Shown here: one piece after another, positions 1-64,000 of the stretch
How the letters are laid out: each line of letters starts with the position of its first letter
How positions within the stretch are numbered: position 1 is the stretch's first letter
Source of the DNA: Diplonema papillatum
Taxonomy: Eukaryota > Euglenozoa > Diplonemea > Diplonemida > Diplonemidae
Assembly: GCA_030068145.1 (NCBI GenBank)
Contig: JAPJBO010000009.1
Coordinates: 186,001 to 250,000 of the forward strand
Reading direction: 5' to 3'
DNA: 64,000 bases
Position numbers and translations under genes: made by a program
The notes under the pieces: model-generated
What the model was told of the DNA's origin: nothing
The model's database searches: none
What the model saw: the letters and a program-made list of their open reading frames with translations, nothing else

Positions 1-421
1 ATCAAAGAGTCCGTTTTGCTGTTGGTGCGTGGCACCTCGTGGATGCCATCACACGATACGACGCGCGAATGACTTGTGTGGCCATTGCCTATGGATTCTC
101 CCCAGCGCAAAGCGCTTGTACGGCTGGTCTCGGCTGGTGCGTGTTAGTCTGGTGGTCCGCTGATATAAAGCGAGACCCCGCCGCCAAGACACCAAGACCA
201 GAGTACGCACCGGGAGATTTTGGTTGATAATACAGCAGCAATGGGCGCGGCAAGGAGGCCGAGGTGCATCCAGTCCCAGGTGCTGAACAATGCAGCGATG
301 CACGTTTATAAGATGTACTTGGTCAATCCAGGGTTAAGTCCGGAGAAAGGTCGGTGGATCCCTTCACGTGTTGAACACTTGTCGCTGGCAGCCCCTGAGT
401 TACCTGCGATGCTTGCAGGCA
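1..421. other. No gene recognised
   Basis: Downstream flank of the methyltransferase gene that ends at 422. Only short overlapping frames with no recognisable motif are present. I see no repeat in it that recurs elsewhere in the window. Confidence 0.5.
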
Positions 422-2599
422 TCACAAAACCTGCCCTACGATGGTCGTCTCCAGCGACGTGTTGGCGAAGAGGTGCAACTCCTCCACGTCGGAGAGCCAC
501 GGGAGCAGGACGCTGAGCCCTTCTGCCTTCTTCTCGGCGAACTTCGCCTGGCTGCGGTAGCGGTTCTTGAACGTCAGCACCACCAACGCCGGCTTGTCGA
601 AGAGGTCGGCCTCGTGCACCTGGTTGACCAGCGAGACCGTGTCCGACAGCTCCGCGTTCATGTCGCACACGTACAGCGCCGGCTTCACCCGCTGCCGAAT
701 GGCGGCCGATATGAACTCTTGCCCCTTCTGCCGCACGTGCACGATGGCCGGCTTTGCACGCTCCGCGTGGTTTTGCGAGGCAGCTTTTGTGCTGCAGGCC
801 CCGTGGCCGCTTCCCTGCCCCGCGACCGTACCTTCCAACTGCTGCTGTCCGGTAGACCCTTCCGTACCTTCCAACTGCTGCTGTCCGGTAGACCCTTCCG
901 TACCTTCCAACTGCTGCTGTCTTGTAGACCCTTCCGTACCTTCCAACTGCTGCTGTCTTGTAGACCCTTCCGTACCTTCCAACTGCTGCTGTCTTGTAGA
1001 CCCTTCCGTACCTTCCAACTGCTGCTGTCCGGTAGACCCTTCCGTACTTCCTAACTGCTGCTGTCTGGTAGACCCTTCCGTACCTTCCAACGGCTGTTGT
1101 CCAGTAGACCTTTCCGAACCCGAGGCACGGGTCAAGTACTGTTCCAACGATTCCGCGGCCATCAGGTACGGCGTGAGCAACCCGTGCATGGTCTCCGCCG
1201 GGTCCACCGCGTACACGGCGCGGGTCCCGAAGCTGTCGGCGCAGCAAAAGCTCCAGCCGCCCGGCGACGCGCCGATGTCGAAGGCGACGCCGCGGTCGGT
1301 GTACGTGCGCTGGAGCCCGCGCGCCGAGAGGTACCGGGCGTTGATTTCGAAGAGCTTCCAGTACGCGGCCGAGGGCGCGTCGGCCTTCTGCCCGGGGACC
1401 AGCACGCGCGGGACCCCGAGCCCCATCCAGTACAGCCCGTTCGCGTAGCATACTTGGTCGTACACCAGAGGCTGCCGGGTGGCGCCGCTTTGCACACTGC
1501 CGTTCATCTGTTCTCCAGCCATCGCTGGGACTTCTCCTTGTCCTGGTGCGTTGCTGCTGTCTTTGCCTTCTGCGGTATTGTGTTCACTGCCGGTGGTCTG
1601 TTCGTCAGCCATCGGCGAGGCTGGTCCTTGTCCCGGCGCGGTCGCGGTCACAGCGGCGTTCGCCGCCGGATTACCCCCGCAGCCGTTTGCCGGGCTGCTG
1701 AAGTGCGGCACGTCGGCCGACAACGCTTCGGACAACCGCTTTTCGACGTCCCTCGGGTACGCTGTGATCCTTTTGAGCCGCGCCGGATCCCTCCGCAGCT
1801 GGGCCGCCAATTCGCCGTTGGCGCCCGCCTCCCGCCGGTGCCGCCGGACGCCGTCCAGCGCGTGGGTGAAGCTGACGCAGGGCTCGTGCGTCACCAGGAA
1901 CACGCGGTCGACGACGCCCCGCAAGAACACGGGGATGCCGCCGCCGTTTCCGCCGCTGCTGCCGCGCAGCCCCGCCTCGCAGCCAACAGGCGGGCTCCAG
2001 CCGGGGGGAAGAGCCGGCTTTAGGTCCGGGCGGGGCTCTGCCGTTGGGGCAGAACCGTTTAATCCCGGCCTCCGAACGGCGTCGAGGAGCTGCCTCCAGC
2101 GGTGGTTCGGGGCCTCGGCCGAGTCGTAGACGAGGACGTGCCGCTCCTTGTTGTAGTTCGCCGCGACCTGTCCCCCAAAGTACTCTGCGACGCGCTCCCT
2201 GAACGAGCTGCCGCACTGGATGATGGCTGCGGGGCGTCCGGCGGCGGCGACCGGTGTGTGCCAGCTCACGACGCCCGTGCTGACCAACTGCTTCCAAGGC
2301 TCCGTGACGGTGAAGTCACGCAGGGCGCTCAGCCTCTTCTTCCCCGCCGGCGGCCCGCTGCCTTGCTCGGCGCCGGCGAAGGGGGTGCCGCCGTCGCAGA
2401 GGAACTCGACGACGTCGCCGAGCTTCACTGTGGACGGGTCGGTGGAGAACCCGGGGGTGCCCAGGGGCACGCGGGCTTCCATGAGGAATGGTGTTTCGCC
2501 GGCGCGCGTCGCCGCCGTGCAGTCGAGGTATATCTTGTCTCCCAGGGGCCTTCGGAACCGCACGCGCGCCGTCACTGTCGACGTGCCGGCCGGGGGCAT
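422..2599 (-). CDS. RlmM/FtsJ-like SAM-dependent 2'-O-methyltransferase with an internal minisatellite
   Basis: Predicted 725-residue RNA ribose 2'-O-methyltransferase. The SAM-binding loop FDIGASPGGW lies near residue 440, followed by an acidic VDPAE. After an insertion come CDMNAE (about 645) and a lysine strand VVLTFKNRY (about 675), the order seen in the RlmM/FtsJ Rossmann fold. The N-terminal 430 residues are Pro/Gly-rich and unassigned; they may hold a divergent RNA-binding region. The start chosen is the ATG at 2599 (MPPAGTSTV), because the open frame further upstream, to 3001, is low-complexity and overlaps a duplicated piece of this gene. Between the SAM loop and the CDMNAE motif sit eight copies of a 12-residue unit (TRQQQLEGTEGS type), encoded by a 36-bp repeat, which splits the catalytic domain as a flexible insert. 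No intron is needed. The fold is fairly sure; the RNA target is unknown. Confidence 0.72.
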   Translation of the reverse strand: MPPAGTSTVTARVRFRRPLGDKIYLDCTAATRAGETPFLMEARVPLGTPGFSTDPSTVKLGDVVEFLCDGGTPFAGAEQGSGPPAGKKRLSALRDFTVTEPWKQLVSTGVVSWHTPVAAAGRPAAIIQCGSSFRERVAEYFGGQVAANYNKERHVLVYDSAEAPNHRWRQLLDAVRRPGLNGSAPTAEPRPDLKPALPPGWSPPVGCEAGLRGSSGGNGGGIPVFLRGVVDRVFLVTHEPCVSFTHALDGVRRHRREAGANGELAAQLRRDPARLKRITAYPRDVEKRLSEALSADVPHFSSPANGCGGNPAANAAVTATAPGQGPASPMADEQTTGSEHNTAEGKDSSNAPGQGEVPAMAGEQMNGSVQSGATRQPLVYDQVCYANGLYWMGLGVPRVLVPGQKADAPSAAYWKLFEINARYLSARGLQRTYTDRGVAFDIGASPGGWSFCCADSFGTRAVYAVDPAETMHGLLTPYLMAAESLEQYLTRASGSERSTGQQPLEGTEGSTRQQQLGSTEGSTGQQQLEGTEGSTRQQQLEGTEGSTRQQQLEGTEGSTRQQQLEGTEGSTGQQQLEGTEGSTGQQQLEGTVAGQGSGHGACSTKAASQNHAERAKPAIVHVRQKGQEFISAAIRQRVKPALYVCDMNAELSDTVSLVNQVHEADLFDKPALVVLTFKNRYRSQAKFAEKKAEGLSVLLPWLSDVEELHLFANTSLETTIVGQVL
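826..1112 (-). repeat. 36-bp coding minisatellite, about 8 copies
   Basis: In-frame repeat inside the methyltransferase gene. Each unit encodes 12 residues of the T(G/R)QQQLEGTEGS type. The copies differ by single substitutions, as expected for slippage or unequal exchange under frame constraint. Confidence 0.85.
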
Positions 2600-2836
2600 C
2601 GTCGGATCACCCCACGGGTAGGTGATGCGGGGGTGCTTCGTCTTCGTGTTTCCGGCTGCCGGATTGTTTTCTTTCTTGAAGAAGCACCTGTTTTGTAGGC
2701 AATGCCGGCTGCTGAAAATTCCAGTTCCAAAAAAAAAAAAAGAAAACTCAAAAAATTGGTATCTCCAGAGCCCGATGTCGTACGTCGTTCGTTTGTGGCC
2801 CGGATGCGTGCGCTCCAGTGGCCTTGTTGCAGCGAA

Positions 2837-2972
2837 GGGGGGCGTCGTCGTCGCAGAGGAACTCGACGACGTCGCCGAGCTTCGCTGTGGACGGGTCGGT
2901 GGAGAACCCGGGGGTCCCCAGGGGCACGCGGGCTTCCATGAGGAACGGTGCTTCGCCGGCGCGCGTCGTGGC
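2837..2972 (-). pseudogene. Duplicated fragment of the methyltransferase N-terminal region
   Basis: About 135 bp here repeat 2383-2516 almost exactly and encode the same peptide block (MEARVPLGTPGFSTDPST, then KLGDVVEFLCD). The copy lies upstream of the gene start in the same orientation and carries no complete domain. It is a local segmental duplication. It could be transcribed as 5' leader, but there is no evidence that it is an exon. Confidence 0.7.
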
Positions 2973-3132
2973 GGATCGCTATGGTGATGGGGGTGCTTCA
3001 TGTTTGTGTTTCCGGCGATAAAATCACTCAGTCAAATTGATGTCACCCTCGATCAACCGCAGTTGAGCCGAGAAAGACACCAACAGGGGAAGCCGGGCGA
3101 CACTCGAGCCAAGTTTCACACGCAGAGCCACA

Positions 3133-3432
3133 CTCACAGTTTCACTGAGGGAGTTAATGCACACGAAGGTCGATAAGAGTTTGGGTCAGAATGCAAAGAA
3201 TCTGAGGCGATAAACTGCATCGATAAGTCTTCCTTCATCATGAGAGAACTTCGCACAGCCTTCAGGGTGTTTGGTTCGAAGAAAAAGTCAGGTTTTCGTC
3301 AAGGTGCAAGCTTGTTTCCCCGGGTTAAGGCAGTCGCTCAACATTCCCTTGCGCTAGTGATATCAGTTACATAGACGTGTACTTCTCCCTTTCTTCAAGG
3401 CAGTTCTCGTTAGACAATACAGAGCCGAAACT
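3133..3432 (+). mobile_element. Non-autonomous, SIRE-like derivative of the tyrosine-recombinase retroelement
   Basis: A 300-bp element with no reading frame. It begins CTCACAGTTTCACTGAGGGA, the A end of the 4743-bp elements at 38179 and 49468. It finishes with a diverged B end (CCCCGGGTTAAGGCAGTC, then ACATTCCCTTGCGCTAGTG, ending GAAACT). The middle contains extra partially repeated A-like sequence. Flanks read ACA on the left and CCGGG on the right, the same ACA|CC target as the full copies, with no target duplication. This resembles the relation between SIRE and VIPER in trypanosomatids, where a short A+B derivative is mobilised by the autonomous element. Confidence 0.8.
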
Positions 3433-3479
3433 CCGGGTCCGGAGAATGTGGCGCAAGCTGCTTGGGGAGACAACTGGCG

Positions 3480-3585
3480 TCGGGGTCTCCTGGAATGGGG
3501 AGCCCACAGAGGGTGAGAGTCCCGTATTTCCTCGACGAGCAACTCCTTGCAGTCGACGGGAGTCACAACTCGCGACGGATGGCTG
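3480..3585 (+). rRNA. Fragment of LSU rRNA 5' domain (partial)
   Basis: Contains CACAGAGGGTGAGAGTCCCG, closely matching the conserved eukaryotic 25S/28S 5'-domain segment of the form AGAGGGTGAGAATCCCGT, followed by CGACGAG and CTCCTTGCAG. A related segment lies in reverse orientation at 63885-64000. The surrounding sequence does not continue as a recognisable rRNA, so this is a fragment or degenerate copy. Recognition is by eye only. Confidence 0.45.
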
Positions 3586-3605
3586 CAGAGGAAAAGCAAA
3601 CGAGT

Positions 3606-3835
3606 AAGGTATGCTGCTGAGAAAGTCGAGATATTGACCGACGAAAGCATCTCGAACACTGGGAAAGTGCCTGCTTTCTCACGAAAAGAGAGAGAGAGAG
3701 ACCCAAGGGGGCTGTCCCCTACGGGCAGGTGAAGCGGGATGCCGCTGAGAAAGTCGAGGTGTTGAGCCAAGAAGGTATCTCGACACGGGCGAAGTGTCTG
3801 CTTTCTCAACAAAAAGAGAGAGAGACAGCTCGGAG
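3606..3835. repeat. Two imperfect direct repeats of about 100 bp
   Basis: GCTGAGAAAGTCGAG, ATCTCGA.AC and GTGCCTGCTTTCTCA blocks occur at about 3609-3708 and again at 3738-3835, each followed by an AAAAGAGAGAGAGA tract. No coding signal was seen. They follow directly on the rRNA-like fragment and may have moved with it. Confidence 0.6.
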
Positions 3836-4032
3836 ACGGGGTGCCCTCGGTCGGGCGGATGTCCCCTGCACGCCCGTACGTTACGTTCGAAGGAAAAAGG
3901 GCAAGAAAACAACAGTCTAAAATTGATGCGCTGACTACCTTGCGTTTGATGAAGGAGGCAGCCGCCGGCAGCTGCAGGGTAGGTGAGGCAATCAGGGGTC
4001 GCTGTTTCAGTTGCGTTCGCGGGATACTTCTA

Positions 4033-4253
4033 GGAAATAGTGGTCAAACAATTCGCATTATCGCATACTATCGCATTTTCGATTTTGGTGCCAGTTCTCG
4101 CATTTTCATTCGCAGTGTCGCGCGCTTAAAACCTGGGCAAATACAGTCCTACGGACTATCGCACATTATCGCACCCGGTTACATGCGATAGATATATATT
4201 TTGTGCGACAATGCGATAATTATTATCGCATGCGAATCGTTTGACCACTATTT
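4033..4253. mobile_element. MITE with about 25-bp terminal inverted repeats and TA flanks
   Basis: The left end reads GGAAATAGTGGTCAAACAAT then TCGCAT. The right end in reverse complement reads GAAATAGTGGTCAAACGATT then CGCAT. Both sides are bordered by TA (4031-4032 and 4254-4255), as expected for a Tc1/mariner-type target. The interior is AT-rich with many TCGCAT/ATGCGA motifs and no reading frame. Confidence 0.72.
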
Positions 4254-4255
4254 CT

Positions 4256-4950
4256 AGGGCGGGACTGGAAATCCCTCGGCGACTGGATCGGCAGGAAAGA
4301 CGGGTGGGTGGATGGAGAAGTGGGGGTGGGGATGGGCTAGAAATTCGCACGGAATACAGTTAACTGAAGCAGTGCGGAAAGTGTGCTAGCTTTGCTGGCT
4401 GGCTGATCGGCTTGGCTGGATTTGCTGTGGCAATACTAGGGCTTGGCTGACTGACCGGCTGATTGGATTGCCTGGCACGCACTTCATCACAGAGGCCGAG
4501 AGCTCGCCACTTGTTCTGACACAGCTGCCACCCTGGCGGCCACAGCAACAACGATTACCAGACGAATCGCACGCGGAGAGGTATGAGTCCATGCCGGAAA
4601 TAGAACCTGAGAAGCGGCTGCATGCCGCCATCTGAGGACGGCAAACAAGAGATACGCGAATTGCCCAGTGCAACACCGCTGAAGCAGCGAAGAGAAATAC
4701 CCTCGACACGTGCCCCAGCAGTTGGCGGACGACCTGCGTGGGTCCTTTGTGGTCCCCAACTGTTTCATGGGACAGTTTCCGGTTGTTTCTTCAAACCGCG
4801 CCGATCAGGAGAATAACAAGTCTTCCGGGACGTTCTGGATGCGATTCAGGTACCCCGTCGGGTTGGGTGCTAGTCGGGCTTGTTTTGTGGCTGTTTTTTG
4901 TGCGGTCGACGATATACTTTTTTTTTTTCCCCCGGTTTTCCTGGAAGGTA
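4256..4950. other. No gene recognised; GGCTGG-rich stretch
   Basis: 4380-4480 is a degenerate string of GGCTGGCTGATCGGCTTGGC-like motifs. The rest shows no conserved motif and no repeat family seen elsewhere. The short frames here look random. Confidence 0.4.
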
Positions 4951-5216
4951 CCAGGGAAAGCCTGCTACACGGGAGCCAAGCTTCACGTGTTCGGCGGTAC
5001 TGCAGAGCCACGGCCTACGGGTCAAGTGGCTACCGATTTCCCAGACTAAAGCATCAAGGCTTGGCGCACCTTGAGGCTTGGCGCTCGAGCTGAAAGCAAG
5101 CTCGTCGAGACGGTCAGCCGCAGGGCAGAGCGGACGGGGTTGTGGCACTGTGCTGCCTCCGACTCAAGCGCCGCAAGCTGTGGTTGACCGTCACGTTCCT
5201 GGACCAGGAGCGGCCT
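4951..5216. repeat. Dispersed repeat family 1 (about 265 bp), copy 1
   Basis: Runs from CCAGGGAAAGCCTGCTAC through CACGTGTTCGGCGGT, GCATCAAGGC and TGTGGTTGACCGTCACG to GGACCAGGAGCGGCC. The same order recurs at 14742-15007 and, 5'-truncated, at 15114-15296. No reading frame is conserved among copies. Confidence 0.8.
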
Positions 5217-5344
5217 TTTTCTCTTCTTCTCTTCTTCCGGTTTTCCTGAAGGATTTTCTTCAGGTTGTGGCAAAGTTCGCAGAAGGTTGGCAGATTTCCT
5301 CGGGAGTCCGTGAATCCGCACTTTCCCTCGGGGAGCCGCGGCAA

Positions 5345-5545
5345 TCGCCGTCCAGTTCTGCGTCCGGCTGCCCGCCCCACTCGTCGCACACGCGCACCGG
5401 GACTCGTAGTCGCAGCAGCTGTAGCAGACGTGGGGCGCCACCGTCGCCTGAGATCTTCGCAGGCGAGCAGAGCACTTTTTCGGTATCGCATCCCTCGCCG
5501 TCGGCTGAGCAGGAGCACACGGAGCACTGAAATCGGCCGCAGCAA
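5345..5545 (-). pseudogene. Broken copy of the HEN1-like gene 3' end
   Basis: Encodes CSCSADGEGCDTEKVLCS and the terminal CDEWGGQPDAELDGD seen at the end of the intact protein (5885-6140), but with an internal deletion that shifts the frame between them. It lies about 350 bp past the stop codon of the intact gene in the same orientation, so it looks like a partial tandem duplication. Confidence 0.78.
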
Positions 5546-5884
5546 CAGGACTAACCAGACGAATCGCACACGCATGGTGAGGCATAAGTCCGTTCCGGAG
5601 CCAGAGCCTGAGACGCGGCTACCGGATCCACTAGGGAGGTTGGTATTGCTGGTATCTACTACGCAGTATGTGGTATCTACATACCACCGTGCATACCACC
5701 CTACCACCTCTACAGCCCCAAGAGGAGGCAAACAAGAGGTACGCGGAATGCCCAAAAATGCACCGCTGAAGCAGCGAAGCGAAGTAACCTCGACACCCAC
5801 GAGGGTGCCCATGTTCGTCAAGCCTGGCAGATTTCCTCGGAAGTCCGTGAATCCCAGTTTCCCCTCAGGAGACACGGCGCACGC

Positions 5885-8419
<2,535 letters not shown>

Positions 8420-8566
8420 CTTCTCTTCGAGGGGGGGGGGGGGGGGTCGTTGTTGTTGGTGCTGGTTTTGTGGGATAAGGTAAGGGAAAAAAAATTCTTT
8501 TTTGCGGTGGTCTCCGCTGGTCGGGTAGTCCGTGCTACCTTTTTTCTTTTACACTCGTTCTTCGAG

Positions 8567-8690
8567 GGGGGGAAATCTTAGTTTAATGTTTAGGCAGAGC
8601 ACTGCCTCTCACGCATGGAGGATGGGGGGGGGGGGGGGGTCTTGGTTTCGTGTTCAGGCGCTACTTGCCTCTCATGTACGCTTGATGGGG
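8567..8690 (-). mobile_element. Two short relics of Penelope-like element 3' ends
   Basis: Two adjacent segments resemble the 3' terminus of the Penelope-like element at 27971. One reads GGGGGAAATCTTAGTTT and CTGCCTCTCACGC. The other reads GGTCTTGGTTTCGTGTTCAG then CGCTACTTGCCTCT. Each is preceded by a long G run. In reverse orientation these are extremely 5'-truncated insertions. They lie just upstream of the HEN1-like start codon. Confidence 0.6.
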
Positions 8691-8949
8691 GGGGGAGAGA
8701 AAGAAAAAGGGACGTTTTTTTTTACAGGGCGGAGGTGAGGGGGGCCCATCTGCGTTGGGTTCGGATGCGAATGATAATTCGGAAGCGGGTTTGGGTGTAC
8801 ATCTACTCGGAAATGATCTGAGCATGACCGTTCAGTGTACTCTCTGTGTTCTGCAGCCAACACGGCCAGAAACACAGCTAGTTGGCACTTCTTCGCACGG
8901 TGCGTTGTTTTCCCATTTGCGTGTGTGCCTACATTAGGCGGGAACGTTG
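8691..8949. other. No gene recognised
   Basis: Flank between the element relics and the HEN1 fragment; no motif or shared repeat noticed. Confidence 0.4.
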
Positions 8950-9262
8950 ATGCGTGCTTTGCAAGGTTGTCGAACACTCGCCGCTGCCGCGAGCCACGGA
9001 CACGCTGCTGAGCTGCTTGATAGGCCCTCCCGCAGCAGTCGCTGGCGTACGCCACCCCGCCTTCGCCATCACCCCGCGGCGGCTTCAAATGCTCGCGAAT
9101 CGCGTCGCTAAACGCCGCGCTCCTGACAGCGACGTCGCCAAGGTAGTACACCAGCGACTGCTGCGGGAGGGCAGCTGTGCCCGAAACCCGGAGGAACCTG
9201 TCGTCCTGCACCGACCGCGCCTGCGCGTGGCTCCGCTTCATCTCGGCGCCGGTCGCCTTCCA
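8950..9262 (-). pseudogene. Broken copy of the HEN1-like gene 5' region
   Basis: Encodes ATGAEMKRSHAQARSVQDD, SGTAALPQQSLVYYLGDVAV and RSAAFSDAIREHL, nearly identical to residues 77-133 of the intact protein. The next segment is frameshifted, and both the SAM loop and the metal-site motif are lost. It lies upstream of the intact gene in the same orientation. Confidence 0.8.
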
Positions 9263-9552
9263 CGCACACCCTGTTGGCCACGTCGTCCACAGGCCCCCGA
9301 TATTGCGGTCATCTCGTGTTGACGTGTTGACGGAAGGGGCTGACTCTCGCAACGCTTCACGCGAGCCGCACCGTTGCCACGAAAGGGAGCGCCGTGTGTC
9401 CCTGCGGCCGTGAGCTCGAAGATATCAGATACCAAAAGAAATGGATGAAAAAGGGGTGGAGCAGGTGATTCGACTACTGACGTTTTCTTTTTCATTTCAT
9501 TATGTTCTTCTTGTCCGGCAGCCAACCGGGGGGATACGGCCGTTTTGCCATT

Positions 9553-9690
9553 TTTGTTTGTGCGTGTCGGTTGATCATTTTTCCACTTGTATCCACCCTG
9601 TGTCATGTTCAGGCTAGGAACTGTGATCAACCCCGAAAACACGCTGCCGTCTTATTTGCCTGCGCAATACATTGGCGTCGTCTCTCATAT
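9553..9690. repeat. SINE-like repeat family 2, copy
   Basis: Contains TTTGTGCGTG.CGGTTGATC, TCCACTTGTATCCACCCTGT, a CAGGCTAGGAA block, GATCAACC, ACACGCTGCC and GCGCAATACATTG. Other copies are at 17866, 61345 and several in 62412-63200. GGTTGATC and GATCAACC form a conserved stem around a loop of about 55-60 nt. Confidence 0.7.
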
Positions 9691-9904
9691 GGTGCACATT
9701 GCTGCACGTGAAAGCTTATGTGAAGACTTTCGCTGAGCATTGGAGTCTGGGAACTCGAAGAGTCTCTACGTGAAAGAGCAGCCCATATTACGGGTGCATA
9801 GAAGGAGGCTGAGACCCGGGCAAATCCAACTGGTGCTACGAATAGTCGGGCTATTAAGGGAAGGACGCATTATCCTGCATCACTCGCGTCTGATTCTGCG
9901 TTCT

Positions 9905-10125
9905 TCTAGCGTTATTTGTGGATTAGAAGGTCGGTATTTTAAAGTCTCCGGTTGACCGTAGAGGCTTGGGTATGGTGGGGGGTTGAGAAAAGTAAAAGAG
10001 TGCGACTCGTTTCGGGTGTTGTGTCACTCCGTTGTGAAACCTTGTGAAGTCCCCTGACGCGTTTAGAGGGTGCTTGGGTTTGGGTAGGGTGTGGTCGTTC
10101 TGCTGCGGCGTGAAAAGTTCTTCTA
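9905..10125. repeat. Dispersed repeat family 3, copy 1
   Basis: AGCGTTATTTGTGG, TCGGTATTTTAAAGTCTCCG, GTTGACCGTAGAGGCTTGGG, TTGTGAAACCTTGTGAAGTC and GTGGTCGTTCTGCTGCGGCG occur in this order here and at 25733-25935. The 277-bp tandem array at 25861-27400 was built from the second half. Confidence 0.78.
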
Positions 10126-10499
10126 TTTCGCATTCTGCATCGATGGAGGCTGTACGGAACTGAGGCCCGGGCTGCTTCACTGATGTTACGAAGGGTCGGC
10201 CTTTGTATTTTTAGGGAAGGACGGGAGGGGGGCTAACTATCCAAAGCTGCACTTTCTTCGTGTAGTAGGGTGTCTTGTGGATGTGTGTCACTATTTCGAG
10301 GTGCGGGCGGGGCGGCGGGCACAGGAGTGTCCTTTTTTTTTGTGCCTTGATCGGTTTGGGGCACCACGCACTGGTGCCGCCAGTCCAGCCTCCGAGAAGC
10401 TTGGTCGCCATGCCCCAACTGGTCTCAAGAAATCGGTGGGCAAAGAGCTGGGGGGAGGCGCGCTCGGACCTCAACCGTTGCTGTTCTTTCTTTCGCTGG

Positions 10500-10755
10500 G
10501 GGGGGGATTGCAAGAACGTGCTTGGAATGGGTATGTGCTCAACACCGCACTGGTCCCGTCTGTGCCGTGTTTCGGTCCTTTAAGCCACGGACACATAAGG
10601 CGGACCATCATCAGCGCGGAATCGGAGTGTCTGCAGACAGGACTGCGGTGTGAGTCTGGTTTGTCAGGCGGCTGTTCGTAGCTCGTCACAGCCAGGACCA
10701 CCCGTGCTACTAGAGCACAGGCGAATCCGTCACGGGGAGCAGGCCCCTACAACCG
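10500..10755. repeat. Dispersed repeat family 4 (about 250 bp), copy 1
   Basis: Runs from GGATTGCAAGAACGTGCTTG through CCGCACTGGTCCCGTC, TTTCGGTCCTTTAAGCC and TGTCTGCAGACAGGAC to TAGCTCGTCAC and GGCCCCTACAACCG. Two further copies lie back to back at 18949-19140 and 19163-19412. No conserved frame. Confidence 0.85.
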
Positions 10756-10969
10756 TGTCTGGGGGGGGGGGGGGGGGGGGCAGCGCTCTTGTTAAGGATC
10801 AGCCACTTTGGCCGGATGGCCGGATAAACCAGACCCCCCCCCCTCTACAGTGCAGTTGCCTTGGAGGTTGGGTGGTCAAATTCTCTAAGGTGAAATGGTC
10901 AAAATTCCCTGCCAAAAGTGGGCCCACAAAAATTTTCCAAAGTGTGGTATTTGGGGTATTTGGGGCAAA

Positions 10970-11075
10970 AATACTCGAGGGACTGCCTTGTGCTCATTTC
11001 GAAGGAGGCTAGAGGGGGAGAAAACAATACAACTACAAAGTGGGTCTTTTTTGTTGAACGCTTACGCAGGTGCTT
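10970..11075. repeat. Dispersed repeat family 5, copy 1
   Basis: AATACTCGAGGGACTGCCTT, GTGCTCATTTCGA, GGGGGAGAAAACAATACAAC and TTTTTTGTTGAACGCTTACG recur at 21286-21378, with a diverged version at 11865-11980. Confidence 0.8.
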
Positions 11076-11329
11076 ATACAAAAAAAAAAAATTCTTTTTT
11101 CTGACCGCCCACCGTGGTGACCACCTTAGAGTGTGACAGGTAGCGTCTCCCCCCTCCACAGTGAAAATAGCCTGGGGGGGGGGGGGTCAGCCGGCTGATG
11201 GATGGATGGATGGTTCTTAACAAGATGCCTGGGGGGGGGAGGTACGTTTTTGGTGTGAATGTTCGGCTTTGAAGTTAACGGGCGCCTCCGCCCTGCACTG
11301 CGGCAGTGTGGGGGCTGGCTCCGGTGGCC

Positions 11330-11620
11330 GGGGCCGGGGTTCAGCCCCGGAGAGCTCCGGCAACCACGCAAGACACTTCCTATTGCTTTTCCCGAAGATC
11401 CCAGCTGGGAAAGGATCCACATAGATCCATTCCCAGCCCCGGAGAGCTCCGACAGCCACACAGGACGCTTCCTACTGTTTTTCCCGTGAATTCCGGCTGG
11501 GAATGGATCGACTCGGAAAGCAATGGAAAGTGCCCCCTGTTGTTCCAGTAGATCCATTCCCCCCCCGGAGAGCCTCGGCCCCCGCGGGGCTGGGAATGGA
11601 TCGACAGGGAAAGCCGTAGA
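11330..11620. repeat. Degenerate tandem repeat
   Basis: Three to four diverged units containing CCCCGGAGAGCTCCG, GACACTTCCTATTGCTTTTC and GGAATGGATCGAC or AGATCCATTCCCAGCC. Period is roughly 85-110 bp. No coding signal. Confidence 0.6.
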
Positions 11621-12109
11621 CAGAGTCCCGGGGGTCAGTCCCCACACTGACTGCGGTGTTGATAGGCACTCACACAGGGTTTTTGGCTACCCCCCTCGGG
11701 CTCAGGAGTCTGTCTAACCACGCACACTGCGCCAGGCACGCAAGCTGCTTTTTATCATGGGAATCCTTCTGTCAATTATGCCGTTGGATTGAGAGAGCGA
11801 AAGAAAGAGAGAGAGGGGCTGATGGGACTGATTGAGTGAGACGGTTTCCACGCACAAAAGTGGCGCAAAGAAATACTCGCAGCGGCCGCCCGGTGCTTCT
11901 TTCGACGGTGGCTAGGAACGGGGAGAAGAACAATACACCAGCAAAGGGGTATTTTCCTCGTTGTTGAACGCTCACGCCCCGACACGAAACCCAGAATTGC
12001 CTGTGCTTCGTGTGAGCTACAGCACAGTTACCACCTTTGAAACTTTTGCAACCGGGGGGTCCTTCGAGTATTTCCTACAAAACAGGTGCTTATTCAAAAA
12101 CCGTACACC

Positions 12110-12425
12110 GCGAGAGTAGGAGAAAGTAGAAAGGGAAACTAGAGTTTTCGTTGACCGCACTACCCTGAGCCCAAATCCTGGACGTGGTTTCAGGTGGCAA
12201 ATTTGGAAAATAATCATGATCAGAAGGTCCTACTTGAGCGGTTCAGTTTCCTCACACATTGCATGTGGCTAAAAAAAAAAAAAAAAAAAGGAGAAAAACG
12301 TACACCGCGAGAGTTGGAGAAAGAAGAAAGCGAAACAGGAGTTGTTTTCGTTGACCGCACTACCCTGAAGTGCGACCTGAACCCGAATCCTGGACGTCGG
12401 TTAGCTGGCAGTCGATCATGATCAG
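12110..12425. repeat. Dispersed repeat family 6, two copies
   Basis: AGTAGGAGAAAGTAGAAAGG, GTTTTCGTTGACCGCACTAC, CCTGAGCCCAAATCCTGGAC and AATCATGATCAGAAGGTCCT occur at 12112-12250, and the core again at 12310-12425. Other copies are at 18668-18800 (reverse) and 21525-21650. The GTTGACCGCACTA core is also half of the hairpin in the 277-bp array. Confidence 0.75.
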
Positions 12426-12656
12426 TCCATCGGCGGCTCAGGCTCCGCACACATTGCATGCGGGCAAAAGAAATGTGAAAACGGGTTGGAAGTGGGACAT
12501 CGGCTTCGCTTGGCTTTCTCATGCGCAGGCACCGTTGTTCCGAAAATGTTGCCTGCAGTACAAGTGTCCCACTAACACAAACCGTACTCCGCACGAGAGT
12601 GGATGAGCCAACTCACCTACGGGCTGAACTCGGTTGCGCGGCGATTACACACCAAG

Positions 12657-12870
12657 GCGAGCTGAAGAGGCGAAAGCACGGCACATCACGTGAAGAGATA
12701 ACCGCGACGCCGGCGATGCAGATTATCGCCACAGATTATTTGCATTCTTACCAAAGCCACAACGTTCGACAACATTCGATCAGGCAGGGGGGTGAAGTAG
12801 CTCAATCTGCATCGCCGACGGCGCGGTTATCTCTTCGCACGTGATGTGTCATGCTTTCGCCTCTTTAGCT
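12657..12870. repeat. Fold-back inverted repeat, arms about 50 bp
   Basis: The left arm (12659-12706) reads GAGCTGAAGAGGCGAAAGCA then CATCACGTGAAGAGATAACC. The right arm (12820-12869) is its near-perfect reverse complement (CGCGGTTATCTCTTCGCACG and onward). The loop is about 110 nt. The right arm also occurs alone at 25271-25320. Confidence 0.8.
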
Positions 12871-12879
12871 CGTCTTGAT

Positions 12880-12985
12880 CGTCGCGCTCAGATGCGCGTT
12901 TGGTTCGCTTCTTCTTCGATTGCTCGTCTAGGCTCATCGGTTGCGCGTCGATTTCTGCTTCTTCTCGACGCTTGGGCAGCCTGAA
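12880..12985 (-). repeat. Duplicated basic-peptide coding remnant
   Basis: On the minus strand this reads LPKRREEAEIDAQPMSLDEQ followed by a KKKRTKRAS stretch. The same DNA (GGTTCGCTTCTTCTTCGATT, CATCGGTTGCGCGTCGATTT) recurs with changes at 25321-25400. It looks like a shared exon remnant or part of the fold-back family. No complete gene is present. Confidence 0.45.
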
Positions 12986-13289
12986 CTCGAACCCTCTTGA
13001 GGTGGTTTGAGGGTTTGATGTGGCAAAGAGGGTGTTACTCGGGCGGTTCATTTAACATTGCGTGGGTGGATATATGTATATTTGTTCGTGCGTGTCTGGT
13101 TGATCGTTTCCCGCTTGCATTTTCCCTGTTTCCTTTTCTTCAATTTGGGAATCAGCCATCATACCACACCGCCCACGTCGGATTCTTAACATCAAGAAAA
13201 TGACTGATTCCGGTTTCCTGCTCGATGGAGCTCGGCACTCCTGCCGGGGCGCGGTCTTCGAATGCGCTGAATTGAGCACGCATTGCGAC

Positions 13290-13640
13290 TTCTCCGGTTG
13301 ACAGAGGCGGGGGCGTTTTGTTGCATTCTTTTTTAGAGTTATTGTTCGCTTGAGAATCCGGGATTTTAGAGTCTCCGGGCGACCTTCGCCGAATGGGTTC
13401 TTATAAAGCTAATACGTACTGGGTGGGTTTGGGGGGGCACGCATGGCTTCTTTTCGTGTGCACTTTACTTGCTTGCTTTGGCAAGTCTGGTTCGAAACAA
13501 CTTACGACCGACACCAAGATCTCACCATTTAGGTGAGTGTTCTTGGGCTCCCCTTTTGTAGAGTTAAAGTTCGCTTGAAATTCCGGGGTTTTAGGGTCTC
13601 CGTGTGACCGTTCATGAATGGGTTCTCTTAGAGAGTTTTT
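13290..13640. repeat. Dispersed motif TTCGCTTGA..TCCGGG.TTTTAG.GTCTCC, two copies
   Basis: About 60-bp segments at 13341-13395 and 13565-13615 share GTTCGCTTGA, CCGG and TTTTAGGGTCTCC. The same block appears at 63335-63395, and weaker forms at 23570 and 9930. It is a short interspersed repeat without coding potential. Confidence 0.55.
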
Positions 13641-14741
13641 GTTGCAGAAGTGAGATCTGATTCCGGGAGCAGAGGGAGGCGGGTGAGCAGAAGAAATGCG
13701 GCGGTTCCGCGTGTACTCGTTTCTGAAGGGTCAGGTACAGCATGAGCTTACATAGGTCGTAAAGCACAAGCTGCGTTCTAGCTTGCGTTGTTCACAGGCC
13801 ACGCAAAGCAGGACGCGATGAAGCTAGCACAAATAGTGTGTTTTTACGATGGCATCTCGGGTGAGTCAGGCGAACTTACATCTCTCTTACTATCCTCTAC
13901 GGGCTGTAGGACGGTATGTGGTAGTACCTGACAGAGTGAGCCGATGCCTCTCATCTCACCTTTAAAACACGTCTGCTATACTGCGCATGCTTTTGACGAG
14001 CCGCTGGCGTCCGACATTTCGCACGCGCGTCGCAGTCGTTGGGTGGTATGGACAAGGGGTGTCATCGGACACTCGGATGAGCTTCGTTACTTCACCGCCG
14101 CAGGTTCCCCCCTGCCCTGGGAGGTCTGCTTGGCTCCCTTCAGGTTGCGTTTCCGTGTTGGTCTTGTTGCTTCTGAGCCGGTCCGTCCATATCTCTTGAA
14201 ACTGCATCGAAGTGCCTGCCGCTGTTTATCACCACGGTCTATCAGGTCCATCCCTAGTCCCTAGAGCTAAGTAACAGGACAAATAGCTCAACCGATCAAT
14301 GATAGTGAACAATGATAAGGCAAAGCATTGTTGTTCTTCGCGCGTAAGCGGAAGGGTATACCGTAAGGAATAATGTTGAACTGGACTAAAGCTGGAACGG
14401 GTAAATGACAGACCGGGTAAAACCTGGGACAGGGAGTCTCCTGCGTGGCTGCCCCCGTGGTGGTCCTGCAGCCTCCTATGACAGCGGCATCGAAGGGTCG
14501 AGCTGAGTATTGAGCACCGCGGGCAAGCACCAGGGTCGCAATTTTCTGCAAAGCACGCAACGTCGCAAAAAAAAGAATGCCGAACCTTTTGGTGGGGGGT
14601 GTCCCAGGTTTACCCGGTTCAACATTATTCCAATTACGGTAATCTGGGCTGGACGACCTTGGCTTCGTTCAGTGCGACCGCTGTTCTAGGACCACTCGTT
14701 TGTATCTGATGCTTTTTAGTTTCTTCTTTCTGAGGCCACCA
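13641..14741. other. No gene recognised
   Basis: About 1.1 kb with only short frames and no motif I can name. I noticed no repeat shared with other parts of the window. Confidence 0.45.
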
Positions 14742-15007
14742 CCAGGGAAAGCCTGCTACGCGGGAGCCAAGCTTCACGTGTTCGGCGGTGCTGCAGAGCC
14801 ACGGGCCTAAGGGTCAAGTGGCTACCGATTTTCCAAACTAAAGCATCAAGGCGTGGCGCACCTTGGGGCTTGGCGCTTGCGCTGAACACAAGCTCGTCGA
14901 GACGATCAGCCACAGGGCAGAGCGGACGGGGTTGTGGCACTGTGCTGCCTCCGACTCAAGCTTTGCAAGCTGTGGTTGACCGTCACGCTCCTGGACCAGG
15001 AGCGGCC
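14742..15007. repeat. Dispersed repeat family 1, copy 2
   Basis: Matches 4951-5216 over its length and ends GACCAGGAGCGGCC directly before the TTC array. Confidence 0.85.
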
Positions 15008-15011
15008 ATTT

Positions 15012-15099
15012 TCTTCTTCTTCTTCTTCTTCTTCTTCTTCTTCTTCTTCTTCTTCTTCTTCTTCTTCTTCTTCTTCTTCTTCTTCTTCTTCTTCTTCTG
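15012..15099. repeat. (TTC)n / (GAA)n microsatellite, about 29 units
   Basis: Perfect trinucleotide run sitting at the junction of two copies of dispersed repeat family 1. Confidence 0.97.
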
Positions 15100-15113
15100 A
15101 AGCCCCGGGCCAA

Positions 15114-15296
15114 GGCTACCGATTTCCCGAACTAAAGCATCAAGGAACGGCGCGCCTTGGGGCTTGGCGTTTGCACTGAACACAAGATCGTCGTGGCGGT
15201 CATAGCCACAGGGCAGAGAGGACGGGGCTGTAGCACTGTGTGCTGCCTTCCGACGTCTTGCAAGCTGCGGTTGACCGTCTGGACCCGGGGCGGCCT
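15114..15296. repeat. Dispersed repeat family 1, truncated copy 3
   Basis: Begins at GCTACCGATTTCCCGAACTA and ends CCCGGGGCGGCC. It lacks the first 90 bp of the family and has small internal deletions. Confidence 0.8.
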
Positions 15297-15485
15297 TTTT
15301 TTCTTTATTTTCTTGTTCTTTCTTCTTCGTGAGGCCACGACGCCCTCGTGGGCCCCCCCCTGAGCAAAGGAAGCGGTCGCTGGACGGTGAACAGGGCTCC
15401 GGAGGAGGACAGGGAGAGAGGAAGAAAAGACGCGGATTCATTGTCTGGGGCATTCGGCAGCAAAGGGGGGAACCAGGTCTATCCT

Positions 15486-15690
15486 GTCGAGACAGACCCC
15501 CTTGTACCGTTCCCCTTCAAAGAACAGAAGGGATCCCAAGTGCTGTAACTACCGAACCGCGTGTTCAACGGACGTGAGGTCATGTGGGTCTACCCCTGCA
15601 CGACAAATCACACAAACACAACAGGTCAATGTCCTGAGTGAGAAAACAACACACGGTAGTGTAAGCGAAGAACAAAACGACGCGGCGGCG
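15486..15690 (-). repeat. Dispersed repeat family 7, reverse copy
   Basis: Contains AGAACAGAAGGGATCCCAAG, TGCTGTAACTACCGAACC and CACAAACACAACAGGTCA. In reverse complement it matches 61018-61308 and 61955-62247, over about 200 bp. Confidence 0.8.
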
Positions 15691-15699
15691 CGCACCCGG

Positions 15700-16270
15700 T
15701 TGGGCGCTTTTTAGCACGAGATTTGCAGCTCACCCCCGTCCGCAAAAGGTTTTGATACGGTGTTATTTTAGGCTACTTTCTCATTGCAGCCATTGACTGC
15801 ACATAACTGAGAAATGGCGGCCACGACAATGACCAGTACATGTTTTAGCGTAACACAGCAGGCTTACAAAAAGAACCGCACGTGCCGGGTTGGGTCACTG
15901 ACCGCACTTTGTGTCTGGAACGCGAAACTGGCCAGTCACCCGGTGAAACGTACGGCCACAGTCATGACCGGCCCATCGTTCAAGAGGTTTTGAACACGAG
16001 TTTTCGTAATAAACCTGAGAACGGTATCTCCTTTTGCTTCTTGAGGTTCCGAGTGAAAGAGAGAAAGATGATCGATGGCTGCAGAGACAGCGATCTCTTG
16101 ACTTGTTTGCAGCTTCTTTGCCTCCGCGTTTGGTTCAGCAAGCAGCGGGCCACGTTCACCGACCGGAGACCACATCGTCGTTCAGCAGGGGAATAGCCTT
16201 TTTTGGTTAAGGTTTAAGAATGCGATTCAGCAGGGAAAAGGGGGTATGGGAAGGCCATTTAAACTGGTTA
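15700..16270. other. No gene recognised
   Basis: Short frames only. One on the plus strand (15882-16196) has no recognisable motif. Confidence 0.4.
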
Positions 16271-16272
16271 CC

Positions 16273-16519
16273 GTGAGAGTGTCGGCCGACCCCCCCTCCC
16301 CCAGCCCTCGCCTCCAGTGGCGCAGGCACCCTTCTGTTTTCCTCCCCCGAAGGAACCTTTGTTTTCGGGGGGACAGCGAACCTAACGCAGAAGACGGCAC
16401 TCAAAGGTGGGCACAGGAGGGATACAAGTCACATTGGGGAACCTCCACTGAGGACCGTATTCCCTATTGTTAGTGGCGCCTCTTTCTCCAGGCAAAAAAA
16501 CACGGCGACACTCTCACGG
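16273..16519. repeat. Segment bounded by 17-bp inverted repeats
   Basis: CCGTGAGAGTGTCGGCCG on the left and CGGCGACACTCTCACGG on the right, 247 bp apart end to end. This is compatible with a MITE, but no target duplication is evident. Confidence 0.45.
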
Positions 16520-17865
16520 AATAAATTGAGGCGAAACTAACAGGGGAGGAGGGGGCTAGAGTAATATGTCGTTATTTTGTCTCTTTACGTGATACATTTT
16601 GCTTGTGCGAATCGACCTGCACGTTTTCAGGTTTAACCCGCTCTTAACGTTGCGCTTAGCTGTAGCAAAAACGCTCTCTAACGAGGCAGCTACTGGTTAT
16701 CGAAAGGAAAAAGCGAAGATCTATACACGGAGGCGAATGCCGTGTGCGGGCACTCCACGTGCTCGTGACTACTGAGGTTCAGTAATGCCGTCTTCCTAGT
16801 ATTCCAGGTTTGCACGTGATTCGTACGAACGAGAGATGATACAAAACACACGAACGAAGGCTGTGGACGCGCAATCCTGCTCAACAGAGCCCATGACCAG
16901 TAAATAAAAGGGAACAGGGCGACGACCGTTGCACGGCAGAGCCAGTAGCAGCATCAGCAAGTTCCCTATACAAAGCACACGATTCAGTATCATAAGGTGA
17001 GTCTCACAAGGTAGTAAGATCCGGGTCAGGAGAGCACGATGTTTCAGCAACGGTAAGGGTGCCAGTTGGTGCAATGAAGATGGTCCTTGGCGTGCTGCAT
17101 GGGCGCGCGCGCAAGCGCTCTATAAAAATAGAGCCACACCCACCTTACTATGGCGATCGGGACCGCGAAGTCGTGATACCATTCGACGCAACACACGGGC
17201 TCGGTAGGGTGGCAGTGCGCGTCAGGGGAAGCAGCAAACCCGCCAATATTAGAGCACACCAAAAAACGACACTTTTGCCGGGGGTCGTGAAGTCGTGGTA
17301 TCATTCGATGCTCGGTGACGTCCCTTGGGAAAGTAGTAACTCGCCACTGCTAGCACACTGGCCGCGCATCTCTTCTACCTGGTCGAGGTGAAGCCGTGTC
17401 GTCTTGCTCGAGACCGTTCAAACTGACACGGGATGCCAGCAGGAAGAAGCGCGGTGGCTTGCAGGGGCGACGTGCTGCCAGCGTCTGCACGAGCATGTTC
17501 AAACCCTTTTGCGAGGCAGTTCCTATGCGAGACAGGACCTTCGTGTCGGGAAAATAAAACACGAAGCGTCCATCCTTTCCGTGCATCGCTCAACGGGGGG
17601 CTCTCGGTAGCAATGCTTCCCGTCAACCGCCGTCACTGAGGCATCGTCTCCCACTGTATTAAGTATAGGCACTTTTGGCGGGGAAAAGGGCGTTTCCGGC
17701 CGAGCTAGAAGTATACAACAGAGTCCCTCGTGTTTATGTGCTCCCCCGATGATGTCAGGGAGTTTTTAGCGGTCATGTGTGTCTGGGTATCAGAGATTGC
17801 AGTAGAGAGAGAGTTGCCCAGGTACATGACTTGGAGGCCTGTCCAGCCAAGGCTACCCAAGGTTA
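16520..17865. other. No gene recognised; one 24-bp direct repeat
   Basis: CGAAGTCGTGATACCATTCG at about 17166 is repeated with two changes at about 17288. Otherwise only random-looking frames. Confidence 0.4.
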
Positions 17866-18007
17866 GTTTGTGCGTGCCGGTTGATCGTTTTCCCACTTGT
17901 ATTTACCCTGCGTCATTTTCAGGCAAGGAATTCTGATCAACCACCAGAACGCGCTGCCTGCGTCTTTCAGCCTGCGTACACTGAAGGGCAACCCGCAAGA
18001 TTGTTAG
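17866..18007. repeat. SINE-like repeat family 2, well-preserved copy
   Basis: TTTGTGCGTGCCGGTTGATC, TTTCCCACTTGTATTTACCC, AGGCAAGGAATTCTGATCAA, CCACCAGAACGCGCTGCC and GGGCAACCCGCAAGATTGTT in order. The GGTTGATC/GATCAACC stem is intact. Confidence 0.8.
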
Positions 18008-18667
18008 TACAAGTGTCGTGCTTGGTTCCATCTTAGCTGGCGAAAAGAGCTCTGAATCCTTGAGCCAAGTCAAGTAAGAGTCCTCGGTGCTGTGTACGCT
18101 TGGTGTTGAAGTCAACGGGCACCAGCATTGGACAGGGGACGCCCATGCCCTCTCCTCCTTGCGTTTTCACACCAGGTCGTCGTTCAGGAGCGCTGCATCT
18201 ACTTCGACTGAGACACCGTGCCGACGTCGCTGTGTCGTGTTCCGGTCGGCAACGCACACATACCGCAGTGATCGCATTTGTGTTCTGGGCCAAGAGCCGA
18301 TTACGCACATTGTACCAGGCATTTCTGGTGTCGTCCCGCGCGCTGGCATTCCGTAAGTCCTCACGCCCCGAACCTCGAAAAGCAAGATGCGCCCCTCCTC
18401 GGCATATGCTCTTGGAACACGGGAGGAGGCGGCAAACGCGCTTCCATGTGCACATACCCGGCTCTTTTATTTTGGCCCCCTGTCGTCCCCCGGGTTGTAG
18501 CAGTACAAACCATCGCACTGCGAACCACTGATTCTTTAAGTGGCTCGCCCCCCTCTTGCAAGCGCGGTGTCCGTGGTCCAGCTCGGTTCTGACTTTCTTG
18601 ACAAAAAGAAAACATGTGTCCCGGCCGTAAAGGGTCGAGTAAAAAGCTGTATGTGTGCCGGAACTAG
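18008..18667. other. No intact gene; uncertain minus-strand frame
   Basis: A minus-strand frame (18033-18518) contains VPVDFNTKRTQHRGLLLDLA, faintly like the GDFN motif of LINE endonucleases. The rest of that domain was not found, so no gene is called. Confidence 0.25.
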
Positions 18668-18800
18668 TAGGACATTCTGATCATGATCATTTGCCACATT
18701 TGCCACCTGAAACCACGTCCAGGATTTGGCGCAGGGTAGTGCGGTCAACGAAAACCCTAATTTCTCTTTCTACTTTCCCCCACTCTCGCGGTGTACGGTT
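18668..18800 (-). repeat. Dispersed repeat family 6, reverse copy
   Basis: CATTCTGATCATGATCATTT, ACCACGTCCAGGATTT and GTAGTGCGGTCAACGAAAAC are the reverse complement of the 12112-12250 copy. Confidence 0.75.
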
Positions 18801-18948
18801 TTTGAAGGAGAGCGGCCGACGGCGGTGAACTACCAACAGTACGGGACCACACCCGGTTGCTACCCAACAGTGGTCGTCTGAAGAGGCTGGGGGGTGACCA
18901 CCCGTGTGCCTTTGTTTCCGTGTGCGTTTCGGCGAAACCCCGAGCGGG

Positions 18949-19412
18949 GATTGCAAGAACGTGCTAGAAACGGATATTTGTTCAGCGCCGCACTGGTCCC
19001 ATCTACGCCGTGTTTCAGTCCTTTAAGCCACAGACACAAAGGCGGACCCCCATCAGCGCGAAACCTGAGTGTCAGCAGACAGGACAGCGGTGTGAGTCTG
19101 GTTCGACAGGCGGCTGTTCGTAGCTCGTCACGGGGAGAAAGCCCCTACCTAACCGAGCGGGGATGCAAGAACGTGCTTGGCATGGGTATGTGCTCAACAC
19201 CGCACTGGTCCCGTCTGCGCCGTGTTTCGGTCCTTTAAGCCCGGACACATAAGGCGGACCATCATCAGCACGGAATCGGAGTGTCTGCAGACAGGACTGC
19301 GGTGTGAGTCTGGTTTGTCAGGCGGCTGTTCGTAGCTCGTCACAGCCAGGACCACCCGTGCTACTAGAGCACAGGCGAATCCATCACGGGGAGAAGGCCC
19401 CTACAACCGAGC
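18949..19412. repeat. Dispersed repeat family 4, two tandem copies
   Basis: Copies at 18949-19140 and 19163-19412 each start at a GGATTGCAAGAACGTG or GGGATGCAAGAACGTG motif. The second is almost identical to 10500-10755, including the CAGCCAGGACCACCCGTGCT segment. The first lacks that segment. Confidence 0.85.
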
Positions 19413-19616
19413 GGGGAGGGGCCTAGGACGAAGGGCATGAGCAAAGGAACGGCCCTCAAGAATGCGCCAGCTCCTTTACGTGTGTGGAGCGACGCATTTT
19501 CTAAGAAACGCTCGTCTTACCACTCTGTATGATTTTACACACGAAGTCGGTATTAGTGCGCACGAACGCGGATTATTCCGTGTACAACAGAAGCACACCA
19601 TGGCAAACCACCGGCA

Positions 19617-20062
19617 AGCTCGCTTCAAACAGCCAGCATGCCAACCCTAGCTCGCTTCAAACAGCCAGCATGCCAACCCTAGCTCGCTTCAAACAGCCAG
19701 CATGCCAACCCTAGCTCGCTTCAAACAGCCAGCATGCCAACCCTAGCTCGCTTCAAACAGCCAGCATGCCAACCCTAGCTCGCTTCAAACAGCCAGCATG
19801 CCAACCCTAGCTCGCTTCAAACAGCCAGCATGCCAACCCTAGCTCGCTTCAAACAGCCAGCATGCCAACCCTAGCTCGCTTCAAACAGCCAGCATGCCAA
19901 CCCTAGCTCGCTTCAAACAGCCAGCATGCCAACCCTAGCTCGCTTCAAACAGCCAGCATGCCAACCCTAGCTCGCTTCAAACAGCCAGCATGCCAACCCT
20001 AGCTCGCTTCAAACAGCCAGCATGCCAACCCTAGCTCGCTTCAAACAGCCAGCATGCCAACC
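19617..20062. repeat. 32-bp tandem repeat, about 14 copies
   Basis: Unit CTAGCTCGCTTCAAACAGCC plus AGCATGCCAACC, essentially invariant. There are no unique spacers between units, so it is a minisatellite. Confidence 0.97.
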
Positions 20063-20116
20063 CTTGTTGCCTACCGTGCAATTATCCACGATCAGGTGGT
20101 CATTGTACACGTTTTT

Positions 20117-20595
20117 AACAGTACATCTGTGTACTGACGGGAACATTTCCGGAACAACGGTTGCACATGAAAGATAAAACGAAGCCAACGAAAAAGTGCT
20201 AATACAGGAAAACCCCCCCCAGAGAGGTTTATACCCTGTACACGCGAAGAACTGTGAAAACGGGTTGAACAAAAACCCCTGTGCCTCATCATTTTCATCA
20301 CCTTTGGTCAGTTGGTGCTGATCGTCCGTTACTTCGTTTATCAGTGCAAGCCCCAACTCCGGAAATGTTCTTTGCGCAGTTAGACTTGCGGCCAGTTTTT
20401 TGCCGCAAGTCTGGAAACCCTAACCAAAGGTGATGAAAATGGTAAGGCAAAAGTTTCTTGTTCTTCGCGTGTACAGGGTATAAACCTCTTTGGGGGGGTT
20501 TTCCTGTATTAGCACTTTTTCGTTGGCTTCGTTTTATCTTTCATGTGCAACCGTTGTTCCGGAAATGTTCCCGTCAGTACAGATGTACTAAGTAC
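20117..20595. repeat. Inverted repeat with arms of about 145 bp (repeat family 8)
   Basis: 20117-20262 (ACAGTACATCTGTGTACTGA, AGTGCTAATACAGGAAAACC, ACCCTGTACACGCGAAGAAC) is the reverse complement of 20454-20595. The same family occurs once more at 55573-55796, next to UNC93 exon 1. Confidence 0.88.
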
Positions 20596-20635
20596 ATGGG
20601 TGTTAGGACTACCCTTAGCGAGTCGAGAGGTAACC

Positions 20636-20868
20636 TTTTGCTCAGTCCGGCGTTTGCGCAAACCCGAACCTTTTTGCCCAGTCCGGCGTTTTTGCCCAGT
20701 CCGCCGTTTGTGCAAACCCGAACCTTTTTGTCTAGTCCGGCCTTTGTCCAACCCGAATCGTTTTGCTCAGTCTGGCGCCCAGTGAATCTTTTTGCCCAGT
20801 CCGGCATGTGTGCAAACCCGCACCTTTTTGTCCAGTCCGGCGTTTGTGCAAACCCGAACCCGTTGAAT
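20636..20868. repeat. Imperfect tandem repeat CAGTCCGGCGTTTG..CAAACCCGAACCTTTTTG
   Basis: Five to six degenerate units of about 30-47 bp, each with TTTTTG(C/T)CCAGTCCGGCGTTT and GCAAACCCGAACC. It continues into looser AAGTTCGGGG motifs to about 20950. Confidence 0.75.
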
Positions 20869-21001
20869 CCTGATGATGCCAAGCTCGGCGTTTGGTGGCA
20901 AGTTCGGGGACCTGGTGCTAAGTTCGGGACGATGGCAAGTTCGGGGCGCGTACCTGGGGGGTACTGCGGTTGATTCCCCAGACGAATCTGCAGAAAAGAT
21001 A

Positions 21002-21118
21002 GTACGTGCTGATAACGTACTGATTTCAGCACGTGTACACGTACTGATTCAGCATGTGTACAAAAAGAAACCAAGAAAATTAACGTGCTGAAATCAGTAC
21101 GTTCAGCATGATAACGTA
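21002..21118. repeat. Palindromic block of ACGTGCTGA/TCAGCACGT motifs
   Basis: ACGTGCTGATAACGTACTGA and TTTCAGCACGTGTACACGTA on the left pair with AACGTGCTGAAATCAGTACG and TTCAGCATGATAACGTA on the right. It could form a cruciform. Confidence 0.65.
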
Positions 21119-21285
21119 AGGCCTGGTTCGGGATGATGGCAAGTTAGGGCCCTTATCCGGGGACGGACCGCCCCTGGTGAACCTTTGATGCTGAGTGCGG
21201 ACCCGGAAAAAAAGTCCACCGGCGGGAACCGAACCTCCCACCCGTAGGTCAGAATTTCAAATTTACCAAACCTCTAGACTCAGAT

Positions 21286-21650
21286 AAAAATACTCGAGGG
21301 ACTGCCTTGTGCTCATTTCGAGGGGGAGAAAACAATACAACTACAAAGTGGGTCTTTTTTGTTGAACGCTTACGCCGCCACGAAACCCAGATTTACCTGT
21401 GTTTCGTGTGGGCTACAGCACATTTACCTCCTTTGATCTATCGCAACTGGCAGTCTCCTCAAGCATTTCCTACAAAGCAGGTGCTTATACAAAAAAAAAA
21501 AAAAAAAAAAAAAAAAAACGTACACCGCGTGTAGGAGAAAGTAGAAAAGGGAAACTAGAGTTTTCGTTGACCGCACTACCCTGAGCCCAAATCCTGGACG
21601 GTGGCAAATTGGCAAATGATCATGATCAGAAGGTCCTCCTTGTGCGGTTC
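21286..21650. repeat. Repeat family 5 and family 6 copies joined by an A run
   Basis: 21286-21378 matches 10970-11075. After an A run of about 28 (21491-21518), 21525-21650 matches 12112-12250. The composite arrangement resembles 10970-12250, so these families may belong to one larger element. Confidence 0.65.
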
Positions 21651-21787
21651 AGTCTTCACACATTGCACGTGGCTAAAACGAAAATGACCTTCATAAACGG
21701 TCAACAGGGGCGGTTGATGGCCGCGACCGGCACATGACAAGTCCAACGTGTACGTGCTTGCACTACTAGATGGGGGGGGGTGGTAGA

Positions 21788-22058
21788 TTACACTACGTCG
21801 TGGCTCAGCAGCGACGCGTTTTCTAACGAAACGCTGTCGCCAGGTGAGTCGGTCCCCGTTCCGGGTGCATTGTTGGGGACGCCGTCGTTGCCGGCGCCGT
21901 GGCTCCTGCCGCTTGTTCTCCTTTCACTGTTTTGTTGCAATGTGCGCACCTCTTCGCTTGCGCGGAAGCCGATGAAGAAGTGGCCGACGGTGTAAGATGT
22001 GAAGCTGACAACCAGCGCCGTACCTACAAGGCAAAGCGTGCCGTTTTGCGAGAGCAAA
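21788..22058 (-). CDS. UNC93-like transporter, exon 4 (C-terminal)
   Basis: Encodes the last membrane segment (LCLVGTALVVSFTSYTVGHF then FIGF) and a short hydrophilic tail ending at TAA (21788-21790). The 3' splice site is CACACAG|TTTGC at 22059/22058. Its leading T completes the AG left by exon 3 as codon AGT, so the junction reads NMNASLLSQNGT with the frame preserved. See exon 1 for the whole gene. Confidence 0.78.
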
Positions 22059-22412
22059 CTGTGTGTGGGTGTGTGTTAAGTTCAGGGCTTTGAGTGTGTA
22101 ATGTCTGAATCGAAGTATAGCCCACTTGCCACTTTCACCAGTCGGCTTTGAGTTTCCGACACGCTGCTTTTGGGTCCTGCAGAGTGGGGTAGCAGTCGTC
22201 AGCATTGCAGAATGCTTGGCGACACTTCCCCGTGCGAGCGAGTCTCGGAACAGGACTCAAAAGTGTGTGAGAGAGAGAGATAGACGAGTTAGACTGCAGG
22301 GACCATCTCTCCGGGGAGTTTCCGGTCTCCTCACTAGTGGGTGGCGACTGCCGACTATGACGGGTGCTTGCACCAGGAGTTCGGAACAGATACCAGGGAC
22401 TAGAAACGGGAG

Positions 22413-22485
22413 TTCCTCTCGTACTACCCCGTATTGCTGTCGGAATGCGCTGGCCCGATGGGCTCTCTCTCCATCAGTAGGGTAA

Positions 22486-22529
<44 letters not shown>

Positions 22530-22602
22530 GTTAGTGGGTGAACAATCCAACCCTTAGACAATTCTGCTTGTCTAGGTTAGGAAGAGCCGACATCGAAGGA
22601 GC
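22413..22602 (-). rRNA. LSU (25S/28S-type) rRNA fragment near the sarcin-ricin loop
   Basis: On the minus strand the order is CTCCTTCGATGTCGGCTCTT, GTTGGATTGTTCACCCACTA, GGGAACGTGAGCTGGGTTTA, GACCGTCGTGAGACAGGTTG, TTTTACCCTACTGATGG and, after a diverged stretch, GTAGTACGAGAGGAACTC. These are universal eukaryotic LSU segments in the right order. The sequence on both sides is not recognisable as rRNA and the segment sits in an intron, so it is an inserted fragment and not a working rDNA unit. Confidence 0.8.
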
Positions 22603-22939
22603 TAGTCAGGCCAAACTCATTGCACAGAGAGAGCTTGCCACATCCTCGGGTGAGAGTATGCCGCCTGTAAACCACTCAGCTGTTGCACGGGGCCGAAAAC
22701 CCCGTGCAGCAAACACCGCAAGATGAAAACAGAAGTCTTGAGCCGAGTGCCAGATGGAAAAGCTGACAGCCCCCCACGCTCCATCCGTCGCCCGAAGGAA
22801 CCCGCACCACCCACCCTTCGGAGAGAAGTCATGGGTGTGAATGGGTTTGAGTTCAGCGCTTTGAGTGGCTGAATCGAAGTACAGCCTAGTTGTCACTTTG
22901 ACCAGTCGGCTTTGAGTTTCCGCGGGATCCTTCTAGATT

Positions 22940-23470
22940 GCTCTTAAATTTACAAAAGACGTCTGTGGCCGGCGGGGAGCGCGAGTGGGGTGAAGAGGCA
23001 AAATCCTCGGAGTACGCACCTGGCATTTATGTTCAGACTCGTGCCTACGTTTTTTTAAGCTTTTTGCGCAATACATTGAAGCAACCCGCAAGATGGCTGA
23101 TTCATTTACAAAAAGATGTTATTTGGCCGGCGGGGAGCGCGAATGGGTAAAAAAGCAAGATCCTCGGAATACGCACCTGGCGTTCATGCTCAGACACGTG
23201 CCTACGTCTTTGGAATCCTGCGCAATGCATTGAAGAGCAACCCGCAAGATGGCTGATAAATTTACAAGAAGATGCCTGTGGCGGCGGGCATGTTCGGACA
23301 CGTGTCCACGTCTTTTTAACCCCGCGCAATGCATTGAAGGGCAACTCGCAAGATTGCTTATAAATTTGCAAATGGGGTGAAGAGGCAAGCGTTCATGTTC
23401 GGACACGGGCCTACGTCTTTTTAAACCTGCGCAATACATTGAAGAGCAACCCGCAAGATTGCTGATATCT
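22940..23470. repeat. Four repeats combining an exon-3 end segment with SINE-like 3' ends
   Basis: Blocks such as TTTACAAAAGA, TGGCCGGCGGGGAGCGCGA, GTACGCACCTGGCGTTCATG and GCGCAATACATTGAAG..CAACCCGCAAGAT recur at about 22950, 23105, 23265 and 23375. The first part matches 23622-23685, which spans the true exon 3/intron 3 boundary. The second part is the 3' half of SINE-like family 2. Confidence 0.7.
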
Positions 23471-23666
23471 TTTTACAAAGAGAGGGAATTCAGCCCAGTA
23501 GTTCTACCACTTACCAAGAAGAAATTCGCTTTGAATTTAGTCTTGGGCCCCCCACACGCTTTTTTAGAGCGCAAGTTCACTTTTGGATCCGGGGTGTTGT
23601 AGTCTCCTGGTGAGATTTTTACAAAAGATAGCTGTGGCCGGCGGAGGGTGAATGGGTGAAGAGTAC

Positions 23667-24191
23667 CTAGCGTTCATGTTCAGGAAGAAGATGGTGGCGG
23701 TGGACAGGGACTGCCACATCTTCAGGTTCGCGAAGGCGTCTTCCTTCTTGTCCGGGAAGATGTCGCTGAGGACGGCGCTGGTCTGCGTGTTCCACGTCGC
23801 GTCTCCGAGGCCCCACAGCGCCGCGCACGGCAGCAAAACGGCGTACTTCTTGTCGCAGTCGCCCACATCGACGGCGAGCAGCGTGATCACGACCGCGGCC
23901 TGGCACATCGTCCCCAGGCAGATTATGGGGAACCTGCCCCAGATGTCGGAAAGCTTCCCGAACGCGAACGACCCGCACACGTCGGCGGCGCCGAACGCCG
24001 CCATGACGTATCCGATGTTCTCCAGCCCGACGGACGCCTTGACCCAGTCGTTCGTGTAAGACCCCCACGCAAACCCCTGCTGGATGCCGGAATACATTAT
24101 GAGCGGGATCAGCGCGAGAAGCCGCTTGTCCTTCAACAGCCTCAGCATCCCCCGGACCGACTCCGCCAACGGCTTCACTTCAGCGTCAGTC
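23667..24191 (-). CDS. UNC93-like transporter, exon 3
   Basis: Encodes residues from TDAEVKPLAESVRGML through LIPLIMYSGIQQGFAWGSYT, GAADVCGSFAFGKLSDIWGR and DAFANLKMWQSLSTATIFFL to NMNA. This is the second half of an MFS-fold UNC93 protein with six hydrophobic segments. The acceptor is GAAGCAG|GACTGACG at 24192/24191 and the donor GCTAG|GTACTC at 23667/23666. Both junctions keep the frame. Confidence 0.82.
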
Positions 24192-24649
24192 CTGCTTCGT
24201 GTATTCGGTTCGCGATCTCACTCCCTTGCTGCGTCTCTTTTAATCTTGCGCAATACATTGAAGAGCAACCCGCAAGATTGCTGATCAATTTACAAATGGG
24301 CCGTTTACCACAATAGGTCTCGCAGGCTAAAAGCCCCTGGCCGACAGAACAATGCAGGTAAGGGAAGTCGGGCGAACTGGATCCGTAACTTCGTGGTACC
24401 GGTTTCTCAATGGAATCCCAAGGTGTATAATCTTAGCATGAGGGGGATGCTTGTGTAGTAGTTGTCCGCGTGCCTCTCTGAGTATGCATACAGAACCGCA
24501 GCTGCAGAAAGTTCACGCTCACCAACGTTCCCGGGGCCAGGGTGAGCATCTGTGCAATCTTACCAGTATACGCTGACGATACCAAAGTGTAACCAGTCTG
24601 CAGATCGGTGCCGCACGTTACGCTTGGAAAGAGATAATTCAGGGCATAC
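24192..24649 (-). other. UNC93-like gene intron 2 (458 bp)
   Basis: Begins GTATGCCC after GATGACGAAAA and ends GAAGCAG. Phase 2 joining gives EDDEK|TDAEVKP. It includes a SINE-like 3' end near 24245-24295. A stronger-looking donor (ACTG|GTAAGATT, near 24565) exists but does not join exon 3 in frame at the chosen acceptor. Confidence 0.6.
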
Positions 24650-24839
24650 TTTTCGTCATCCTCTTGGACGTCCGTGACGAGGAACACTGTCATCAAGGTG
24701 CCAGCGCCAGCGAAGCACAAGTAGAACAGGAACAACGACGTGTTCGACCAGTCGGCGACGTTGAGCAGCAAAGACGCAGTGAGATTCCCAGAGATTTGCG
24801 TCGACTGGAAAATCGCGTAGAACACCCCGAAAAACGACC
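24650..24839 (-). CDS. UNC93-like transporter, exon 2
   Basis: Encodes GSFFGVFYAIFQSTQISGNL, TASLLLNVADWSNTS, LFLFYLCFAGAGTLMTVFLV and TDVQEDDE. FFxxFxxxFQSxQIxGNL is the most recognisable UNC93 family signature. The acceptor is CACACCAG|GGTCG at 24840/24839. The leading GG completes the G left by exon 1 at 55820 as GGG. Confidence 0.85.
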
Positions 24840-25732
24840 CTGGTGTGGTGTGTACAGTGAAGCTCGCTGGACTCTGAAGTATTCTGCCTTGTATTGCACA
24901 ATACTCCTTTACCTAAGGCCTAGGTACTAAGCGCACGAAGGGCGTCGATGCATAATGTGGTGCGTGCGCTTACGCCCGCCACTAAACCCAGATTTACCTG
25001 TGTTTCGTGCGGGTTGCAGCACATTTACCTCCTTTGAGATTTGGAACATTGTTGCGATAGTGGGGAGTCATCGGGCATGCCGATGAGTACCACACTATCG
25101 TAGCCTTTCGCTACGTGACACCGGATGGTCACTCTTCTGCGCGCTTCCGTCGTGGTGCAACCCGCGACGGCTGCAACTGCTGCTGGTGGCTTGTGACAAG
25201 TTCGTCGTCAGATCCGGATTCGGAGTCTTCGTCCTCCAGCTTCCGGCGAGCGGCACGGTGATTGAGACGGCGGTTATCTCTTCGCACGTGATGTGCCATG
25301 CTTTCGCCTCTTTAGCTCGGCCCGTTTGGTGCTTCGCTTCTTCTTCGATTGCTCGCCCGGGTTCATCGGTTGCGCGTCGATTTCTGCTTCTTCTCGGCGC
25401 TTGGGCGATGGTCGTGTTGCCTTCGATTGCACTTCGACGCGTCCTTTGCGCCTTTTCGGTACCGGCTCCGCCGCGGAGTCCGATTGCCGCTTCTTCGCTG
25501 TCGTTGAGGGTCGAGCTGTGTCGGCAGGGGTGCGCGATCGTCGTGCGACCCGTAACGGTCGCAGAGGCCGAGGAGCCGCGTCTTGTTCTTACCCCCTTTT
25601 CGAGATCTCGCAGCTGGCAGTCTCCTCAAAAAAGTTTCCTACAAAGCAGGCGCTTATGATTTTGTGTTGTGCGCACCAGCGGAACCCGCCTGCTGGTAAG
25701 TTTCATGTAGTACGCTGCGGACTACAAATTTT
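24840..25732. other. Repeat remnants, no gene recognised
   Basis: Within intron 1. 24955-25035 resembles parts of families 5 and 6 (CGCCACGAAACCCAGATTTACC type). 25271-25400 repeats the right arm and basic-peptide segment of 12820-12985. The open frames at 25186-25772 overlap these and have no motif. Confidence 0.45.
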
Positions 25733-25935
25733 TAGCGTTATTTGTGGTCGGTATTTTAAAGTCTCCGGTTGACCGTAGAGGCTTGGGTATGGAGGGGATT
25801 GAGAAAAGTGAGAGGGTGCCGCTCGTTTCGGGTGATGTGTCACTCCGTTGTGAAACCTTGTGAAGTCCCCTAACGCGTTTAGGGGGTGTTTGGAATTGGG
25901 TAGGGAGTGGTCGTTCTGCTACGGCGTGAAAAGCC
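25733..25935. repeat. Dispersed repeat family 3, copy 2
   Basis: Matches 9905-10125 from TTTTTAGCGTTATTTGTGG to GGTCGTTCTGCTACGGCG. Confidence 0.8.
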
Positions 25936-27400
25936 AGGAAGTTTCGACGCTAATCTTCGACTCTTGATTATGTTCACCGGGTTTTGAGTCAACGATGCAT
26001 TGTTAACAAAAAGTAGGAGAAAGTAGAAAGGGAAACTAAAGTTTTCGTTGACCGCACTAGAAGAAGAAAGCGGACGGAACGTCCACCCCAGGGTAGTGCG
26101 GTCAACGAAAAACAGTATGTCGTTCGAACGAACCTTGTGAAGTCCCCTAACGCGTTTAGGGGGTGTTTGGAATTGGGTAGGGAGTGGTCGTTCTGCTGCG
26201 GCGTGAAAAGCCAGGAAGTTTCGACGCTAATCTTCGACTCTTGATTATGTTCACCGGGTTTTGAGTCAACGATGCATTGTTCACAAAAAGTAGGAGAAAG
26301 TAGAAAGGGAAACTAAAGTTTTCGTTGACCGCACTAGAAGAAGAAAGCGGACGGAACGTCCACCCCAGGGTAGTGCGGTCAACGAAAAACAGTATGTCGT
26401 TCGAACGAACCTTGTGAAGTCCCCTAACGCGTTTAGGGGGTGTTTGGAATTGGGTAGGGAGTGGTCGTTCTGCTGCGGCGTGAAAAGCCAGGAAGTTTCG
26501 ACGCTAATCTTCGACTCTTGATTATGTTCACCGGGTTTTGAGTCAACAATGCATTGTTAACAAAAAGTAGGAGAAAGTAGAAAGGGAAACTAAAGTTTTC
26601 GTTGACCGCACTAGAAGAAGAAAGCGGACGGAACGTCCACCCCAGGGTAGTGCGGTCAACGAAAAACAGTATGTCGTTCGAACGAACCTTGTGAAGTCCC
26701 CTAACGCGTTTAGGGGGTGTTTGGAATTGGGTAGGGAGTGGTCGTTCTGCTGCGGCGTGAAAAGCCAGGAAGTTTCGACGCTAATCTTCGACTCTTGATT
26801 ATGTTCACCGGGTTTTGAGTCAACAATGCATTGTTAACAAAAAGTAGGAGAAAGTAGAAAGGGAAACTAAAGTTTTCGTTGACCGCACTAGAAGAAGAAA
26901 GCGGACGGAACGTCCACCCCAGGGTAGTGCGGTCAACGAAAAACAGTATGTCGTTCGAACGAACCTTGTGAAGTCCCCTAACGCGTTTAGGGGGTGTTTG
27001 GAATTGGGTAGGGAGTGGTCGTTCTGCTGCGGCGTGAAAAGCCAGGAAGTTTCGACGCTAATCTTCGACTCTTGATTATGTTCACCGGGTTTTGAGTCAA
27101 CAATGCATTGTTCACAAAAAGTAGGAGAAAGTAGAAAGGGAAACTAAAGTTTTCGTTGACCGCACTAGAAGAAGAAAGCGGACGGAACGTCCTGTGAAGT
27201 CCCCTAACGCGTTTAGGGGGTGTTTGGAATTGGGTAGGGAGTGGTCGTTCTGCTACGGCGTGAAAAGCCAGGAAGTTTCGACGCTAATCTTCGACTCTTG
27301 ATTATGTTCACCGGGTTTTGAGTCAACCATGCATTGTTAACAAAAAGTAGGAGAAAGTAGAAAGGGAAACTAAAGTTTTCGTTGACCGCACTAGAAGAAG
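25861..27400. repeat. 277-bp tandem repeat, about 5.5 copies, each with a strong hairpin
   Basis: TGAAGTCCCCTAACGCGTTT starts at 25861, 26138, 26415, 26692 and 26969, an exact 277-bp period, and at 27195 after a 51-bp deletion. Each full unit contains TTTTCGTTGACCGCACTA and, about 34 nt on, its reverse complement TAGTGCGGTCAACGAAAA. The copies are nearly identical. Confidence 0.95.
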
Positions 27401-27968
27401 TGTGAAAACGGGTTTTTGCCTAGAGGCTTTTCGTGTTATTCTGCAGATGCTTTGGGCTATCTTTGTGTCTATGCTTTCAGTTGTCTTCTTAACCATGGTT
27501 AAGTGCGCAAATGGTGTCAGCCGAAGCTGGTAAAGCTTCGGCGCCGCCCACGTTATGTTTGTTTAGCATTGAGTTCTTTTAAGTACATGAACCACATGGA
27601 TTAGCATGCACTGTTTAGCAGCGGCTGCCAAACATCCCGTGACACCGCGCGAGGTGGTAGAACGCTCGTTTATTTTCTTCTCGATTGCTTTTGATGGGGC
27701 ATGCAGGCCTGAAATGCAAGAATGGAAAGGAGACGGGGGAAAAAAAAAAAAAAAAAAAGAAGAAAGCGGACGGAACGTCCACCCCAGGGTAGTGCGGTCA
27801 ACGAAAAACAGTATGTCGTTCGAACGAACTGAGGCGGTCGCCCTCGTAAGAAGGTGACGGCCTACTTGGGCTCAGTTTCTTCACACATTGCATGTGGCTA
27901 AAAAAATATGCCTTCGCTCTTTGGGAGGTCACATTTTTACCTTACCGGGAAAATTTCCCACTGGAACC
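27401..27968. other. Repeat remnants, no gene recognised
   Basis: 27565-27612 (TTGAGTTCTTTTAAGTACAT, GAACCACATGGATTAGCATG) is identical to 59543-59586. 27755-27830 repeats the hairpin part of the 277-bp unit after an A run. 27925-27960 (GGGAGGTCACATTTTTACCT) is the reverse complement of 55285-55325. Confidence 0.55.
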
Positions 27969-30900
27969 AGGGGGGAAAATCTTAGTTTCGTGTTCAGGCG
28001 CTACTTGCCTCTAAGTGTTTGATGCTAGCATCAAGTCTTCTTCGCGGAATGCAGAGTCTTTTTTCTTCTTTTTTTCTTTTTTTCCGTTTTCTGTTTTTTC
28101 TGTTCTTTCTTTCGTTGTCGCCAATTTCTTTTTTCTCCTTTTACTTCTAATTTTAACTTTAATTTTCTTTACCATGGTATTTTTGGACTTTCTGGTGCCG
28201 TAGAGTAGTTCTTCTTTCTCTATGCCGCCCACGTCGATGTTCGTTTAGCAGCGGCTGCCGAATCATGCCGTGGCACCGTCCTTTTGTGCGTCTGCCTTGC
28301 TGAAGAAGTGTGGGAAAGGAGTCCAGGACTCCGTGGTTTGAAACCATGTGCTATGGCTTCACTTCCTCCTCCCTTCGTCCGTTTTTCTTTAAAAAAAGGG
28401 GGTTTACAAATTGGGTTGTGGCTCGTAACCAACCGCCACGGGGCACTACTTCCACCAGGTGAAAGTGTTTACGCTTTCTCGAGAGAGATGACGTAGCCAT
28501 TGGTTGTGAATCTCCTGGCACATTCCTCCCATGAGAGTACGGATACTTGCTGGTCGTCGTAGCATACCCATTCATCGTCTTCCTTTAACACGGTATAGTA
28601 ATGACCTGCCGTTGCTCTTCCGGTGTGGATAATGAAGCCTTTTACCGTGTAGGAGTCTTCACCGATCAGTATGGTTTGTCGGATCGGGGTGCGGGCTGGT
28701 ATTTTTATTTCTTCGCGTGTTTTTTTCGATAGCTGTGCTCGTTGCAGTAGTACATCCATTTGCTTTGGAAATGTGTAATCTTCCTTCGTGGATCCAACGG
28801 TCTTTTTGTTACAGGTGCTACAGGGGAAGTCGTCCACTTTGGTTGCTCTCTTGTTTTGCACTTTCTTTATCAGATCCTCAACTGACTCGGTGTAGGGCTT
28901 CTCCCTGTTTTTGAGTTCAAGCATCAGGAACGGTTCTGACGCCGGCGATGCTCGTGAAGACTCTTTGCATATTGTGCACGTTGTCAAACGGGAGTATGTC
29001 ACCGTAGCTTGGTCGTCGTCGTCGCCCGTCACGCAGGAGCGTATCCACGTCAGCAGTTCGTGCACGTCCCGATGCGCGGAGTCGTCTGCCGTCGTGTTGA
29101 ACACGAGGCTCCGGAGTGTGGCCATTGTACCGTGGATGTTTTGGCCTGCGTCGAAATCCGTGAACAGCCTCTGCACCATCTGCTGGTTGGTGTCCAGGTG
29201 CGTTAGGTTTGCGAGTTGTAGTCGGAAGGACGTCCTTCGCGCCAGGAACTGCACGCTGGCGGCGAAGAAACATGAGTTGCGAATGTTCGTTATGCCGTTG
29301 CGTCCAGGTGGGTTTGTTGGTTTCGTCGCAGGGTGCGTAGTGCTGGTGGGTTCGGATTTGTGCGGCGACGTAGACTGCGGCGAGGTTCTCCCGGGTGGAT
29401 GTTTCGGTGAGCCGTCGGGCGGTTGCGGCGTGCGGATGCTGATGTACGATTTTTCCTCGTTGGTCGGGCGACCTTCGTCATAGGCCTTTCCGACGAAGTG
29501 GTAAAACCGTGACAGCACTCGCGCATCTAATTCGTACTTTCCGTACGTTTGTGCCACGAACGTGTCGAACGTGCGCCGGAGTTCCCGTCCAGAGAATCCT
29601 CGGTTCCGAAGTCTGTAGTACACCTTCATGACCTCGACCTTCAGATCTGGCATGTTGTTGCAGATGCGCGCTGCTCGGATCAGTGCGCCTTTGAAGATCG
29701 AGGTTCCGGTGTTTCGTGGTACCGTGGATTCGACGTGGGTGTACTTTATCGGATTCCAGGGGAATTCCTCACCCTTGTCCAGGACAGACATCCGAATGAA
29801 GTCCGTCTTGTCATTCCTCTCCATCCGGATCCGCATCCCCAAAAAGACTACGTCGTCGACACCTTTCGACGTTTCACCATACTCCATGCCGTAGATATCT
29901 TCCGGCGGTGGTCGAACACCCCAGGTCAGGAAGTCGTCAATGAATCTGACGCTGTCGGCGTGATTCCTGGCCTCTTCTTGCAATCCTTTCGCGACCAGGC
30001 CGTCGATGTACTGCTTTTCGCACCAGTAGCAGTATAAGTTGGCGAGGTCTGGGCTTGCATTGCCGCCCATGGGGATTCCGGATACCTGCTGGTAGCATGT
30101 TCCACCGTTGGTGACGAAGGTGTTACCAACAATGAAGCTGACCAGTGCTCGAATCTCTTCGACATTGTAGGAGGTCGTGTTCGATTCGTCTGGTTTCCCA
30201 AATTCGAAGCGGTGTTTGGCGCGCTGGGCTTCTACGTTCGCTCCTTTTTCGGACTTCATGTACTCGAAAGCCTCTGCAACCGCAGACATAACATAGTCAA
30301 CAATCTGCTTCTGCGGAATCTTCGTGTACATCTCTTTGAAGTCGAAGGTTCGTGGCGCTTTTTTGCGCAGTCGAGCGTAGTTCGTCTTTATGTGTACTGC
30401 TACGTCATCGACCGACTCCACGACGAAGAAACGACGTATCCCCGTTTGCAAAAACGTCGCTTCGTCCTTGCTTCGGAGCGTTGCTAGCACCAGCTTCAGC
30501 AAACCGGAGGCTTCTTGGTGTGCAGGGGTTGTGGATGCACGTGTCTTCATTCGTTTCTTGTCGCGGCCTTTTTCGTCTCGGTCCTTCTGTTCGTCTTTCT
30601 TCTCAACGTTTCCTTTCTCCGACACGCCGGCAATGTACCGCATCCGTGGTTCGGGTTTGTGGAGCTTCGGGATGCCGTAAAGGTACGGTAGGTTGTCGGT
30701 GTGTACGAACTTGTGTGACTTGTTGAAGTCACGGTGTCGTTCGAGCACGTCATCAATCGACTCGCCAACTTCCTGGTACGTTGAACTCTGTTGTAATTCG
30801 TCCCGTAAGAGCTCCTTGTATTTTTCCTTGCAGATAAACCCGAAGTCATGGGACGTCTTATCTACAGGGAGAAACACGAGGTGCTCCTGGAGCTTCTTCA

Positions 30901-33818
30901 GGGTGCGTAAGGCGTCTCGGAGTTGAGGTTCGTCGGTGTGCGCGTTGAGAGTTCCAAGGACGGCGTCGAACTCTTCGACCAGAGTTGTTGAAAATCTGGT
31001 CTTCTCGTCCTCGCTCGCCTTCGGGAAATTCGAGTTCACGAATTCTTCGACGTCGTGTCTTATCGAGTCGTACATAGTCATCGGACTACTCGCGACCCGG
31101 TATTTTCGTCCTTTTCGAAAAAGTGAAAGGAGGGCTTCGTCAGTCTTCAGATCCGTTGCAAGTCCTAAAGCGTGTCCACCAAGATCCGGGCGGTGTGGTG
31201 TCATATGCTGCATGCATGGGCAAACCGAACCTGAGCTAGTCGGTTGATTCGCTTCGTAACTTACTTCGGTGACGTTGCTGACGAGGGTTACCAAAGGTGG
31301 CTTCAGGCGGTTGCTCACCATGAGGTTTTTGAGGACGGCCGGGTTGGGGCACGTTTCGCGAACCCGTGCGCGTGACAGGACGCCGGCAATTGCTGTCCGG
31401 TCTTGTGCCGGGTGATGATGCGTCAGCTTGAAATACCGTCGTGGGGGGGCCGCCGGTTTCTCGGTTCTGTTGCGGATGCGCGCACTGAGGAGTCGTTCAA
31501 GGATTCGTACTTTGTCTGTGACGTCTTTTCCTTGAACGAAGGTTCTCAGCCACGTGCGTAGGCGGAGGGCGCGATTGGGATGCCATGTTGACATGTCGTA
31601 GGTTCCCAGTCGGTCCTGTGGGAGTGTCAACAGGTGGTCCAACTGTTTCCTCAACCCAGAACAGAAGCCCGGGGAGGTGTCAATGTGGAGTTCGTCGTTT
31701 TCCATGCGGTGCCAGACGCTGCCGTCGGTGCGTCGTTTGCGGAGGCGTTGCGGTGGACGTTGCCTCCTCTTCTTCTTTGCAGCCTTGTTGTTGACCCTCT
31801 CTCCCTGTCGCCGATTCGTCATGTTCAATGGCGGGTTTAGCCATTTGATCCAAAACTCTTCGATTGGGAGAGCCACGCGCGCGAAGTCAGCGGGCTGTGC
31901 GTACAGCCGTTCCGGAACATTCTGTATCGGACACGCGTAGAGCTTCCGGCCTCGCTTTCGTAATTGTTGCGATACACGGTTGCCCTTTGAGTTCCGATTT
32001 TCCCAGTGCTTGCTGTTTCGCACCTCGGCCGTCTTCGACGTCTGACCCACGTAGAGGACGGTGCCCCCTTCGTTCAGAAGTACGTAGATCACTCCCGTCG
32101 TGTTGTCGGCGACGTCGCTTCGGTCGGTTCCGCATTTGTTCCGCCCATTCGACACTTTTGTGCCGTATCGCTTCCAGAAGATTTCGATCGCGCTTTTTCT
32201 TCGGCTTCCGTGATCGTCGTCGTCGTCGTCAGGGTGGCGGCGCGTGTGGACAAAAGCGGCGAGGAAACGAGTGTCAGATTTGGGCCGGTTTGTTTTTTGT
32301 TTTCGCCGTTCTTTTCTGTTGGCGCGTGCACTTTTATTGTTTTTTTGGTTTTTTTGGTTTTTTTCGTTTTGTTTTTTTGCCTCAGAGTCACGTGGTCGTT
32401 CTTCCGATTTTTCTTGGCGGCGTTTTCGTGCTTGTGCTCTGGGTTTTTCTTTTTGCGGCCTCTTTTGTTCGCGCTCCTTTTGTCGATCGTTGTGAACCGG
32501 GTGGCTAGTCGTTCCACGGTTCCTCTGTTCTGGGGCTGCTTGGGGTCTGGAAAGACCTTTCTCGCAGGGCTTCTTTGTTTTGGGGGCCGCTTGGGGTCTG
32601 GGGTGACCTTTGTCGCAGCGTTTCTCTTCCTTTCCCTCTCTCCGTGTCGCTGGGAAACGACCAACAAGTTCAGGTCCTTCCTGGGAGTGGCGCTGTCGGA
32701 AAATAAGGCATTCGTCATCTGTCCGAATCGGATATCCGACGACTACCTTAGCGTCTGTTCCGTCGAGTTCATCATCAAAGTAGTTAACTTTCATGTTATC
32801 GGACTCGGTGGTGGTAGACGACGCAGCACTCCGCCTCGAATGGTTATGCTTCCTAGGCACTTTCAATGGCGATTTAGAGACGGGTGTGGGATTTTTTATT
32901 TTGGGTCTATCAACGTGTCGGGCTGACAGGTCCAAAAGCGGTCCTGCGGCGTTTTTTAGGGCCACACGGCAAGGGGCCATCGTGTGGTTACAACATCCAT
33001 GAGGTCGGTATCAGTTCGGGTCTCCGTCGTTGCCCGGGGTTCTGGTTTCCCTGGTCTTGCTGCACTGGTGTGGATGGCACCTGTGCTTTTCTGTACCCTT
33101 TTTAGTTGGGGTATTTTTGCTTAGAAAGGACCCTGGAGTTCGTCCGTTCGTCTTCTTCCTGTCAGTTGTGAATGGCTGCCCCGACAAGAGCCACTGACGG
33201 GGAGTTGGCTTGGGGCTCGCTCAAAGGTTGTTCTAAGCTGGGGGAAAAAGTGGGGCGCAGGAAGGTTGACAGCCTTCCTCTCTGACGCGGGGTTGCGGGG
33301 CGGGGGTAAAATAAAACTTTTACTTTGCATCGGGGCCGGTACCGTATGGCGCTCGAAAGTACTGTAGTGGTACCGGCCGCGGCCAACAAAGGGATGCGGG
33401 GTTTTGCTTCCGGCTATCAGTCCCTGTGCTGCAGAGAAGCTGGGACGTCACATTTTGCATCCGGTAGGCGGGACGGGGGTAGGCAGCTGAGTGCTTTGTT
33501 TTCCGTTTCGCCACCCGGAAGACTGTTCTTTGTTGGGAAATGAAGGAGGGAAGAGAATAACTGGCAATTGACCTTTTCCCGCGTAGACAACGCGGTCCTT
33601 TCCAAATCTCGCCTTGTTTTGGGAATTCGGAGGTGGGGTGTTGTCAGTTCGATGCTGTTTATTGGGCCGTTCTCCTGCCGGTGCTGCTTTACTGCAGTCG
33701 GCCAGAGTTTTCCTATCTTCGTAGGTTGTTGGGTATTCCCTTGTTTTTGGGGAACTGTTGTCTTCTCCATTGGAGAGCAGAGTAAGACCTGTGTCTTCAG
33801 AAGACCGGCATACTCCGT
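27969..33818 (-). mobile_element. Penelope-like retroelement, full unit (5850 bp)
   Basis: The unit is defined by the exact 5850-bp offset between 27969-29096 and 33819-34946, which are nearly identical (one substitution noticed). On the minus strand the order is a 5' leader of about 840 bp, one 1503-codon gene, and a 3' region of about 500 bp with a T/C-rich tract. A 5'-truncated copy lies directly upstream in the same orientation, the partial-tandem (pseudo-LTR) arrangement typical of Penelope-like elements. The element is co-oriented with the UNC93-like gene whose intron it occupies. The intact long frame suggests recent activity. Confidence 0.88.
28469..32980 (-). CDS. Penelope-like polyprotein: GIY-YIG endonuclease, reverse transcriptase, ubiquitin-specific protease
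   Basis: 1503 residues. 1-290: basic, low complexity. About 293-385: GIY-YIG nuclease (GVIYVLLNEGGTVLYVGQTS, ending EEFWIKWLNPPLN). About 390-690: linker with CPCMQH. About 690-1090: reverse transcriptase with DFKEMYTKI (motif A), SGIPMGGNASPDLANLY (motif B) and SVRFIDDFL (catalytic DD near 1012). About 1230-1503: C19 ubiquitin-specific protease with Cys box GITNIRNSCFFAASVQFLA (nucleophile C1237), a QDAHEF-like DVHELLTW, paired zinc-type CTIC and CSTC, and His box HTGRATAGHYYTV (H1460) with WVCYDD (D1475/D1476). An N-terminal GIY-YIG places it with Naiad/Chlamys-type Penelope-like elements. The protease fusion is in frame and complete, with no stop or splice needed, and recurs in the neighbouring truncated copy. 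The protease could remove ubiquitin from the element's own protein or from host factors. Confidence 0.9.
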   Translation of the reverse strand: MAPCRVALKNAAGPLLDLSARHVDRPKIKNPTPVSKSPLKVPRKHNHSRRSAASSTTTESDNMKVNYFDDELDGTDAKVVVGYPIRTDDECLIFRQRHSQEGPELVGRFPATRREGKEEKRCDKGHPRPQAAPKTKKPCEKGLSRPQAAPEQRNRGTTSHPVHNDRQKEREQKRPQKEKPRAQARKRRQEKSEERPRDSEAKKQNEKNQKNQKNNKSARANRKERRKQKTNRPKSDTRFLAAFVHTRRHPDDDDDDHGSRRKSAIEIFWKRYGTKVSNGRNKCGTDRSDVADNTTGVIYVLLNEGGTVLYVGQTSKTAEVRNSKHWENRNSKGNRVSQQLRKRGRKLYACPIQNVPERLYAQPADFARVALPIEEFWIKWLNPPLNMTNRRQGERVNNKAAKKKRRQRPPQRLRKRRTDGSVWHRMENDELHIDTSPGFCSGLRKQLDHLLTLPQDRLGTYDMSTWHPNRALRLRTWLRTFVQGKDVTDKVRILERLLSARIRNRTEKPAAPPRRYFKLTHHHPAQDRTAIAGVLSRARVRETCPNPAVLKNLMVSNRLKPPLVTLVSNVTEVSYEANQPTSSGSVCPCMQHMTPHRPDLGGHALGLATDLKTDEALLSLFRKGRKYRVASSPMTMYDSIRHDVEEFVNSNFPKASEDEKTRFSTTLVEEFDAVLGTLNAHTDEPQLRDALRTLKKLQEHLVFLPVDKTSHDFGFICKEKYKELLRDELQQSSTYQEVGESIDDVLERHRDFNKSHKFVHTDNLPYLYGIPKLHKPEPRMRYIAGVSEKGNVEKKDEQKDRDEKGRDKKRMKTRASTTPAHQEASGLLKLVLATLRSKDEATFLQTGIRRFFVVESVDDVAVHIKTNYARLRKKAPRTFDFKEMYTKIPQKQIVDYVMSAVAEAFEYMKSEKGANVEAQRAKHRFEFGKPDESNTTSYNVEEIRALVSFIVGNTFVTNGGTCYQQVSGIPMGGNASPDLANLYCYWCEKQYIDGLVAKGLQEEARNHADSVRFIDDFLTWGVRPPPEDIYGMEYGETSKGVDDVVFLGMRIRMERNDKTDFIRMSVLDKGEEFPWNPIKYTHVESTVPRNTGTSIFKGALIRAARICNNMPDLKVEVMKVYYRLRNRGFSGRELRRTFDTFVAQTYGKYELDARVLSRFYHFVGKAYDEGRPTNEEKSYISIRTPQPPDGSPKHPPGRTSPQSTSPHKSEPTSTTHPATKPTNPPGRNGITNIRNSCFFAASVQFLARRTSFRLQLANLTHLDTNQQMVQRLFTDFDAGQNIHGTMATLRSLVFNTTADDSAHRDVHELLTWIRSCVTGDDDDQATVTYSRLTTCTICKESSRASPASEPFLMLELKNREKPYTESVEDLIKKVQNKRATKVDDFPCSTCNKKTVGSTKEDYTFPKQMDVLLQRAQLSKKTREEIKIPARTPIRQTILIGEDSYTVKGFIIHTGRATAGHYYTVLKEDDEWVCYDDQQVSVLSWEECARRFTTNGYVISLEKA

Positions 33819-34946
33819 AGGGGGGAAAATCTTAGTTTCGTGTTCAGGCGCTACTTGCCTCTAAGTGTTTGATGCTAGCATCAAGTCTTCTTCGCGGAAT
33901 GCAGAGTCTTTTTTCTTCTTTTTTTCTTTTTTTCCGTTTTCTGTTTTTTCTGTTCTTTCTTTCGTTGTCGCCAATTTCTTTTTTCTCCTTTTACTTCTAA
34001 TTTTAACTTTAATTTTCTTTACCATGGTATTTTTGGACTTTCTGGTGCCGTAGAGTAGTTCTTCTTTCTCTATGCCGCCCACGTCGATGTTCGTTTAGCA
34101 GCGGCTGCCGAATCATGCCGTGGCACCGTCCTTTTGTGCGTCTGCCTTGCTGAAGAAGTGTGGGAAAGGAGTCCAGGACTCCGTGGTTTGAAACCATGTG
34201 CTATGGCTTCACTTCCTCCTCCCTTCGTCCGTTTTTCTTTAAAAAAAGGGGGTTTACAAATTGGGTTGTGGCTCGTAACCAACCGCCACGGGGCACTACT
34301 TCCACCAGGTGAAAGTGTTTACGCTTTCTCGAGAGAGATGACGTAGCCATTGGTTGTGAATCTCCTGGCACATTCCTCCCATGAGAGTACGGATACTTGC
34401 TGGTCGTCGTAGCATACCCATTCATCGTCTTCCTTTACCACGGTATAGTAATGACCTGCCGTTGCTCTTCCGGTGTGGATAATGAAGCCTTTTACCGTGT
34501 AGGAGTCTTCACCGATCAGTATGGTTTGTCGGATCGGGGTGCGGGCTGGTATTTTTATTTCTTCGCGTGTTTTTTTCGATAGCTGTGCTCGTTGCAGTAG
34601 TACATCCATTTGCTTTGGAAATGTGTAATCTTCCTTCGTGGATCCAACGGTCTTTTTGTTACAGGTGCTACAGGGGAAGTCGTCCACTTTGGTTGCTCTC
34701 TTGTTTTGCACTTTCTTTATCAGATCCTCAACTGACTCGGTGTAGGGCTTCTCCCTGTTTTTGAGTTCAAGCATCAGGAACGGTTCTGACGCCGGCGATG
34801 CTCGTGAAGACTCTTTGCATATTGTGCACGTTGTCAAACGGGAGTATGTCACCGTAGCTTGGTCGTCGTCGTCGCCCGTCACGCAGGAGCGTATCCACGT
34901 CAGCAGTTCGTGCACGTCCCGATGCGCGGAGTCGTCTGCCGTCGTG
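33819..34946 (-). mobile_element. 5'-truncated Penelope-like copy (pseudo-LTR), 1128 bp
   Basis: Nearly identical to 27969-29096. It retains the last 198 codons (34319-34915), covering the QDAHEF-like and His boxes of the protease, plus the whole 3' region. One coding change was noticed (TVL to TVV next to the His box). It is cut at its 5' side at a run of 13 G. Its 3' end abuts the full element's 5' end at 33818/33819, so it may supply that element's promoter. Confidence 0.9.
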
Positions 34947-35228
34947 GGGGGGGGGGGGTACCGCTGCCACCTTTTATAATTTTGAAGGCGCGGGCAATTA
35001 TTTCCCCCCAGCCTGTACGTACACCCAGGTTCGATTCCCTTCCAAGCTCTTTTCCGCAGGCAAAACTACAGCATCGTTCTCCGAAAGTTTGATCAAAAAT
35101 CCTCAAAAATCTTCTTTAAAAGATGGGGGGGTTCGGGGGGCGCAGCCCCCCGCCCAAACGGTACGGTACTAACAACCTAACAGGGCTTGTCTGGGCTTAT
35201 ACGTCTTGTAGAGTACCCGGCGGAGAAA
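34947..35228. other. No gene; B-box-like motif and GC hairpin
   Basis: Contains GGTTCGATTCCC (35028-35039), a good Pol III B-box match, with no credible A box or tRNA fold around it. GGGGGGCGCAGCCCCCC follows near 35139. The first satellite array begins after GTACCCGGCGGAGAAA. Confidence 0.4.
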
Positions 35229-38178
35229 CCCCCATCAATGAGAAGGTGTTTCCACCGCATTTTGAGGTGTCCCCATCAATGGTAAAGTGTTTCCACCGCA
35301 TTTTGAGGTGACCCCATCAAGGGAAAAGTGTTTCCACCGCATTTTGAGGTGTCCCCATCAAGGGTAAAGTGTTTCCACCGCATTTTGAGGTGTCCCCATC
35401 AATGGTAAGGTGTTTCCACCGCATTTTGAGGTGTCCCCATCAATGGTAAGGTGTTTCCACCGCATTTTGAGGTGTCCCCATCAAGGGTAAAGTGTTTCCA
35501 CCGCATTTTGAGGTGTCCCCATCAAGGGTAAGGTGTTTCCACCGCATTTTGAGGTGTCCCCATCCGTGGTAAAGTGTTTCCACCACGTTTTGAGGTGTCC
35601 CCATCAAGGGTAAGGTGTTTCCACCGCATTTTGAGGTGTCCCCATCAATGGTAAGGTGTTTCCGCCGCATTTTGAGGTGTCCCCATCAAGGGTAAAGTGT
35701 TTCCACCGCATTTTGAGGTGTCCCCATCAATGGTAAGGTGTTTCCACCACGTTTTGAGGTGTCCCCATCAAGGGTAAAGTGTTTCCACCGCATTTTGAGG
35801 TGTCCCCATCAAGGGTAAGGTGTTTCCACCGCATTTTGAGGTGTCCCCATCAAGGGTAAGGTGTTTCCACCGCATTTTGAGGTGTCCCCATCAAGGGTAA
35901 AGTGTTTCCACCGCATTTTGAGGTGTCCCCATCAAGGGTAAGGTGTTTCCACCGCATTTTGAGGTGTCCCCATCAAGGGTAAAGTGTTTCCACCGCATTT
36001 TGAGGTGTCCCCATCAAGGGTAAAGTGTTTCCACCGCATTTTGAGGTGTCCCCATCAAGGGTAAAGTGTTTCCACCACGTTTTGAGGTGTCCCCATCAAG
36101 GGTAAAGTGTTTCCACCGCATTTTGAGGTGTCCCCATCAAGGGTAAGGTGTTTCCACCGCATTTTGAGGTGTCCCCATCAATGGTAAGGTGTTTCCACCG
36201 CATTTTGAGGTGTCCCCATCAAGGGTAAAGTGTTTCCACCACGTTTTGAGGTGTCCCCATCAAGGGTAAGGTGTTTCCACCGCATTTTGAGGTGTCCCCA
36301 TCAATGGTAAGGTGTTTCCACCGCATTTTGAGGTGTCCCCATCAAGGGTAAGGTGTTTCCACCGCATTTTGAGGTGTCCCCATCAATGGTAAGGTGTTTC
36401 CACCGCATTTTGAGGTGTCCCCATCAAGGGTAAGGTGTTTCCACCGCATTTTGAGGTGTCCCCATCAAGGGTAAAGTGTTTCCACCGCATTTTGAGGTGT
36501 CCCCATCAAGGGTAAAGTGTTTCCACCGCATTTTGAGGTGTCCCCATCAAGGGTAAAGTGTTTCCACCGCATTTTGAGGTGTCCCCATCAAGGGTAAGGT
36601 GTTTCCACCGCATTTTGAGGTGTCCCCATCAATGGTAAGGTGTTTCCACCGCATTTTGAGGTGTCCCCATCAAGGGTAAAGTGTTTCCACCGCATTTTGA
36701 GGTGTCCCCATCAATGGTAAGGTGTTTCCACCGCATTTTGAGGTGTCCCCATCAAGGGTAAAGTGTTTCCACCGCATTTTGAGGTGTCCCCATCAATGGT
36801 AAGGTGTTTCCACCGCATTTTGAGGTGTCCCCATCAATGGTAAAGTGTTTCCACCGCGTTTTGAGGTGTCCCCATCAAGGGTAAGGTGTTTCCACCGCAT
36901 TTTGAGGTGTCCCCATCAATGGTAAGGTGTTTCCACCGCATTTTGAGGTGTCCCCATCAAGGGTAAAGTGTTTCCACCGCATTTTGAGGTGTCCCCATCA
37001 ATGGTAAGGTGTTTCCACCACGTTTTGAGGTGTCCCCATCAAGGGTAAAGTGTTTCCACCGCATTTTGAGGTGTCCCCATCAAGGGTAAGGTGTTTCCAC
37101 CGCATTTTGAGGTGTCCCCATCAATGGTAAGGTGTTTCCACCGCATTTTGAGGTGTCCCCATCAAGGGTAAAGTGTTTCCACCGCATTTTGAGGTGTCCC
37201 CATCAATGGTAAGGTGTTTCCACCGCATTTTGAGGTGTCCCCATCAAGGGTAAAGTGTTTCCACCGCATTTTGAGGTGTCCCCATCAAGGGTAAAGTGTT
37301 TCCACCGCATTTTGAGGTGTCCCCATCAAGGGTAAAGTGTTTCCACCGCATTTTGAGGTGTCCCCATCAAGGGTAAAGTGTTTCCACCGCATTTTGAGGT
37401 GTCCCCATCAAGGGTAAGGTGTTTCCACCGCATTTTGAGGTGTCCCCATCAATGGTAAGGTGTTTCCACCGCATTTTGAGGTGTCCCCATCAATGGTAAA
37501 GTGTTTCCACCACGTTTTGAGGTGTCCCCATCAAGGGTAAAGTGTTTCCACCGCATTTTGAGGTGTCCCCATCAATGGTAAGGTGTTTCCACCGCATTTT
37601 GAGGTGTCCCCATCAAGGGTAAAGTGTTTCCACCGCATTTTGAGGTGTCCCCATCAATGGTAAGGTGTTTCCACCGCGTTTTGAGGTGTCCCCATCAAGG
37701 GTAAAGTGTTTCCACCGCATTTTGAGGTGTCCCCATCAAGGGTAAAGTGTTTCCACCGCATTTTGAGGTGTCCCCATCAAGGGTAAAGTGTTTCCACCGC
37801 ATTTTGAGGTGTCCCCATCAAGGGTAAAGTGTTTCCACCGCATTTTGAGGTGTCCCCATCAAGGGTAAGGTGTTTCCACCGCATTTTGAGGTGTCCCCAT
37901 CAAGGGTAAGGTGTTTCCACCGCATTTTGAGGTGTCCCCATCAAGGGTAAGGTGTTTCCACCGCATTTTGAGGTGTCCCCATCAAGGGTAAGGTGTTTCC
38001 ACCGCGTTTTGAGGTGTCCCCATCAAGGGTAAGGTGTTTCCACCGCATTTTGAGGTGTCCCCATCAATGGTAAGGTGTTTCCACCGCATTTTGAGGTGTC
38101 CCCATCAAGGGTAAATTGTTTCCACCGCATTTTGAGGTGTCCCCATCAAGGGTAAGGTGTTTCCACCACGTTTTGAGG
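35229..38178 (-). repeat. 41-bp satellite, array 1 (about 72 copies)
   Basis: Exact 41-bp period. On the minus strand each unit holds GATGGGGACACCTCAAAATG and CGGTGGAAACACTTTACCC. Variable positions are CTTTACCC/CCTTACCC, CCCTTG/CCATTG and AATGCG/AACGTG. Frames inside it are artefacts of the period. It ends where the tyrosine-recombinase element is inserted at 38179. Confidence 0.97.
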
Positions 38179-38671
38179 AGTTTCTGCTCTTCGTATTGTC
38201 TGACGAGAACTGCCTAGAAGAGCTTCTGCTCTTCGTATTGTCTGACGAGAACTGCTTAGGAAAAAGGGAGAAGTAAGAACACGTCTTTGTAACTGATAGC
38301 ACTAGCGCAAGGGAATGTTGAGTGACTGCCTTAACCCGGGGAAACGAGCTTGGGCGAGGTCACCGGGGGGTTAGGGAGGGTGGGAAAACTTGAATTTCTC
38401 TTTGAACCAACCACACCCTGAAGGCTGTGTTAAGTTCTCTAATCGACTTTTCGTGGTGCATCAACTCCCTCAGTGAAACTGTGAGAGTTTCTGCTCTTCG
38501 TATTGTCTGACGAGAACTGCCTAGAAGAGCTTCTGCTCTTCGTATTGTCTGACGAGAACTGCTTAGGAGAAAGGGAGAAGTAAGAACACGTCTTTGTAAC
38601 TGATAGCACTAGCGCAAGGGAATGTTGAGTGACTGCCTTAACCCGGGGAAACGAGCTTGGGCGAGGTCACC
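38179..38671 (-). repeat. B1-A2-B2 split direct repeats of the minus copy
   Basis: B1 38486-38671 (186 bp), A2 38385-38485 (101 bp), B2 38179-38364 (186 bp). Each B contains the block CAGTTCTCGTCAGACAATAC then GAAGAGCAGAA twice. The B1-A2 junction GAAACT|CTCACAG equals the sequence expected when the element's two ends are joined in a circle. Confidence 0.93.
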
Positions 38672-41657
38672 TTCCATCCACCACAACGCCAGTGAGAAAC
38701 TGCCTCACCGCAAGTACAATTGAATCGAGCGCATCAGCGCCAATCATGGTCAGCGGTACGCGTGACGGCAAGTCCGCAGGGTTGCCCTCACTCCTGACCC
38801 ATCGTACAGAAACAGCGCAGTTCAAGGAACGCACGCGTTCCAGTCCTTTAACTACCGCCTCGTTCAAGACGGCACTTTTCAAACAGGACCCCTTACGGGC
38901 CACTCCTTTCACAGTGGTATTATCAACCACAATGTCCACTCTCCCACCTCTAATCGAGGGCGGCAGAGCCAAGACAACTAACTTGAAGGCAATAGCCTCC
39001 AGCTCGTTTATGTGCAACGAGCTCTCTGCAGAGTTCCATGACCCACCCAACACGGTCACTTCCATTGTGCGCGAGTCAACAAGGACACCCCCCCAGCCTT
39101 TCTTACTCGCGTCCACGAAGGCCGTGATACGTGGGGACTGTTCGAGAGTGGGAACGGCCCTCGGCTTCAGCACCGAGTCAATCCACTCTTGGAGCGACAA
39201 ACGAACACACGGAGAAACTTCAACTCTATCAGAGGGCAGCCGAGCCCCTCGGTTCAACGAGTTGGTTATGCGTCGAAAGAACTTCAACGCAAACCAAAAC
39301 GAGCCCGGAAAAATGCCGGCGACCGCAGAGGCATGCAATAAACGGCCGCCGAGAGTCTCGAGCTCGCACGCCAGCACGGTGGGCGACGACTTCAGCGTGT
39401 AGCGCGCCTCCATCAGCTTTCTTCGCAACTTCCGTGAGACAGCCACACGATGAGCAACGTGGTCCCAATCGACCCCGATGAACTCATACCGTGTGGCGGC
39501 AGTCTGCGAATCGGACGGCTTCCACGTCAGGCCGCACTCCTCCGCGGTCAGGTCCAGCCTCCGAGTCGCGAGCCGCACAGCCGGCTTCTTGCCCGCATAC
39601 CGGATGTTGTCGATCCAAATGTCGACGATGACATCCCGTTCCGCAAACTCCGGACGCACGAAGTCCTCATGTCCGCCGGCCACCGCTGCCAAGGTGTGCA
39701 TTAACTCCGGTGCACACGAGTGTCCCATGGGAAGCCGCAGAAGTTCCCACCAACCACCATCGGAGTCAGCGAACCTGAAGAGATGACGCGACTCCGGCGG
39801 GATCTCAATGGCGTAAAAACCCGTCTTGAAATCCCGGGTTGAGCCACACTCCTCGCGGCTCGCCCCGAGGTAGCCGGAAACGTGTCCGAGGGGCACAGAT
39901 GCTTCGTAACCCGCCTCTTGAGCGGCTCGGTTACCGTCCACCGTCCACAAGATGAAGCGCTGACGCAGCGCCCCTTCCTTCTCCTCCAGCACTGTGAAAG
40001 GGACTGAAGCGAACGGACCGGGACCGGTTGAACTGCGGGCAATCCCGTTTTCCGCGAGCAAAGATGCATGGTCGGGACGAAGGGTCGAGGGGGACCCGAT
40101 TGCCGTCTCCGTCTCGACACGGGGAAAGAACGTTGAACGCCACGTATCGTCAAAACGTCGGAGGGTTGCCTCGTTCATCCGCGCACGAAGCTTCGCGACA
40201 GACATCGGCTTGATCGGCGCGACATGCAATGGCGAAGCGCGCTCCTCCTTGCTTCGCGGCAGCCGCGTCGAACCGCCTCGTCGGGTGACGGAGTGGAATT
40301 GACCACTGCGGAGGTATCCCGTCACAAGTGCTTCGTCACCTTGCCGGTCTCGAGTGCCCTGGCAAGGTCCACGTCGCCCCCGGCGTACCGGAGTGTGGTC
40401 CTCGACAGCGTTCCGGGTCCGCCCTCCTCCTCGTGCTTCGTCAGCCGGTCGATGAGGTGCGGCGACAGCTTGCCGCTGGTCAGCAACGGCAAGAGGTGCT
40501 TCACCGCTCCGCGTTTGATGGAGTGCGCGGTGTACCCCTGCATCTGCGTCGACTGGCCCCACAGAGCGTCCAGTGCCGACGTTGTCAACGCCGACAGCGG
40601 AGCGAAGGGTGCACACTTCGCGTACAGAACGGCGATTTCCGCCGTCAACGGTCCCTGGATGACCGCAAACCGCGACGCCTTGAACGGATCCTGCGTCCGC
40701 CCCTTCGGCGTCTGGAACCAGTCCACGATGACCTCCTTCTGCGTCACCAGGAGGAACTGCACTGACGAAAGATTCGCCGCCTCCGCCCAACGCGAAGCCG
40801 TCTTCCACGCGACCAGAACCGCCAGACGAACGGACGACTGCTGCTGCCTGGCCCAAGACACAAGCTTCCGCCTCTCGATTGGCGTCGCCTGGTTCTCCGG
40901 GATAGCCGCCCCACCCCCGCGCAAGGCCTTGGCCAAGACCCGCAGGGGGTGGTTCTCGAACCCCATTGCCCCAAACGAGGCCGACAGGGCCTTGGTGTAG
41001 GCAAGCTGTCCCTGGGGCCGGACACCCGTTGCCGCCACGAACAGGCATGCCGAGTCCGCGTTCATCCCAAGTCCACGTTCTGTCGTCCATGCCTGCAGCC
41101 GCCGCCACAGGCTTCGACGCTCCTGCGTGGTCGACCGGGCCCACATGTCCGCCACGACCGCCGACATCTTCGTACGAGCCATCTCCACGGTACTCGCACC
41201 CTCCTGTGTCCGACCGGTACGGCTCGTGCCTCCAGACGAAATGAGGCGGTAGACTGCCATGCCTATCTCCGATGTCGGCATCCCTTCGGTTCCCGGCAAC
41301 GGCGGCGCACAGGTTGGTCGCAGTGACGATGAGGTCGTTGACGGCCGTGAGGAGCTGCAAGCTCGAACCCACATCATTGGCCGGGTCGGTGTTGGTGGCA
41401 GCATCGACGCCTCGGTTGTGCGTGCCAACGGGGGATGAAGATCTACTTGGTGTGTAGGCATGGGAATCGGCGGGGAGACGAACTTTTGAACGGGTGGGGA
41501 GTGCGTCGGAAAGACATTCGACGGAGGGAGGAACTTCATTCGCACGGGAGGTGAGTGGGTCGACGCGACGGTGGAACGAGGGAGGAACTTCATCCGCGCG
41601 AGCTGTTGTTGCATTGGAACTGGCTGTTGAAGCCTGGGCCGGGTGGGTGCCAGTCAT
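38667..41657 (-). CDS. Reverse transcriptase-RNase H, minus copy
   Basis: 996-residue frame. The first 445 residues overlap the recombinase gene in another frame and are low-complexity, so real translation may begin later or by reinitiation. RT motifs: DFKTGFYAIEIP (D609), LPMGHSCAPELM and VDIWIDNIRYAG (D683, N684). RNase H follows: FVDASKKGWGG (D849), INELEAIAF (E885), VDIVVDNTTVKG (D912) and NPADLPSRV (D962). The second aspartate of the usual YxDD box is Asn. The start overlaps the stop of ORF1 as ATGA. Differences from the plus copy include Arg for Ile and Pro for Ser. Confidence 0.88.
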   Translation of the reverse strand: MTGTHPAQASTASSNATTARADEVPPSFHRRVDPLTSRANEVPPSVECLSDALPTRSKVRLPADSHAYTPSRSSSPVGTHNRGVDAATNTDPANDVGSSLQLLTAVNDLIVTATNLCAAVAGNRRDADIGDRHGSLPPHFVWRHEPYRSDTGGCEYRGDGSYEDVGGRGGHVGPVDHAGASKPVAAAAGMDDRTWTWDERGLGMPVRGGNGCPAPGTACLHQGPVGLVWGNGVREPPPAGLGQGLARGWGGYPGEPGDANREAEACVLGQAAAVVRSSGGSGRVEDGFALGGGGESFVSAVPPGDAEGGHRGLVPDAEGADAGSVQGVAVCGHPGTVDGGNRRSVREVCTLRSAVGVDNVGTGRSVGPVDADAGVHRALHQTRSGEAPLAVADQRQAVAAPHRPADEARGGGRTRNAVEDHTPVRRGRRGPCQGTRDRQGDEALVTGYLRSGQFHSVTRRGGSTRLPRSKEERASPLHVAPIKPMSVAKLRARMNEATLRRFDDTWRSTFFPRVETETAIGSPSTLRPDHASLLAENGIARSSTGPGPFASVPFTVLEEKEGALRQRFILWTVDGNRAAQEAGYEASVPLGHVSGYLGASREECGSTRDFKTGFYAIEIPPESRHLFRFADSDGGWWELLRLPMGHSCAPELMHTLAAVAGGHEDFVRPEFAERDVIVDIWIDNIRYAGKKPAVRLATRRLDLTAEECGLTWKPSDSQTAATRYEFIGVDWDHVAHRVAVSRKLRRKLMEARYTLKSSPTVLACELETLGGRLLHASAVAGIFPGSFWFALKFFRRITNSLNRGARLPSDRVEVSPCVRLSLQEWIDSVLKPRAVPTLEQSPRITAFVDASKKGWGGVLVDSRTMEVTVLGGSWNSAESSLHINELEAIAFKLVVLALPPSIRGGRVDIVVDNTTVKGVARKGSCLKSAVLNEAVVKGLERVRSLNCAVSVRWVRSEGNPADLPSRVPLTMIGADALDSIVLAVRQFLTGVVVDGR
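40322..41614 (-). CDS. Tyrosine recombinase, minus copy
   Basis: 430 residues. The N-terminal 130 are Pro/Ser/Thr-rich with a repeated MKFLPPS..THSPPV motif. The catalytic set is R275 (TASRWAEAANL), K304 (FQTPKGRT), H364 (AHSIKRGAVKHL), H394 (TKHEEE) and Y410 (TTLRYAGG). The HxxR box reads HxxK followed by Arg. It would cut and rejoin DNA to integrate the circular cDNA, fitting the absence of target duplications. It is in the same frame as ORF1, 39 nt past its stop. It differs from the plus copy at one residue (Asp for Tyr in HQVDLHPP). Confidence 0.9.
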   Translation of the reverse strand: MQQQLARMKFLPRSTVASTHSPPVRMKFLPPSNVFPTHSPPVQKFVSPPIPMPTHQVDLHPPLARTTEASMLPPTPTRPMMWVRACSSSRPSTTSSSLRPTCAPPLPGTEGMPTSEIGMAVYRLISSGGTSRTGRTQEGASTVEMARTKMSAVVADMWARSTTQERRSLWRRLQAWTTERGLGMNADSACLFVAATGVRPQGQLAYTKALSASFGAMGFENHPLRVLAKALRGGGAAIPENQATPIERRKLVSWARQQQSSVRLAVLVAWKTASRWAEAANLSSVQFLLVTQKEVIVDWFQTPKGRTQDPFKASRFAVIQGPLTAEIAVLYAKCAPFAPLSALTTSALDALWGQSTQMQGYTAHSIKRGAVKHLLPLLTSGKLSPHLIDRLTKHEEEGGPGTLSRTTLRYAGGDVDLARALETGKVTKHL

Positions 41658-42817
41658 TTCCCGCCGGCCTTTCCGTTTCCCGGCTGCCTCGGCCTGAAGG
41701 CCGGCTTCTTCGTCGGACCCCTCTCCTTCTTGCCGCGCAGAACCGCGGCGGCCTTGTCCAACGGGTCCTCAGCCTGAGACCCGATTTGTCGGAGGAGGTC
41801 CCGACGGCTCATCCCCTCCTCCACGTACAGCTTCTGAAGCCGGAGTTGTTTCAGAAGCTCATTTCCCAGCCTCAGCTGGTCGGGGCTGCGCGTCCATCCC
41901 TCGGTGGCCGACATGGCCAACATCCAGCATCGGAGCATGCCGAACGTGCTGTCGAGCTGCTCGCCACCCGGAAGGTGAGCCCTCCCACACACGTAAGCCG
42001 ATTCGACGTCCCGGATCAAACCCCACGGGTCCAGGAGCAGGGGCTCCCGCCACTCTCGGACGTCCTTGGCGTCCTTCGCGAACACCCTGGGGGCAACGTC
42101 TTCTTCCTCTTCCTGCCGCCCGTCAGACTCCATTGGCTGCGGCGCTGGCTGCGCGGTCGCTGACACTGACGCTACCGCGGGCGACGGCTGGTGCGAAATG
42201 CCCATCAGCTGCGTCTGCATCTGCTGCAGCACCTGCATCATGTGCGCTTGTTGCTGTTGTTGCGCCCGCATTTCCCGCTGCTGCGCCTGCATCTGCTCCT
42301 GCTGCTGCATGACCATCCGCTGCAGCTGGTCCTGCATCGATGCGCCCGCGGATGCCGTCACCGGAGGCGCCACCGACGCAGACGGGACCGCTGCAGAGGG
42401 AACAGACGCAGAAGAAACCGGCTGCCCCGCTCCGCTACCCTCGACCGGGGCCTGGATAAGACTCGCCAGTGAAGGCGGGGGTACATCAAATTTTCCGACA
42501 ATCTTCTTAACAGCTAGTGACACGCGAGCTTCGTCCTCCTCATACACGAGCATTAGGATCGCCAAGACCCGCTGCAGATCCAAACCCGCCACCTCAAGTA
42601 TCGTGGCGCCGATCGCCTCGGCGAGTACCGCGCGGGCCCTGTCTGTGACGGCCTCTTCGCATGTGCCGAATAACGTGGAGCAGAAAGACTCCATTTCACG
42701 CACGCGGAACTTCCTTTTGGAAGGTGGCTCATAGGCAAAGGATCGAGTCCAGGCCTCGCGGAGCACAGAAGGGAACCTGTAGTCCCACCTGTCGGCATTC
42801 GGCAGCGGCGAAGACAT
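41654..42817 (-). CDS. ORF1, Gag-like protein, minus copy
   Basis: 387 residues from ATG 42817 (MSSPLPNADRWDYRF), four bases after the A1 repeat ends. The middle (about 161-205) is a Gln/Met-rich probable coiled coil (MQQQEQMQAQQREMRAQQQQ). The C terminus is basic (KKERGPTKKPAFRPRQPG). There is no CCHC knuckle. The position fits a structural Gag-like protein. The stop overlaps the next start (ATGA, 41657-41654). Confidence 0.75.
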   Translation of the reverse strand: MSSPLPNADRWDYRFPSVLREAWTRSFAYEPPSKRKFRVREMESFCSTLFGTCEEAVTDRARAVLAEAIGATILEVAGLDLQRVLAILMLVYEEDEARVSLAVKKIVGKFDVPPPSLASLIQAPVEGSGAGQPVSSASVPSAAVPSASVAPPVTASAGASMQDQLQRMVMQQQEQMQAQQREMRAQQQQQAHMMQVLQQMQTQLMGISHQPSPAVASVSATAQPAPQPMESDGRQEEEEDVAPRVFAKDAKDVREWREPLLLDPWGLIRDVESAYVCGRAHLPGGEQLDSTFGMLRCWMLAMSATEGWTRSPDQLRLGNELLKQLRLQKLYVEEGMSRRDLLRQIGSQAEDPLDKAAAVLRGKKERGPTKKPAFRPRQPGNGKAGGK

Positions 42818-42921
42818 GGAAAAACTTGAATTTCTCTTTGAACCAACCACACCCTGAAGGCTGTGTTAAGTTCTCTAATCGACTTTTCGTGGTGCATCAA
42901 CTCCCTCAGTGAAACTGTGAG

Positions 42922-43745
42922 TGTCCCCATCAAGGGTAAGTTGTTTCCACCACGTTTTGAGGTGTCCCCATCAAGGGTAAGGTGTTTCCACCGCATTTTG
43001 AGGTGTCCCCATCAAGGGTAAGGTGTTTCCACCGCATTTTGAGGTGTCCCCATCAAGGGTAAAGTGTTTCCACCGCATTTTGAGGTGTCCCCATCAATGG
43101 TAAGGTGTTTCCACCGCGTTTTGAGGTGTCCCCATCAAGGGTAAAGTGTTTCCACCGCATTTTGAGGTGTCCCCATCAAGGGTAAGGTGTTTCCACCGCA
43201 TTTTGAGGTGTCCCCATCAATGGTAAGGTGTTTCCACCGCATTTTGAGGTGTCCCCATCAAGGGTAAAGTGTTTCCACCGCATTTTGAGGTGTCCCCATC
43301 AAGGGTAAGGTGTTTCCACCGCATTTTGAGGTGTCCCCATCAAGGGTAAAGTGTTTCCACCGCATTTTGAGGTGTCCCCATCAAGGGTAAGGTGTTTCCA
43401 CCGCATTTTGAGGTGTCCCCATCAATGGTAAGGTGTTTCCACCGCATTTTGAGGTGTCCCCATCAAGGGTAAGGTGTTTCCACCGCATTTTGAGGTGTCC
43501 CCATCAATGGTAAGGTGTTTCCACCGCATTTTGAGGTGTCCCCATCAAGGGTAAAGTGTTTCCACCGCATTTTGAGGTGTCCCCATCAAGGGTAAGGTGT
43601 TTCCACCGCATTTTGAGGTGTCCCCATCAATGGTAAGGTGTTTCCACTACGTTTTGAGGTGTCCCCATCAAGGGTAAGGTGTTTCCACCACGTTTTGAGG
43701 TGTCCCCATCAAGGGTAAGTTGTTTCCACCACGTTTTGAGGTGTC
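42922..43745 (-). repeat. 41-bp satellite, array 2 (about 20 copies)
   Basis: Same orientation as array 1, resuming exactly where the retroelement ends. It stops at GAGGTGT next to a 56-bp non-satellite segment that precedes the DNA transposon. Confidence 0.96.
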
Positions 43746-43801
43746 TTGCGATCCATCGTGGGAATTCCACAAAGGCAAACGAACGCTCTCCAGGAATATA
43801 T
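43746..43801. other. Spacer; left flank of the DNA transposon with TATAT
   Basis: Non-satellite sequence containing GTGGGAATTCCAC. Its last five bases, TATAT (43797-43801), match the five bases after the transposon's right end. Confidence 0.6.
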
Positions 43802-43828
43802 TGAGCCAATTCACCTACCCCCTGATCG

Positions 43829-43925
43829 AGTGTAATCGAGCGTAATCGAGCGTAATCGAGTGTAATCGAGCGTAATCGAGCGTAATAGAGTGTAGTAGAG
43901 TGTAGTAGAGCGTTGTAGAGTGTGA
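43829..43925. repeat. Subterminal repeats GTAATCGAGC, left end
   Basis: About nine 10-bp units alternating GTAATCGAGC and GTAATCGAGT, decaying to GTAGTAGAGT. Such arrays are typical transposase binding sites. Confidence 0.85.
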
Positions 43926-44241
43926 TCGAGATTGACACTAGTATTTTGGGTTCGACCACTGGTGGACCCCTGACTGGCCCATGGGCGACCATGTTGACCA
44001 CTGTCTGGCCCCAGAAGTGCCAAGCATAAGCATACGAGGGACGGAAACCGCAGGCAAGTGGGCGATGTGCATATGAGACCGGAAGCTTTCGGGGACTGCA
44101 GGCGAGTTGGTGGCGAAAAGGGACAAAGATCTTCGAGCGACTGTGAGCAGCCTAGCAAGACGGGATGATGAACGATGATGAAAAAAGAAGAAGCGCTAGG
44201 CCGCTCGAAAGCACACGAAATCCGCACCTTGCGTTGCAGCA

Positions 44242-45300
44242 CTACAGCAGAAAGACGAGCTTCTTCCTCGGCTCTTGGCACTCCTCTGCCTTCCTCTTCA
44301 CCAGGACAGTCCCTGGCGGGTCAGCATCCGGTAGCTCCACCGGCTGGTCAGCATCCGGTAGCTCCACCGGCTGGTCAGCATCCGGTTGCTCCACCGGCGG
44401 GTCAGCATCCGGTAGCTCCACCGGCGGGTCAGCATCCGGTAGCTCCCCCGGCGGGTCAGCATCCGGTAGCTCCGAGGCCCTGTCTTCGGCTGTGCTCGTG
44501 CCTGCAGGCTTCGTCGGCTTCGGCTTCTTCCAGATGTCGAAAAGAGATCTGTAGCTGGACAGATCCTCTTTCGCGGCAGCGGCTCGCCTTTCTTCCTCTC
44601 GTCGCGCTTGAGCCCCAACTCGAGAGTCTTGCAAATGAGACCCTCGCTTCTTCTCGACCGCAGCCACCGCGGTCTTCTCCAGCAGAGCGGCGCCCTTTTC
44701 ACAGCCGCTTATGTGGGCTTCGTAGGGGGCTAGCCTGAGCTTGTCCTTGTCCCCCTCCTTGGCGACGAACACCACCTTTGAGCATCCCACGCAAGATACG
44801 GTGGGCGAGATGCCTTTACCGACCTTGAAGGCCGGTTGCAGGTCGGCGCCGGTTAACTTAGCGGCTAGCTGGGCCGCTGTGTTCGCTTGCTTGCCTGCCG
44901 CCCGCTTCTCGGTTGCGTCCAGCACGACAATAAGCTGTCGTGCGTCCGCTCTGGCTGCTGCGAACAAGTCCGCCGGCCCAACGACCTCGCGGATGCCGGT
45001 GTCATCGTCGTCGAGGCGCGCGGCGGATTTCGGCAGCGTGTACCGAACGGCGGTGGGGGCTAGGGAGACAGTAAAGCCCTCCCTTCGCGCGATCGGCACC
45101 GCTGCGTCTCGTGCCTTTTTGACGTACTGCGCAAGGTCGTCACCCCCCTGCTCAACGTACAAAACGGCCTCTGCGGCCGCTGTTCGGTCCTTTTTGGTAA
45201 GGAGCTTTTTTGTGCGCTCCCCCCAAATCACCTTCATGGTGAAGCTGATCTCATTCTCGCGCGGCATCTTAGAATTCAAACCCCCTGCAATAAAGTTCAC
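44242..45300 (-). CDS. Transposon-encoded zinc-finger protein with PDADPP repeats
   Basis: 352 residues; the true start may be the second Met at 45267. C170-x2-C173-x22-H196-x3-C200 is a BED-like DNA-binding zinc-finger pattern. The N-terminal half is Ala/Lys-rich with no recognised fold. The C-terminal part holds about seven 9-residue repeats (ELPDADPPV) from a 27-bp minisatellite, then a basic end. It lies downstream of the transposase-like gene on the same strand and inside the same inverted repeats, so it is probably an accessory DNA-binding protein of the transposon. Function is not certain. Confidence 0.65.
   Translation of the reverse strand: MNFIAGGLNSKMPRENEISFTMKVIWGERTKKLLTKKDRTAAAEAVLYVEQGGDDLAQYVKKARDAAVPIARREGFTVSLAPTAVRYTLPKSAARLDDDDTGIREVVGPADLFAAARADARQLIVVLDATEKRAAGKQANTAAQLAAKLTGADLQPAFKVGKGISPTVSCVGCSKVVFVAKEGDKDKLRLAPYEAHISGCEKGAALLEKTAVAAVEKKRGSHLQDSRVGAQARREEERRAAAAKEDLSSYRSLFDIWKKPKPTKPAGTSTAEDRASELPDADPPGELPDADPPVELPDADPPVEQPDADQPVELPDADQPVELPDADPPGTVLVKRKAEECQEPRKKLVFLL
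44310..44480 (-). repeat. 27-bp coding minisatellite
   Basis: About six to seven units such as GGTCAGCATCCGGTAGCTCC (plus strand) encoding ELPDADPPV/Q repeats. Confidence 0.88.
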
Positions 45301-45596
45301 AATGAAAGATTATCAATGCAGCACGAAGCGAAGCACAACCAGATCACACGCTTGAACGCACACAACATTCGAGACAAGGCATCGAATGCACGACAGCCAC
45401 TGATAGAGAACGACAAGAACGCAAGAGAGATGGGACAAACATATGACGGCATGCGTTTTCGTAGAGTCCGTACAGGCCAGATGGTTTATGTAAGAGCAGC
45501 AAGAATGAGGACGTCGTCTGAATGAAAATGAGCCTGCTGACCGCAAACAAAATTACTTGAGCAGAGGAACGAGAAGCTAAAGTGACCCATGGTTAA

Positions 45597-47771
45597 TCAG
45601 GAGTCAGCGCTTGACGAATCGTCGGCGCTGTCGGACTCGTCGGACTCGTCAGAATTGTCGGACTCGTCGGAATTGTCGGACCCATTGGACGAGGTACTAC
45701 TGCCTGACTTGTTCGATGATTTCCCAGCCTTAACCGTAGGGTTCTTTTTCCGACGTTTCACAGAGTGCTTTCCCCCGGGCTTCTCCGGACGCTTTCGCCC
45801 GACCTTGCCGTAGGTAGTCGGCAGCTTGAAGTCGGACTTGTCGAAGGCGATGATGGCTTCGAGAAGGTCGCTCATTTTGCCCTTTTTGGGAAGGCGTCGC
45901 TTCATGCTTTGACTCAATACGCATGCGCGAGTGCCGTTTTCAGCAATCTCCTTCGGGGTCAACTGCTCGATTGCCTCCAAGCGTGTCTTCGCGATCTCTT
46001 CCCTTGCATCGCGCTTGCGCTGGCTTTCATCAGCAAGATTCTGTTTTCGCTGGGTGTGTGCTTCGAACTCGTCTGCCAGGCGGTGGGACCTTTCAATGCA
46101 GTTTTCCCATGAACGGTACACCGTATCACAAAGAGTCGAAACGGCGCAGTCCCGAAGCAGCCACTCGCTGATCTCAGGTTCGTTTCCTCCTCGAATAACA
46201 GCTATACCCCTGAGTACCTCATCGGTGACAGTCTGGTTCTTGCAGTCTTCAACAGTCTGCTTCACCACACCTACAGGGGTTTCCGTTAAATTCGGATTGC
46301 AGTTCGGGGGTGCGTTGGCTGCATTCGACATGTTGATGTACTTGTCGAATTCTAGGCGCTTGAAATGCCGCACGTATTTCATTACGTGCCCAACCAGAAC
46401 TTCGGCTTCCTCGGAGACTGCAGTACACTCAATTTCTTGGGGTATGTCGGACTGTCGATGGGGAGCGAGGGCGTCTTTTAAAGCTGCTGCGTATCCAGAT
46501 AGCTTTGCACCAGGCTTGTCCTCGACAAGGAAAACATCTTCGAGTTCCACAACACCGAACTTCAGCTTCGACTTGGATGCGGTTTCCACCACTCGGATCT
46601 GCAACGGGACGACGCATCCGAACCAGTCCTTCTTGCCCTGCACGACCAATTTCTGAAGATCGTGGTCACCCACATTCTTGCAGAGGCAACACAGGATGCT
46701 GCACCACGCCTCCTTGACGGTGCCGAGCTGGTCAAGATGCCAAAGCAAGTGCGTCAGAGGATAGCAGAGCGACGTGAACAGCAAGCGGAGGACGCGGAGC
46801 TTCGGAAGGAACGACGTGCCCACGAGGGCCTCATACAGCTTGAGGAACCGGTTTGGCACACGCTTCTTTGCTATTGGGCTGGACGCGTACAGCAGGACTT
46901 GCCGCGTGGAAAGATAAAGCCGCGCCCACTCGGCAAGAGGTTTTCCCCGAATCTCTTCTGAAAGGCTGTAAGCTCCGGCCGTCAGTGTTGAAAACCGACC
47001 GGCTTTGACTGGTGCCCAAAACACGCCTGCTGGGCTCACGCCAGCGTTTTCTTCCAGCCAGTGGTGGAAGGCATCGTTTCCTGCGATGAAATCATACGCC
47101 AATGGAATGAGTGATCGCAAAGGAAGGTCGGTCGCCAGACATTTTTGGACGGCTTTGTCAGCAAGGTGCAGGCGATGCACGGGCTCCATGATGACCTCGT
47201 CGACGGCCCCACAGGCGTACAACTCACTAGCCGTCGTGAAGAGGCCTCTGTCTGTAACAACCTTCTTCATCCTTGGGAGCAGTGCATCGCCAGGGAGATC
47301 GAACCCCAAGGCAAGGAGCGACTCTTGCAGCTTCTGAAAGTAGTCCAGCACGTACTGGAGATACTTCGTCGTCGTTGCTGGATCCTTCTGCCGCACAAGT
47401 GCTGCAAGCACAAGCCGCGTCCTCCACCTCTGCTCCATCGTGTCCAGGTACGAGAACGTCAGGCAGAGGATATCCTTGCTCCCCGGAAGCTCTCCTGCAT
47501 CCCCGGCAATGACGAAGTCACCACCCCCAAGCCGGAGCAGAAACTCCATGTCACCGAGGACAAGGTGCCTACCAAGCGCTCGGCGAACAGCCCTATCGCC
47601 TGGAACTGGCCCGCACGGAATGCCGAAAGGCCCAAGTACTAGCTGCGCTAAATTGAATATATGCGAGCTAATGCGAGATACTGGTACCCGAGCCCGTATG
47701 CACTCGACAACCTGCTTCCGCAAGTCAGCCCGAACTTCCTGGTCTCCAGCTGCACGGCCTGTCTCGGGCAT
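45597..47771 (-). CDS. Putative DDE-type transposase
   Basis: 724 residues from ATG 47771. The pattern FVIAGDAGELPG (D91), KKVVTDRGLFTTAS (D174), then C187 and EPVHRLHLADKAV (H199/H202), resembles the first two acidic residues and the C..H element of RNase H-fold transposases such as hAT. The third acid is not obvious. The centre is rich in aromatic and Leu residues. The C-terminal 130 residues are charged (a coiled-coil-like QRKRDAREEIAKTRLEAIE, basic KKGKM and KRRKK) and end in a Ser/Asp repeat NSDESDNSDESDESDS. Its placement between inverted repeats supports the transposase reading. The 5-bp TATAT duplication does not fit hAT, which makes 8 bp. The family is undetermined. Confidence 0.6.
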   Translation of the reverse strand: MPETGRAAGDQEVRADLRKQVVECIRARVPVSRISSHIFNLAQLVLGPFGIPCGPVPGDRAVRRALGRHLVLGDMEFLLRLGGGDFVIAGDAGELPGSKDILCLTFSYLDTMEQRWRTRLVLAALVRQKDPATTTKYLQYVLDYFQKLQESLLALGFDLPGDALLPRMKKVVTDRGLFTTASELYACGAVDEVIMEPVHRLHLADKAVQKCLATDLPLRSLIPLAYDFIAGNDAFHHWLEENAGVSPAGVFWAPVKAGRFSTLTAGAYSLSEEIRGKPLAEWARLYLSTRQVLLYASSPIAKKRVPNRFLKLYEALVGTSFLPKLRVLRLLFTSLCYPLTHLLWHLDQLGTVKEAWCSILCCLCKNVGDHDLQKLVVQGKKDWFGCVVPLQIRVVETASKSKLKFGVVELEDVFLVEDKPGAKLSGYAAALKDALAPHRQSDIPQEIECTAVSEEAEVLVGHVMKYVRHFKRLEFDKYINMSNAANAPPNCNPNLTETPVGVVKQTVEDCKNQTVTDEVLRGIAVIRGGNEPEISEWLLRDCAVSTLCDTVYRSWENCIERSHRLADEFEAHTQRKQNLADESQRKRDAREEIAKTRLEAIEQLTPKEIAENGTRACVLSQSMKRRLPKKGKMSDLLEAIIAFDKSDFKLPTTYGKVGRKRPEKPGGKHSVKRRKKNPTVKAGKSSNKSGSSTSSNGSDNSDESDNSDESDESDSADDSSSADS

Positions 47772-47942
47772 TTTTTCAGACTAATATTCTTGTTTTTATT
47801 CCGATTTCAATATCCTGTCATCAGCACCTTTTTAGCCCCGGAAGAAGGTGCGTTAGTGGGTACGTTGAACCGACCAATCAAGATTGCCTGAGTGTTACGC
47901 CGTTAATCAATTACTGCAGTACCCCCCCAATTCACCCAAAAG

Positions 47943-48003
47943 TTGATCGAGTGTAATCGAGCGTAATCGAGCGTAATCGAGTGTAATCGACGCGTAATCG
48001 AGC
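47943..48003. repeat. Subterminal repeats GTAATCGAGC, right end
   Basis: Same order of units as at the left end and in the same, not inverted, orientation. Just inside lies CCCCCAATTCACCC, a decayed second copy of the terminal repeat. Confidence 0.85.
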
Positions 48004-48040
48004 TAAAGTCATTTTCAGGGGGGCTAGGTGAATTGGCTCA

Positions 48041-48287
48041 TATATCGGTTGGCCGGGTAGGAATTCCTTTTCCCTCCCTCCCACCCCTTTGCACATCTTG
48101 CCGTGCGGCATTCGTCCCCCTCGTGCGAGGGAGCATCATTGAGTTCGTGTCCGCTGCATTAGTGGCGAGATCCGTGGCTATCTCGGGGGGGTTACCCCAA
48201 CGGAAGTGATTTCTCCCCTTTTCCCCTTTGTCCTGAGCTGGAAAGACAGAAGCATGTGCCCATGCCTGAGTGAGTAGCCGGCGGAGA
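48041..48287. other. Spacer; right flank of the DNA transposon
   Basis: Begins with the TATAT duplication. Ends with GTAGCCGGCGGAGAATTCCC, which resembles the left edge of array 1 (GTACCCGGCGGAGAAA), so satellite arrays appear to start from a shared flank. Confidence 0.5.
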
Positions 48288-48985
48288 ATTCCCCATCAAG
48301 GGTAAGGTGTTTCCACCGCATTTTGAGGTGTCCCCATCAATGGTAAGGTGTTTCCGCCGCATTTTGAGGTGTCCCCATCAAGGGTAAAGTGTTTCCACCG
48401 CATTTTGAGGTGTCCCCATCAATGGTAAGGTGTTTCCACCACGTTTTGAGGTGTCCCCATCAAGGGTAAAGTGTTTCCACCGCATTTTGAGGTGTCCCCA
48501 TCAAGGGTAAGGTGTTTCCACCGCATTTTGAGGTGTCCCCATCAATGGTAAGGTGTTTCCACCGCATTTTGAGGTGTCCCCATCAAGGGTAAAGTGTTTC
48601 CACCGCATTTTGAGGTGTCCCCATCAAGGGTAAGGTGTTTCCACCGCATTTTGAGGTGTCCCCATCAATGGTAAGGTGTTTCCACTACGTTTTGAGGTGT
48701 CCCCATCAAGGGTAAGGTGTTTCCACCGCATTTTGAGGTGTCCCCATCAATGGTAAGGTGTTTCCACCGCATTTTGAGGTGTCCCCATCAAGGGTAAAGT
48801 GTTTCCACCGCATTTTGAGGTGTCCCCATCAATGGTAAGGTGTTTCCACCGCATTTTGAGGTGTCCCCATCAATGGTAAAGTGTTTCCACCGCATTTTGA
48901 GGTGTCCCCATCAATGGTAAGGTGTTTCCACTACGTTTTGAGGTGTCCCCATCAAGGGTAAGGTGTTTCCACCGCATTTTGAGGT
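48288..48985 (-). repeat. 41-bp satellite, array 3 (about 17 copies)
   Basis: Same orientation as arrays 1 and 2. It ends CATTTTGAGG, where the array flips orientation at 48985/48986. Confidence 0.95.
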
Positions 48986-49467
48986 TGATGGGGACACCTA
49001 AAATGCTGTGGAAACACTTTGCCCTTGATGGGGACACCTCAAAATGCGGTGGAAACACTTTACCCTTGATGGGGACACCTCAAAATGCGGTGGAAACACT
49101 TTACCCTTGATGGGGACACCTCAAAATGCGGTGGAAACACTTTACCCTTGATGGGGACACCTCAAAACGCGGTGGAAACACCTTACCATTGATGGGGACA
49201 CCTCAAAATGCGGTGGAAACACTTTACCCTTGATGGGGACACCTCAAAATGCGGTGGAAACACTTTACCCTTGATGGGGACACCTCAAAATGCGGTGGAA
49301 ACAATTTACCCTTGATGGGGACACCTCAAAATGCGGTGGAAACACTTTACCCTTGATGGGGACACCTCAAAATGCGGTGGAAACACTTTACCCTTGATGG
49401 GGACACCTCAAAATGCGGTGGAAACACTTTACCCTTGATGGGGACACCTCAAAACGTGGTGGAAACA
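48986..49467 (+). repeat. 41-bp satellite, array 4 (about 12 copies, inverted)
   Basis: Opposite orientation from array 3, starting TTGATGGGGACACCT. The first units have AATGCTGTGG and TTTGCCC variants. The last unit is interrupted after GGAAACA by the plus-strand retroelement. Confidence 0.95.
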
Positions 49468-49568
49468 CTCACAGTTTCACTGAGGGAGTTGATGCACCAC
49501 GAAAAGTCGATTAGAGAACTTAACACAGCCTTCAGGGTGTGGTTGGTTCAAAGAGAAATTCAAGTTTT
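49468..49568 (+). repeat. A1 repeat of the plus copy
   Basis: 101 bp from CTCACAGTTTCACTGAGGGA to AATTCAAGTTTT, identical in layout to A2 at 53904-54004. It forms the 5' leader immediately before the ORF1 start codon (49572). The matching A1 of the minus copy is 42821-42921. Confidence 0.93.
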
Positions 49569-49571
49569 TCC

Positions 49572-50735
49572 ATGTCTTCGCCGCTGCCGAATGCCGACAG
49601 GTGGGACTACAGGTTCCCTTCTGTGCTCCGCGAGGCCTGGACTCGATCCTTTGCCTATGAGCCACCTTCCAAAAGGAAGTTCCGCGTGCGTGAAATGGAG
49701 TCTTTCTGCTCCACGTTATTCGGCACATGCGAAGAGGCCGTCACAGACAGGGCCCGCGCGGTACTCGCCGAGGCGATCGGCGCCACGATACTTGAGGTGG
49801 CGGGTTTGGATCTGCAGCGGGTCTTGGCGATCCTAATGCTCGTGTATGAGGAGGACGAAGCTCGCGTGTCACTAGCTGTTAAGAAGATTGTCGGAAAATT
49901 TGATGTACCCCCGCCTTCACTGGCGAGTCTTATCCAGGCCCCGGTCGAGGGTAGCGGAGCGGGGCGGCCGGTTTCTTCTGCGTCGGTTCCCTCTGCAGCG
50001 GTCCCGTCTGCGTCGGTGGCGCCTCCGGTGACGGCATCCGCGGGCGCATCGATGCAGGACCAGCTGCAGCGGATGGTCATGCAGCAGCAGGAGCAGATGC
50101 AGGCGCAGCAGCGGGAAATGCGGGCGCAACAACAGCAACAAGCGCACATGATGCAGGTGCTGCAGCAGATGCAGACGCAGCTGATGGGCATTTCGCACCA
50201 GCCGTCGCCCGCGGTAGCGTCAGTGTCAGCGACCGCGCAGCCAGCGCCGCAGCCAATGGAGTCTGACGGGCGGCAGGAAGAGGAAGAAGACGTTGCCCCC
50301 AGGGTGTTCGCGAAGGACGCCAAGGACGTCCGAGAGTGGCGGGAGCCCCTGCTCCTGGACCCGTGGGGTTTGATCCGGGACGTCGAATCGGCTTACGTGT
50401 GTGGGAGGGCTCACCTTCCGGGTGGCGAGCAGCTCGACAGCACGTTCGGCATGCTCCGATGCTGGATGTTGGCCATGTCGGCCACCGAGGGATGGACGCG
50501 CAGCCCCGACCAGCTGAGGCTGGGAAATGAGCTTCTGAAACAACTCCGGCTTCAGAAGCTGTACGTGGAGGAGGGGATGAGCCGTCGGGACCTCCTCCGA
50601 CAAATCGGGTCTCAGGCTGAGGACCCGTTGGACAAGGCCGCCGCGGTTCTGCGCGGCAAGAAGGAGAGGGGTCCGACGAAGAAGCCGGCCTTCAGGCCGA
50701 GGCAGCCGGGAAACGGAAAGGCCGGCGGGAAATGA
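49572..50735 (+). CDS. ORF1, Gag-like protein, plus copy
   Basis: 387 residues with the same features as the minus copy. Residue changes include Arg for Gln before PVSSASVPS. The stop at 50733-50735 overlaps the ATG at 50732, an ATGA arrangement that suits termination-reinitiation of the RT frame. The recombinase gene follows in the ORF1 frame. Confidence 0.76.
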   Translation: MSSPLPNADRWDYRFPSVLREAWTRSFAYEPPSKRKFRVREMESFCSTLFGTCEEAVTDRARAVLAEAIGATILEVAGLDLQRVLAILMLVYEEDEARVSLAVKKIVGKFDVPPPSLASLIQAPVEGSGAGRPVSSASVPSAAVPSASVAPPVTASAGASMQDQLQRMVMQQQEQMQAQQREMRAQQQQQAHMMQVLQQMQTQLMGISHQPSPAVASVSATAQPAPQPMESDGRQEEEEDVAPRVFAKDAKDVREWREPLLLDPWGLIRDVESAYVCGRAHLPGGEQLDSTFGMLRCWMLAMSATEGWTRSPDQLRLGNELLKQLRLQKLYVEEGMSRRDLLRQIGSQAEDPLDKAAAVLRGKKERGPTKKPAFRPRQPGNGKAGGK

Positions 50736-53722
50736 CTGGCACCCACCCGGCCCAGGCTTCAACAGCCAGTTCCAATGCAACAACAGCTCGCGCGGATGAA
50801 GTTCCTCCCTCGTTCCACCGTCGCGTCGACCCACTCACCTCCCGTGCGAATGAAGTTCCTCCCTCCGTCGAATGTCTTTCCGACGCACTCCCCACCCGTT
50901 CAAAAGTTCGTCTCCCCGCCGATTCCCATGCCTACACACCAAGTATATCTTCATCCCCCGTTGGCACGCACAACCGAGGCGTCGATGCTGCCACCAACAC
51001 CGACCCGGCCAATGATGTGGGTTCGAGCTTGCAGCTCCTCACGGCCGTCAACGACCTCATCGTCACTGCGACCAACCTGTGCGCCGCCGTTGCCGGGAAC
51101 CGAAGGGATGCCGACATCGGAGATAGGCATGGCAGTCTACCGCCTCATTTCGTCTGGAGGCACGAGCCGTACCGGTCGGACACAGGAGGGTGCGAGTACC
51201 GTGGAGATGGCTCGTACGAAGATGTCGGCGGTCGTGGCGGACATGTGGGCCCGGTCGACCACGCAGGAGCGTCGAAGCCTGTGGCGGCGGCTGCAGGCAT
51301 GGACGACAGAACGTGGACTTGGGATGAACGCGGACTCGGCATGCCTGTTCGTGGCGGCAACGGGTGTCCGGCCCCAGGGACAGCTTGCCTACACCAAGGC
51401 CCTGTCGGCCTCGTTTGGGGCAATGGGGTTCGAGAACCACCCCCTGCGGGTCTTGGCCAAGGCCTTGCGCGGGGGTGGGGCGGCTATCCCGGAGAACCAG
51501 GCGACGCCAATCGAGAGGCGGAAGCTTGTGTCTTGGGCCAGGCAGCAGCAGTCGTCCGTTCGTCTGGCGGTTCTGGTCGCGTGGAAGACGGCTTCGCGTT
51601 GGGCGGAGGCGGCGAATCTTTCGTCAGTGCAGTTCCTCCTGGTGACGCAGAAGGAGGTCATCGTGGACTGGTTCCAGACGCCGAAGGGGCGGACGCAGGA
51701 TCCGTTCAAGGCGTCGCGGTTTGCGGTCATCCAGGGACCGTTGACGGCGGAAATCGCCGTTCTGTACGCGAAGTGTGCACCCTTCGCTCCGCTGTCGGCG
51801 TTGACAACGTCGGCACTGGACGCTCTGTGGGGCCAGTCGACGCAGATGCAGGGGTACACCGCGCACTCCATCAAACGCGGAGCGGTGAAGCACCTCTTGC
51901 CGTTGCTGACCAGCGGCAAGCTGTCGCCGCACCTCATCGACCGGCTGACGAAGCACGAGGAGGAGGGCGGACCCGGAACGCTGTCGAGGACCACGCTCCG
52001 GTACGCCGGGGGCGACGTGGACCTTGCCAGGGCACTCGAGACCGGCAAGGTGACGAAGCACTTGTGACGGGATACCTCCGCAGTGGTCAATTCCACTCCG
52101 TCACCCGACGAGGCGGTTCGACGCGGCTGCCGCGAAGCAAGGAGGAGCGCGCTTCGCCATTGCATGTCGCGCCGATCAAGCCGATGTCTGTCGCGAAGCT
52201 TCGTGCGCGGATGAACGAGGCAACCCTCCGACGTTTTGACGATACGTGGCGTTCAACGTTCTTTCCCCGTGTCGAGACGGAGACGGCAATCGGGTCCCCC
52301 TCGACCCTTCGTCCCGACCATGCATCTTTGCTCGCGGAAAACGGGATTGCCCGCAGTTCAACCGGTCCCGGTCCGTTCGCTTCAGTCCCTTTCACAGTGC
52401 TGGAGGAGAAGGAAGGGGCGCTGCGTCAGCGCTTCATCTTGTGGACGGTGGACGGTAACCGAGCCGCTCAAGAGGCGGGTTACGAAGCATCTGTGCCCCT
52501 CGGACACGTTTCCGGCTACCTCGGGGCGAGCCGCGAGGAGTGTGGCTCAACCCGGGATTTCAAGACGGGTTTTTACGCCATTGAGATCCCGCCGGAGTCG
52601 CGTCATCTCTTCAGGTTCGCTGACTCCGATGGTGGTTGGTGGGAACTTCTGCGGCTTCCCATGGGACACTCGTGTGCACCGGAGTTAATGCACACCTTGG
52701 CAGCGGTGGCCGGCGGACATGAGGACTTCGTGCGTCCGGAGTTTGCGGAACGGGATGTCATCGTCGACATTTGGATCGACAACATCCGGTATGCGGGCAA
52801 GAAGCCGGCTGTGCGGCTCGCGACTCGGAGGCTGGACCTGACCGCGGAGGAGTGCGGCCTGACGTGGAAGCCGTCCGATTCGCAGACTGCCGCCACACGG
52901 TATGAGTTCATCGGGGTCGATTGGGACCACGTTGCTCATCGTGTGGCTGTCTCACGGAAGTTGCGAAGAAAGCTGATGGAGGCGCGCTACACGCTGAAGT
53001 CGTCGCCCACCGTGCTGGCGTGCGAGCTCGAGACTCTCGGCGGCCGTTTATTGCATGCCTCTGCGGTCGCCGGCATTTTTCCGGGCTCGTTTTGGTTTGC
53101 GTTGAAGTTCTTTCGACGCATAACCAACTCGTTGAACCGAGGGGCTCGGCTGCCCTCTGATAGAGTTGAAGTTTCTCCGTGTGTTCGTTTGTCGCTCCAA
53201 GAGTGGATTGACTCGGTGCTGAAGCCGAGGGCCGTTCCCACTCTCGAACAGTCCCCACGTATCACGGCCTTCGTGGACGCGAGTAAGAAAGGCTGGGGGG
53301 GTGTCCTTGTTGACTCGCGCACAATGGAAGTGACCGTGTTGGGGGGGTCATGGAACTCTGCGGAGAGCTCGTTGCACATAAACGAGCTGGAGGCAATTGC
53401 CTTCAAGTTAGTTGTCTTGGCTCTGCCGTCCTCGATTAGAGGTGGGAGAGTGGACATTGTGGTTGATAATACCACTGTGAAAGGAGTGGCCCGTAAGGGG
53501 TCCTGTTTGAAAAGTGCCGTCTTGAACGAGGCGGTAGTTAAAGGACTGGAACGCGTGCGTTCCTTGAATTGCGCTGTTTCTGTACGATGGGTCAGGAGTG
53601 AGGGCAACCCTGCGGACTTGCCGTCACGCGTACCGCTGACCATGATTGGCGCTGATGCGCTCGATTCAATTGTACTTGCGGTGAGGCAGTTTCTCACTGG
53701 CGTTGTGGTGGATGGAAGGTGA
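50732..53722 (+). CDS. Reverse transcriptase-RNase H, plus copy
   Basis: 996-residue frame with RT motifs D609, LPMGHSCAPELM and WIDN (D683/N684), then RNase H D849, E885, D912 and D962. The 1.3 kb before about 52068 overlap the recombinase in another frame and encode Gly/Arg/Val-rich sequence without a recognised fold. Reverse transcriptase for cDNA synthesis of the element; RNase H removes template RNA. The stop codon lies at the start of B1. Confidence 0.88.
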   Translation: MTGTHPAQASTASSNATTARADEVPPSFHRRVDPLTSRANEVPPSVECLSDALPTRSKVRLPADSHAYTPSISSSPVGTHNRGVDAATNTDPANDVGSSLQLLTAVNDLIVTATNLCAAVAGNRRDADIGDRHGSLPPHFVWRHEPYRSDTGGCEYRGDGSYEDVGGRGGHVGPVDHAGASKPVAAAAGMDDRTWTWDERGLGMPVRGGNGCPAPGTACLHQGPVGLVWGNGVREPPPAGLGQGLARGWGGYPGEPGDANREAEACVLGQAAAVVRSSGGSGRVEDGFALGGGGESFVSAVPPGDAEGGHRGLVPDAEGADAGSVQGVAVCGHPGTVDGGNRRSVREVCTLRSAVGVDNVGTGRSVGPVDADAGVHRALHQTRSGEAPLAVADQRQAVAAPHRPADEARGGGRTRNAVEDHAPVRRGRRGPCQGTRDRQGDEALVTGYLRSGQFHSVTRRGGSTRLPRSKEERASPLHVAPIKPMSVAKLRARMNEATLRRFDDTWRSTFFPRVETETAIGSPSTLRPDHASLLAENGIARSSTGPGPFASVPFTVLEEKEGALRQRFILWTVDGNRAAQEAGYEASVPLGHVSGYLGASREECGSTRDFKTGFYAIEIPPESRHLFRFADSDGGWWELLRLPMGHSCAPELMHTLAAVAGGHEDFVRPEFAERDVIVDIWIDNIRYAGKKPAVRLATRRLDLTAEECGLTWKPSDSQTAATRYEFIGVDWDHVAHRVAVSRKLRRKLMEARYTLKSSPTVLACELETLGGRLLHASAVAGIFPGSFWFALKFFRRITNSLNRGARLPSDRVEVSPCVRLSLQEWIDSVLKPRAVPTLEQSPRITAFVDASKKGWGGVLVDSRTMEVTVLGGSWNSAESSLHINELEAIAFKLVVLALPSSIRGGRVDIVVDNTTVKGVARKGSCLKSAVLNEAVVKGLERVRSLNCAVSVRWVRSEGNPADLPSRVPLTMIGADALDSIVLAVRQFLTGVVVDGR
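50775..52067 (+). CDS. Tyrosine recombinase, plus copy
   Basis: 430 residues with R275, K304, H364 (HSIKRG), H394 and Y410. Identical to the minus copy except Tyr for Asp in HQVYLHPP. It ends GKVTKHL followed by TGA. It is expected to act on the circular element and on ACA|CC target sites. Confidence 0.9.
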   Translation: MQQQLARMKFLPRSTVASTHSPPVRMKFLPPSNVFPTHSPPVQKFVSPPIPMPTHQVYLHPPLARTTEASMLPPTPTRPMMWVRACSSSRPSTTSSSLRPTCAPPLPGTEGMPTSEIGMAVYRLISSGGTSRTGRTQEGASTVEMARTKMSAVVADMWARSTTQERRSLWRRLQAWTTERGLGMNADSACLFVAATGVRPQGQLAYTKALSASFGAMGFENHPLRVLAKALRGGGAAIPENQATPIERRKLVSWARQQQSSVRLAVLVAWKTASRWAEAANLSSVQFLLVTQKEVIVDWFQTPKGRTQDPFKASRFAVIQGPLTAEIAVLYAKCAPFAPLSALTTSALDALWGQSTQMQGYTAHSIKRGAVKHLLPLLTSGKLSPHLIDRLTKHEEEGGPGTLSRTTLRYAGGDVDLARALETGKVTKHL

Positions 53723-54210
53723 CCTCGCCCAAGCTCGTTTCCCCGGGTTAAGGCAGTCACTCAACATTCCCTTGCGCTAGTGCTATCAGTTACAAAGACG
53801 TGTTCTTACTTCTCCCTTTCTCCTAAGCAGTTCTCGTCAGACAATACGAAGAGCAGAAGCTCTTCTAGGCAGTTCTCGTCAGACAATACGAAGAGCAGAA
53901 ACTCTCACAGTTTCACTGAGGGAGTTGATGCACCACGAAAAGTCGATTAGAGAACTTAACACAGCCTTCAGGGTGTGGTTGGTTCAAAGAGAAATTCAAG
54001 TTTTCCCACCCTCCCTAACCCCCCGGTGACCTCGCCCAAGCTCGTTTCCCCGGGTTAAGGCAGTCACTCAACATTCCCTTGCGCTAGTGCTATCAGTTAC
54101 AAAGACGTGTTCTTACTTCTCCCTTTCTCCTAAGCAGTTCTCGTCAGACAATACGAAGAGCAGAAGCTCTTCTAGGCAGTTCTCGTCAGACAATACGAAG
54201 AGCAGAAACT
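53718..54210 (+). repeat. B1-A2-B2 split direct repeats of the plus copy
   Basis: B1 and B2 are 186 bp each and A2 is 101 bp. The spacer between A2 and B2 is CCCACCCTCCCTAACCCCCC. The end of B2 (AGCAGAAACT) is the right terminus of the element. Confidence 0.93.
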
Positions 54211-55230
54211 CCTTACCCTTGATGGGGACACCTCAAAATGCGGTGGAAACACTTTACCCTTGATGGGGACACCTCAAAATGCGGTGGAAACAATTTACCC
54301 TTGATGGGGACACCTCAAAATGCGGTGGAAACACTTTACCCTTGATGGGGACACCTCAAAATGCGGTGGAAACACTTTACCCTTGATGGGGACACCTCAA
54401 AATGCGGTGGAAACACTTTACCCTTGATGGGGACACCTCAAAATGCGGTGGAAACACTTTACCCTTGATGGGGACACCTCAAAATGCGGTGGAAACACTT
54501 TACCCTTGATGGGGACACCTCAAAATGCGGTGGAAACACTTTACCCTTGATGGGGACACCTCAAAATGCGGTGGAAACACTTTACCCTTGATGGGGACAC
54601 CTCAAAATGCGGTGGAAACACTTTACCCTTGATGGGGACACCTCAAAATGCGGTGGAAACACTTTACCCTTGATGGGGACACCTCAAAATGCGGTGGAAA
54701 CACTTTACCCTTGATGGGGACACCTCAAAATGTGTGGAAACACTTTACCCTTGATGGGGACACCTCAAAATGCGGTGGAAACACTTTACCCTTGATGGGG
54801 ACACCTCAAAATGCGGTGGAAACAATTTACCCTTGATGGGGACACCTCAAAATGCGGTGGAAACACTTTACCCTTGATGGGGACACCTCAAAATGCTGTG
54901 GAAACACTTTACCCTTGATGGGGACACCTCAAAATGCGGTGGAAACACTTTACCCTTGATGGGGACACCTCAAAATGCGGTGGAAACAATTTACCCTTGA
55001 CGGGGACACCTCAAAATGCGGTGGAAACACTTTACCCTTGATGGGGACACCTCAAAATGCTGTGGAAACACTTTACCCTTGATGGGGACACCTCAAAATG
55101 CGGTGGAAACACTTTACCCTTGATGGGGACACCTCAAAACGTAGTGGAAACACCTTACCATTGATGGGGACACCTCAAAATGCGGTGGAAACACTGTACC
55201 ATTTATGGGGACACCTCAGAATGCGGTGGA
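54211..55230 (+). repeat. 41-bp satellite, array 5 (about 25 copies)
   Basis: Continues the orientation of array 4. The last units decay (CACTGTACCATTTATGGGG, then AATGCGGTGGAAAAAAAACC). Confidence 0.96.
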
Positions 55231-55572
55231 AAAAAAACCGCCCGGTGGGGGGGGGCTTCGACCTTTTGCAAAATGGCTGACACCACCGGGGATTTTTCCC
55301 GGTAAGGTAAAAATGTGACCTCCCTTTCGCTATCCTTTCAAAAACTGTTGCGTTGACGCATCCACACATTTTTTTCTTGAGCAGGCCGAGTTTGGGCCCT
55401 CTCTTCAGGTTGTTCATCTTCTTTTTCAGCTGGTATGTCTTGAGTTAGGGATCTCCATGAAGCACGGACATGTGAACTGTGACAGTGACATGATCTTCAG
55501 TTTGGTGTTGGTTCGCTCATTGCTCAGGCTTACATTTTTGGGACACATTGCGATGTCACGAAAGAACATTTC
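55231..55572. other. No gene recognised; short shared repeat
   Basis: 55285-55325 (TTTTTCCCGGTAAGGTAAAA, ATGTGACCTCCC) is the reverse complement of 27925-27960, beside the Penelope-like element. Nothing else is recognised. Confidence 0.45.
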
Positions 55573-55796
55573 CGGAGTTGGGGCTTGCACTGATAAACGA
55601 AGCAACGGACGATCAGCATCAACTGACCAAAGGTGATGAAAATCATAAGGCAACAGTTTGTTGTTCTCCGCGTGTACAGGGTATAAACCTCTCTGGGGGG
55701 GAGTTTTCCTGTATTAGCACTTTTTCGTTGGCTTCGTTTTCTCTTTCATGTGCAACCGTTGTTCCGGAAATGTTCCCGTCAGTACAGATGTACTAT
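55573..55796. repeat. Repeat family 8, third copy, next to UNC93 exon 1
   Basis: GGGGCTTGCACTGATAAACG, GACCAAAGGTGATGAAAATC, GCGTGTACAGGGTATAAACC and GTCAGTACAGATGTACTA match the arms at 20117-20595. It ends 23 bp inside intron 1 from the donor site. Confidence 0.85.
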
Positions 55797-55819
55797 TAAG
55801 AAGAAAAAAAGGTGTGTAC

Positions 55820-56489
55820 CGACGACGGTGTCAGCGTCCATGTCGAGGGCGGCTGCGTACTTAGACGCGATGATGCTGATGTACGCGCCGTGCGCGGTCC
55901 ACATGAAGGAGGCCGCAATACCGACGAAGGCGCTGGCGGGTAGAAGCACGCCCCATTGCATCGCCTTAACCGACGGGAACTGCGCGACGAGCAGGTTCGC
56001 GCAGCAGAACAGCGAGAAGATGACGAACGCGACGGCGATGGACCACTTCGGCTTCAGCAGGCGGACTACGTACGGGCCGGTGAGGCAGAACGCGGTGAAG
56101 GTCAGGTACAGGGTCCCCAGCGCGATCGCCCCGACGTTGCTGCTGCCGCTGCAGTCGTCGAACGCCGGGGTCAGCGTCTCGTTGACGACGACCGTCCAGC
56201 CGTCGTCGGTGTTGGGACACGTGCTCTTGCACTCCCCGCCGTACTTCGAGCAATACTTCACGGCGCCCTCCGTCCAGCTGCAGACCGCGTCATTCTTGCT
56301 GAGGCTGCCCGACTGGTGTACGTCGACGCACAGCGGGTTCCCCGCCCAGCAGTACTCGTCGCAGTCGTGGCAGGTGCCGGCGACGATGCTCGTCTCGAGG
56401 TTCTGGATGGTCGAGAACGCGGTGAACAGACAGAAGAAGCTGATGCTGATCACGTACAGGTTCCGCTTGTACACAAATTCTTCACCCAT
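55820..56489 (-). CDS. UNC93-like transporter, exon 1 (N-terminal); describes the whole gene
   Basis: Starts at ATG 56489 (MGEEFVYKRNLYVISISFF). Exons 1-4 total 1656 nt, encoding 551 residues with about 11-12 membrane segments of the MFS-type UNC93 family. Exon 1 contains TM1, a Cys-rich luminal or extracellular loop (about residues 38-100, about nine Cys: GTCHDCDEYCWAGNPLC through GGECKSTCPN), four or more further helices and the family signature FMWTAHGAYISIIASKYA. Family members are membrane proteins, for example the Toll-like receptor chaperone UNC93B1 in animals; the function in protists is unknown. The exon ends GTCGTCG before GTACACACC. Partial copies of this exon lie at 56826-57165 and 58014-58130. 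The family call is strong; the transcript model rests on perfect phase at all three joins. Confidence 0.87.
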
Positions 56490-56825
56490 CGCGCTCCCGG
56501 ATTACGTTTTGTGTGTGTTTTTTTTTTCCTGTTTTTGCTTTGATTATTATAACTCCGACCCCGTACTACCACTTTGCTTATGTTCCATGGTGAGATGCAA
56601 CGCTGGGCTCGTAAATTATATACACTCCTCTGTCTTGGATCAGTACTTCTTCATGAGCGTCGTCCGTACACCGTGTGCTGCTACGCACTGCTACTGCTAG
56701 TGATGCACCGCTGCTGCTGTACTGCTGGTACGTGCTGATGCACTGCTGCTGCTGTACTGCTAGTACGTGCACCTACTACGTGTAGAGGATAAGAGGATAC
56801 GTATACGCTGCTAAGTGCGGCTGCT

Positions 56826-57240
56826 ACGTTCTCTTTGACGACGACGGTCCAGCCGTCGTCGGTGTTGGAGCACGTGTTTTTGCACTCCCCGCCGTACTTC
56901 GAGCAATACTTCACGGCGCCCTCGGTCCAGCTGCAGACCGCGTCATTCTTGCTGAGGCTGTCCGACTGGTGGATGTCGACGCACAGGGTTCCCCGCCCAG
57001 CAGTACTCGTCGCAGTCGCGGGAGGTGCCGGGGACGATGCTCGTCTCGAGGTTCTGGATTTTCGAGAACGCGGTGACAGACAGAAGAAGCTGATGTTGAT
57101 CACGTACAGGTTCCGCTTGTACCCAAATTCTTCACCCGTCGCGCTCCCGTTTTTTTCCCTGCTTTTGCTTTGATTATCATAACTTTAACCCCGTACTACC
57201 ACTTTGCTTATGATCCGGTGAGAGAAGATGCAACGCTCCG
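56826..57240 (-). pseudogene. Broken duplicate of UNC93 exon 1 and its 5' leader
   Basis: Matches 56157-56610, including the leader. GAVKYCSKYGGECKNTC and QSDSLSKNDAVCSWTEG are intact. The start codon is ACG instead of ATG (57143-57145 region), and single-base losses shift the frame (GRGTLCVDIH). It lies in tandem upstream of the real exon. Confidence 0.85.
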
Positions 57241-57262
57241 AAGGGACGCTCCCACGGTAGAG

Positions 57263-57682
57263 ATGTGCTGCCGGCACCATCACCACGCGAACGATGGGCA
57301 GCCGATCGCAGTGTGCACAGAGCACAGCACGACGAAGTGCGGCGAGTGCAAGACGGCGGCGGCGTGTTGCCGCAGCGGGCATCATGCCTGCCGCACGCAT
57401 GGCAGAGGAACCTGCCAAGAGTGCAAAAGGCTCCCTACGCTGACGCAGAGGCGACCGGCGGCATGTTGCAGCCGCGGCCACCACCAGTCCAACAAGCCGA
57501 ACGTCCAGTCAACCCCCGGACGCAACAAGAAGAAGAGGCCCTCCTCACCCACCCAGGTGGGCGTACAACGGGAAACGCCAGTAGGAAAGCGAGCGGCGCG
57601 AGCGCCGCTCGCGGCAACGAAAAAGGAGACGGCGACGACCGAGGTGCTGTGGATACCACCACATACACCGATACCACACTAG
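57263..57682 (+). CDS. Cys/His-rich reading frame of unknown function
   Basis: 139 residues if it starts at MCCRHHHH. It contains CTEHSTTKCGECK, CCRSGHHACRTHGRGTCQEC and CCSRGHHQSNK: repeated C-x2-H-x4-C-x2-C-like units that could bind zinc, then a basic tail. The LINE fragment at 58189-59544 ends with a similar unit (CATHHKGKCEAC), so this may be a LINE-related remnant. It may extend upstream to 57170. Not a confident gene. Confidence 0.35.
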   Translation: MCCRHHHHANDGQPIAVCTEHSTTKCGECKTAAACCRSGHHACRTHGRGTCQECKRLPTLTQRRPAACCSRGHHQSNKPNVQSTPGRNKKKRPSSPTQVGVQRETPVGKRAARAPLAATKKETATTEVLWIPPHTPIPH

Positions 57683-58013
57683 CTGCTAGTGGATGGGTTG
57701 TGTGTGTACCGCCACAATACCACCTCTTAAGTGGTACACTAGGACGGATATGCAGCCTCAACTCAACCGGACCTTGAAAACACTGAATTCCCTGAAGCGG
57801 ACGGGCGACCAAGAGGCCGCCACCAACGCCAGGAACCAGCGAACGACCAGCGCTGAAGAAGAGGGTGCTCGGCACCCCGAAGGAAGGCCCGATCGCCGGC
57901 CGCAAGCGGAAGAAGACGAAGGCGACCACACCCGACTCAGGGGTGCATCGAAGGAAGAAGAAGGTACCGAGGGCAAGCAGCTCTCAGAAACGACGGGGGA
58001 CCGCCTGTCCACC
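57683..58013. other. No gene recognised
   Basis: Charged low-complexity frames on both strands, without a motif. Confidence 0.4.
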
Positions 58014-58130
58014 GCCAGAACCTCGGAACGAGCATCGCCGCCGCCACTTGCCGCAGCTGCAACGAGTACTGCTGGGCAGGGAACCCACGGTGGACCAGTT
58101 GAACAGCCTGAGTAAGAAGGACACAACCTT
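58014..58130 (+). pseudogene. Inverted fragment of UNC93 exon 1
   Basis: Reads QNLGTSIAAATCRSCNEYCW and AGNP, then a stop, and LSKKD in another frame. It corresponds to the TM1 end and Cys-rich loop of exon 1 (NLETSIVAGTCHDCDEYCW) but on the opposite strand, and is more diverged than the 56826 copy. Confidence 0.72.
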
Positions 58131-58188
58131 CAGTTGAGCGGACGACTTGCTCCTCCAAGACAGAGGAGTGCACGACCACGTACATAAT

Positions 58189-59544
58189 TTACGAGCCCAC
58201 GAGTGCTCTGCACGCCTCACACTTCCCTTTGTGATGGGTCGCGCACGTGACGAGTGCCTTCTCTATACCGACACCCGGCATATGCACGGGGTCTGGGTGC
58301 AGTTGTGGTGGTGCAGGCAGGGCCCACCTCGCCGCTCTCCCGATCGTCCAGTCAGGGTACGTCGGGCACTGCGTCCCTACATCGCTTCCTTTCACTTGTT
58401 CCTCAAGTATCGTCCCCGTGTGTGCCTCGCGAAAGCGTGGCCTGGGCCGTACACCCGATATCTCCGAGATGCCCATGAACGACAGCGACGTCGTCGGGCA
58501 CACCCTCTCCCCTCTCATGCAGCTTCCCAGCCCTTGCTGTGCCGCCAGCTTGTCCAACGCGCTCATCATGCAGCGCAGGACGTTTCCCCGTTCTCTCACC
58601 CCCTTCGGCGCATTCCCGTGCAGCGGCATGCTGAGGCCCGAGAAGAGTTCAAAGTCGATCGCAAGCTCCAGCATTGACGCCTGCCCGTTCTCGGTCCATT
58701 GCATGTCCGACAGCCACGCTACCAACGCATAAAACGTCGGTAGTCCCCAGGTCTTGTTCCGCTCCCACGTCCATGCCGGGGCAATCCGCGCGAAGGGGTG
58801 GTCAAATTTCTCGGCAGGCATCGCATTCGCTCTCGACCAGGGGGTCGTGGGGTTCCTGGCCACCCAGCCACGTGCTTCGAGCCCAGCCCGTTCCGCAAGG
58901 ATTTCAGCCATCATCTCCTGGAGCCGCCTCGAGAATTGGGCATTCTCGGGTACTACCACTCCGTGTTCCAGCGTGCATCTGGGCCAGTCGGCCCGGTTGG
59001 CTGCCATCAGCTCGGCATGTGCCTCTCGTCGCCGTATGTGCGAGTACGCTCCGCAGTCCCAGAATACGTGTTTCTCGTCCTCGGTGTCGCCGCTTCCACA
59101 GTGCTTGCAGCTGGGCGCCTGCGGCTCAGCTCCGGCCTGCCTCATCCGCGACGTGTACTCAGCCGTGTTCACCCCTCCCGCCAACGCTACACGTATAAGC
59201 CTCGCGGTGTGCGCGGGACATTCACGCATCCTCCAGAAGGAGTTCGTCCGCTCCAGATCGGCTCTCTGTACGCCCTCCAATCCCGGCCGCCTCGCCACCA
59301 GTCGGGACCACGTCTTCGCCCTCAAGTCCGCCCTAACTTCATGTCCCCTCTTCGAAGGTGCCGAGGTTAACGGGTCAAATGTTGCACCATTCCTCAGCGT
59401 GCGAGACAGGGGCCCGGGTCCCCATACGTGTCCACACTCCTCCATGCTCCTCATCGCCAGTCCAACTGGCCCCAGGGGTAGGTCCCCCTCGGCGTATCTT
59501 CCCCGGATGCTCTCCATCAGAGGCAGCAGTCGTTCCGTTAGCAT
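58189..59544 (-). pseudogene. 3' part of a LINE retrotransposon ORF (5'-truncated)
   Basis: An open frame of 451 codons. C146-x2-C149-x9-H159-x4-C164 (CKHCGSGDTEDEKHVFWDC) is the zinc-binding motif found C-terminal to the reverse transcriptase of many non-LTR elements (zf-RVT type). No RT motifs are present because the sequence is cut at 59544, where a short dispersed repeat shared with 27565-27612 begins. The frame ends in a second zinc-like unit (CATHHKGKCEAC). It is a 5'-truncated copy, typical of target-primed reverse transcription. Confidence 0.7.
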
Positions 59545-61017
59545 TGAGTTCTTTTAAGTACATGAACCACATGGATTAGCATGCACTTTCTCGTAGGTCA
59601 GCTTACTTTATGACATCGTCACCTGCCACTGCGTCGCCAAGATCGAGTACATGTGGAGTTAGCGGGGCTAGGTCTTCTTGTGATTCTGACTGTCCGTTAG
59701 TATTGAGCTCTGTAAAGCCCAAGTGCCATCAAGCGAGCACTGTTCACGGGCTCGTGTTACTTTATGGCTTCGTCCGTTGGGAGAGTCAGCGATGATGAGG
59801 ATGAGACCAAACTGGTCATTTCCAGGTCAAGTTTTGTTCCCGCTCGCTTTCGCGGCGCGGACTTTCCGGTCGACGATGGGGAAGAAGTCCGTTGGTACTC
59901 AGCAGCCGTGGCTTCTTTGCGTATCTTTTTCTGACTCACACTATTGTGATCATCCATCCACCACACCGTGAACAGGAAAAAAGCCGCCGCGCAGAGAAAC
60001 GACAGGAAACCCCACTCGCAGAAATGGAAAAGGAAAAGCTCGGTCTCCTCTTCGATGTTGCGTGCGTCCGTATTACTTTTTTTTTTCTTTTTTTTTTTGT
60101 TCTTTCGTCTCCTTTACGATTACTTTCCTCCTCCTTTTTGGTTAAGACCGAAACTCTGCTTATTAAAACCGAAGGGGCGGCTTTCAAGACGGGCTTCGTA
60201 GTTAGTGAACCCCACTTTCTTTCTACCGGCAGCGTATTTTGAGGTGCTTTTCAGTCTCCGGTTGACCGTAGAGGCTCGGGGGGCAGGGGGAAGATCTTTT
60301 AGTGCCAATAGCAGGCTCGTTTCTCACGCTGTCCCCGGCGCTCTGGTCTCTCTGTAGAATGTTTCGGATTTGAAAGACCCGGTGGTTGTCGTAATAACAA
60401 ACCATTGTCACACGAAAGAGAGCGCTGACAGCGTGTTTGGGAGAAGATTAGCCTGTCGATCCTGTTCACTCACTTTCACGCAGGCTCGTGATGTACGTGG
60501 TTAATCCAATTACGGTATATGAACTTCAAGCGACTACTACTAACTAAAGTTTACTTAGGTTGCGACACTTTTTTCGAGGTTCCCCCGTTCTCTCCTTCCG
60601 TTTTGAAGCCGAGGCGATGGAGGCAGTCGCAAAGGGCTAGAGACGGCATTTCCGGACTGTTTCGTGTATATTGAGTAGCCCGGTTGACCGTTGAGGCGAG
60701 GTGGGGTACCGAAGGGCAGGTAAAAGCGGTTGCAGTGAGCACTGCCGTAGACTTTTGCTTCTTCCCTTTCTTTTTACGCAAACACCGCTGCTGTGTAGGA
60801 AATATACTGGAGGTATTGGTGGTGTACGCACGCACGCATCTACGGCCGTGCACAGATTCGGTACAGCGACGCGCCATCCAAGGATTGCGGCATGAGCAAT
60901 CGCATCATGAGGTCACGGAGGCCGCCAGATGCAAAATCTCGAAGGGAGGAAACCCCACATATTACGCCCACACAAAGCTCAGGCGAACCTGGGCTTCGTG
61001 CCGGGCGTAAACGTTCA
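59545..61017. other. No gene recognised; short repeats
   Basis: 59545-59586 duplicates 27570-27612. 60235-60285 carries the CAGTCTCCGGTTGACCGTAG motif of family 3. A T-rich run lies at 60078-60100. The remaining frames are short and unrecognised. Confidence 0.45.
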
Positions 61018-61308
61018 AAAATACTCGACGTTGCTGCTTCGACTCCGAATGGAAGGGAGGAAATATAGAGGTAAGGGGCAAATACAATACAAACACAATC
61101 TGGTTTGTTCTTCGCTTACACCACCGTGTGCTGCTTTCTCACTCAGGACTTTGACCTGTTGTGTTTGTGTGATTTGTCGTGTCGGGGTAGACCCGCATGA
61201 CCTCACGTCTGTTCAACACGTGGTTCGGTAGTTACAGCACTTGGGATCCCTTCTGTTCTTTGTCGGGCAGCATCGAGCATTTCCTTTCAAGCTGGCGCTT
61301 ATGTAAAA
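61018..61308. repeat. Dispersed repeat family 7, copy
   Basis: CTGCTTCGACTCCGAATGGA, GGACTTTGACCTGTTGTGTT, TGACCTCACGTCTGTTCAAC and GCTGGCGCTTATGTAAAA in order. Nearly identical to 61955-62247; a reverse copy is at 15486. Confidence 0.88.
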
Positions 61309-61344
61309 CGAAAACTTTAAAATCTGAAAAACACAGGGTGCTTC

Positions 61345-61505
61345 GTTTTGTTTGTGCGTGCCGGTTGACCGTTTTCCCACTTGTATTTACCCTGTGTCGT
61401 TTTCAGGTTGGGACTTCTGATCAACCACCAATACACGCTGTCTACGTCTTTTTAGCCTGCACACCACATTGACGTGCTCCGCAAGGCAACCCGCAAGAAT
61501 TGATG
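61345..61505. repeat. SINE-like repeat family 2, copy
   Basis: GTGCGTGCCGGTTGACCGTT, TATTTACCCTGTGTCG, TTCTGATCAACCACC and GGCAACCCGCAAGAATTG. It follows directly on a family 7 copy. Confidence 0.8.
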
Positions 61506-61954
61506 GTACTAAAAAGACCCCTGTATTGTTTCTCCCCCCCTTAGGGCAGTGATGCTAGGATACGTATCCGGATCCTATATCTTCCGAAAATGCAAGGATA
61601 CGTGGTGTACACGAGGGCCATAACAGTGAGGGTAGCAAGTGGTACCTGTAGCAGAAGGCCATCAAACAGCGCATACGTCCAGATGCAAAGACATCGCAAA
61701 TGTCTGCCGAGCCGGCAAAAAAAAATTGCGGCGAAGCCAGTCGGCAGTGGTGATCCAATGTGGGAGGCCGTTGCCGTGGTCATGGACAGCGGGAAGGCCC
61801 CCCACCCCTCCAGCCTCCGTCGGATGCCGAACACCCCCTTTTTCGGGTGCAGCACACCGCTCTTCGGGGTGGCTCGGGCACGCCTCTTGAACTCCAGCTT
61901 TTGATGGCTGAACTCCACTGTGTAGGAACAGTGCCACCGGGGTTCTTAAAACGG
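61506..61954. other. Unassigned segment with one hydrophobic frame
   Basis: A minus-strand frame contains CIWTYALFDGLLLQVPLATL then TVMALVYTTYP, which could be two membrane segments, but it lacks a family signature and is bounded by repeats. It may be an exon remnant. Confidence 0.3.
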
Positions 61955-62247
61955 GAAATACTCGACGTAGCTGCTTCGACTCCGAATGGAAGGGAGGAAA
62001 TATAGAGGTAAGGGGCAAATCCAATACAAACACAATCTGATTTGTTCTTCGCTTACACCACCGTGTGTCGTTTTCTCACTCAGGACTTTGACCTGTTGTG
62101 TTTGTGTGATTTGTCGTGTAGGGGTAAACCCGCATAACCTCACGTCCGTTCAACACGTGGTTCGGTAGTTACAGCACTTGGGATCCCTTCTGTTCTTTGT
62201 CGGGCAGCATCGTCGAGCATTTTCTTTCAAGCTGGCGCTTATGTAAA
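61955..62247. repeat. Dispersed repeat family 7, copy
   Basis: Nearly identical to 61018-61308 over its length, ending CTGGCGCTTATGTAAAA. Confidence 0.88.
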
Positions 62248-62411
62248 AACATTCTGTGGCCTTACTACTAAAACGGATCAGCAGCAGCTGATCATTATAT
62301 CAGTCAACCCTGCTGGTTGAGAGAGCCTTGTGGGGATTAAGACGCCCCCCCTCCCCGTGTAAAGGACGATGCTAGGGAAGAAGAGAAGAAGAAAAAAAAG
62401 ACAGGCGTTCG

Positions 62412-63200
62412 TTTTGTTTGTGCGTACCGGGAGTTAATCGTTTCCCTATTTGCGGTTTCCCGTTTCATTTTTCAAGCGTTTATTGTTTAGAGGTTCGGAT
62501 TTTCAGTTTGAGAATTCTAATCAACCCCCAAAATACGTTGTCGATGTTTTTTCATAGCCTGCACAATACATTGTGAGGCAGCCCGCAAGTTTGTTAGCAG
62601 TGAGATATTCGTAGCGTTTATTGTGGACCATTGAGGCTGTGAGGCGGCTTTTTAGGACATGAACCACATGGATTCGCAGTGAGCTAATAGAACTAAAAAA
62701 AGACAGGCGCTCCGTTTTGTTTGTGCGTGCCGGTTGATCGTTTTCCCACTTGTAGTTACCCTGTGTGTATTCAGGTAAGGAATTCTGATCAACCACCAAA
62801 ACACGCTGCCTACGTCTTTTTAGTCTGCGCAATACATTGAAGGGCAACCCACAAGATTGCTAGTATTAAAAAGACAGGCACTTCGTTTTGTTTGTGCGTG
62901 CCGGTTGATCGTTTTTCCCACTCGTATTTACCCTGCGTATATTCAGGTAAGGAATTCTGATCAACCATCAAAACACGCTGTCTACGTCTTTTTTGGCCTG
63001 CACAATACATTGAAGGGCAACCCGCAAGAATTGTTAGTACTAAAAAAAAGGCGCTTCGTTTTGCTTGTGTGTGCCGGATAATCTATTTTCCTCTTGCTTT
63101 CACGCGGTTTAACCTTCGTAGGAATTCTGAACAACCGCCACCGGCGCGCCGTGTCAGCCGTGGCAACACACTTTTGGGCAACCGTGGCTTTGTTAGCACC
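62412..63200. repeat. Cluster of four SINE-like family 2 copies
   Basis: Copies at about 62412-62600, 62716-62868, 62884-63040 and a diverged one at 63056-63195. Most begin near TTCGTTTTGTTTGTGCGT(G/A)C. The first three end near CAAGATTGTTAG variants and the fourth is more diverged. The better copies keep the GGTTGATC/GATCAACC stem. Confidence 0.8.
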
Positions 63201-63240
63201 GTCGCCTTGTAAAAAAGGCACTGCGCGTGAAACACGGTGA

Positions 63241-63884
63241 GAAAAGACAAACTCAAGGGGCCTTGTGCTTATTTCGACGGAGGCTGCACTATCCCCAGAG
63301 TTACCTGTGTGCTTGTTAGAGGTAACGTTCGCTTTTTCAGAGTGAAAGTTCGCTTGAAACTCCGGGGTTTTAAAGTCTCCGGGTGACCTTCGTCGTTAAG
63401 GGAAGATATTCTTTGTGCTCTGAGTGTCGTAAGAGTGGTACACGAGGTAAGAGGATCGGTGGGTACCTAGAGATCTTGGGTAGGGAGAGGGGTTAGAAGC
63501 GTCTGCACGCCGCGAGAGTAGGAGAAAGAAGTGCGTAGTTTGATTGTGCGTGCCTGTTGCCATGTGCAGTGTTTATTGTGACAAACAGACTGAGAAGTGT
63601 AAACTTTCTCCACCTGTACCGTACCGTTCGCCGGGGGGCAGACCCCCCGGACCCCCCTTGAAAGATTCTGGTGCTCCCCTGGAGAAAAGCTTCTCAGTCT
63701 CAGAAAGTTGGTCGAGAAACCGAGGCAGAAACGAAGCTAGTAACCTGCGCAGCACAGGGGAAAAAAATTTGGGGGGCACGAAAAAAAAAAAAAGTCCAAA
63801 AGCAGGTTTTGGAATTCCTCACCAAAAGTGAGGTAAGCCGGAGCACTGCACAGCAATCCAAAAAAAAAAAAAAAAAAAACCAAT
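63241..63884. other. No gene; repeat motifs and A runs
   Basis: 63335-63395 carries the TTCGCTTGAAACTCCGGGGT motif of the family at 13290. A GC hairpin (GGGGGGCAGACCCCCC) lies near 63635, and A runs at 63780 and 63861. Confidence 0.45.
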
Positions 63885-64000
63885 CCGCCTTTGAAGGCCT
63901 ACCCAGTTTCAAACCCAGCGACTCGTGCTGCCGCAAGGAGTTAACCAACTTGGCTCGTCGAGGGAATACGGGACTATCACCCTCTGTGGACACCCCATTC
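63885..64000 (-). rRNA. Fragment of LSU rRNA 5' domain (partial, at the window end)
   Basis: The reverse complement reads CACAGAGGGTGATAGTCCCG, CTCGACGAG, AACTCCTTGCGGCAGCACGA then GTCGCTGGGTTTGAAACTGG, similar in order to the conserved LSU 5' domain. The first half matches 3495-3560. It stops at an A/T run at 63880 and may continue beyond the window. Confidence 0.45.

Follow-up and report, generated by a model that had tools for sequence, protein, structure and literature searches.

A Penelope-like retroelement of Diplonema papillatum with a predicted C-terminal ubiquitin-specific protease domain

Genomic locus and element boundaries

The window, i.e. the whole stretch of 64,000 nucleotides analysed here, originates from Diplonema papillatum, a marine single-celled flagellate. 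It contains a full-length copy of a retroelement, whose features are listed in Table 1. The element is flanked by two copies of a direct repeat, as is typical of pseudo-LTRs in tandemly arranged copies, that are identical at 1127 of 1128 bp. The upstream repeat copy directly abuts the full copy and represents a second, 5'-truncated copy of the same element. With a single mismatch between the pseudo-LTRs, the insertion is probably recent, and the element is apparently young and intact. The truncated copy begins inside the protease domain, which is why an open protease fragment is found next to the full copy. This fragment had been pointed out in a preliminary description of the locus and is real: it forms a frame of 198 codons with a significant profile match of its own. 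The same tandem or partial-tandem arrangement is described for an active Penelope-like element in the available part of PMC11167929.

Table 1 Features of the Penelope-like element and its flanking copy (positions refer to the window)
Feature	Position	Strand	Remarks
Full-length Penelope-like element copy, 5850 bp	27969..33818	-	read 33818 -> 27969; bounded by two copies of a 1128-bp repeat
Upstream 5'-truncated copy (pseudo-LTR)	33819..34946	-	starts inside the USP, at about residue 1295
Open USP remnant of the truncated copy, 198 aa	34319..34915	-	Pfam UCH, E 6.7e-12
ORF, 1503 aa	28469..32980	-	start 32980, stop at 28469; single terminal stop
GIY-YIG endonuclease, residues 296-383	31832..32095	-	Pfam PF01541, E 7.7e-6
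CxC motif (CPC, residues 587-589)	31214..31222	-	between endonuclease and RT
Reverse transcriptase (RT) region, residues 634-1160	29501..31081	-	motifs and TERT-like predicted fold
Pro/Ser/Thr-rich linker, residues 1161-1226	29303..29500	-	identity to P0007 below that of the flanking domains
Ubiquitin-specific protease (USP; UCH, C19), residues 1229-1497	28490..29296	-	Pfam PF00443, E 3e-15; PDB USP15, E 4.2e-10
Catalytic Cys1237	29270..29272	-	kept in P0007
Catalytic His1460	28601..28603	-	kept in P0007
Asp1475/Asp1476, third catalytic position	28553..28558	-	kept in P0007
Downstream pseudo-LTR	27969..29096	-	in the full copy: C-terminal USP part and 3' UTR
3'-terminal hairpin sequence ending in TTTTCCCCCCT	27969..28012	-	predicted

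At the 5' junction of this one insertion a run of 13 C residues (C13) is found. A clear target-site duplication was not detected at the insertion, the best shared words being 3-4 nt long. The hairpin predicted at the 3' terminus is not clearly more stable than shuffled sequences (z -0.84), and a loose pattern search for it returned mostly noise. About 30 nt of the 3'-terminal sequence are common to two short units located within positions 8565-8672 of the window.

Reading frame and domain architecture

The element encodes one long ORF. Across the same interval, the other five frames contain 33, 34, 42, 45 and 53 stops; given that stop density, a frame of 1503 codons would remain open by chance with a probability of about 10^-18. 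The preliminary description had reported this frame without its strand, which is minus, and had assigned to it a GIY-YIG nuclease, a reverse transcriptase and a C19 protease. The presence of all three in a single frame was confirmed by Pfam profiles, motifs and predicted fold. The Pfam matches to GIY-YIG and UCH are significant and both lie above the curated cut-offs, with the UCH match spanning profile positions 2-251 of 254. An RVT_1 match is present at residues 874-1018 but stays below the cut-off (E 0.043; 13.9 bits versus 29.6). Since this match is weak, the assignment of the RT is based on motifs and predicted fold. In a Pfam scan of the ORF at E <= 1, neither a chromatin-reader domain nor a ubiquitin-like domain was detected.

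The RT region contains YLYGIPKLHK (residue 766), FDFKEMYTKIP (879), GIPMGG (968), RFIDDF (1012) and FLGM (1046), which we take to be RT motifs. A structure model of residues 280-1178, built from eight aligned sequences, has a mean pLDDT of 61.5, with several core blocks reaching 80-91. When this model was compared with the PDB, 18 matches were obtained at E <= 0.001. Telomerase TERT entries occupy ranks 1-15 of this list and group II intron RTs ranks 16-18. The whole-query TM-scores of these matches are low (0.23-0.32), so that the TERT-like fold indicates the kind of protein and not its detail. A PDB sequence search with a two-row alignment of the GIY-YIG/RT part gave no match at E <= 1, and a scan of viral contigs with the GIY-YIG/RT alignment gave 33 pattern matches, among which no relative was confirmed.

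Judged by its sequence, the protease is a complete-looking enzyme with Cys, His and Asp boxes and two zinc-binding CxxC pairs (C1335/C1338 and C1387/C1390). C1237, H1460, D1475/D1476 and both CxxC pairs agree with the preliminary description. The best PDB sequence match of this domain is USP15. An AlphaFold model of the USP from three input sequences is poor (mean pLDDT 46.1). The 50 PDB matches listed for this model are all USP entries, including Ubp8 in SAGA and USP1; with query TM-scores of 0.22-0.33, these fold matches add little beyond the UCH profile match.

Occurrence of the RT-USP fusion in D. papillatum

Three protein searches combined identified 11 D. papillatum proteins (P0001-P0007 and P0009-P0012) with identities of up to 100% to the query. 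Searches 1 and 3 scored the best 7993 and 7994 candidates by shared words, a procedure by which weaker relatives may be missed. The longest contigs of the 11 proteins have 11 differing sizes. The RT-USP junction is crossed in eight of them (P0001, P0003, P0004, P0005, P0006, P0007, P0009 and P0010), among which P0007 represents a second subfamily that is 74% identical to the window ORF. P0002 comprises GIY-YIG, RT and an 18-residue match inside the USP; P0011 and P0012 stop short of the USP. In P0002 and P0011, a GIY-YIG domain above the Pfam cut-off is joined to the RT region. The recurrence of the junction at other loci and in a distinct subfamily indicates that the USP segment is neither a separate host exon nor the product of a local chimaeric assembly, the two explanations that the preliminary description had named as counter-evidence to a fusion.

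A complete USP is found in P0001 and P0007. These represent the largest clusters, with 18 and 7 member sequences, respectively, in which one locus is perhaps counted repeatedly. P0001 differs from the window ORF at 3 of 870 residues. The other six junction-crossing gene models (P0003, P0004, P0005, P0006, P0009 and P0010) depart from the frame, or stop, near residues 1326-1334 and are thus devoid of the catalytic His; for P0003 the BLAST alignment reaches residue 1370, with true identity ending near 1334 as judged by eye. The gene model P0004 ('UNC93-like protein 3') combines the window element itself with sequence downstream of it in the window: two of three tested peptides were located on the minus strand, from 25459 and 24822, and the peptide spanning the presumed exon junction was not found as a whole. 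Since the DNA underlying P0004 remains an open frame throughout the USP, the break in this model is a predicted or real intron and not a genomic truncation. Genuine splicing with loss of the catalytic His may occur.

GIY-YIG is left out of P0001, P0003 and P0007, which begin at Met634, and of P0004, which begins at Met636. Several gene models resemble chimaeras with host genes. In the available text of the D. papillatum genome paper, repeats are described as a source of over-long gene models and spurious introns (PMC10161547). PF26215 is listed in the precomputed Pfam labels of most D. papillatum matches and was absent from the Pfam scans performed here.

Conservation between subfamilies

The window ORF was compared with P0007 at the protein level, P0007 being a gene model. 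Identity amounts to 424/527 residues (80%) in the RT, 33/63 (52%) in the linker and 187/273 (68%) in the USP. The USP is therefore less conserved than the RT between the two subfamilies. Divergence is greater in the linker than in the USP, a difference that constraint on the USP would be expected to produce. The USP of P0007 can be aligned over its full length with no more than small gaps, matches the UCH profile (Pfam, 4.6e-18) and keeps all eight of the catalytic and zinc-binding positions checked. Taken at the level of sequence, the USP is likely a functional domain maintained by selection.

Relatives outside Diplonema

Five relatives from outside Diplonema were identified (P0008, P0013, P0014, P0015 and P0016). 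As in the window ORF, GIY-YIG-type motifs (GVIY, YVGQT) followed by a CxC motif in the aligned place are found in all five. In Pfam, the GIY-YIG domain is above the cut-off in P0015 only, weaker in P0013, P0014 and P0016, and unlisted for P0008 at E <= 0.5. A UCH match at E <= 0.5 was obtained for none of the five, three of which extend past the RT. P0008, P0013 and P0014 align over GIY-YIG and RT, and their ends (stop codon or contig end) lie within about 15 residues of the RT end; P0015 and P0016 stop before the RT core and are uninformative with regard to a C-terminal domain. A search with the USP alone (944 candidates, at word-based sensitivity and within the admitted length range) retrieved eight proteins, all from D. 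papillatum, and no other RT-USP protein. Within this sensitivity, RT-USP fusions were seen in further D. papillatum proteins and in no other species. The simplest reading of this distribution is that the USP would have been captured in the diplonemid lineage.

Placement among Penelope-like elements

Several features link the element to Penelope-like elements, namely a predicted telomerase-like RT fold, a GIY-YIG domain in the same ORF and the pseudo-LTR tandem. Further features are characteristic of the group with an N-terminal endonuclease: the endonuclease precedes the RT, a CxC motif is located between them and a hammerhead ribozyme match is missing. With respect to the latter, no Rfam match was obtained in 26500-36000 at E <= 5, and none of five CTGANGA sites in the element is found in a clear hammerhead context by eye, so that a hammerhead was discarded as a candidate. 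Pseudo-LTRs, N-terminal GIY-YIG, CxC motif, TERT-like RT fold and lack of a hammerhead together point to the Penelope-like elements with N-terminal endonuclease. The original classification of the locus as a Penelope-like element with a GIY-YIG domain of the Naiad/Chlamys type has held (GIY-YIG at residues 296-383, RT motifs at 766-1049), and the element is very probably a Penelope-like element of the N-terminal-endonuclease, Chlamys-like kind with a C-terminal USP.

The Naiad/Chlamys clade combines an N-terminal endonuclease, a CxC motif and pseudo-LTRs and is not known to carry a canonical hammerhead; the key paper on Penelope-like elements with N-terminal endonuclease is Craig et al. 2021. 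Penelope-like elements with N-terminal endonuclease reportedly also possess an insertion-in-fingers domain and show an insertion bias for microsatellites, and Chlamys is said to lack the CCHH motif of other Penelope-like endonucleases. The GIY-YIG segment examined here (residues 294-385) contains one Cys only, as counted by eye within this element. From the KLHK motif to motif A, 104 residues are counted in P0001 and P0007 and 77-85 in three relatives, a comparison made among these sequences. The closest group is probably Chlamys, a placement based on features. The name Chlamys is in use for a group of Penelope-like elements and is reported from a brown alga in the available part of the Ectocarpus repeat paper (PMC12477816).

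Possible role of the protease

Penelope-like elements are thought to use target-primed reverse transcription. If the present element is copied in this way, the protease would travel with the RT on one polypeptide and could act locally, stripping ubiquitin from the protein of the element itself, from the RNP or from bound host factors. The deubiquitinated complex might then escape proteasomal removal for long enough to be integrated. The fusion of RT and USP through a linker argues for such an action in cis, and protection in cis is tentatively favoured as the main role of the USP. In a wider form of this proposal, the USP is under selection, deubiquitinates either the RNP or target chromatin and repair factors, and is required for retrotransposition; host ubiquitination would then form a layer of restriction that was overcome by domain capture. 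This wider form is possible but more doubtful.

Other explanations were considered for the RT-USP combination. The polyproteins of many retroelements are cleaved by an encoded protease, and the USP might likewise cut its own polyprotein and thereby release the endonuclease, the RT and itself. USPs, however, cleave after the C-terminal glycines of ubiquitin, and the lack of a ubiquitin-like domain in the ORF (Pfam, E <= 1) makes this function very unlikely. An even less credible explanation is that the join of RT and USP is an artefact of assembly or annotation, or that a host USP gene happens to lie beside a retroelement fragment. It is true that repeats disturb D. papillatum gene models according to the available text of PMC10161547, and that several models in the present set look chimaeric with host genes. 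The join, however, is found in the raw DNA in a single frame, the truncated copy next to the element repeats the C-terminal USP part, and the junction is present in eight of 11 database proteins with differing longest contigs, including one of the 74%-identical subfamily. On this recurrence an assembly artefact was rejected.

A genuine fusion could still be functionally neutral, the USP having been captured once as a passenger with no role in retrotransposition and remaining open because the copies are young. The copies are indeed so alike (1 of 1128 positions differing between the pseudo-LTRs, 3 of 870 residues in P0001) that an open frame within this subfamily proves little, and of the eight gene models with an RT-USP junction, six are without the C-terminal half of this domain. 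At the distance of P0007, however, a passenger evolving neutrally should have lost its frame or its active site, and the USP of this subfamily has retained both, at 68% identity and with all eight positions kept next to a linker at 52%. A passenger is therefore improbable. Somewhat better placed, and the main competitor of protection in cis though still rather unlikely, is an activity at the target site, where the USP would deubiquitinate histones or DNA-damage factors near the nick and thereby open the chromatin or steer repair for second-strand synthesis and joining. In line with this, the Ginger paper suggests that repair under the control of ubiquitin and SUMO may be a target of the OTU and Ulp1 domains in transposases, and it cites a Trichomonas protein that combines a transposase with C19 (PMC2836005). 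Deubiquitinases of chromatin and repair, i.e. Ubp8 in SAGA and USP1, are also among the many USPs matched by the low-confidence model. Against a target-site role, the USP is not placeable on a chromatin-acting branch, as its fold matches span many USPs and its best sequence match is USP15; no chromatin-reader domain was detected in the ORF by Pfam at E <= 1, and the fragment in the truncated copy matches PHD_4 without significance (E 0.35, below the cut-off).

Comparison with known elements

With Chlamys and Naiad, the element shares GIY-YIG before the RT, a CxC motif between the two, the pseudo-LTR tandem and the lack of a hammerhead match. It differs from them in its additional C-terminal USP and its diplonemid host. 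Canonical Penelope/Poseidon elements, as presented in the available part of PMC11167929, are similar in having a single ORF with RT and GIY-YIG, pseudo-LTRs and partial tandem copies. Their endonuclease is C-terminal and a hammerhead is present, whereas here the endonuclease is N-terminal and a hammerhead was not found. Rotifer Athena elements, which also belong to the Penelope-like elements, carry other accessory enzymes (available parts of PMC6431247 and PMC5408684), and rotifer Penelope elements can carry host genes between their pseudo-LTRs (available part of PMC3846280).

Proteases acting on ubiquitin or ubiquitin-like tags are found in several unrelated mobile elements, each described here from the available part of the respective source. 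The NeSL/Utopia non-LTR retrotransposons (PMC4640811) likewise encode a retroelement protein with a protease domain for a ubiquitin-like modifier. There, the domain is Ulp1-like and N-terminal, in nematode LINEs with a restriction-like endonuclease; here, it is a C19 USP located at the C-terminus of a Penelope-like element. Ginger1 elements with OTU or Ulp1 (PMC2836005) share the C-terminal position of a deubiquitinase-type domain, and the Trichomonas transposase_11-C19 protein (PMC2836005) shares the protease class, C19; both contain a DNA transposase and not an RT. Helentrons (PMC4067079) also carry a deubiquitinase-type protease but are rolling-circle DNA elements, with an OTU protease, i.e. 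a member of a different family, in a separate ORF. The present element thus joins a pattern formed by Ginger, Helentron and NeSL/Utopia elements.

Ulp1, OTU and C19 proteases are already known from mobile elements. For a C19 USP in a Penelope-like element, or for any ubiquitin protease in such an element, no report was found in the literature examined. The words 'Penelope' and 'ubiquitin' each have no occurrence in the main text of the D. papillatum genome paper (PMC10161547). As far as the literature examined shows, the range of Penelope-like elements with N-terminal nuclease would be extended to diplonemids, a group counted among the microeukaryotes richest in species in the sea (PMC10161547).

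Penelope-like elements form a poorly understood class of eukaryotic retroelements, and the combination of RT and USP hints that such an element may resist or exploit the protein-tagging system of its host. The control of retroelements by ubiquitin is hard to test genetically. A deubiquitinase fused to an RT offers a clean handle on it, since one cysteine can be changed and the effect could be read out as copying, protein stability or target choice.

Short sequences related to the Penelope-like element

Two short units on the minus strand at window positions 8565-8700 have approximately 30 nt in common with the 3' terminus of the full-length Penelope-like element, with identities of 32/33 and ~27/31. 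Each unit is adjoined by a poly-C run, and in one of them the hairpin stem differs in sequence while pairing is kept. The units could be tiny 5'-truncated copies or members of a non-autonomous family that uses the same reverse transcriptase as the element. The poly-C at both units, together with the C13 run at the 5' junction of the element's own insertion, is a hint of poly-C targeting.

A short distance downstream of the element, at window positions 27613-27647 on the minus strand, a further stretch matches an internal segment of its 3' UTR (36 columns, 89%, E 1.4e-5).

Gene models containing element sequence

In the public D. papillatum gene models P0002-P0006, P0009 and P0012, parts of the element are joined to apparent host sequence, and some of these models are named UNC93-like, dynein intermediate chain or STIP1-like. 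The fusions are probably annotation chimaeras, through which misleading names have probably been propagated.

Genomic context of the element

Further features of the window. Coordinates are window positions.
Feature	Position	Strand or orientation	Remarks
859-aa frame	425-3001	minus	FtsJ-like methyltransferase match, 4e-7
844-aa frame	5885-8419	minus	polyglutamine tract
Eukaryotic large-subunit rRNA fragment	22490-22599	minus	Rfam E 1e-35
41-bp satellite	35230-38178		~72 copies, 95-96% matches
41-bp satellite	42921-43745		~20 copies, 95-96% matches
Inverted duplicate, 6.3 kb	37135-43425 and 48985-55232	opposite	98.4% identity

Both satellite arrays adjoin the retroelements. The inverted duplicate contains a 398-aa frame, a 996-aa frame and an overlapping 430-aa frame, which are accompanied by 41-bp tandem arrays. 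The 996-aa frame has an RT_RNaseH match (3e-4) under the curated cut-off, and a Pfam scan of the 430-aa frame gave no match. Because the latter appears tyrosine-recombinase-like by eye, the duplicate possibly represents two oppositely oriented DIRS-like elements.

PMC10161547 reports scattered pieces of 28S rRNA in D. papillatum, and the rRNA fragment fits that description. Among the other long frames, the 859-aa frame encloses an internal array of short near-identical repeats in which Q, E, G, S and T are abundant, and the polyglutamine tract of the 844-aa frame is well over 100 residues long.
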